Made by a program: the position numbers and the translations under genes. A DNA stretch of 32,826 nt from Candidatus Zixiibacteriota bacterium. Lineage in GTDB: Bacteria > Zixibacteria > MSB-5A5 > GN15 > FEB-12. The stretch is taken from the NCBI GenBank assembly GCA_034003725.1, contig JAVEYB010000019.1, forward strand, positions 1 to 32,826. Direction: 5' to 3'. The notes under the pieces were generated by a model. The model was not told where the DNA came from. It worked only from the letters and a program-made list of their open reading frames with translations, and searched no databases. This document shows positions 1-32,826 of the stretch, in pieces; positions within the stretch are counted from its first letter, which is position 1, and every line of letters starts with the position of its first letter.

Positions 1-55
1 CGGCTTCCCTGAGGATGCCGACGATCTGTGTCTCACTGAATCGTGATCGTTTCAT
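1..55 (-). CDS. IS3-family transposase OrfA, N-terminal fragment (runs off the window)
   Basis: Reading leftward from an ATG at 53-55, the first 18 codons give MKRSRFSETQIVGILREA, which matches the typical opening of IS3-family OrfA proteins (a helix-turn-helix that binds the element's ends). An AGGAGG ribosome-binding site lies five bases upstream (61-66 on this strand). The rest of the gene, and OrfB if present, lie outside the window. The left end of the insertion sequence should fall between this gene and the stop codon of the next gene at 121, but I cannot place the terminal inverted repeat with only one end visible. Confidence 0.8.
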   Translation of the reverse strand, partial: MKRSRFSETQIVGILREA

Positions 56-120
56 AGAGTCCTCCTGGCTGTAATATGCCAAAAAGCTCTACTTCACGAC
101 AGTCTACTGTTTGGGGGAGT

Positions 121-774
121 TTACGCGGCCAATACAGACGACACTCCGATTCCAGCCAATACGATCAGTAGTAGAACCCACCATACTGACATGAATGCAA
201 CTAACCAGCCCACATTTAGCACGAGCCGCAACGTCGCTTGGTCTCCAATAACGCTAGCAGCAATGGCAAGTGAAAATCTCAGGATCAGAAGAAGTCCGAG
301 TATAGACAGCGCAGCATACACAATTCGAACCACTCGATTGTTCTTCATCACATATGCAACTGCACCAGTTCCCATTTTTGAGTAGACCACACTCACCGCC
401 AATGCCAGGAATGGAATCACGAGTCCAACAAGTGACAAGGGTATTGGCGAAACCAACGACAACGACTCAGACACCACTTCACGGGGTAATACCAAGTGAC
501 GAGGCACAATACCTGTCAAATGCACTGCGACAGCCAACAGCGCGGGGACGAACACCACCCAAGTCCAGACGCTAGATAGAATACTCCATCCAACACTGGG
601 ATGGGCTGACTTCCTCAGCTCTCTGTAGCGATCGCCGAGTATCGATTTCAAGCGTTGTAGCGCTTGGTGCCGCAAACCGAACGGGTCATAGCGGGCAAAT
701 ACGGTTACTAGCAATAGAGTTAGTGTTGCCTTGACTCGTTTGGACCAACTGAACCCTTCGTCTTGCTTCTTCAT
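121..774 (-). CDS. hypothetical four-TM membrane protein
   Basis: A 217-residue protein I do not recognise. It begins with a basic cytoplasmic segment (about residues 1-60, with Lys/Arg-rich stretches), followed by four hydrophobic segments near residues 63-88, 106-130, 147-172 and 184-215; the last ends the protein. The start ATG at 772-774 has a good GAGGAGGT ribosome-binding site. The stop codon sits only about 65 bp from the start of the neighbouring IS3 transposase, so the insertion lies just downstream. No catalytic motif is visible. The segment could be a sensor or accessory membrane protein; no function is proposed. Confidence 0.6.
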   Translation of the reverse strand: MKKQDEGFSWSKRVKATLTLLLVTVFARYDPFGLRHQALQRLKSILGDRYRELRKSAHPSVGWSILSSVWTWVVFVPALLAVAVHLTGIVPRHLVLPREVVSESLSLVSPIPLSLVGLVIPFLALAVSVVYSKMGTGAVAYVMKNNRVVRIVYAALSILGLLLILRFSLAIAASVIGDQATLRLVLNVGWLVAFMSVWWVLLLIVLAGIGVSSVLAA

Positions 775-1014
775 CGTGTCTACCTCCTCACCACACGCCC
801 AAACACAACAACTCCAACACGATCAGCATTATGACGCCTTTGACTATGCGGCCGCCCAGGTACGCGCGGTCGGCCCGTTTCCCTTGTGGCTTTCCGTGTC
901 CTCTGTGGTCCCCCCCAGCACTTTCCCTACCACATCGATGGAAATAACGGAGCTTCCCCCCTATGTAGAGACCGCGGCGCCGCAGGGCGGCCGCGCCACA
1001 AAAAGAGGAAAACC

Positions 1015-1064
1015 AAAAAATGGGGGCCCCCGAAAAATGACAAAACGAACCTATTTCCCCGTAA
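1015..1064 (+). repeat. 50-bp dispersed repeat, copy A
   Basis: This 50-bp stretch is identical, base for base by eye, to the reverse complement of 8862-8911. It contains a perfect GGGGGCCCCC palindrome flanked by A/T runs, then a non-palindromic tail ending in TTTCCCCGTAA. Weaker similarity continues for about 30 bp beyond the TTTCCCC end in both copies (shared ACTCA and TACA words), so the ancestral unit was probably longer. Both copies are intergenic. Confidence 0.85.
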
Positions 1065-1231
1065 CCGCCAACTACTCACGCTTGTACACCGAAAAAGTTG
1101 TGTCTTCACTCTCCCGCCCTGAGAGCACTCTGATCCCCGCCGATACCCCCAAGAAGCGGTTTTTCCGCCTGAATGTCAAGAACTTGCTGCGCAAGGAGAA
1201 TTCCGCACCCCACCGCCAGCGCCGCGCCCAT

Positions 1232-1261
1232 TTGCGAACTCCGCCCCGCCGTGTGTATATT
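1232..1261 (+). promoter_or_regulatory. candidate sigma70 promoter giving a leaderless CDF mRNA
   Basis: TTGCGA (1232-1237) and TATATT (1256-1261) are separated by 18 bp. Transcription would begin near 1268, at most two bases before the ATG at 1270, and no ribosome-binding site precedes that ATG. The arrangement is therefore consistent with a leaderless message. Confidence 0.4.
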
Positions 1262-1269
1262 ACCACACC

Positions 1270-2169
1270 ATGCCGAACCACGCCCACCACACCCACGACC
1301 ACTCCCACGCCGCCGCCGGCTCCATCCGGGTCGCCTTCTTTCTCAATCTCGCCTTCACCATCGTGGAGTTATTCGGCGGCCTCTGGACCAACTCGGTGGC
1401 GATCCTCTCCGGTGCCGTCCACGACCTCGGCGATTCTCTGTCGCTGGGCACCGCCTGGTATCTCGAACACCTCTCCCGCCGCGAGGGCGACCGTCGCTTT
1501 TCCTACGGCTACCGGCGGTTCTCCGTGCTCGGCGCGCTGATCAACACGATCGTCCTGCTGGTCGGCTCGCTGTACATCCTCTCGCAGGCCGTGCCGCGCC
1601 TCATGGCTCCCGAGCATACCAACGCCGAGGGCATGATCGGTTTCGCCGTCGTCGGCGTTCTCGTCAACGGCCTCGCCGTCTACCGTCTTCGCGGGCATTC
1701 CTCGCTCAACGTCTCGGTCGTGGCGTGGCACCTGCTCGAGGACGTGCTCGGGTGGGTCGCGGTGCTGGTGGTCGGCATCACGCTGAAATTCTCCGACCTG
1801 CATATTCTCGACCCCATCCTCTCCATCCTCATCACGCTCTACATCCTCTTCAACGTCGTGCGCAAACTCAAAAGCGCCCTGTCCGTCTTCCTGCAGGCCG
1901 TCCCCGAGGGCGTGGAGATCGCCGCGCTCGAATCGGCGATCAAACGCCTCGATGGCGTCTGCTCGGTGCATCACACGCATGTGTGGTCGCTCGATGGCGA
2001 GCATCACGTGCTCAGTACCCATGTGGTGGTGGATCAGGCAGCGAGCAAAGACGATGGCGCGCGCATCAAGGAAGCCATCCGGGGAATCACCGCTCAGTAC
2101 AAACTCGAACATACGACTGTCGAAATCGAGTACGAGGGCGACGGCTGCTCGATGGACCGCCCCGCGTAG
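1270..2169 (+). CDS. cation diffusion facilitator (CDF) family metal exporter
   Basis: A 299-residue CDF transporter, which exports Zn(II) or related divalent metals across the inner membrane in exchange for protons. The N-terminus is a His-rich metal-binding tail (seven His in residues 4-13). The two metal-site motifs of the family are present: H51-x3-D55 in TM2 and H154-x3-D158 in TM5. Six hydrophobic segments are visible before residue about 200, followed by the cytoplasmic C-terminal domain with the usual HHTHVWSLDGEHHVLSTHVVV region. Length is normal for the ZitB/CzcD type. The start at 1270 is the first in-frame ATG and preserves the His tail. Exact metal specificity cannot be read from sequence. 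MntP at 4108 is another metal exporter nearby, but transcribed separately. Confidence 0.92.
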   Translation: MPNHAHHTHDHSHAAAGSIRVAFFLNLAFTIVELFGGLWTNSVAILSGAVHDLGDSLSLGTAWYLEHLSRREGDRRFSYGYRRFSVLGALINTIVLLVGSLYILSQAVPRLMAPEHTNAEGMIGFAVVGVLVNGLAVYRLRGHSSLNVSVVAWHLLEDVLGWVAVLVVGITLKFSDLHILDPILSILITLYILFNVVRKLKSALSVFLQAVPEGVEIAALESAIKRLDGVCSVHHTHVWSLDGEHHVLSTHVVVDQAASKDDGARIKEAIRGITAQYKLEHTTVEIEYEGDGCSMDRPA

Positions 2170-2193
2170 ATCCGCACAGCCGGCGCACGGCAC

Positions 2194-2226
2194 AAAAAAA
2201 GAGGACCCGCAGCTCTGCGGGCCCTC
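2194..2226 (-). terminator. intrinsic terminator of the RRM gene
   Basis: A 26-bp hairpin (2201-2226; 12-bp arms, one mismatch) is followed on the reverse strand by seven U (2194-2200). It lies 50 bp past the stop codon of the RRM gene and just beyond the convergent CDF gene. Confidence 0.85.
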
Positions 2227-2276
2227 AGGAAGTTCAATCACACGGCATCGTGGCCGAGGAGTTACGAACCTCGAAA

Positions 2277-2567
2277 CTAGTACATCTTGCGGTACTTGTT
2301 GCCGCCGGTGCGATTACCGCTCTCCGCGCGCGGCTTCGCCTCGTTGACATTCAGCTCACGACCGTCCAGCTCCTTGCCGTTGAGGCCGCCGATGGCAGCA
2401 ATCGCCTCGGACTTGGTCGGCATCTCGATAAACGCAAAACCACGCGGCTTGCCGGTGTCCCGGTCCGCGATCATGTTGACGGTTGAGACTTCGCCGTACG
2501 CTTCAAACGCCTGGCGGAGATTGGTTTCTGTCGTGTCAAACGACAAGTTTCCGATGTAGATATTCAT
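2277..2567 (-). CDS. RNA-binding protein with a single RRM domain
   Basis: A 96-residue glycine/arginine-tailed RNA-recognition-motif protein of the bacterial cold-shock-type RBP family. RNP2 is at residues 2-7 (NIYIGN) and RNP1 at about 42-49 (RGFAFIEM), with aromatic residues at the RNA-stacking positions; the fold spans residues 1-78 and is followed by a short basic tail. Such proteins bind single-stranded RNA and are common in cyanobacteria and in the FCB group. The start ATG (2565-2567) has an upstream GGAGTGTAGG sequence as a modest ribosome-binding site. The gene is monocistronic, with its own promoter and terminator. Confidence 0.93.
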   Translation of the reverse strand: MNIYIGNLSFDTTETNLRQAFEAYGEVSTVNMIADRDTGKPRGFAFIEMPTKSEAIAAIGGLNGKELDGRELNVNEAKPRAESGNRTGGNKYRKMY

Positions 2568-2605
2568 CCTACACTCCGAAGTTGCTCATCCCGATAGGTG
2601 AGGCA

Positions 2606-2634
2606 AGTATGCTATGCCGACTACCTCAGGACAA
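2606..2634 (-). promoter_or_regulatory. candidate promoter of the RRM gene
   Basis: On the reverse strand, TTGTCC (2629-2634) and CATACT (2606-2611) are separated by 17 bp; the start codon is about 40 bp downstream. The -10 element is a weak match. Confidence 0.4.
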
Positions 2635-2840
2635 TTGTGCTATGCGCATGATTGCGCTTTCAATTCGAGATTATGCTTTAACGGAGAGTTGTGGATTAGG
2701 ACAAAACTACGGTAAAGATCGAACTGACTATACAGATAACCACTCAGTATATCGGTCCGTTCCGCGAAATCCTAATGAAATTTTCAACAAGAGGCAAATA
2801 TGCAGTGCTGAACCCGGAACCGCGATAATCGCGGAGAGAC

Positions 2841-2876
2841 AAAAAAAACCGGCGGCGCGTACGCGACCACCGGTTC
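2841..2876 (-). terminator. terminator-like hairpin with no matching protein gene
   Basis: AACCGG (2847-2852) pairs with CCGGTT (2870-2875), with GG/CC and a CGCG/CGCG inner stem between them; one mismatch and one bulge are needed. On the reverse strand it is followed by eight U (2841-2848). No protein gene on the reverse strand reads into it: the sequence to its right is the upstream region of a forward gene. It may end a small reverse transcript, or stop antisense transcription. Confidence 0.5.
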
Positions 2877-2927
2877 CGCCCCCCCCGGAGCGAGAGTCAG
2901 GATGTCGTTGCTGCCTTCAAAAAAATG

Positions 2928-2956
2928 CTGACAAACGTCATGTGATGACGTATGAG
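2928..2956 (+). promoter_or_regulatory. WYL gene promoter with palindromic operator in the spacer
   Basis: CTGACA (2928-2933) and TATGAG (2951-2956) form a plausible -35/-10 pair with a 17-bp spacer. A perfect palindrome, ACGTCAT-GTG-ATGACGT (2935-2951), coincides almost exactly with that spacer. A protein bound here would block RNA polymerase, which suggests autoregulation by the HTH/WYL protein encoded immediately downstream. Confidence 0.45.
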
Positions 2957-3027
2957 GGACGATATTTAAGAAAAAAGACGCTGTCCGTGTTTTTGTCAGT
3001 ACTGGGGGGTTCCCCGGGGAGGATCGC

Positions 3028-4011
3028 ATGTCCGAAATCAAGCAGGTCGAACGCGTCATTCGCATCCTGCAACGCCTTGCACTGTATCGCGAAATAACCG
3101 TCCGTCAGCTCTACGATTACTTCGAACAACAGGTGCCCCAGCGCACCCTGCAGCGCGACCTGCAGGAGCTGTCCTGCGCCAACATCCCGCTGTACACCAA
3201 ACCGGGCCGCGGCCGGGAGCTGGTGTGGTGCCTCGACGAAGAGTTCGTCAAGTTTATCCCCATGACCCTCAGCAGCCGGGAATTGATGGTATCCTACTTT
3301 CTCGAGCGGCTGGCCGCCGTCACGCGCGGCACGCGGCTCGAGTCCGATATCCAGTCGCTGCTGGCCAAAGCCAAACAGCTGGTGTCGCCCGACGTGTTCC
3401 GCACGTCCGATCAGCTCGAAAACGCGCAGGCGATGTTCGGGGCGACCTTCGTCGGCCATATCGACTACGGCCCACACTCCGAGACGATCGACACGCTCGT
3501 GCAGGCGATCTCGCAGTGCCGCCGATGCCGCTTCATCTACAAATCAAACTGGAAAAGCGAACCGTCGGACTTCGAGGCCGACCCCTATCTGCTGCTATAC
3601 CACAAAGGCGCGCTGTATGCGGTCGTCTACACGCCCGCCCACGACAACTACATCTTTCTGCCGATCCAGCGTATCCGCTCGGTCTCCCTCGCCTCCAACA
3701 CCTTCACCCGCGACCCCTCGTTCAGCCTCGAGCACCTCCGCGAAGGTCGTTTCGGCATTTTCGGCGGCGAGAACCTCACCCCGCGACGGGTCGTGCTCCG
3801 CTTTACGCCGGATATCGCCGACGTCGTCGCCGAACGTATCTGGCATCAGTCGCAGGTGCTCACCCGCGAGGACTCCGGCCATCTGGTCATGGAACTGGAA
3901 ACCGTGGTCTCCGACGAACTACGGTCCTGGGTGGGAGGCTGGCTTCATTACGTCTCGGTTATCGAACCCGAAGACCTGTTGAGCCACCACGACCACGAGC
4001 CCACCGGATAA
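3028..4011 (+). CDS. HTH/WYL-domain transcriptional regulator
   Basis: A 327-residue regulator. The N-terminal about 60 residues form a DeoR-like winged helix (QVERVIRILQRL..., recognition region RTLQRDLQEL). The middle and C-terminal parts carry a WYL domain, with the ligand/nucleic-acid-sensing strand reading LLLYHKGALYAVVYTP in place of the canonical W-Y-L triplet, followed by the usual IRSVSL and a WCX-like C-terminal extension (R...VVLRFTPDIADVV...). WYL proteins sense small ligands or nucleic acids and often control defence, DNA-damage or metabolic genes. The start ATG has a GGGGAGG ribosome-binding site. The manganese exporter gene follows 96 bp later on the same strand and might be co-transcribed. 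The palindrome upstream is the best candidate for its operator. Confidence 0.88.
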   Translation: MSEIKQVERVIRILQRLALYREITVRQLYDYFEQQVPQRTLQRDLQELSCANIPLYTKPGRGRELVWCLDEEFVKFIPMTLSSRELMVSYFLERLAAVTRGTRLESDIQSLLAKAKQLVSPDVFRTSDQLENAQAMFGATFVGHIDYGPHSETIDTLVQAISQCRRCRFIYKSNWKSEPSDFEADPYLLLYHKGALYAVVYTPAHDNYIFLPIQRIRSVSLASNTFTRDPSFSLEHLREGRFGIFGGENLTPRRVVLRFTPDIADVVAERIWHQSQVLTREDSGHLVMELETVVSDELRSWVGGWLHYVSVIEPEDLLSHHDHEPTG

Positions 4012-4107
4012 ACCGCCGGCCTCTCGCGGATTTCTCTTTTGTCTGTCCCCCGATCGCCGTATCCTTCGGCCGACGGACTAACCGGCATCGGGTGGACTGG
4101 TCACTGA

Positions 4108-4665
4108 ATGAACTGGGTGGTGGTATTTGCAGTAGCGCTGGGACTGGCGATGGATGCGTTCGCGGTCGCGATCGCGGTCGGCTCGCGCTTTGAACGACTC
4201 ACCATCCGCCCCCTCTTTCGCCTGTCGTTCCATTTCGGGCTGTTCCAGTTTCTCATGCCGATACTCGGCTGGTATCTCGGGGCGCGGATCGAACGGTTCG
4301 TTGACTCCTTCGCCCCCTGGCTGGCATTCGGCCTGCTCGCGTACATCGGGATCCGCATGATCCGTGAGTCGCGCATGTCTCCCGATCACCACATCCCGCT
4401 CCGCGACCCGACCCGGAAGTGGTCTCTCGTGATGCTCTCGGTCGCCACGAGTATCGACGCTCTCGCCGTCGGGTTCAGTATCGCGATGCTCAGAATCGAA
4501 GTGTGGTCGGCTGCCGTGGTGATCGGTGTCGTCGCCTGCCTGATGACGGCCGTGGGAATGACATTCGGCCGAGCGCTCGGTGAACGATTCGGTCGCGCCA
4601 TGGAGTTTCTCGGCGGATGCATCCTGATCGGCATCGGCCTCAAGGCGCTCATTCAGGGTCTCTAG
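4108..4665 (+). CDS. mntP: MntP-type manganese efflux pump
   Basis: A 185-residue, six-TM inner-membrane protein with the two inverted halves typical of the MntP family: LAMDAFAVAIAVG near residues 13-25 and SIDALAVGFSIAM near 115-127. The conserved acidic residues D16 and D117 lie in these repeats. The family exports Mn(II) and protects against manganese overload. Length is normal. In many bacteria the gene is preceded by a yybP-ykoY manganese riboswitch; the 96-bp gap here is too short and does not show one, so control, if any, would come from the WYL gene promoter upstream or from a short promoter in the gap that I cannot define. Confidence 0.93.
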   Translation: MNWVVVFAVALGLAMDAFAVAIAVGSRFERLTIRPLFRLSFHFGLFQFLMPILGWYLGARIERFVDSFAPWLAFGLLAYIGIRMIRESRMSPDHHIPLRDPTRKWSLVMLSVATSIDALAVGFSIAMLRIEVWSAAVVIGVVACLMTAVGMTFGRALGERFGRAMEFLGGCILIGIGLKALIQGL

Positions 4666-4679
4666 CCGGCGCCACGGTA

Positions 4680-4937
4680 TCAATTGCTCCGCTGGAGGTA
4701 CGCCAGAATAATCGCGCGCGTTTCCGCATCGAGATTCGCTCGCTCACCGTACCGATCTACCAGCGCCGGCCACTCATCGTCACTTCTCATTGACGGCCGA
4801 GGCAGCGTATGGCAGGTCTGGCAGCTCGCTCGAAACGCAGCCTCGCCGGGCGATTGTTCCTCGGTAGATACCGGCCCTCCGCATCCAACCACAGCCGCCA
4901 CGGTGATGATGCAGGTAAGCGAAGCGTGCAACCTCAT
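4680..4937 (-). CDS. c-type cytochrome lipoprotein
   Basis: An 85-residue exported monoheme protein. The signal sequence MRLHASLTCIITVAAVVGC ends in a lipobox-like VVGC, predicting lipid attachment at Cys19. A single haem-binding CQTCH motif is at residues 39-43, followed by LPRP and a W-P pair typical of small cytochromes whose consensus is CxxCHxLPxP....EWP. The distal haem ligand may be Met50. I chose the ATG at 4935-4937, which overlaps the TGA of the upstream gene as ATGA, giving tight translational coupling; a farther upstream ATG would lack a signal sequence. It presumably carries electrons in the periplasm at a membrane surface. Its partner is the beta-rich protein encoded just before it. 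Confidence 0.82.
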   Translation of the reverse strand: MRLHASLTCIITVAAVVGCGGPVSTEEQSPGEAAFRASCQTCHTLPRPSMRSDDEWPALVDRYGERANLDAETRAIILAYLQRSN

Positions 4938-5647
4938 AGGTCGACACCCATGATAAACCGCCATCTCGCGTCGTCGGAATCATCAGTGATACCCGTCGCA
5001 TAACCAACCGTATAGTAGAGTGAACCGGTCGCGAGTGATACTGTCGGACCGATATACCAGCTCGTTTCGTCTTCCCCGTCGGAAACCAACTCCCACCGGC
5101 TGGTGGATTCTACCCCCAAAGACCATCGGTACGAGAACTCATAAGACACGCCCACATCCAGACCCGGCTCATGCACCGGGTCTCCCGGCGCCCAGAAAAA
5201 CTCATACACTGGATTGATCGAGACATTTACACGGTCGAAATCCCGTGACAGAATCAGCTTCGCCTCCAGCTTGTTCTGCCGGCTCAACTCGATTTTCCGG
5301 TTATACTCGAGGTACAGGAGCGGATCCATCGCGAACGCCCCCGGCTCAGCAAGTTTGTAACGGGTGCGAATCTGAAATGCATCCCACTTCAGCTCCTCCG
5401 CCTCACGTTGCACAAATATCTGGTAGACCGATAGATCCCATCGTGGGGTGAGACCATGTTCGATTTCAATCCGGTACTCCCATGAGTCTGTCTCTCCCAG
5501 GCGGGTCGTTTGGTAGAACTCAAGTTCGCTGGCATCGGGAGCCATAGTTGCATATTGATAGGTCCACACATACTTCCGGCGGTCCGCCTGCACGGCTGGA
5601 CATGCTATCATAATTATGAGTAACAACAACATAACATTCCGAAACAT
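4934..5647 (-). CDS. exported beta-rich (outer-membrane-like) protein
   Basis: A 237-residue protein with a clear signal peptide (MFRNVMLLLLIIMIACPAVQA, cleavage after A21). The mature part is a succession of alternating hydrophobic/hydrophilic strands with many Tyr and Trp at strand ends (for example WDLSVYQIFVQ, SWYIGPTVSLATGSLYYTVGYATG), as in outer-membrane beta-barrels, and it ends in a hydrophobic residue. I do not recognise a named family; it resembles unnamed proteins found beside small cytochromes. An AGGAGG ribosome-binding site lies five bases upstream of the ATG. It is the first gene of a two-gene operon with the cytochrome lipoprotein, under a promoter with a Fur-like palindrome, so a role in metal-responsive redox or uptake is possible but unproven. 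Confidence 0.7.
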   Translation of the reverse strand: MFRNVMLLLLIIMIACPAVQADRRKYVWTYQYATMAPDASELEFYQTTRLGETDSWEYRIEIEHGLTPRWDLSVYQIFVQREAEELKWDAFQIRTRYKLAEPGAFAMDPLLYLEYNRKIELSRQNKLEAKLILSRDFDRVNVSINPVYEFFWAPGDPVHEPGLDVGVSYEFSYRWSLGVESTSRWELVSDGEDETSWYIGPTVSLATGSLYYTVGYATGITDDSDDARWRFIMGVDL

Positions 5648-5687
5648 GAGTCCTCCTTGGAGTAATTGGTTTCAACAAGTTTGCTTA

Positions 5688-5712
5688 AATGAAAATGAAC
5701 ACCATTTTCATT
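5688..5712. promoter_or_regulatory. Fur-family-like palindromic operator
   Basis: A perfect inverted repeat: AATGAAAATG (5688-5697), spacer AACAC, CATTTTCATT (5703-5712). Its A/T-rich TGAAAATG...CATTTTCA pattern resembles binding sites of Fur-superfamily metalloregulators. Relative to the reverse-strand promoter at 5724-5753 it covers about +5 to +29, a repressor position. Confidence 0.6.
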
Positions 5713-5723
5713 AACAATGAGCT

Positions 5724-5753
5724 ATATTACTGAATCGCTGATGTTACTGTCAA
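5724..5753 (-). promoter_or_regulatory. sigma70 promoter of the barrel/cytochrome operon
   Basis: On the reverse strand a consensus TTGACA (5748-5753) and TAATAT (5724-5729) are separated by 18 bp. The predicted start site near 5717 leaves a leader of about 70 nt before the ATG at 5645-5647. Confidence 0.7.
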
Positions 5754-5819
5754 GGAAATAAAGATAGAAAAGGTAGTATTTTTAGAGGGGACTCGGAAAG
5801 GTTGGACGAGTGGATTGAT

Positions 5820-6359
5820 TCAACCAATCGGCTGGTCGGCGGCGGCGTGGCACTCGATCGCCCACACCTGAACGCCGTCAGCTGTTTCCAGCTGATGCTG
5901 GCGGCCCGGCGGAAAACCCGGCACGCAGAAGAAGACGAAGCGATTCAATGCATCGACCGACAACACGCGTTCGATATCACGGTGAAGTTTGTTGTTGTTG
6001 GTAATCGAAACGGCCGCGAACACCTCGGCGGCGACCAGTCCCGGTTCCACACTTTCGATATCCGGACCCGCCTCGACGCCGAGATGGAGTGTGAAGGCGC
6101 AGCCGGGAAAGTGCTCGAGCAGTAATCGCACCGCTCTCAAACTGGTGAGATAGGTAAATGTCTGATTAACCTGTTCGATGAGATTCAGGCGGCGCACTTC
6201 AAGAGGATGCCAGCCGATTCGTTCGTACTTGATTCGTTCGAGAAGGCGCACTCCCCGCTCGGTGGACTGGAACAGCGACTCAATCGACCGTCGAGCCGCA
6301 TCGTCGATCTTCCGCTCGTACACCTCAAGCTCGGAGAGGTTCTGTACGACGACTCCCAT
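5820..6359 (-). CDS. hypothetical protein, possible nuclease-like fold
   Basis: A 179-residue soluble protein with no signal peptide. The frame is open for another 100 codons upstream, but that part has no protein-like character; I chose the ATG at 6357-6359 because AAAAGGGG precedes it. The N-terminal half is helical (ERKIDDAARRSIESLFQSTERGVRLLERIKYERIGWHPLEVRRLNLIEQ reads as long amphipathic helices). The central part, PDIESVEPGLVAAEVFAAVS..., followed by N-N-K-L and an Arg/Asp helix, recalls unnamed proteins in which a G-VAAEVFAA strand follows a conserved PDIE; this is reminiscent of restriction-endonuclease-like cores, but the expected ExK is not present (EVF). It may equally be an unrelated alpha/beta protein. 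Confidence 0.6.
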   Translation of the reverse strand: MGVVVQNLSELEVYERKIDDAARRSIESLFQSTERGVRLLERIKYERIGWHPLEVRRLNLIEQVNQTFTYLTSLRAVRLLLEHFPGCAFTLHLGVEAGPDIESVEPGLVAAEVFAAVSITNNNKLHRDIERVLSVDALNRFVFFCVPGFPPGRQHQLETADGVQVWAIECHAAADQPIG

Positions 6360-6651
6360 GCGTGTGCCCCTTTTTTTGCCGTCATTCCAATAATGCAACT
6401 CATTGGGCATTATGTCAACATAGATCCGATCTATGTAGGCAAGGCGATTCCCGTCAGGATTCTCCCGAAGCTGACCTGTCATACTACAGTTGTCGATGAA
6501 CGGAAAGTTGTTCGACCTCACTCCGCCGCCGTGCGCCCAATGATTGCACGAGGTTTTATTCTTGCATCGGGCGCTTCCAGAAGATACTGTTGACTGTAGG
6601 TATCCGACTGAACCATCGAGTGTTGTCCGGACTTCGCGAAGAGGGAACCTC

Positions 6652-7995
6652 ATGTCCATAGATCCTTCGATATTTAAAGCCTATGATATCCGGGGTACGG
6701 TTCCGGTCCAGCTATCGGCCGATGACGCATACAAGATCGGTGCGGCGCTGGCCCAGTATCTCCAGCCGGTGTCGATTGCGGTCGGCCGCGACATGCGGCT
6801 GTCATCGAACGAGTTGTTCGACCATCTCGCCCGGGGCATCAACGACCAGGGAGTTGACGTGATCGATCTCGGCCTGATCTCCACCGACGCGCTCTATTTT
6901 GCGGTGGGCAAATTCGGATACGACGGCGGCGTGATGATCACCGCATCGCACAATCCCAAAGAATACAACGGATTCAAGATCTGCAGAAAGCACGCCGTTC
7001 CCCTCTCCGGTCAGGAAGGACTGAACCAGATTCTTAAGGCTATTCAGGAGCGAAGCTACGAAAAGAAGGCGTCGACCAAAGGCATGATTATCCGCCGCGA
7101 GATCAGCGATGAGTACGCCCAGTGCTGCCTGTCGTTTATCAATGTCGCTCGCGTGCGGCCGTACAAGGTCGTGATCGACGCGGGCAACGGGATGGCGGGG
7201 CAGACGCTCCCCGCGGTGTTGAAACACCTCCCGATAGAGGTGACGCCGTTGTATTTCGAGCTCGACGGCACGTTTCCACACCACCCGGCGTCGCCAATCG
7301 AGCTCGAGAACCTGGTCGACCTGCAGAAGAAGATGGCGGAGGTGAAAGCGGATTTCGGCGTGGCGTTCGACGGCGACGCCGACCGCATGTTTCTGCTCGA
7401 CCGCAACGGCCGCCAGCTCGGGGGAGATATCACGACAGCGCTCGTGGCCAAGTCGCTTCTGCGCGCGCACCCCGGCGAGACGGTGTTGTACAATCTCATC
7501 TGTTCGCGGGCCGTCCCGGAGTTGATCGCACGCGAAGGGGGCACGCCGATTCGCACGCGGGTCGGGCACGCGCTGATCAAGCCGCTGATGAAGAAGCACA
7601 ACGCCATATTCGGCGGTGAACACTCCGGGCATTTCTATTTCCGCGATTTCTGGTTCGCCGATTCCGGCATGATCGCGTTTTTGGTGTGTCTCGAACTGAT
7701 CTCGATGGAGAATCGCCCGCTGCACGAGCTGGTGTCCGAGATCGATCCGTACGTGCGATCGGGCGAGATCAACAGCCGGGTCGGTTCTATTCCCGGCAAG
7801 ATCGCCGAAGTCAAGGCGGCCTACAGCGACGGCGATCAGGACGAGATCGACGGGCTCACGGTCCAGTACAAGGACTTCTGGTTCAACCTTCGGCCGTCCA
7901 ACACCGAGCCGCTGCTTCGGCTGAATATCGAGGCGAACACCGGCGAGATACTCGAGAAGCAGAAAGAACGACTCTTGTCAATCATACGAAGCTGA
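6652..7995 (+). CDS. phosphomannomutase/phosphoglucomutase
   Basis: A 447-residue alpha-D-phosphohexomutase that interconverts hexose 6- and 1-phosphates, supplying mannose-1-P or glucose-1-P for surface polysaccharides. All four signature regions are present: the phosphoserine loop TASHNP with Ser99 (residues 98-102), the Mg-binding DGDADR (240-245), the sugar-recognition GEHSGH (322-327) and the phosphate-binding RPSNTEP near residues 425-431. Length is that of the bacterial ManB/AlgC type. I chose ATG 6652 (GAGGG nearby, start MSIDPSIFKAYDIRG), because the upstream 36 codons of open frame lack protein character. Its stop overlaps the start of the next gene by one base (TGATG), linking it to a response-regulator protein. 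Confidence 0.93.
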   Translation: MSIDPSIFKAYDIRGTVPVQLSADDAYKIGAALAQYLQPVSIAVGRDMRLSSNELFDHLARGINDQGVDVIDLGLISTDALYFAVGKFGYDGGVMITASHNPKEYNGFKICRKHAVPLSGQEGLNQILKAIQERSYEKKASTKGMIIRREISDEYAQCCLSFINVARVRPYKVVIDAGNGMAGQTLPAVLKHLPIEVTPLYFELDGTFPHHPASPIELENLVDLQKKMAEVKADFGVAFDGDADRMFLLDRNGRQLGGDITTALVAKSLLRAHPGETVLYNLICSRAVPELIAREGGTPIRTRVGHALIKPLMKKHNAIFGGEHSGHFYFRDFWFADSGMIAFLVCLELISMENRPLHELVSEIDPYVRSGEINSRVGSIPGKIAEVKAAYSDGDQDEIDGLTVQYKDFWFNLRPSNTEPLLRLNIEANTGEILEKQKERLLSIIRS

Positions 7996-8753
7996 TGACT
8001 CCGAATCGGAAAAAGAAAGTCCTGGTGGTCGATGACGACGCCACCCTGCTGGAGCTGCTGGTCGACACGCTCGAAGCGGTCGGATACGAGACGGTCGCCG
8101 CGCCGGGCGGGATGGAGGCGCTGGAGGCACTGACGAAGCAGACGTTCGACGTCATAGTGACCGATGTCAAGATGCCGGGGGTGGACGGTATCACGCTGTT
8201 GAGAAAAGTCCGCCGCCACTACCCGGACCTTCCGGTACTGTTTGTCACCGGGGTCGCGACTCCCGATTTGATCGCCGGGGCCGATCCCGACGGTTTTCTG
8301 GCCAAGCCGTTCCGCATTTCGCGGATCGAGGAGATGATCGAGGGGACGATCCGGCGCAAGGAGCGACGCACGGCCAGCCAGCTTCGGCGCGTGCTGGTGG
8401 TCGACGCCGATTCGGCGTTCTCCGAGGCAATCGCCGACGCGCTCACGGTCAGCCAGTTCATTCCGTTTGTGGCGCCAAACGGCAACGACGCTCTTCGGGA
8501 GCTGGGCAACGGCCAGTTCGACGCGGTCATCACGGATCTGACCATGCCGGACATGGACTGGATGTCGTTTCGCGATAAAGTCAAATCCGAGCGCCCGGGC
8601 CTTCCGATCATACTCACCAGCGCGGAATACGACGAGGATTCGATTACGCGTGCGGTTGCGGGGGCCGAGGCCGACGCCTACCTGAAAAAGCCCTTCCCCG
8701 CCTCCGAGATGATCGATCTGCTCAACCGGATCACACCGATTCAGCACGGATAA
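7995..8753 (+). CDS. tandem receiver-domain response regulator
   Basis: A 252-residue protein made of two consecutive CheY-like receiver domains and nothing else. Domain 1 (about residues 8-120) has the acidic pocket DDD (13-15), phospho-acceptor D57 in VTDVKMPG, Thr85 and the KPF lysine. Domain 2 (about 132-250) has D138/D140, acceptor D181 in ITDLTMPD, Thr/Ser in LTSAEY and a KKPF lysine, so both look phosphorylatable. There is no DNA-binding or enzymatic output domain; such proteins act by protein contact or as phosphate sinks. Its ATG overlaps the phosphomannomutase stop codon (TGATG), so the two are translationally coupled. No cognate kinase gene is adjacent. Confidence 0.88.
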   Translation: MTPNRKKKVLVVDDDATLLELLVDTLEAVGYETVAAPGGMEALEALTKQTFDVIVTDVKMPGVDGITLLRKVRRHYPDLPVLFVTGVATPDLIAGADPDGFLAKPFRISRIEEMIEGTIRRKERRTASQLRRVLVVDADSAFSEAIADALTVSQFIPFVAPNGNDALRELGNGQFDAVITDLTMPDMDWMSFRDKVKSERPGLPIILTSAEYDEDSITRAVAGAEADAYLKKPFPASEMIDLLNRITPIQHG

Positions 8754-8861
8754 GGTACGCTCTCCCCGACCGGCTTGATGATATCTGAACCGCTTGCCTC
8801 GGCGGGTTCGGACCCGCGGGCGCGAGCAAAAATCCGCTGTATTCCTATGAGTTCTTTGCGC

Positions 8862-8911
8862 TTACGGGGAAATAGGTTCGTTTTGTCATTTTTCGGGGGC
8901 CCCCATTTTTT
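8862..8911 (-). repeat. 50-bp dispersed repeat, copy B (inverted)
   Basis: Reverse complement of copy A at 1015-1064, identical over 50 bp including the GGGGGCCCCC palindrome. The copies are about 7.8 kb apart in opposite orientation, both outside genes. Confidence 0.85.
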
Positions 8912-9261
8912 GCGCATTTGGGGTATGCCCAACGGTTGTGGAACCATAGGATGCCGGCACTCCCTGCGTGCGCGTGCAAATAGGGCGGGCTGACGACGAG
9001 AACACGATTTCTCCTTTCACCTCGGCCGGCATGAAAGACCTTCCGTGATTGCGTTTTGTCGGGCACCCGTCCGCCGCAGCGGGCGTCAGACCGACAGGGA
9101 TTATCGACACACTCACTAGAGCGGCATGCGCCACTTTTTCCATCGGTTCACACGCGAATGTGCGCACTTTTGCCACGTAAGGCTCACTTGTATGGCTGAG
9201 TCACTTGCGGGGCCGGGTCGGTTGACCGGAACCACTCGGGTGGATTGCACGATCTCTGTTG

Positions 9262-9290
9262 TTGCACTTGACTGCCGAATCCGGTATGGT
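9262..9290 (+). promoter_or_regulatory. candidate promoter of the four-TM protein gene
   Basis: TTGCAC (9262-9267) and TATGGT (9285-9290) with a 17-bp spacer, about 75 bp upstream of the start codon. The match to sigma70 consensus is only moderate. Confidence 0.35.
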
Positions 9291-9374
9291 TTTGCATCTC
9301 GTTCGGATCTCAACCAATTGACAGTCCGGGAAGGCATTCAGCAAACCGCCTCGTAACAAAGGAGCGTTACGCGT

Positions 9375-9935
9375 ATGACATTCCTTACCGAACTCTGGGC
9401 GCCGATTCTGCTTTCGGCAGTACTCGTATTCGTTATGAGTTCAATCATCCACATGGTGCTTCGGTACCACAAGAATGACTTTCGTCGGCTGAGCGATGAA
9501 ACCAGAATCCAGGAATCCCTTCGCGCTTTCAACATTCCCCCCGGAGACTACATGCTGCCGTGCGCCGGCGGCGCGGAAGCGATGAAAAGCGAGGAGTTTC
9601 AGGAGAAGGTGAAGAAGGGACCGATCGTGGTGATGACGGTCATGCCGGCGGGAGGGTTCGGCATGGGTAAAAGCCTGTTCCTCTGGTTTGTGTACTGCGT
9701 GATTGTCGGCTTCTTCGCCGCGTATATCGCCTACCATACGATGACACCGCAGACCCACTACCTGCAGGTGTTCAGGGTCGTGGGCACGGCGACATTCATG
9801 GGTTACTCGCTCGCGCTGTTACAGGGGGCGATATGGTACAAAAAGAGCTGTCGCAGTACGATGCTGTCGGTGTTTGACGGTTTGATTTACGCGCTGCTTA
9901 CGGCAGGGGTATTCGGCTGGCTCTGGCCGCGCTGA
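9375..9935 (+). CDS. conserved four-TM membrane protein
   Basis: A 186-residue protein with an N-terminal TM helix (about residues 8-28), a cytoplasmic or periplasmic segment of about 70 residues containing PPGDYMLPCAGG and MPAGGFGMGKSL, then three TM helices near 100-122, 131-150 and 165-184, ending GVFGWLWPR. I recall unnamed proteins of the same layout, with the same Pro/Gly-rich middle and the DGLIYALLTAGVFGWLWP end, in several environmental phyla, but know no function. An AAAGGAG ribosome-binding site lies ten bases upstream of the ATG. It appears monocistronic. Confidence 0.72.
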   Translation: MTFLTELWAPILLSAVLVFVMSSIIHMVLRYHKNDFRRLSDETRIQESLRAFNIPPGDYMLPCAGGAEAMKSEEFQEKVKKGPIVVMTVMPAGGFGMGKSLFLWFVYCVIVGFFAAYIAYHTMTPQTHYLQVFRVVGTATFMGYSLALLQGAIWYKKSCRSTMLSVFDGLIYALLTAGVFGWLWPR

Positions 9936-10101
9936 GCGGTGGTGTGTATTTGATCGATATGCCGAAGGCACTGGCGGAAGCGATCCGGGTGTTTCGCGGG
10001 CCCTGAGCGACTGATCGCCGGTGCGACGACACTGACGCCATCCGGGCGCGTGGTGCACGGACCGTACGCCACGCGCTCGTTCGGCATGATGGGGCCAATC
10101 A

Positions 10102-10285
10102 CTAGCGGCGCGGTGATGTGGTTCTGTCCTTGGTCACAATCCTGAAATCTCCCGACTCAAGTAATCCGTTCGACAGGTCAACCTCGAAGCGTTGTCGTGA
10201 GGGTTGGCGCTGCCACATGCAATCGAATGTGAGGGTGGAGTCGGTGATGCTTATCAACTCCACCGATTGGGCGCCCAGCAGGCAG
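10102..10285 (-). pseudogene. 3'-end duplicate of the neighbouring lipoprotein gene
   Basis: Read in reverse, this fragment encodes LLGAQSVELISITDS, TLTFDCMWQRQPSRQRFEV and DLSNGLLESGDFRIV, closely matching the last 50 residues of the lipoprotein encoded at 10476-11129 (LLGARSVDLVSITDS, TLTFDCMWQRQSSRQRFEV, DLSEGLLRPDDFRIV). DNA identity is roughly 80% by eye. Nothing corresponding to the lipoprotein's signal peptide or N-terminal domain is present; upstream the frame runs into palindromic repeats. It is the remains of a second copy. Confidence 0.8.
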
Positions 10286-10298
10286 ATCAGATAGCCCC

Positions 10299-10321
10299 GG
10301 GTGGGCCACCCTTTGGGTGGG
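10299..10321 (+). repeat. GGGTGGGCCACCC-type hairpin repeat, copy 1
   Basis: A GC-rich quasi-palindrome of 23 bp: GGGTGGGCCACCC, then TTTGGGTGGG. Two further copies bound the element at 11218-11357. Confidence 0.75.
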
Positions 10322-10331
10322 CTTCTCTTCT

Positions 10332-10429
10332 GGCGGGTTCGAGGACGGACCCGCCCTACAAATCTGAACAAGATCACGCCCGTACCGAACGGGTATTCGT
10401 AGCTGGGCGGGCCCGTGTTGGGACCCGCC
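10332..10429 (+). repeat. pair of GGCGGG...CCCGCC hairpin repeats
   Basis: Two adjacent inverted repeats: GGCGGGT (10332-10338) with ACCCGCC (10349-10355), and GGCGGG (10406-10411) with CCCGCC (10424-10429). Similar units appear at 8802-8817 and near 32735-32760, the latter sharing the GCCCTACAA edge. They look like dispersed intergenic palindromes rather than terminators, as no T-run follows. Confidence 0.6.
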
Positions 10430-10475
10430 GTTTGTAGTCGATACGTCAGCCGATGCCCTGGATCATCGTACGCGC

Positions 10476-11129
10476 TTAGCGTTTCTCCTCCTCCCCCACG
10501 ATCCGAAAGTCATCCGGCCTCAGCAGGCCCTCGGAAAGGTCAACCTCGAACCGTTGTCGCGAGGATTGCCGCTGCCACATGCAGTCGAATGTGAGGGTGG
10601 AATCGGTGATGCTCACGAGGTCAACCGATCGGGCGCCAAGCAGGACTATCACTCGGAGATGTGTGTCGGCGGCTGAGTGCGTTGTCACAAACATAACATC
10701 GGAGCGGCTCTTTTTCCGTCCCACCGAGGCGTACTTCAGATTATTCTCGATTGACGAGATACCGTCGACGTCACCGGACATGAGCGAGCGACCAACTTCA
10801 ACGAACAGCGTGCCGGTATGTTCATTCATGAGATTCGTCAGACACGCGACGATACCGTCGCCGCGTGTTCGTATGTTTGTAACAACCAAGATGGAATCAG
10901 CCAAGATGGCTATGGAAGCGTCGTCATCGCGCTGTACGCTGAGTATCCGACGGTCGACAGATTGATTGTCTCTCGCCGTAGCAATCACGTCGATATGGTC
11001 TTCGGGGAACAACGTATACCGTACTTCGACGCGGAAGTTGCTGGATTCCGCGAAGTTGTTGACGCGACTGCACGAGCAAACGGCAAGCAATACAAGGGAG
11101 AGCAACCAGAAAAAACGTGCGACTCTCAT
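10476..11129 (-). CDS. exported lipoprotein, putative Rhs-linked partner
   Basis: A 217-residue protein with a strong signal sequence, MRVARFFWLLSLVLLAVCSC, ending in Cys residues at 18 and 20 that could be lipidated. The mature part is acidic and beta-rich with no motif I recognise. A GAGGAG ribosome-binding site precedes the ATG. It is the last gene in the reverse-strand run of Rhs tips and small exported proteins, directly after an Rhs remnant, in the position that an immunity gene occupies after a toxin tip. Its 3' end is duplicated at 10102-10285. The immunity role is inferred from position and export only. Confidence 0.6.
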   Translation of the reverse strand: MRVARFFWLLSLVLLAVCSCSRVNNFAESSNFRVEVRYTLFPEDHIDVIATARDNQSVDRRILSVQRDDDASIAILADSILVVTNIRTRGDGIVACLTNLMNEHTGTLFVEVGRSLMSGDVDGISSIENNLKYASVGRKKSRSDVMFVTTHSAADTHLRVIVLLGARSVDLVSITDSTLTFDCMWQRQSSRQRFEVDLSEGLLRPDDFRIVGEEEKR

Positions 11130-11217
11130 CGTGACGTCTCTCCTCTACTTGTTTCTCATATGATAGCATTCTATGCCTCGAAGTGTCCAGTAGATAACCT
11201 TGTACGCATCAAGGGTC

Positions 11218-11357
11218 GGGTGGCCCACCCTTTGGGTGGGTTACTTCTTCCATCTCGCCGGGGTCACAAAATCGTCCATCGCAATCGGGACATCTCGACT
11301 CCCCTCATACCAGTTGTAACTCGACCCGAGGATACCCACCCAGAGGGTGGGCCACCC
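11218..11357. mobile_element. 140-bp MITE-like element with inverted-repeat ends
   Basis: The ends, 11218-11241 and the reverse complement of 11334-11357, are 24 bp each and match at 23 positions; both contain the GGGTGGCCCACCC hairpin. The 92-bp interior has no gene of its own. It sits exactly where the third Rhs remnant stops resembling Rhs (after YAEYVS), so it appears inserted into, or to have captured, the tip gene. No clear target-site duplication is visible. Confidence 0.5.
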
Positions 11358-11444
11358 AGTCGAGACATACTCCGCGTACAGCTCACCGTAGGGGTAGTAC
11401 TTCGCCGACCATCGTATGGTCTCTATCGGATGTACATCAAGCAC
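11241..11444 (-). pseudogene. Rhs tip remnant (third cassette)
   Basis: An open frame of 67 codons begins MLDVHPIETIRWSAKYYPYG and continues ELYAEYVS, matching the segment before the Rhs boundary in the tip at 13163-14017 (VVWRGEYYPYGELYAEYVSA). The DNA of 11361-11401 is identical over 41 bp to 13910-13950. After YAEYVS the reading runs into the 140-bp repeat element and ends; the [12 protein letters not shown] segment, the DPxGL boundary and any toxin domain are missing. It overlaps the 3' end of the upstream gene by 22 bp. Confidence 0.75.
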
Positions 11445-11869
11445 GCGGCCTCATAGCGACTTTCTACAGTTTTCATGCCTGGGCCGCTAGCGGAGCTCTG
11501 GCTTCTCGCCGTTACATGAAGTAAAATGGCCCTAATTCCCGTACTCGAGACGTATGTATTGAATGGCGTGTAACGAATCCGGTAGAAGCCTTCCGGGAGG
11601 ATCTGCTTATTGAGTATCCACACAGTGTCAGTTTGTAAGGTGTCTGTGAAGTACAACTCCACAAGTGATGTTTCAGGCAGGTTGAACAGAGGTTCAACAA
11701 CCGGACTGTACGGCAGAGCATCAACACCTGTGAGCAAATATCCGTTGACTGCAGTATCGACAGGAATCTGCTCAATGCTATTCGGACCAAGTCGACTCTG
11801 GGGTGATGCAACGCCGGAAGTTATACACACTACTGCAAGGATTGCAACTATGATGAGTAGTTTCGTCAT
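11423..11869 (-). CDS. small exported protein after Rhs tip 2, candidate immunity protein
   Basis: A 148-residue protein with a signal peptide (MTKLLIIVAILAVVCITSGVA, cleavage near A21). The mature part is beta-rich and contains LPEGFYRIRY; the corresponding protein after tip 1 has LPSGQYRMEV in the same relative place, suggesting distant kinship. The ATG lies four bases past the tip-2 stop codon with AGGAG inside the tip gene, so the two are translationally coupled. The last residues (about from VESRYEAA on) are encoded within DNA that also reads as the third Rhs remnant, so the C-terminus may be altered by recombination. Confidence 0.6.
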   Translation of the reverse strand: MTKLLIIVAILAVVCITSGVASPQSRLGPNSIEQIPVDTAVNGYLLTGVDALPYSPVVEPLFNLPETSLVELYFTDTLQTDTVWILNKQILPEGFYRIRYTPFNTYVSSTGIRAILLHVTARSQSSASGPGMKTVESRYEAACLMYIR

Positions 11870-11873
11870 GATC

Positions 11874-12695
11874 TCATCTCCTGAAGTACATCGGATTGGG
11901 ACTCAACTTCGGCAATATCCTATATGCCGCCGCACCTCCGTGCGCGTTGTTTGGATCGGCAAAAAACTCGACTATCTGCGCATGCGTACTCACCGTCACT
12001 GGTTGCCCAGTGTTGATCCTATTCAAGTAGAGCGCTACGCCAGCTTGATTGCGGATAAGAAAAATCGCTGAATGGCCCTGAATATTGCTAGCATCAACAG
12101 GTCTTGGCTGACCAACATACTGATAGACTCCTTTCATGAAAAATACAGCAATATCCCCGGTTCTTGGCGAATCCTTCTGGGACATAGAGGAAATGTTGAG
12201 TTGACTCAGTTGTCTTTCGGTTTTCGTAGTACCCAATGCCTGAGCCACAAATCCATGGCAATTGGACTCGGTAGAGTTGCCACTAAACACATTATTACGA
12301 ATAGCGTACTCAGTGACATTGAAGGTTGTCTTACCCGGTTCAATCATGAACTTGGACATGTCATGGATATTATACTGCGTTGCGAATTCTTTCGCCATCA
12401 AACCCATTTGTCCATACAGACCAGCGAGGTCATCACCTTGCTCAGCCACAACTGAGACTGTATTGTTCTTAGCATTATACGTCGCAGTCCACAGACCAGT
12501 CGGGTCAATGAAGCTGTTTGGATCATTGCCAACATACGCATACAAGTTCATCCCGCCGGCCAGGCCGATGGGGTCGGCTTGGAGATAGCGGCCGGTGGTC
12601 GGATCGTAGTACCGATGCCAGTTGTAGTACAAACCGCTCTCCCGATCGTGCCACTGACCCGGAAACCGAAGATCATTGCTCGCAGAGCGAATCAC
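11874..12695 (-). CDS. orphan Rhs tip 2 with NlpC/P60-CHAP-like C-terminal domain
   Basis: A 273-residue open frame from a GTG (12693-12695). Residues 9-68 are the conserved end of an Rhs core ([39 protein letters not shown]) closing with the boundary motif [10 protein letters not shown]. The variable domain (69-273) carries [11 protein letters not shown] (Cys146), [10 protein letters not shown] (Gly-Asp 180-181) and GHSAIFL (His208), the Cys / GD / His order of NlpC/P60 and CHAP papain-fold peptidases or amidases. It is related over its first 80 residues to the domain of tip 1. The huge N-terminal Rhs shell is absent. It might be a silent cassette for recombination into a full rhs gene, or a stand-alone remnant. 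Enzyme assignment is by motif only. Confidence 0.65.
12537..12680 (-). repeat. Rhs-core homology block, copy in tip 2
   Basis: This 144-bp stretch aligns without gaps to 13763-13906, with about 18 differences by eye (near 87% identity). It encodes the conserved end of the Rhs core and is the likely substrate for recombination between tips. Confidence 0.85.
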
Positions 12696-12746
12696 CCTTC
12701 GTTGTTGAGTTAGCCGGCGTTCGAGCGACTATTCGCACTCTTTGCT

Positions 12747-13142
12747 CTACCTCATAATCACGAGTGTATCTATCCACAATCGGTCTTCGGCCCTTACCTC
12801 CATACGGTATTGTCCGCTGGGTAATGCGGGGAAGGGCAGGACTAGTTCTGAGGAGTCTCCTCTGGTTTCTCCTTGCCAGAAACCCGGCTGAGAGCGGAAC
12901 GCCAGCAGACAATCTCTATCAAGAATGTTATCAAACAGCACGAAGGACAGAGTTGTGTCGACCTTCCTCAATGTGACTGTCGTCCGTATTTGCGCTTCGG
13001 TTTGAATACAGTACTTGTCGTACCATGGATCTCCATTACGATCGCATGAAACGAAGACCATATTTGCAGATTGAGCCAGACCGATGTACCCCGCGACCGC
13101 AAGCAACACAAGGAGTGATGCTACCCATCCTATGATCTTCAT
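12747..13142 (-). CDS. small exported protein after Rhs tip 1, candidate immunity protein
   Basis: A 131-residue protein with a signal peptide (MKIIGWVASLLVLLAVAGYI followed by GLAQS; cleavage near residue 25). The mature domain is beta-rich, contains two possible disulfide Cys pairs (C33, C45 and a CLLAF cysteine), and ends LPFPALPSGQYRMEVR..., resembling a small immunoglobulin-like sandwich. GGAAGGGAG precedes the ATG, which follows the tip-1 stop codon by 20 bp. Its place immediately after a toxin-like Rhs tip, together with an export signal, fits a periplasmic immunity protein for a cell-wall-active toxin; that role is inferred. Confidence 0.6.
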   Translation of the reverse strand: MKIIGWVASLLVLLAVAGYIGLAQSANMVFVSCDRNGDPWYDKYCIQTEAQIRTTVTLRKVDTTLSFVLFDNILDRDCLLAFRSQPGFWQGETRGDSSELVLPFPALPSGQYRMEVRAEDRLWIDTLVIMR

Positions 13143-13162
13143 ATGGCGCTCCCTTCCTCGAG

Positions 13163-14017
13163 CTACGGGTTGATTATGTCCATGAAGTGCAGGGTAAAGC
13201 CTTCATAGAGCTGCTTCGTTTGCGTGTCCGTTTGCAGGCCGAGATCGGCCCCAGGACCGGGTCGTCCGAAGTAGTACTGTGTACCACTCAAACTCGTCAG
13301 CACGTAGATGGCCGCATGGTGCGTAACCCCGGATTTGTTCACCCAAGTGACTACGCTTCCCGGATGAGCAGCCTCGATTTCCTGAAATCCAAACACCTTT
13401 TGGATTTCCTCTGTGAATTTCATTCCTCCATGAATATGTGTCTCAGGCGAGAAAGCATCTGTTCCTGCTAGTGTAGATGAGAAGCAGTTCATGTTGTCGC
13501 TGGCATCGTTGAATTCCACACTCCTTAGAACGAATTCAGTAATTGAGAAGGTTGTGACACCTGGTACCACCTTGTATGTGTCGATGTCCTCTATCTTGTA
13601 GTAATTTGCGAACTCGCCCTTTGTCATGCTCAGTTGTGAATACAAGTTCTCCAGCCCGTCTCCATCTTCGGCGGTAACGTCTATGCTGCGGGTTGCAGGA
13701 TCCCACGTGGGAACCCAGAGACCAGTTGGATCGACTATCCCAAGGGGATTCCCTTTCGCATATGCATACAGGTTCATCCCGCCGGCCAGGCCGATGGGGT
13801 CGGACTGCAAGTAGCGGCCGGTCGAGGGATCGTAATACCGATGCCAATTGTAGTACAGGCCGCTCTCCCGGTCGTGCCACTGCCCCGGAAACCTAATCTC
13901 ATTGCTGGCCGAGACATACTCCGCGTACAGCTCACCGTAGGGGTAGTACTCCCCGCGCCAGACGACCGTCCGCTCCCGATCCGTGAGTGATGATTCTACT
14001 GCCTGAACTGCCAACAA
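13163..14017 (-). CDS. orphan Rhs tip 1 with NlpC/P60-like C-terminal domain
   Basis: A 284-residue open frame. The start is uncertain: TTG at 14015-14017 follows GGGGGG, and the frame is open about 25 codons further. Residues 18-100 match the end of an Rhs core ([40 protein letters not shown]) and close with PLGIVDPTGL, the PxxxxDPxGL boundary. The variable domain (101-284) has NCFSSTLAG (Cys178), HPGSVVTW (Gly220-Ser221 replacing Gly-Asp) and HHAAIYV (His233/234), an NlpC/P60-like order. Its first part (GLENLYSQLS..EFANYYKI..PGVTTFSITEF) is clearly related to tip 2 ([28 protein letters not shown]). The Rhs shell is missing. It heads a same-strand run of cassettes ending at 10476. Confidence 0.65.
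   Translation of the reverse strand: MLAVQAVESSLTDRERTVVWRGEYYPYGELYAEYVSASNEIRFPGQWHDRESGLYYNWHRYYDPSTGRYLQSDPIGLAGGMNLYAYAKGNPLGIVDPTGLWVPTWDPATRSIDVTAEDGDGLENLYSQLSMTKGEFANYYKIEDIDTYKVVPGVTTFSITEFVLRSVEFNDASDNMNCFSSTLAGTDAFSPETHIHGGMKFTEEIQKVFGFQEIEAAHPGSVVTWVNKSGVTHHAAIYVLTSLSGTQYYFGRPGPGADLGLQTDTQTKQLYEGFTLHFMDIINP
13763..13906 (-). repeat. Rhs-core homology block, copy in tip 1
   Basis: Partner of 12537-12680 (about 87% identity, ungapped by eye). The adjacent 13910-13950 is identical to 11361-11401 in the third, degraded tip, so the three tips share overlapping parts of one ancestral core. Confidence 0.85.
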
Positions 14018-14117
14018 ATTCCCCCCAGTGTTTTTCTTTATATCGGCGCTCTGAAGTTTCGGATTGAGTCCACTCTCTTATACTCCGCGGTCTCAGGATA
14101 TCGCCGGTTCAAGGCAC

Positions 14118-14152
14118 AAAAAAGCCCCGTCCGCCGAGGCGGACAGGGCTTT
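14118..14152 (-). terminator. intrinsic terminator of the 885-aa protein gene
   Basis: Arms AAAGCCCCGTCCGCC (14121-14135) and GGCGGACAGGGCTTT (14138-14152) pair with one mismatch; on the reverse strand the hairpin is followed by six U (14118-14123). It lies 23 bp past the stop codon and separates this gene from the Rhs run downstream. Confidence 0.9.
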
Positions 14153-14174
14153 GTGGTCGAACGGTAAACCTGAA

Positions 14175-16832
14175 TTACTTCAGGAGAACCATCTTCTTTG
14201 TCTGCGAGAACTGATCGGCCGTCAGGCGATAGAAGTACACACCCGAGGCGTTGTCACCGGCTTCCCAGACAACCGACTGCACACCGGCTTCAGCGTGACC
14301 GCTGAACGAAGCTACTTCCTGACCGGTCACGTTGTAGACCTTCAGGCTGTAGTTCGAGGCCACCGGCAGAGCGAACTCGATTGTGGTGGACGGGTTGAAC
14401 GGGTTCGGGTAGTTCTGCATGAGGGCGAACTCACTCGGCAGGACGTTCGCGTGCACCGGGACGCCGTCGACCGTGGCCAGTTCGGCCACGAGGATGTCGG
14501 CGTTACCGATGTTCAGGAACGAGCCGGAGAAGCTCTCCATCGAGCCGGAATTCTCAAACGGAGCATAGACGAGCACCCGGGTGGTGAGACCATCGGAGTG
14601 ATACGCCATCTCCATGTTGGAGACGAGCAGTGTCGGATGGACATTGCCGCGCAGTTCGATGAAGGCCGCACCGATCTGCAGATCGTTGCTGACGGACAGG
14701 TTGCCGTTCATGGTGCCGAGGTTGGCATCAATCGGGTTAACCTTCGCGATCGGCGAGTTCGGATACGGGACAGCGTCACCAACGATGACACGGATCAGGT
14801 ACACGAGGTCGGCGACCGAGAGGGTCAGACCGTCGGCGTTCACGTCGGAAGCAGCGGTAGCGGCTTCGATCGGGTACTGAACGTCGAGATCGGCAAACGC
14901 GGCATTACCAAAGATGAAGTAGTTGGTAAAGATAACCGCGTCAGCAATCGTGTACGCGAGACCGTCCTGGTTGATGTCGCCGCGATCGTCGATATCGCCG
15001 GCGCAGATGATGTCGACACCACCGTTGAGGAAGTCAAGCATGCGGATGGGCAGCGGCTTGCCGGGCTCGTTGACGAGACAGGCATCCGGGGCACCGGCCG
15101 CACCGGGGAAGGTCGGGGTGTCGATATTCTCGGAGTAGGAATCCGGGAAATCAAGGTTGATGTCGCCGACTCCGCCACCGATGTAGTTCCAAACCGAGTT
15201 CTCGACATAGAGGTACTGACCGCTGACGTTGGACATGGTGTTGTCGCCACAGTCGTACCAGAAGAACTTGATCGGAACGAACTGGCACTCGAGGTTCCGG
15301 TCATTGCTGACCAGGAAGCGCAGCAGGGCCAGGGTGGAATCGTTCGCCGGAGTCTCGGAGCCTTCAGCCACGGTGCCAAAGCAGGTCGGGTGGCTCGGGC
15401 CGTCGTTGTACTCGGCGATAGCAACCAGGCGTACCATACCGGTCGGGCAGCCCGTACCGCAGTTGCCGAACGGACCGGTCCGATAGGTGAAGTATTCCCA
15501 GCCGCACTCTTCAAGCATGCCGCCTTCGGTCGCACCGAGGAAGGTCAGCGCCGTAGCGTCATACGAGAGGAGCAGGTTATAACCGCCAATAGCGATACTG
15601 GCGTCGAAGTACACCGGGACGATGACTACCTGACCCTGGAACACGCCGTCGCCGTCCGGGCCGTGCAGCTTATCGATAGCTACGACAGCCTTGTTGACGA
15701 GCACGGTCGTAGTGATCGTGTCGGCATTGGACGGGCTGCAGGGATCACAGGTATTAGCGCCGTCGTTCACCGTGAAGGTGATCACGAATTCGCCCACATA
15801 GGCGTCATCGAACGCTTCCGTCTGCCAGCTGAACTCACCACTGTTGTTAATGGTGGGCATATTGCCCGGGCTCGGGACGATGCTCAGGACATCGAAATCG
15901 AGCATGTTCGGGCCGTCATCGGGATCACTGGCAGTGACAGTACCGGTAACGAGGTCACCCCAGACCCACGACGGCTGATCCTGCGTGGCAGACTCAGCAA
16001 CCGGCGGCTCATTGGTGACACAGATGGTAAAGGTCCTCGTCGCGAAAGCGCCGCAGGCATCTGTTACCTTGATCTCAACTTCATGCTCACAGACATCGGC
16101 GCCGGACGGAGTCCACGTGATCCGGCCGGTCGATGAATTGACATTCAGGGCAGCCGGACCGCTGACCTTGCTGTAGGTCAGGGTTTCGCAGCCGTTCGCG
16201 ATATCGGCATCGGCGCCGACCGCGTCGTACTGGAACAGGTCACCCCAGGCCACCGTACCATCCGGGATAGCGGCCAGCGTCGGAGCACTGTTGACATACG
16301 TCACGGTACCCGCGTTGACAGCCACCGGCAGGATATCAAACGTGTTCGCATCGACGAACTGCGTCTGAACCGTTACCGGCAACGGATAGTCAAAAATGCC
16401 GCCCGCAAAGCCGACCGTGCCCAAGCACAGGTCCTGTGTCGAGAAGGACACACTGGCAACCACATGGGTGCCGGCCGCAAGAACGACATCGGTCGCCTCA
16501 ATGAGCAGAGCAGCAAGACGAATCGTATCAGGGGCCACGCCATCAGCCTGAGAGGCGTCGATTATACGGGTGCCGAGCTCGGTAAAGGCCGGATCCCAGT
16601 CGACATTGATAGCGTCAAGATACGCGCCGCCGCCGGTCGAGCTGATAACCATCACGATCTCAACCGCGGCCACGTCAACCGTATTTTCTACGGTGACGTT
16701 CAGCACGTAATCGTTACAACGAGACACGTTCAGATTCTGATACGTGACCTCGTTGGCCAACGAATACGAGAACGCAAATGCCACTAAAAAGGAGATCAGC
16801 AGCAAAGAAGTTAACGTTCTTTTTTGCATCAT
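14175..16832 (-). CDS. large secreted protein with cohesin-like, dockerin-like and type IX (Por) sorting domains
   Basis: An 885-residue exported protein. Order: signal peptide (1-27, ending SYSLA); a cohesin-like beta domain (about 28-175); two Ig-like domains (about 180-275 and 280-378, the second with DPDDGPN..F.V....N.SGEF.W and VNDGANT); a second cohesin-like domain (about 385-555); a pair of dockerin-like calcium loops (GDINQDG near 618 and SDVNADG near 664); and a C-terminal sorting domain (about 800-885) with QNYPNPFNPST, LKVYNVTGQEV and SGVYFYRL..., ending KKMVLLK. The sorting domain directs translocation by the type IX system and surface attachment. AGGAG precedes the first of two tandem ATG codons. 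A strong promoter lies about 390 bp upstream. Function is probably structural or adhesive; no catalytic domain is visible. Confidence 0.88.
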   Translation of the reverse strand: MMQKRTLTSLLLISFLVAFAFSYSLANEVTYQNLNVSRCNDYVLNVTVENTVDVAAVEIVMVISSTGGGAYLDAINVDWDPAFTELGTRIIDASQADGVAPDTIRLAALLIEATDVVLAAGTHVVASVSFSTQDLCLGTVGFAGGIFDYPLPVTVQTQFVDANTFDILPVAVNAGTVTYVNSAPTLAAIPDGTVAWGDLFQYDAVGADADIANGCETLTYSKVSGPAALNVNSSTGRITWTPSGADVCEHEVEIKVTDACGAFATRTFTICVTNEPPVAESATQDQPSWVWGDLVTGTVTASDPDDGPNMLDFDVLSIVPSPGNMPTINNSGEFSWQTEAFDDAYVGEFVITFTVNDGANTCDPCSPSNADTITTTVLVNKAVVAIDKLHGPDGDGVFQGQVVIVPVYFDASIAIGGYNLLLSYDATALTFLGATEGGMLEECGWEYFTYRTGPFGNCGTGCPTGMVRLVAIAEYNDGPSHPTCFGTVAEGSETPANDSTLALLRFLVSNDRNLECQFVPIKFFWYDCGDNTMSNVSGQYLYVENSVWNYIGGGVGDINLDFPDSYSENIDTPTFPGAAGAPDACLVNEPGKPLPIRMLDFLNGGVDIICAGDIDDRGDINQDGLAYTIADAVIFTNYFIFGNAAFADLDVQYPIEAATAASDVNADGLTLSVADLVYLIRVIVGDAVPYPNSPIAKVNPIDANLGTMNGNLSVSNDLQIGAAFIELRGNVHPTLLVSNMEMAYHSDGLTTRVLVYAPFENSGSMESFSGSFLNIGNADILVAELATVDGVPVHANVLPSEFALMQNYPNPFNPSTTIEFALPVASNYSLKVYNVTGQEVASFSGHAEAGVQSVVWEAGDNASGVYFYRLTADQFSQTKKMVLLK

Positions 16833-17225
16833 TTAAGCTCCTTTTACCTCAGTCAAAAGAGTTGCGGTCACCTCATGCAAACGGATTGTCCGCGAGGTTG
16901 ACCGAAAAAGGTGGTAATTCCACTCTCCTCCCACCTGGCAGGGAAATCGGTTCCTGCTCGTCGCTAACCTTCATGCCACCGAGATGTCAAAATGAAGTAC
17001 CTCAGAGGCTCGGACAGGCACGAAGTCGTTTTTTAATGGGAGAATGATGGAAGGAACTTGCAAAACCAATCAGACATATTTGTCCGACTAAGTTTCAAAG
17101 CTCGATAATTAAACCAGTAACCAGAGACTGAGCAAATGTAACGATATATTGTCTATACCGTTAAAAGGTGCGCCAGATTCAAGAAAGAAGTTTTTTTCAC
17201 ACAACTACTTTCCCTAGACGCCTAA
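16833..17225 (-). other. long 5' leader of the 885-aa protein gene
   Basis: No coding sequence is apparent. Given the promoter at 17226-17254, transcription would start near 17219 and produce about 387 nt of leader. It contains at least one hairpin followed by a U-run, AGGTGG...CCACCT with TTTTT on the reverse strand (around 16902-16938), which could be an attenuator. I could not match any riboswitch class. Confidence 0.4.
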
Positions 17226-17254
17226 ATGATAACCCCCTACCCCGCTTTTGTCAA
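17226..17254 (-). promoter_or_regulatory. sigma70 promoter of the 885-aa protein gene
   Basis: On the reverse strand, consensus TTGACA (17249-17254) and TATCAT (17226-17231) with a 17-bp spacer. The bases just before the -35 (TTTCTC) are the same as at the promoter of the 1042-aa exported protein (27374-27401). Confidence 0.6.
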
Positions 17255-17331
17255 GAGAAATGTCGCAAAATCCGCCTTAATCTGCTTGTGTGACACCGGC
17301 TGCCGGCTGTCATGGATTGTCAACATGCGCT

Positions 17332-17353
17332 GGGGGATATCTGGATATCCCCC
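17332..17353 (-). terminator. hairpin after the barrel gene, possible weak terminator
   Basis: A perfect inverted repeat GGGGGATATC (17332-17341) / GATATCCCCC (17344-17353) lies 9 bp past the stop codon of the gene at 17363. No U-run follows, so it may be an mRNA-stabilising or weak termination structure. Confidence 0.4.
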
Positions 17354-17362
17354 CCCGGTGCC

Positions 17363-18625
17363 CTAAAAGTCGTAGGTCAGGCTGGACGACAGGAGGTAAA
17401 GGCGGTTGTTCTCCTGATCCTGGGAGTGCCACTCCCACTCGGCCGAAAAGAGCACGTTCAGCCCCAATCCGTTGATCAGGCGGGCATCACCAAGGACAGT
17501 CAGCCGATTAAACCAGAAATCGGACTGAAAGTCATCTTCGAGACGAACATCGCGAATCCCGCCCGACCACTCCACGGCTGCATACATCGAACGGGCGGAC
17601 ATATAGTCGATATCGAGCCGAAGTGCATACTCGTTGTAGTCCGCGGCGCTGGCCAGATCGCTTGGACCTTCGGTAAGAAACTCCACCTGCGGGCCGGCCC
17701 AGACATAGACACCCCGGCTGGTCAAGCCAGCCTGGGCGTATAGTCTGGTCCGCATATAATCGACATTCACCAGATCGGAGTCCGAGAACGAGCTGTATTC
17801 GAGATCGATTTCCTGACGGGTCAGCCACGTTTTCGTGAGTTCAACCTTATGATTTCCAAGCAGTTCAAGCCTCGTGTAGTCGTCCTCATCATCGGGCTGG
17901 TTATAGTCTTTGCGCTCGATTCGGGCTGTAAGATCCACGGCGCCATTGTCGTAGTAGGCCATGACATTTGATTCGAGGCCGTAGGTCACGTAATCCAGGC
18001 GGGACGAGTCCGGAACAGTCCGAGAACCGACAAAGATCATCCCGGTAATACTGGAAAAGTCATCGAAAGTACGAATAAATCCGGAAGTAGCGAGCAGGCG
18101 AAACTGATTGTAACTAAGATCTCCGGCGGAGTCAAAATCGACGAAATTTGCTCGAATCGACCAGAAACTGGTCCAGGCCTGCCCGAGCGCGAAGTCGGCC
18201 CGGGCGCGGGCGGATCCGTAGAGGAATTCCTCGCCGGCTTCAGCGTCGCCGCGCACGTCTTTTCTGACTTCAAGCTCGCTGTTGAACTGGAGACGGTGCA
18301 GGCCGAGCCGGAGCCGACTATCGGCGTAGAACTTGGCTCGGAAGAGGTCGCGGGTCTGGTCCAGCTGTGTTGTCAGATCGAGCCTGCCGTTATCGAGCGG
18401 GTGCAGTCCGAGTCTGACAAAGGCTTTTGGTTCATCGAGATACGTAGTACTTTGGGTGAGCGAAGCATCAAGCGAGTCGATCCCGATCAGGGTCAGAGAA
18501 TCGAAAAAAAACGATTGTGAGATAACATCATAGCCGACTCCGGCGCGGATATCGGCCGCCCTTGCCGGAGTCGGGGTAAACTGGGTTAGCAGGATGAGAA
18601 AAATCGCCGCGGCACAACTTTTCAC
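17363..18625 (-). CDS. outer-membrane beta-barrel protein
   Basis: A 420-residue protein with a signal peptide (MKSCAAAIFLILLTQFTPTP then ARA; cleavage near residue 23). The mature chain is almost wholly amphipathic beta-strands of 9-12 residues with aromatic girdles (for example RLDLTTQLDQTRDLFRAKFY, SFWSIRANFVDFDS, RLYLLSSSLTYDF) and ends in a C-terminal Phe, the BAM-recognition signature of outer-membrane barrels. Length suggests 16-18 strands. I do not recognise a specific porin family. It follows the helical-repeat protein gene by 42 bp on the same strand, and together they look like an envelope operon. The stop codon is at 17363-17365. Confidence 0.75.
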   Translation of the reverse strand: MKSCAAAIFLILLTQFTPTPARAADIRAGVGYDVISQSFFFDSLTLIGIDSLDASLTQSTTYLDEPKAFVRLGLHPLDNGRLDLTTQLDQTRDLFRAKFYADSRLRLGLHRLQFNSELEVRKDVRGDAEAGEEFLYGSARARADFALGQAWTSFWSIRANFVDFDSAGDLSYNQFRLLATSGFIRTFDDFSSITGMIFVGSRTVPDSSRLDYVTYGLESNVMAYYDNGAVDLTARIERKDYNQPDDEDDYTRLELLGNHKVELTKTWLTRQEIDLEYSSFSDSDLVNVDYMRTRLYAQAGLTSRGVYVWAGPQVEFLTEGPSDLASAADYNEYALRLDIDYMSARSMYAAVEWSGGIRDVRLEDDFQSDFWFNRLTVLGDARLINGLGLNVLFSAEWEWHSQDQENNRLYLLSSSLTYDF

Positions 18626-18667
18626 CTGGACCTCAAGCGAGGACTCCCCCGCCGCTCCTCTGTGTAA

Positions 18668-19711
18668 CTAGTTGTTGATACCCAGCAGTCTACGGGCCTG
18701 CTGCAGGGTGAGGTAGGCGGCTTGCAGCGCTGCAGCGGCTGTTTCGGGTGAGTCGTTTTCCATATGCTCCCGGGCAAGCCGGAGCTGTTCTTTGGTTTGC
18801 TGGAGCATGCGCGAAGCATCGGTGCTGCCCTCAGCCTGTTCGGTCAGGCGGTCGGTTTCAGCGAGAAGGCGTTCATACCGGCGCTGCAGCTGGTCGGCTC
18901 CCTGACAGTCCCGAACGGCGCGCAGGGCGAACTCCCGGGACCGCTTGAGCGCGTCAAGGGCCTTATCCGACTGCCCCCGGCCGCTGAGATCATCGGACAG
19001 CTCGAGCATTCGCCTCGCCTGCTCCATGTTACGCAGGGCATCGCCAGATTCGCAGCCGGCGGTGGCGTCAGCGGCGCCGGCCAGAAAGTCAACGACAGCT
19101 TCCCGTCGACGTTCGTGCGCGGCATCGCCGCTCCGTTCCAGTCCGGCGGCCTGCATCAGCTTGGCGGCGGTTTGCTCGACCTGATCGGCCAGTTTGAGGG
19201 CCGGCTTGTACTGGCGGGCCCGGTAGAACTCCCAGGCGCGCTCCAGGTTTGTCCGGGCGGTTTCATACAAGGCACGGAGAACGGGTCGATCGCCCTCGGC
19301 GAGCACCTCGGCCACCCGGTCCAGCATTTCGGCGGCACGTTCCAGCCTTCGTACAACCGCTCCTTCATACTGCTCGACCTGGCGCGAGAGGCTCAGCGCG
19401 ACCTTGCCGCGTTCGCGGGCTTGTTTGGTCAGTGCAGCGGCTACCAGCGGCCGGCTTTCTCTGAAGGCGTCCCAGGCATCCCGCTGGAATTCACGGGCCT
19501 GCTCCAGCGCCAGCTCTGCCAGAGGGACATTGGCCTGTGCCACGGCGTCGGCGATTCGATCAAGCGCCTCGTCGGTGCGCTCCAGCTCCCGCTCCAGACG
19601 CATCGTCTGGTCGGACATCGGAGGACCCTGCGACAGGACCGGGGACCAAAGTATCAACACTATCGCCAGGGCGAGCACCACTATCGGACTACGTGATTTA
19701 CCAATCGTCAT
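18668..19711 (-). CDS. periplasmic helical-repeat protein
   Basis: A 347-residue protein with a signal peptide (MTIGKSRSPIVVLALAIVLI then LWSPVLS; cleavage near residue 27). The mature protein is nearly all amphipathic alpha-helix, rich in Arg, Glu, Ala and Leu. Repeats of about 45 residues recur, each with an A-x-x-x-L-x-x-A-R/E-x-x-x-x-x-A-W/A pattern (ELALEQAREFQRDAWDAF; LYETARTNLERAWEFY; MEQARRMLELSDD; LQQTKEQLRLAREHM; LQAAYLTLQQARRL), giving a helical-hairpin or TPR-like solenoid. GAGGTGA precedes the ATG. It precedes the barrel gene in a two-gene operon, and follows a two-component regulator pair on the same strand, so it may form an envelope complex with the barrel. Function unknown. 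Confidence 0.7.
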   Translation of the reverse strand: MTIGKSRSPIVVLALAIVLILWSPVLSQGPPMSDQTMRLERELERTDEALDRIADAVAQANVPLAELALEQAREFQRDAWDAFRESRPLVAAALTKQARERGKVALSLSRQVEQYEGAVVRRLERAAEMLDRVAEVLAEGDRPVLRALYETARTNLERAWEFYRARQYKPALKLADQVEQTAAKLMQAAGLERSGDAAHERRREAVVDFLAGAADATAGCESGDALRNMEQARRMLELSDDLSGRGQSDKALDALKRSREFALRAVRDCQGADQLQRRYERLLAETDRLTEQAEGSTDASRMLQQTKEQLRLAREHMENDSPETAAAALQAAYLTLQQARRLLGINN

Positions 19712-19921
19712 AAACCATCACCTCGTTTACTTATGACCGGATCAAAAGCCGTGCCCGCCCGCGACTATGCTGTAACTTGTTGATGCACAATACATACCCA
19801 TCAACCAAACGATCCCCGGCCTGATGGTGGTGTACCACCCGGTACGGAATCTGTCCCTGACGGCCCACTTTCGGTCATGCTCCCAGACATGCTCCTGCGC
19901 CGGCTCCGTGCTCCGCCCGGC

Positions 19922-21247
19922 TTACGGCTTGATTCCGTGCACCTTCATGCGGCTGTACAGGCGGCGTCGCGTGATCTTCAGCAGCCGGGCAGCCTCCGTT
20001 TTATTGCCGCCCGTTTTCGCCAACGCATCGAGAATCATCTCCCGTTCCCGGTTCTCCAGACCGCCCGATCCGCTGCCGGTGGCCGAGCCGATCGGCGCGT
20101 TATCGAGATCAAGCGAAAACTCGTCGGGCGTCAGCGGCTCTCCCCCGGCCAGGATCACAGCTCTTTCGAGGACATTGCGCAGTTCCCGAACATTACCGGG
20201 CCAGTCGTACTGGAGCAGGATCTCCTGGACATCGGCGGTAAGCTCCGGGTACCGGTATCCCTGCGTTTCGAGAAAGCGCCCGGCCAGTTCAATGACATCG
20301 CGGCCGCGCTCTGCTAAAGGCGGCAGGGGAATAGGGAACACGTTCAGCCGGAAGTACAAGTCCTCGCGGAAACCGCCGGAAGCGATTTCCTCTTTCAGAT
20401 TTCTATTGGTAGCGGCGACCACCCGGACATCAATAGTGATCGTGTCGACACCGCCCACGCGGACGAGCGCGCGTTCTTCGAGCACCCGAAGCAACTTGGT
20501 TTGCATGCCGGGCGACATTTCCGCGATTTCGTCGAGGAAGATCGTTCCTCCTTCGGCGAGTTCAAACCGTCCCCGCTTTCGCTCTGCAGCCCCGGTGAAC
20601 GCGCCTTTTTCGTGGCCGAACAACTCCGACTCGAGCAAAGTCTCGGTGATGGCGGCGCAGTTCACGGCGATAAACGGGCCGGCGGCGCGTTTCGACTTCT
20701 CGTGAATCCGTCGCGCCACCAGTTCCTTCCCGGTGCCCGACCGCCCGGTCAGAAGCACGGTGGCCTCGGTGGGCGCCACCTGGTCGATCATGGTGCGGAC
20801 CTTCCGGATTGCAGGCGATGTCCCGATCAGATCGGTCGACTGTGCGCTGCCGAGCTCCGCCTTGTAATGGCCGCTGAGCGCCTGCAGTTTCTGTTGTTTG
20901 ACGAGCTTGTCCACTAACAGGGACAGCTCGTCGAGCGAGAACGGCTTGATAAGATAGTCCGCCGCCCCCTGTTTCATGGCCGAAACCGCCGACTCGACCG
21001 TACCGTACGCCGTCATGATGATGACGTCGATCCCGCCACGCGCCAGCGCCCGCTCGAGAATCTGCATTCCCGAAATCTCCGGCATCGACAGGTCCGTGAT
21101 GACAATGTCAAACGAGTGCCGGTCGATCAGGTCGAGCGCCTCTTTGGGCCGGGTAGTCGTCTGGACCGAGTGCCCATCGTCTTCGAGCGTCCCGCAGACC
21201 AGCGAGGTCATTTTCGGTTCGTCGTCTACTACAAGAATTCGTGCCAT
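19922..21247 (-). CDS. NtrC-family sigma54-dependent response regulator
   Basis: A 441-residue regulator with the complete NtrC architecture: receiver domain (1-120, phospho-acceptor D52 in VITDLSMPE, Thr79 and Lys101), AAA+ domain (about 138-375) with Walker A GRSGTGKE (168-175), the sigma54-contacting GAFTGA loop (215-220), Walker B TIFLDE (235-240) and the arginine-finger region, and a Fis-type helix-turn-helix (about 398-441, NKTEAARLLKITRRRLYSRM). It would activate sigma54 promoters after phosphorylation by the kinase encoded just upstream. The ATG at 21245-21247 is two bases past the kinase stop codon; the longer open frame upstream is the kinase in another frame. The following envelope operon (19711 onward) is a plausible target. 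Confidence 0.95.
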   Translation of the reverse strand: MARILVVDDEPKMTSLVCGTLEDDGHSVQTTTRPKEALDLIDRHSFDIVITDLSMPEISGMQILERALARGGIDVIIMTAYGTVESAVSAMKQGAADYLIKPFSLDELSLLVDKLVKQQKLQALSGHYKAELGSAQSTDLIGTSPAIRKVRTMIDQVAPTEATVLLTGRSGTGKELVARRIHEKSKRAAGPFIAVNCAAITETLLESELFGHEKGAFTGAAERKRGRFELAEGGTIFLDEIAEMSPGMQTKLLRVLEERALVRVGGVDTITIDVRVVAATNRNLKEEIASGGFREDLYFRLNVFPIPLPPLAERGRDVIELAGRFLETQGYRYPELTADVQEILLQYDWPGNVRELRNVLERAVILAGGEPLTPDEFSLDLDNAPIGSATGSGSGGLENREREMILDALAKTGGNKTEAARLLKITRRRLYSRMKVHGIKP

Positions 21248-21249
21248 AG

Positions 21250-22575
21250 TTATGTTGTCGGTTTTTTCGGCAGGCGGATAGTCACGCAACTGCCGGAGCC
21301 CACGGTGCTTTCGATATCGAGGGCGCCGCCCATATCGGTAATGATTCGGCGGCTTATGTACAGACCGAGACCGGAGCCGGTCTGTTTGGTCGTATAAAAC
21401 GGGTCGAACAACCGCTTCAGCCCGGCACGATCGATCCCCGGACCCCGATCGACTACACGGAATATCAGAGTGCGGTCGTCCGATGACAGGTCGATCCCAA
21501 CCGATACGGGAAGCCCGGCGTCGAGACAGGCGTCGACTCCGTTGATCAACAGATTGAGCAGTACTTGACGAAGCGAGCGACGGTACCCGGTCAGTTGGAT
21601 CCCGGCGGGAACGTTGCCCAGCCACTCGATCGGCGTGTCGTCATAGCGCTGGAGCACGTGCGACCGAAGCGAGGCGACCAGTTCGGCGGGATCAAACGCT
21701 TCGGGGGACTCCGCGGCCAGAATGGACGTGCGGTTGCCGGCAAACTCGAGATATCCGGAGACAATCTGGTTGAGGCGGTCGACTTCTTCGATGATGTACT
21801 GAGACTCTTCGGATGGACTTTTCCGCGCGATCCGTTCGGCCGAACCGCGGATAATCATCATTGGATTTTTGATCTCGTGCGCCACGACGGAAACCATCCG
21901 CCCGAGGTAAGTTTCGGTTTCGGCCAGAAAGAGCTTTCGTTCCGCCGCATTGATCTTGCGCTGCAGGCCGAGGAAAACGGCTCCAAGCGCGATTCCTCCG
22001 ACAAGCGACAGGACGGTGGAGTAGTAGAGATTGCGCCGAAGCTCCCCGAGGGAGTCAAAGTAATCGACGCTCGCTTCGAGACCGAGCACGCCGACCAGCA
22101 GCCGGTCCGAATCATACAGCGGGGCGAACGCCGACTTGAGGTAGACCGCCCCGGACCGGTAGGTGGCGCTGACCAGGGCATGCGACGGCTCGCCGAACAG
22201 TACGGAATCGATACAGGGTCCGTTGAGGACGGTAAGAAAATACAGGCTGTCGGTCTCCAGCGTGGTGCTGGCCAGGTAACGGTAACGATCGTCGAGGATA
22301 AACGCCTCGGCCAGCGAGTCCGATCCCCGCACGGCTTCGAGAATGGAGACAACCTGCAAAAACGAACGGGCGTCGTCGAGCATCAGACCGTCGATAAGCG
22401 CCGGATCAATAGACGCGGCGGCCGTCTCGGCCACGGCGCGGAGTTTGCGCGAAAGCTGGTCCTCGAGCAGCGCTTCGGTTCGGCGGTAGGACAACCACCA
22501 CGCCAGATTGACGAGGACGATCAGAAGAGCCGTGAAGACCGCGATGGCAACAAACCGTTTCGATCCGCCAGACAT
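21250..22575 (-). CDS. membrane sensor histidine kinase
   Basis: A 441-residue kinase: TM1 (about 7-29), an extracytoplasmic sensor of about 150 residues with Cache-like features (RLLVGVLGLEASVDYFDSL), TM2 (about 185-205), then a dimerisation/phosphotransfer domain with H233 in VVAHEIKNPMM and a HATPase domain with N box LLNLLINGVDA, G1 DRGPGI, F box LFDPFYTTK and G2 TGSGLGLYI, ending GSGSCVTIRLPKK. It presumably phosphorylates the NtrC-type regulator two bases downstream. The start at 22573-22575 (MSGGSKRFVAIAV) gives a normal N-terminus; it lacks a clear ribosome-binding site, and the frame remains open upstream into the divergent thioesterase gene, so the start is the least certain part. 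Confidence 0.92.
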   Translation of the reverse strand: MSGGSKRFVAIAVFTALLIVLVNLAWWLSYRRTEALLEDQLSRKLRAVAETAAASIDPALIDGLMLDDARSFLQVVSILEAVRGSDSLAEAFILDDRYRYLASTTLETDSLYFLTVLNGPCIDSVLFGEPSHALVSATYRSGAVYLKSAFAPLYDSDRLLVGVLGLEASVDYFDSLGELRRNLYYSTVLSLVGGIALGAVFLGLQRKINAAERKLFLAETETYLGRMVSVVAHEIKNPMMIIRGSAERIARKSPSEESQYIIEEVDRLNQIVSGYLEFAGNRTSILAAESPEAFDPAELVASLRSHVLQRYDDTPIEWLGNVPAGIQLTGYRRSLRQVLLNLLINGVDACLDAGLPVSVGIDLSSDDRTLIFRVVDRGPGIDRAGLKRLFDPFYTTKQTGSGLGLYISRRIITDMGGALDIESTVGSGSCVTIRLPKKPTT

Positions 22576-22632
22576 GCGGTTATAATGATCGCGGGGGAGA
22601 TGCAAAGCAACAACAAGAAAGGTCATGTGCAT

Positions 22633-23095
22633 ATGGGCACACTGATCCCGAAACGAGCCGACTATGTGCAGGCGGTGCGACGCTACCACGCCGCGACACC
22701 GCTGCACGCGCATTTCGGAATTGAACTGACCGACATTTCGCCCGGATGCGTGAGGGTGCGCATGCCGTCACGCGGCGAGTTCACCCAGCAAAACGGATAT
22801 CTGCAGGCGGGGGTGCTGGTATCGCTGGCCGATGCGGCGGCGGGAATGGCGGCGTGGACACTACTGGCGGAGGACGAAAATCTGCTGTCGGTGAACATCA
22901 CTGTCCAGCTGATGCGGGCGGCTGATGGAAAGGGATTCGTGGCCGAGGGGAGGGTGGTCAGGGCCGGCTCACGGTTGATGTTCTGTGAGGCGGAGGGTGT
23001 GGGCGGAGGATGATCCCGGTTGTAAACCGCTGATCCGGGCGTCGATGACGATGGCGGTACTGACCGGTGAGTCGCAGGCAAACGACAGGGCGTGA
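22633..23095 (+). pseudogene. PaaI-type hotdog thioesterase, disrupted by a +1 frameshift
   Basis: The reading frame from ATG 22633 (AGAAAGG upstream) encodes a hotdog-fold acyl-CoA thioesterase: HFGIELTDISPGCVRVRMP, then NGYLQAGVLVSLADAAAG with the helix Asp, and SVNITVQLMRAADG, but it stops early after FCEAEGVGGG (TGA at 23011). Dropping one G from the GGG at 22995-22997 restores FCEAEVWAEDDPGCKPLIRA and SMTMAVLTG..., exactly the last strands of the family, ending at TGA 23093-23095. The repaired length is 153 residues, typical of PaaI. Either a recent inactivating mutation or a sequencing error. It is divergent from the kinase gene, with which its upstream region overlaps. An earlier ATG (22600) is possible. 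Confidence 0.85.
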
Positions 23096-23542
23096 AGTGG
23101 GGGGACTCGAGAAGCGGTTCGTTGGCCCGATTCGGGCGAGGGGAGCATTGAAAACAAGGCAACCGGGGTCGCATCCGTGCGACGGGACAGATCACCCTCT
23201 CGTCCCTGCCATCTCACCCGGTTACGAACGTACGGGCCCCCTCGGTGAGAATATCTCCTTTGAAGCATATGTTTGTCAAGCGGCTATTGAGTCGGCAGTT
23301 ACGGAATTTCATTTTCAACAATCTGTAATATTCTATTAGACAATGGGAATATGAGCGGGTCCCACTGTGCGGGAATGTGGCTGAGGACATTTCACGGTGC
23401 TCGGACCTCGTTGAGCGACCCAGACTCGGGGACTGGATTTGGAGGCGCGCGGGGCACGAGAGTGGCCCGTAACACCAGGTCCGTTTGTGGGCGACAGGCG
23501 GGGAACCGGGTGAGTGAAACGCTGTTTTGGCGCTATAACCGC
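23096..23542. other. gene-free interval before the tRNA promoter
   Basis: About 450 bp with no open frame of protein-like character and no hairpin-plus-T-run. The middle (23240-23350) is notably A/T-richer than the flanks. I see nothing else to annotate. Confidence 0.4.
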
Positions 23543-23570
23543 TTGACAGATTATTCGAAAACCGTATTAT
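23543..23570 (+). promoter_or_regulatory. promoter of tRNA-Glu
   Basis: Consensus TTGACA (23543-23548) and TATTAT (23565-23570) with a 16-bp spacer (an overlapping TATAGT gives 19 bp). It lies 44 bp upstream of the mature tRNA. Confidence 0.75.
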
Positions 23571-23613
23571 AGTGGACTTTCCGGCGCACGCCGGATGACA
23601 GATTCGCCAGAAC

Positions 23614-23685
23614 GACCCCTTCGTCTAGTGGTTAGGACATCGCCCTTTCACGGCGGTAACACGGGTTCGAGTCCCGTAGGGGTCG
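23614..23685 (+). tRNA. tRNA-Glu (anticodon UUC)
   Basis: A 72-nt cloverleaf without an encoded CCA. The acceptor stem GACCCCT/AGGGGTC pairs fully (23614-23620 with 23678-23684), discriminator G23685. The D arm contains TCTAGTGGTTAGGA; the anticodon loop CTTTCAC carries TTC; the T arm is ACGGGTTCGAGTCCCGT. A run of seven T follows at once (23687-23693) and probably terminates transcription. Confidence 0.97.
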
Positions 23686-23885
23686 CTTTTTTTCTCCCAG
23701 AAAATGTGGATTGGGGCAGAACGCAGCCGGATCCCGTCCCGGAAGCCGCACCGTTGGTGGGCAGCAGTGATGCGGCCCATTGACTATGATTCGCCCTTGC
23801 CGACCTCTTGACTTTCCGCCACGGAAATTCGCAAATCCGATTGGTCATCCGGCTATGGGGTAGTGAACTGCACCAGAGCTCATCC

Positions 23886-23925
23886 AAAAAGAAACCGCCT
23901 GCCCTGAGGCTGGGCAGGCAGTTTC
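23886..23925 (-). terminator. intrinsic terminator of the 1042-aa protein gene
   Basis: Arms GAAACCGCCTGCCC (23891-23904) and GGGCAGGCAGTTTC (23912-23925) pair with one mismatch around a 7-nt loop; on the reverse strand a U-run (23886-23890) follows. Confidence 0.88.
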
Positions 23926-23952
23926 ACGATTAACGGTTTCTAAACGGTGAGA

Positions 23953-26900
23953 TTAGAACGGGCAGACCGGCGGATTGCCTCCATGGAAGAGGTACCCCGC
24001 CAGATAAACCACATCGTTGATGTTCACGATATCATCGCCTGTGCAGTCACCTGCGAAGTACGGCACCGGAGCCGGTCCGTACTGGAACATGTAACCGATC
24101 AGGTAGAGGACATCGTTCATATCCAGCACACCGTCGCCATTGGCGTCGCCGCAGACATAGCTGTCAAGGACCAGCGTGTAGTCTTCGACTTCACCATAGC
24201 TGGTGTTGCCGCACGGAGTCGGGGCATTGTAGTACCCGTCAAACATGCGGACGCGCATACGAGTCGGTGCCTCGACAGAGCCGACCGGCGGGACGAGCGT
24301 GGCCGTATACGGACCCGCACCCGGTGAACCGGCCATGGCAATCGTCTCACCAGCGTCGTCGAAGTCGAAGTCGTTGTTCCAGTCGATAAACAGCCAGCCC
24401 TCATCGGTCGAGTAGCCGCTGCCGACTTCGACCGTCGCCTGGTAGGTGCGGCCGATGTACAGCGTCGTCTGGAGCGCGGTGTAGTCGGTGTAGTTGCTGG
24501 CGCCGGACGAGTTGTCGATATCAACCAGCTCAACACGGCTGATATACTCGTACGCAGCCGAGTTCGACTGAGCCGGGCAGTAGCAGCCGGTGGCGTAGAA
24601 GCTGGCGCTGATGGTCAGCTGGTACGGGCCGGACGCACCCGGTTCCTCGAGCACCGGATAGTAGTAGGTGCCGGGTTTCAGGCACGCCCAGTTGATCACG
24701 ACGTTGCCGTCGGGAGCAAACGTGTAGCTGCCGGCATACGTGAAGCCGTCGGCCAGACCGGTGCACGGGCAATCCAGCGCAAGGTTCAACCAGGCGTTTT
24801 CGAACGCCGGGGTCGTCCCCTGGTACGAGATTGTCACGTTGGCGTCAGCCGTCAGCGTGAAGGCTTCCCAGACATGGTTGCCCGGGAACGAAGTGCACTG
24901 GTTCGACGAACACGTGTTGTCGCCGGTGATGACGGCCGGGAAGGTCGTCTGGATATTGGCGTTTTCGCAGTTGTCGTTGTACGGCGGAGTGCAGACCGAA
25001 ATGGTCAGGACACCGGTACCGACGTTCGCCGAATATCCGCCGACTTCGATCAGGTACTGCTGGCCTGCGATCACGGGCGTCAGGACCTCTGACTGCAGAC
25101 CACAGGCGTCGTCGTTGCACTCGATCAGCGTGGGCAGCGGCGTGCAGCTGTAGCCGTCGTACACGGCCATTCTGGTGTCAAACGATGAACCGCAGAGGCT
25201 GATAATGGCGTTACCGGTCATGGTCGGCGTATAGACGTACCAGATGTTGGGCGACGTCAAACAGGTACCGGCCTCATCGTGTCCGGCCGCTTCAGTCGAC
25301 CACGGCAGGTTCGTTACTTCGCCGACCGGTGTCGCATTGGCGCACTGATCGTTCGGCGGAGGCAGCGGCGCCTCATTGAAAATGATGTCATAGCTCGGTA
25401 TGCATGTCGGCGAAGGCCACGTGTCTACCATGATGTAGTACGTGCCGGGCGACAATGTTAACCCATTGATCGATTTCGGCGAACCGCTCGACGAACTCAC
25501 GACGCCGAGACAGGTCGTGGCGTTCGGCGGGCAGGTGGCATCGATCAGCATACCGCTATAGGTCGTGCCCTTCGGGTCGAGCGTGATTTGGTACACGCCG
25601 CCCTCGGTGATAGTGACCTCGTAAATGTGGTCCTCACCACCGTCATAGTAACCAAGACAGGTGTTGTTGTATGTGTCTAACAAACCGCAGGTGGTCTGTC
25701 CTGCGACCGTATAGGGCAGGCTGGCCATCGAAGGAACCGTCACCAGCGTCGGGTTGCCGCAGTCGCTGGCCGGAGGCGCCTCTTCGAAGGTGATGTCGAA
25801 GTCGGGGATGCAGTCAGGCGTCGGCCAGGTATCCACCATGATATAGTAAGTACCGGCGGCCAACGTGAGGCCTGCAATCATCTTCGGCGTACCGGTCGAC
25901 GAACTCACGACGCCGAGACAGGTGGTGGCGTTCGGCGGGCAGGAGGCATCGATCAACATGCCGCTCCAGATGGATCCTTTCGGATCGAGGGTGATATTGT
26001 AGGAGCCGGTCTGGCTGATCGTCACCTCGAACATCACGTCCTCACCACCGTCGTAACTGCCGAGACAGGTGTTGCTGTACGAATTTGAATGACCGCAGTT
26101 GGTCTGGTTCGCCAGCGTATAGGGCAGGCTGGCGAGCGGCGGAACGGTCACCGGAATCGGGTTGTTGCAGTCGTCGCCCACACCGGCCACGGGGCACGGC
26201 GTGCTGCAATCCAGCGAGATGTCCCAGTCGCCGCCGAGCGCGTCGCACGCGGACATCGTGAGCATCGCGCAGGTCGGAGCCAGCGGGTCGCCATAGCAGC
26301 AACGGCCGAGCGGCGGCGGGTTGTCTTCGATCGACACGAAGTCAACGTTAGCCTGGGCGCCGTCCTGTCCGAGGTAACGGAAACCGATCTTCACGTTGGA
26401 CTGGCCGACATAGGCCGCCAGTGAGATCGATTCCTCATACCATACCCACGTCGAGAACACCCCCTCGCCGCTTTCATCCCACAGTTTGGTCGGGTAGGTA
26501 GCGCCGCCGTCCGTGGAAATCCAGACTTCGAGGTCGTAGTTGTCATAGGGATCCACGCCCCAGTAGTAGCTCATCAGCCAGGCGAAATTCAGCTTGAGGT
26601 CTGCTGTCGCCGCGCTGAAGTCGAGGGCCGGCGTGTACATCCATTCATCCTGCGGGGCGACTAACACCCCGTCGTATAGCACCTGCGCCGATGCAAGTCC
26701 GTCGTAGGCGCTGGCTGCCTGATGCCAGGTGGCGGTCGGATCGTTAACGTTGGTCACGAGCGATCCCCAGCCGGCAGGCGGAACGGATGTTTCAAAGCTC
26801 TCGGTCAAAAATGCGGTTGACGGGAACTGCCGAGTCAGGTCGGAGACTCGAGGTTGCATCATCTTTGCCTGATCGGACAGGTCATATTCGGGTTCTTCCT

Positions 26901-27081
26901 CCCTGATAGTCTCATCCGGATCCTTCAGTGTGTCACCGGTTCCCGGACGAACATACAGCGGATTGATCGATGCTGGAACATTCTCGATCGGTTCCTTGTC
27001 AGCGAAGGAGACCGAAGCCATCCCGAATATCACCGCGAGTGCCAGAAGAAGTGTAGTCATCTTCTTACAATTGGTCATCAT
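23953..27081 (-). CDS. 1042-aa exported multidomain protein with C-terminal dockerin-like domain
   Basis: Signal peptide 1-26 (MMTNCKKMTTLLLALAVIFG then MASVSFA). A jelly-roll adhesion domain (about 88-255) opens with FLTESFETSVPPAGW and contains the WISTDGGATYPTKLW pattern, as in choice-of-anchor J proteins. Two nearly identical 136-residue units follow (about 304-439 and 440-575; YDGGED..., LDPKG, GMLID, CPPNATTCLGVVSSS, GTYYIMVDTWP), pre-peptidase C-terminal-like, then two more divergent units (about 578-700 and 703-830), a GEVEDYTLVL domain, and dockerin-like loops at the end (GDANGDG...VLYLIGYMF and GDCTGDD...VVYLAGYLF). There is no type IX sorting tail. I chose the ATG at 27079-27081, preceded by AGAGGTG. 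No catalytic domain is visible; an adhesin or surface scaffold is likely. Confidence 0.88.
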   Translation of the reverse strand: MMTNCKKMTTLLLALAVIFGMASVSFADKEPIENVPASINPLYVRPGTGDTLKDPDETIREEEPEYDLSDQAKMMQPRVSDLTRQFPSTAFLTESFETSVPPAGWGSLVTNVNDPTATWHQAASAYDGLASAQVLYDGVLVAPQDEWMYTPALDFSAATADLKLNFAWLMSYYWGVDPYDNYDLEVWISTDGGATYPTKLWDESGEGVFSTWVWYEESISLAAYVGQSNVKIGFRYLGQDGAQANVDFVSIEDNPPPLGRCCYGDPLAPTCAMLTMSACDALGGDWDISLDCSTPCPVAGVGDDCNNPIPVTVPPLASLPYTLANQTNCGHSNSYSNTCLGSYDGGEDVMFEVTISQTGSYNITLDPKGSIWSGMLIDASCPPNATTCLGVVSSSTGTPKMIAGLTLAAGTYYIMVDTWPTPDCIPDFDITFEEAPPASDCGNPTLVTVPSMASLPYTVAGQTTCGLLDTYNNTCLGYYDGGEDHIYEVTITEGGVYQITLDPKGTTYSGMLIDATCPPNATTCLGVVSSSSGSPKSINGLTLSPGTYYIMVDTWPSPTCIPSYDIIFNEAPLPPPNDQCANATPVGEVTNLPWSTEAAGHDEAGTCLTSPNIWYVYTPTMTGNAIISLCGSSFDTRMAVYDGYSCTPLPTLIECNDDACGLQSEVLTPVIAGQQYLIEVGGYSANVGTGVLTISVCTPPYNDNCENANIQTTFPAVITGDNTCSSNQCTSFPGNHVWEAFTLTADANVTISYQGTTPAFENAWLNLALDCPCTGLADGFTYAGSYTFAPDGNVVINWACLKPGTYYYPVLEEPGASGPYQLTISASFYATGCYCPAQSNSAAYEYISRVELVDIDNSSGASNYTDYTALQTTLYIGRTYQATVEVGSGYSTDEGWLFIDWNNDFDFDDAGETIAMAGSPGAGPYTATLVPPVGSVEAPTRMRVRMFDGYYNAPTPCGNTSYGEVEDYTLVLDSYVCGDANGDGVLDMNDVLYLIGYMFQYGPAPVPYFAGDCTGDDIVNINDVVYLAGYLFHGGNPPVCPF
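25357..26172 (-). repeat. 408-bp internal tandem duplication in the 1042-aa gene
   Basis: 25765-26172 and 25357-25764 are two adjacent 408-bp units encoding the 136-residue repeats. Long identical words (such as the CPPNATTCLGVVSSS and GTYYIMVDTWP codons) are kept, so the duplication is fairly recent or is being homogenised. Confidence 0.8.
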
Positions 27082-27373
27082 GGCACCTCTTGTTTTGGGT
27101 CTGTTGCGTTTACTGTCTGCTTTCAAAAACTCGTATTCTTCTGTGAATTACCACACAGATTGCGGGCTCTGACGATGAGTCACGTCGTGATGACGAACTC
27201 ACGCGGCCCCTGCAATTCATGTCGTCAAGCCGTTACGCACATACGCCCGTCACACGCCAGTTTTGCCAGTCGCGAGAAAGGCCGTACGCTACCGACGGCA
27301 AATGACTCTACATTTGCTGGAAAATATCTGTTCTGAGTTGAAGAAGACTGGTTAATCGCTAAGACTGAGTACA

Positions 27374-27401
27374 ATATTATATCGCGGACGCGCCCTGTCA
27401 A
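27374..27401 (-). promoter_or_regulatory. sigma70 promoter of the 1042-aa protein gene
   Basis: On the reverse strand, TTGACA (27396-27401) and TAATAT (27374-27379) with a 16-bp spacer. The predicted start near 27367 leaves a leader of about 286 nt before the ATG. I recognise no riboswitch or open frame in that leader. Confidence 0.6.
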
Positions 27402-27427
27402 GAGAAAAAGGGAGCGTGGGGTCCCTT

Positions 27428-27482
27428 TTGTCACACGCGGCGCGACAACAACTGTCACATCATCGGGACAAAAGTTGTCACA
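27428..27482 (+). promoter_or_regulatory. three TTGTCACA-type boxes between divergent promoters
   Basis: TTGTCACA at 27428-27435, TGTCACA at 27453-27459 and TTGTCACA at 27475-27482: direct repeats with starts 24 and 23 bp apart, close to two helical turns. An inverted copy, TGTGACAA, is at 27569-27576 just before the sigma-factor start codon. They lie upstream of both divergent promoters and look like sites for one regulator. Confidence 0.5.
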
Positions 27483-27497
27483 ACCATGTTAATCAGG

Positions 27498-27526
27498 CTG
27501 ACAAACTGAGAGATACCTGATACATT
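27498..27526 (+). promoter_or_regulatory. candidate promoter of the sigma factor/kinase operon
   Basis: CTGACA (27498-27503) and TACATT (27521-27526) with a 17-bp spacer; transcription would begin near 27533, 47 nt before the ATG. Confidence 0.45.
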
Positions 27527-27579
27527 ATGTCGCGCATGCACCCCGCTTACAATTGCACAACGATCGCGTGTGACAAAAA

Positions 27580-28332
27580 ATGACTGACGACACCACGTTT
27601 CATTCTGATGGTTCACGTTTCCCCCGGACTCGTCACTCGGCACTTGCAGCGCTTCGCGACGGGGCGGCACCGGAACGGAAACGAGCTATGCAAGTAATTG
27701 CTCAAGCCTACTGGAAACCCGTCTACAAATATCTTCGATTGAAATTCAGGATGCCGGAAGAGGCTGCAGCCGATACCACCCAGAGCTTCTTCGTGGCCGT
27801 AATCGAGAAGAGCTTCTTCGCCACGTATGACCCGACCCGCGCCCGGTTCCGTACTTTTCTGCGTACGTGCCTCGATCGGTTTGTCATGAATCAGGAACAG
27901 AAAGAATCACGCCAGAAGCGCGGAGGAAGCACGGAGATTCTGTCTCTTGACTTTGATTCAGCGGAATTTGAGATACAGCGGACCGGCACGTCACAGGATC
28001 CATCGCCGGACAGGATGTTTGAGATAGAGTGGGTTCGGTCGCTGTTATCGATTGCCGTGGACCAGCTGCGTGAGACTTGCGAGCAATCCGCGAAAAAGAC
28101 GCATTATGTCCTCTTTTGCGACTATAACCTGAGCCGTGAGGAAGCTGCCGAGCCTCTCACATACGCCGCTCTCGCCGCGAAACACGGATTGACAACCGAG
28201 GCGGTAACCAATTACCTGGCGTGGGCGCGGCGGGAATTCCGAAGGATCGTGCTCGAAGCCATTAGGGATATGACCGCGACCGATGAGGAATACCGCGAAG
28301 AAGTCCGAACCGTACTGGGAATCGACCCATAA
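27580..28332 (+). CDS. ECF-like RNA polymerase sigma factor
   Basis: A 250-residue sigma70-family protein of the kind found beside Ser/Thr kinases in Planctomycetes, Acidobacteria and relatives. Sigma region 2 spans about residues 38-105 (AQAYWKPVYKYLRLKF, then DTTQSFFVAVIEKSFFATYD and GRFRTFL-like ARFRTFLRTCLDRFV), with the KRGG linker after it; sigma region 4 with a helix-turn-helix is about 180-225 (LTYAALAAKHGLTTEAVTNY, then LAWARREFRRIV). The start codon lacks a Shine-Dalgarno sequence; the preceding bases are TGTGACAAAAA. Its stop codon overlaps the kinase start by one base (TAATG), so the kinase probably controls it or acts in the same signalling path. Confidence 0.85.
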   Translation: MTDDTTFHSDGSRFPRTRHSALAALRDGAAPERKRAMQVIAQAYWKPVYKYLRLKFRMPEEAAADTTQSFFVAVIEKSFFATYDPTRARFRTFLRTCLDRFVMNQEQKESRQKRGGSTEILSLDFDSAEFEIQRTGTSQDPSPDRMFEIEWVRSLLSIAVDQLRETCEQSAKKTHYVLFCDYNLSREEAAEPLTYAALAAKHGLTTEAVTNYLAWARREFRRIVLEAIRDMTATDEEYREEVRTVLGIDP

Positions 28333-29375
28333 TGACATTTCTCGACAACAGCAATCTGGAGCGGCTTCGACACCTGATCGACTACCCTGATTTATCCGGC
28401 ACGCCCTACACCATGGTCAGGAAAGTGGCCACCGGTGGGATGGGGACGGTGTTCGTGGTGGACGACACCCGGCTTCATCGGGCAGTAGCCCTGAAAGTGC
28501 TGACTATCCCGGACGATACCGGTGCGCTGTCGGAACGAATGATTCGGGAGGCGCAAACGGTGGCGCAGCTGGAGCATCCCGGTATCGTCCCGATTCACGA
28601 GGTCGGACGGCTGGCCGACAGCCGGGTTTACTACACGATGAAATACGTCGAAGGGCAGACGCTTGCGGAGCATCCGCGCCATCCGGACGATCTGCCCGCC
28701 ATGCTCCGGGTGGTTCAGCGGGTTTGCGAGGCGGTGGCATTCGCCCACGCCCGGGGGGTGATCCATCGCGATATCAAACCATCCAACATGATGTTAGGGG
28801 CGTTCGGCGAGGTCCTGGTCATGGACTGGGGAATCGCCGCGTGGCGACTGCCGGACACTCCCCCGGACCGTTCCCGGGAGCACGGTCCCGACCAACCGGC
28901 AGGTTCTACTGCCGATGGCGCCCTTAGCGGCACCCCGACATATATGTCGCCGGAGCAGGCGGCCGGGGATGGATCGGCAGTCGACGCCGGCAGTGATATC
29001 TACTCGCTCGGCGCCGTGCTGTACTTCGTCCAGACCGGGCGCGGGCCCTTTGATGATGTCTCCGGTGATTCCATACGCAAGGCGGTGGTCAACGGGGAAT
29101 TCCCCCCACCGCGGCGGTTGGACCGGCGGCTCGACCGTCGGCTCGAGGCCATATGCATGAAAGCGATGGCGCTGAACAAAACAGTTCGCTACCAATCGGC
29201 GGTCGAGCTGTCGGACGATATCACGCGCTGGCTCGACGGGTGTCCGGTGACAGCTTACCGCGACCACCTGTGGGAGCGCTCCGCGCGGTGGGTGGGCCGG
29301 CATCAGTTTATCGTCCTGATTATCCTGGCGTATATTCTCGTCCGGTTTTTCATACTATTTTTGCTTGGCTATTAA
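28332..29375 (+). CDS. Hanks-type Ser/Thr protein kinase with C-terminal TM anchor
   Basis: A 347-residue kinase. The Gly-rich loop is VATGGMGTVFVV (about 32-43), catalytic Lys55 in RAVALKVL, the catalytic loop HRDIKPSN with D147, and the metal-binding motif DWG (165-167) in place of DFG, as is usual for this bacterial subgroup; the APE-like motif is SPEQ in GTPTYMSPEQA. An extra acidic/Pro-rich insert follows the activation-loop start (PDTPPDRSREHGPDQ). One TM helix (about 325-345) ends the protein, leaving no extracellular sensor. It is translationally coupled to the sigma-factor gene (TAATG) and shares its promoter. Confidence 0.93.
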   Translation: MTFLDNSNLERLRHLIDYPDLSGTPYTMVRKVATGGMGTVFVVDDTRLHRAVALKVLTIPDDTGALSERMIREAQTVAQLEHPGIVPIHEVGRLADSRVYYTMKYVEGQTLAEHPRHPDDLPAMLRVVQRVCEAVAFAHARGVIHRDIKPSNMMLGAFGEVLVMDWGIAAWRLPDTPPDRSREHGPDQPAGSTADGALSGTPTYMSPEQAAGDGSAVDAGSDIYSLGAVLYFVQTGRGPFDDVSGDSIRKAVVNGEFPPPRRLDRRLDRRLEAICMKAMALNKTVRYQSAVELSDDITRWLDGCPVTAYRDHLWERSARWVGRHQFIVLIILAYILVRFFILFLLGY

Positions 29376-29444
29376 AGAACCCGGGCCGGACGCGTAATAG
29401 AATCTCGAAACCAACTGAATCAGAAGCAGCATAAGGAGAGACGC

Positions 29445-29819
29445 ATGTCCAAACCCGTACTTGGGCTGATCCTGGGCGCCGTGCTCGGCGCAATCGACGG
29501 CCTCTCGGCGCTTGTCAGCGCGCCTGAGGTCGCCCCGCAGATTATGGGAATCGTGATCGGTTCGACCATCAAAGGCGTGATCGCCGGCGTGATAATCGGG
29601 CTGGTCGCCCGCAAAGTGAACTCGCTGCCGATCGGTCTTCTGGTCGGCCTTGTTGTCGGCGCGGCGCTGGCGTTCGCGGTGGCGGCGATGCCGAACCCCG
29701 ACGGCACCCACTACTACTGGGAGATCATGATCCCCGGTTCACTGGTGGGCATAATCCTCGGGTTCGCCACCCAGAAATACGGCCGCGCGCCGCAGAAAAC
29801 GGCGCACCAGCCCGCCTGA
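29445..29819 (+). CDS. small glycine-rich membrane protein
   Basis: A 124-residue hydrophobic protein with four TM segments (about 4-24, 33-54, 62-84 and 93-110), rich in Gly-x-x-x-Gly packing motifs (GLILGAVLGAIDG, GVIAGVIIGLVA, GLLVGLVVGAALA). The last loop is PNPDGTHYYWEI, and the tail is short and polar. AAGGAGAG precedes the ATG. I recall similar unnamed proteins but no function. It follows the kinase gene by 69 bp and precedes a VOC-fold gene by 36 bp. Confidence 0.72.
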   Translation: MSKPVLGLILGAVLGAIDGLSALVSAPEVAPQIMGIVIGSTIKGVIAGVIIGLVARKVNSLPIGLLVGLVVGAALAFAVAAMPNPDGTHYYWEIMIPGSLVGIILGFATQKYGRAPQKTAHQPA

Positions 29820-29855
29820 CAATCACTCGACACGAATCAGACACGGAGAGATACA

Positions 29856-30212
29856 ATGGGACAGCCTGTGGTTCATTTCGAAATCGGCGGCGCCAAAAGC
29901 GATCAGCTTCGTGAATTCTATAGCAAGGCGTTTGATTGGAAGATACAAATGTACGGTGAGATGCAGTACGGGCTGGTGGCTGCAGAAGGGCCCGGGAGTA
30001 TCGGTGGAGGAATCGGGCAGTCGCCGGAACCGACCGGACCGTACGTTACAATCTACATTCAGTCGAGCGATCTCGGTGCCGATCTGAAGCGGATCGAGTC
30101 GCTGGGCGGTCGGACGATACTCAAGCCGACACCGATTCCGGGGATCGGCAGCATGGCGCTGTTCGCCGACCCAGAGGGCAACACGCTGGGGTTGTTTAAG
30201 CCGGGCGAATAG
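29856..30212 (+). CDS. VOC-superfamily (glyoxalase/bleomycin-resistance fold) protein
   Basis: A 118-residue single-module VOC protein: VVHFEIGGAKSDQLREFYSK, then AFDWKIQ...YGLVA, and a second beta-alpha-beta-beta-beta unit, VTIYIQSSDLGADLKRIESL, then GGRTILKPTPIPG and FADPEGNTLGLFKP. H7 and E107-type positions (FADPEGN region) could ligate a metal. Such proteins dimerise to form enzymes acting on small electrophiles or to bind ligands; the substrate is unknown. GGAGAG precedes the ATG. Likely co-transcribed with the small membrane protein upstream. Confidence 0.88.
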   Translation: MGQPVVHFEIGGAKSDQLREFYSKAFDWKIQMYGEMQYGLVAAEGPGSIGGGIGQSPEPTGPYVTIYIQSSDLGADLKRIESLGGRTILKPTPIPGIGSMALFADPEGNTLGLFKPGE

Positions 30213-30284
30213 GCCCAATACACGAATGTGCCGCATGGCATCCGCCCGCGGGCTCGGCCGGATACATACGGCGGTCTATCGTCC

Positions 30285-30752
30285 TCACCGCAACTCTCGC
30301 ATCCAGTGCGTCACCTCGGAGCCGTCGGGATAGATAATCTCCCACGAGGTACCGGTGGTCTTCGCCCAGTACCGTCCCGGTTCGAGCATAAACGGCTCGC
30401 CGATCGGGTCAAGCGTGACCAACTCGTAGTCATGCACGGCCAGCAGGAGACGCTCCTCGAAGACTTCGTTGACGACAACGGCCCCGATTATACGGATCGG
30501 CCGGTACCCCTGCTTCTCGAGATACCGCGCGGCGGAACCGTCCATGAACGACGGTACAGGGGCCAGAGCGAAACTCTCGATCAGCTGCTCCTGTTCGACG
30601 TCATTGAGCTTGTACAGTCCGTACGTTTCGTATTGTTCCGGCATCACCTGCTGCAGCGGCGCACGCGTGGCTTGTTCATCGGCGCTGATGATACCGCTCA
30701 CGATCACCACCGCCGCTGCGACCGCACTTCCTAGACCGAAAATTCGTCGCAT
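30285..30752 (-). CDS. exported hypothetical protein
   Basis: A 155-residue protein with a signal peptide (MRRIFGLGSAVAAAVVIVSG then IISADE; cleavage near residue 24). The mature part is mixed alpha/beta: a helical first half (VMPEQYETYGLYKLNDVEQE) and a beta-rich second half ending YWAKTTGTSWEIIYPDGSEV and THWMRELR. No motif is recognised. The ATG is preceded by GGGAGG. Convergent with the VOC gene and divergent from the dehydrogenase gene. Confidence 0.65.
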   Translation of the reverse strand: MRRIFGLGSAVAAAVVIVSGIISADEQATRAPLQQVMPEQYETYGLYKLNDVEQEQLIESFALAPVPSFMDGSAARYLEKQGYRPIRIIGAVVVNEVFEERLLLAVHDYELVTLDPIGEPFMLEPGRYWAKTTGTSWEIIYPDGSEVTHWMRELR

Positions 30753-30838
30753 GGGAAACCTCCCGGGTTAGCTGCTCATGTTGATTATACGTCTCGGGCC
30801 GGTCAACGGGCTTGTCCCGATCGAAGTCCCGGTTGCGC

Positions 30839-30867
30839 TTGCCCCGTTCTGACGATCCTGTTATATT
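30839..30867 (+). promoter_or_regulatory. promoter of the P5C dehydrogenase gene
   Basis: TTGCCC (30839-30844) and TATATT (30862-30867) with a 17-bp spacer, about 80 bp before the start codon. Confidence 0.5.
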
Positions 30868-30945
30868 CGCCATTCGCGGCCCGATTGCCGCTCAACGAAG
30901 CAACGAGACGCTGGTCATAAACACCGCAGATTCGCGGAGGAACGT

Positions 30946-32568
<1,623 letters not shown>

Positions 32569-32596
32569 CGTTCGCACGGACTGACTGACGTATGGG

Positions 32597-32628
32597 AAAC
32601 CGCCGGGTTGTTGAGGCCCGGCGGTTTT
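32597..32628 (+). terminator. intrinsic terminator of the P5C dehydrogenase gene
   Basis: Perfect 11-bp arms AAACCGCCGGG (32597-32607) and CCCGGCGGTTT (32617-32627) around a 9-nt loop, ending in a T-run. Confidence 0.9.
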
Positions 32629-32781
32629 CTGTTTGGGGAGCGTTGGGTCACACGTGCCGTCGACAGGATCCCGCAGCAAGCTGCGGGGGACCACCCCGTC
32701 CCACCCGCCGTTCGCGGACTCACTCCGGGTGGGGTATATAGCCGGGCGGGTCTCGGGTTCTGCCCTACAAGCCTGAATCGG

Positions 32782-32810
32782 TTGGGAAAATGCGGAGTAG
32801 GCTGTATATT
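32782..32810 (+). promoter_or_regulatory. candidate promoter reading out of the window
   Basis: TTGGGA (32782-32787) and TATATT (32805-32810) with a 17-bp spacer, just after a GCCCTACAA-edged palindromic repeat (around 32735-32770). The ATG at 32811 lies upstream of the predicted start site, so it is probably not the start codon of the next gene. Confidence 0.4.
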
Positions 32811-32826
32811 ATGGAAGTCGATCATC

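Follow-up and report, generated by a model that had tools for sequence, protein, structure and literature searches.

The usual explanation of orphan Rhs tips is that they serve a neighboring full-length gene as spare ends. In experimental work on orphan modules, initiation signals were mostly missing from the CT genes, and the orphan immunity genes proved expressible (PMC3150448). An array of Rhs tips and small exported partners is described here from the minus strand of contig JAVEYB010000019.1 of Candidatus Zixiibacteriota bacterium (GCA_034003725.1); the window analyzed was the entire contig of 32,826 nt. Reserves of this kind are known; what sets this one apart is the missing delivery gene. 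The genome with the array is referred to as G000 (99.5% complete, 35 contigs), its relatives from the same genus as G001 and G002, and a further relative as G020. The phylum survey covered 132 Zixibacteria genomes.

Results

On the minus strand, the order is tip1, a 131-aa partner, tip2, a 148-aa partner, the tip3 remnant, a 217-aa lipoprotein, and a 155-nt fragment of the lipoprotein gene; the open reading frames thus bear out the order in the initial annotation, which ended with remnant, partner, and partner fragment. Both flanks of the array are intact, and it lies away from a contig edge because the window is the whole contig. Its upstream boundary is the terminator of a gene for an 885-aa secreted protein (14124..14140, minus strand), which is kept in G001 and G002. 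On the plus strand, 31 nt (10365..10395) survive as a relic of a response-regulator gene's 3' end, identical at 30/31 positions to the end of the G001 gene.

Tip1 (13163..14017, minus strand; 284 aa) is a headless Rhs core followed by a toxin-like C-terminal domain (domain 1) and starts with TTG behind GGGGGG. Its core remnant at 13718..13948 on the minus strand matches TIGR03696 (Rhs_assc_core) with an E value of 8.5e-29 and 101.8 bits, and residues 11-100 align to positions 1171-1261 of the 1261 in NF041261 (RHS_core). Tip2 (11874..12695, minus strand) joins the 3' part of the core, matching TIGR03696 at 12492-12689 (E 8.5e-28, 98.6 bits), to domain 2, which is 26-28% identical to domain 1. 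Both scores exceed the family cut-off of 32.5 bits. The motif DPTGL is present in both tips, and a variable C-terminal domain follows the end of the core. The tip3 remnant (11307..11423, minus strand; E 1.9e-4) retains only a 5' core piece, which agrees with the proposal that the third tip had lost its toxin domain; 41 nt at 11361-11401 are 100% identical to 13910-13950 in tip1. In tip1 coordinates, the tip2 core starts at 13913 and the tip3 piece ends at 13910, so that the two abut. Core homology was correctly recognized in the initial annotation, which gave lengths of 83, 60, and about 25 residues; the measured lengths are ~90 (residues 11-100), ~64 (residues 5-68), and ~17-20. The tip3 core is then cut by an inverted-repeat element at 11218..11357 with 24-nt arms (11218-11241 and 11334-11357) of the GGGTGGCCCACCC type; the palindrome CCACCCTTTGGGTGG has 7 copies in G000, 15 in G001, and none in G002 or the control. 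No usable Shine-Dalgarno sequence precedes the GTG of tip2 or the start of tip3.

All partners have Shine-Dalgarno sequences. Partner 1 (12747..13142, minus strand; 131 aa), 20 nt behind its tip, has the purine-rich GGAAGGGAG ahead of its ATG; partner 2 (11423..11869, minus strand; 148 aa), 4 nt behind its tip, has AGGAG; and the lipoprotein gene (10476..11129, minus strand; 217 aa) has GAGGAG. Judged by eye, the protein starts are signal-peptide-like in partner 1 (MKIIGWVASLLVLLAVAGYIGLAQS) and partner 2 (MTKLLIIVAILAVVCITSGVAS) and lipobox-like in the lipoprotein (MRVARFFWLLSLVLLAVCSC). The first two are putative immunity proteins and the third a putative orphan immunity protein; the likeliest role for these small exported proteins is immunity to toxins acting outside the cytoplasm. 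The partners had no match to a known family in PHROGs, NCBIfam, or Pfam. The reading frames of tip1, tip2, and the partners are unbroken. The lipoprotein gene has a promoter-like site at 11189-11160, and the promoter count in the array did not exceed that in shuffled sequences. The partner fragment (10135..10289, minus strand) is a degenerate copy, 78% identical over 155 nt, of the 3' end of the lipoprotein gene (10497-10651).

Neither window toxin domain had a match in Pfam or to any other known family, and an NlpC/P60-like nature is only indirectly supported. That support comes from a match (pair E 6e-7) between domain 1 and the C-terminal domain of a full-length Poribacteria Rhs protein, which in turn has a weak match to NLPC_P60 (Pfam E 0.009) and whose nine best PDB matches are of the NlpC/P60 type (E 0.02-0.33). 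Direct profile comparison with NlpC/P60 using hhalign did not rise above shuffled controls, and single-sequence AlphaFold2 models of the toxin domains (pLDDT 35 and 33) were too poor and were discarded.

Across the phylum, 56/75 proteins adjoining Rhs tips are exported or membrane proteins. Toxin type is linked to partner type: homologous partners stood behind homologous toxin domains in 15/16 pairs, compared with a mean of 0.22 and a maximum of 3 in 5000 shuffles. Close relatives of the window toxin domains were found neither in 80 genomes of the order, the 132 of the phylum, plasmids, or viral contigs nor by a pattern scan of species genomes, so the linkage is established for other tips of the phylum and the tip of G001, not for the pairs in the window. 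With this pairing, the cores above the cut-off, and a small exported partner behind each toxin domain, the reading of the locus as orphan Rhs tip/immunity-type cassettes holds. In other short tips (G001 C3:51089, G038, G031, and G079), the final 28-35 residues of the core are fused to a signal peptide of the tip's own, and these indicate that shell-free delivery exists nearby. The single-contig genome G095 was considered as proof of shell-free Rhs and dropped since its frames partly read N. A literature search on Zixibacteria toxins returned nothing relevant.

At the same site, G001 has the same leader and start and is likewise headless, but its toxin domain differs; next to it is an 86-aa partner matching those that accompany homologous tips in G020. 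No shell lies upstream of the headless start in G001, and in G002 the site is empty. The comparison points to a headless start inherited within the genus, and the idea of a fresh displacement is contradicted by the same start in the related G001 locus. Between G000 and G001, the headless core (85 codons, 0 indels) has a dN/dS of 0.08-0.10 at a dS of 0.50-0.52, close to the dS of the neighboring 885-aa gene (0.52-0.75), with 9.5 nonsynonymous and 22.5 synonymous changes (p 7e-8). The selection signal comes chiefly from the 3' core (p 1.7e-7) and not the leader (p 0.32), so it could have been earned in shells elsewhere. A recombination breakpoint between codons YVS and ASN, proposed from divergence alone (90.7% vs 84.7%), was rejected because the sites were too few. 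A signal peptide is absent from both the G000 and the G001 version of tip1.

The initial annotation placed the array downstream of an active rhs gene and called for a whole-genome check. No full-length rhs gene is present in the G000 assembly: whole-genome searches returned neither another Rhs core by profile nor an RHS repeat at E <= 0.001, and the same search found no YD repeats in G001 and G002, while detecting the 1537-aa shell in G020 as a positive control. Locally, that placement finds no support. The annotation would have yielded to a genome without a YD-repeat protein combined with tips of an unrelated family; the genome contains no such protein, yet the tips are genuinely Rhs.

Discussion

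The reading we favor, and hold to be probable, is that orphan Rhs tips and immunity genes have persisted here as an array with no delivery shell, the exported immunity genes being at work and the tips kept as a silent reserve. Tip1 would occupy a headless slot in which a G-rich leader and a TTG start are followed by ~90 core residues and a toxin domain. The slot would be inherited in the genus while its toxin/partner end is exchanged, presumably through recombination in the short core, and tip2 and the tip3 remnant would be older cassettes, without initiation signals, displaced behind tip1. The partners may act in the periplasm and guard against relatives whose exported full-length Rhs proteins bear such tips. 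As all of them have good ribosome-binding sites, the partners are probably the part working now.

That the genus keeps a fixed headless Rhs slot that takes exchangeable toxin/immunity ends without a shell, the mini-Rhs being made and used, is doubtful. The initial picture would be exact if the locus were of the ordinary Rhs type and its full-length shell had dropped out during assembly or binning, or were confined to some cells of the population. Both genomes concerned are metagenome-type assemblies, Rhs arrays of relatives are frequently at contig ends (G031 C7, C4, and C1; G039 C133), and marker completeness is uninformative about an accessory gene; however, the array here lies inside a contig, its flanks intact and the terminator upstream of it conserved, G001 is independently headless with no shell upstream, and G000 has no core or YD fragment elsewhere, which makes a lost shell unlikely.

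Long-past deletion of the shell, after which all pieces drift without expression, would account for the tip3 stump cut by an inverted repeat, the partner fragment and response-regulator relic behind it, and the lack of a promoter excess. The intact frames of tip1, tip2, and the partners, the signal-peptide-like starts and Shine-Dalgarno sequences of the latter, and a core free of indels over 85 codons at a dS of ~0.5 and dN/dS of ~0.1 across two species argue against such decay, which we regard as quite improbable. Very unlikely is a tip1 that works as a short mini-Rhs, exported by some other route or acting as an internal toxin-antitoxin. It would fit a start region and frame conserved in two species, purifying selection on the core, the signal-peptide-fused core tails elsewhere in the phylum, and the internal expression of Salmonella orphan Rhs (PMC7043789), but tip1 lacks a signal peptide in either species, exported partners could not counter a cytosolic toxin, and in the cytosol an enzyme directed at the cell wall would have no effect.

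Maintenance of an array, and its exchange between species, without a full-length gene in the genome would separate the benefit of spare toxins from that of spare immunity and would favor immunity or shell-free use. If the headless slot is real and its mini-Rhs is made and used, the slot and the core tails that carry a signal peptide in four phylum genomes would together constitute a branch of Rhs toxins that does without a shell. The rule linking toxin type to partner type, with mostly exported partners, is extended to a little-studied phylum.

The array resembles orphan rhs-CT/rhsI and cdiA-CT/cdiI modules (Poole et al. 2011, PMC3150448; Koskiniemi et al. 2014, PMC3967940) in its truncated core, with the toxin domain following DPxGL, the small gene behind every tip, the tandem arrangement, tips that for the most part have no initiation signals, and expressible partners. 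It differs in having no full-length rhs upstream or elsewhere in the assembly, a headless start common to two species with different toxins, and exported instead of cytosolic partners. In the displaced immunity-gene arrays of Vibrio cholerae type VI secretion clusters (PMC5361080), successive displacement reportedly likewise leaves old immunity genes, but complete effector genes are displaced there and Rhs tips with core stubs here. The Salmonella orphan Rhs type II toxin-antitoxin (PMC7043789) is also a shell-less, internally started tip with its own partner, but it has an adjacent full-length rhs gene, and the partners here, signal-peptide-like or lipobox-like by eye, would be unfit as cytosolic antitoxins. 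Sec-exported full-length Rhs proteins of Zixibacteria (G020 C18, a 1529-aa ORF in a 1537-aa open frame; G060, a 1541-aa open frame) share the homologous core ending (WKARYYPFGEL ...) followed by small exported partners, whereas the window tips are without the ~1300 shell residues and the signal peptide.

Results

The array was found on contig C19 (32,826 nt, all of it the window) of a 3.73-Mb genome in 35 contigs that is 99.5% complete. Open reading frames and repeat comparison, read on the minus strand from position 14017 downwards, bear out the order in the initial annotation (tip, partner, tip, partner, remnant, partner, partner fragment): tip1 (284 aa), a 131-aa partner, tip2 (273 aa), a 148-aa partner, the tip3 remnant, an inverted-repeat element, a 217-aa lipoprotein and, last, a degenerate repeat of that lipoprotein's end. 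Tip1 repeats in tip2 over 155 nt (86%, E 2e-47) and in tip3 over 41 nt (100%, E 2e-14), which by E value is far from chance. Because both score about 65-70 bits over the TIGR03696 cut-off and align with the closing part of the 1261-residue model NF041261 RHS_core (tip1 with 1171-1261, tip2 with 1201-1261), the cores of tip1 and tip2 are genuine but headless. The best named match of the core was JAHLKV010000002.1, a contig of the metagenome bin G001, a genus relative, and the next ones were labelled Candidatus Zixiibacteriota.

The array had been placed downstream of an active rhs gene; that part found no support, as the search of the whole assembly for a shell or YD repeats came up empty. TIGR03696 and protein searches of the genome gave no Rhs core beyond the array places save one weak match on contig C14 (E 0.02), and RHS_repeat (PF05593) gave none at E ≤ 0.001 and noise only at E ≤ 10 (best 0.28); the same search picked up the shell of another Zixibacteria genome, G020, at 1.5e-10. 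PF05593 also gave noise only in G001 and in a second genus member, G002. Homologous full-length genes have about 1300 open residues ahead of the core, which reads ...DHLGTPLVLTNEYGSIRWKARYYPFGEL; tip1 homology starts at about LTDRERTVVWRGEYYPYGEL.

Related genomes, proposed for comparison of tip order, differed in whether the site was occupied and by what. G001 shares the neighbour genes and their order (blastn 13758-21589, 76%) and carries at this site a single tip with the same leader and start (GGGGGAATYTGTTGGCAGTTCAG) and the same core, its C-terminal domain and partner being unrelated to those of tip1; in G002 the two flanking genes adjoin with no tip between them. The headless start is therefore older than the split between this genome and G001, and at least one of the two has exchanged its toxin end after that split. 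Over the 85 common core codons dN/dS is 0.08-0.10 and dS 0.50-0.52, about equal to that of the neighbouring 885-aa gene (0.52-0.75, varying by method). The silent-change excess (p 7e-8 overall) comes from the 3' core, and the first 15 codons have none (p 0.32); we take this to mean that the core is under selection, which does not prove any use of the headless protein.

On the tip1 coordinate, the tip2 core begins (13913) where the tip3 piece ends (13910), so a single core may have been cut in two there. At 10365-10395 lies a 31-nt relic that agrees at 30/31 with the end of the G001 response-regulator gene, closer than with the gene end of this genome itself; in G001 some 50 nt separate that gene end from the last partner. 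Probably, therefore, the array of this genome was once directly next to the response-regulator gene, or the two arrived together from a relative. A 186-aa membrane protein (9375-9935, plus strand) lies between response regulator and array, and since it was not seen at this place in G001 or G002, it may have been brought in by the rearrangement that left the relic. The window also holds a palindromic repeat, CGGGTGGSCCACCCTTTGGGTGGG (10298-10326 and 11217-11245; seven core copies in this genome, 15 in G001, none in G002), possibly a REP-like element, an inverted 65-nt copy (1014-1078 and 8848-8912, 94%), and a tandem 400-nt duplication (25367-25765 and 25775-26173, 76%) within the gene of a 1057-aa secreted protein.

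The C-terminal domains of tip1 and tip2 are 26-28% identical and share, by eye, the motifs N-C-(HG)F and (G/P)-x-V/I-x-x-W/F then H-(S/A)-A-I, resembling NlpC/P60 cell-wall peptidases. Direct profile comparison of the two with NlpC/P60 was not above shuffles, and their structure models were useless. The link to this class is indirect: residues 115-166 of domain 1 resemble the C-terminal domain of the full-length Rhs of a Poribacteria MAG (L096; E 0.004 among the collected loci, 6e-7 as a pair), and for that C-terminal domain the top hits in Pfam (E 0.009) and PDB (E 0.02) are NlpC/P60, each of them weak. We give an even chance to the toxin domains being an NlpC/P60-like cell-wall enzyme, which would suit exported partners. 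The Poribacteria protein (L096:2-4738) begins like a signal peptide, has near its N-terminus a stretch resembling, by eye, a papain-like peptidase of the bacteriocin-processing type, and ends in the NlpC/P60-like tip; the neighbouring gene behind it encodes a HEAT-repeat protein whose N-terminus is hydrophobic.

No window partner matched a known family, so the tip/partner rule was tested on the phylum instead. Rhs cores occurred in 45 of 132 Zixibacteria genomes. Of 103 tips collected, 75 had an adjoining partner, and 56 of these partners were exported or membrane proteins by a hydropathy rule (the two window partners were entered as exported by eye). Among 3403 tip pairs, which are not fully independent and whose partner calls are in part automatic, toxin domains were homologous in 47 and partners in 16; 15 of these 16 were also homologous-toxin pairs (shuffle mean 0.22, maximum 3 in 5000), and export class was alike in 38 of the 47 (27.4 expected; 38 reached in 43 of 5000 shuffles). 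The G001 tip obeys this rule, its adjoining 86-aa partner being homologous to the partners of homologous G020 tips; next in line is an Imm26-like gene (Pfam E 0.0025, under the cut-off).

Related tips in G020, G031 and G060 (L047:134-939, L048:1089-2629 and L052 near 8900) have a core, then (F/W)DDP... DMRHFLVxG, and a homologous exported partner behind each, that of G020 matching BamE (Pfam E 3.9e-5). In two distant families, homologous tips at L049:314-1694 and L109:5613-6950 (GGDRY ... GARAVDF ... HIHVALP), M15-peptidase-like by eye, also have homologous exported partners. Four short proteins (L112:3505-4269, at G001 C3:51089; G038 C66:7609; G031 C4:226196; G079 C348:4870) join a signal peptide directly to the last 28-35 Rhs core residues (RWISVDPxAxKYPSxSPYVYxxNNPLxYIDPDG) and a C-terminal domain, with an exported partner behind three; they look like Rhs toxins with a signal peptide in place of the shell.

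Discussion

The observations comprise headless cassettes, a toxin swap at one site, a shell absent from the assemblies, and partner/toxin linkage across the phylum. No signal peptide was found in the window tips, so as they stand they would not be exported and would be reserve or waste. The exported partners would protect the periplasm from Rhs proteins that relatives export by Sec, and cassettes would be gained and lost through recombination in the short core. The shell might instead be missing from the assembly, or the array might be a fossil; a third alternative, a working mini-Rhs, gains some weight from the four other Zixibacteria tips with a fused signal peptide.

Orphan Rhs tip/immunity arrays are already known (PMC3150448, PMC3967940), as is a case of internal use of an orphan Rhs (PMC7043789). 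A purine-rich site precedes the ATG of all three window partners and is lacking in tip2 and tip3, like the contrast in initiation sites between tips and partners reported for orphan modules (PMC3150448). We file the array as a variant of these known arrays, from which it differs in that the assemblies of three genomes of the genus have no shell and that the headless start is common to two species, with the toxins exchanged.
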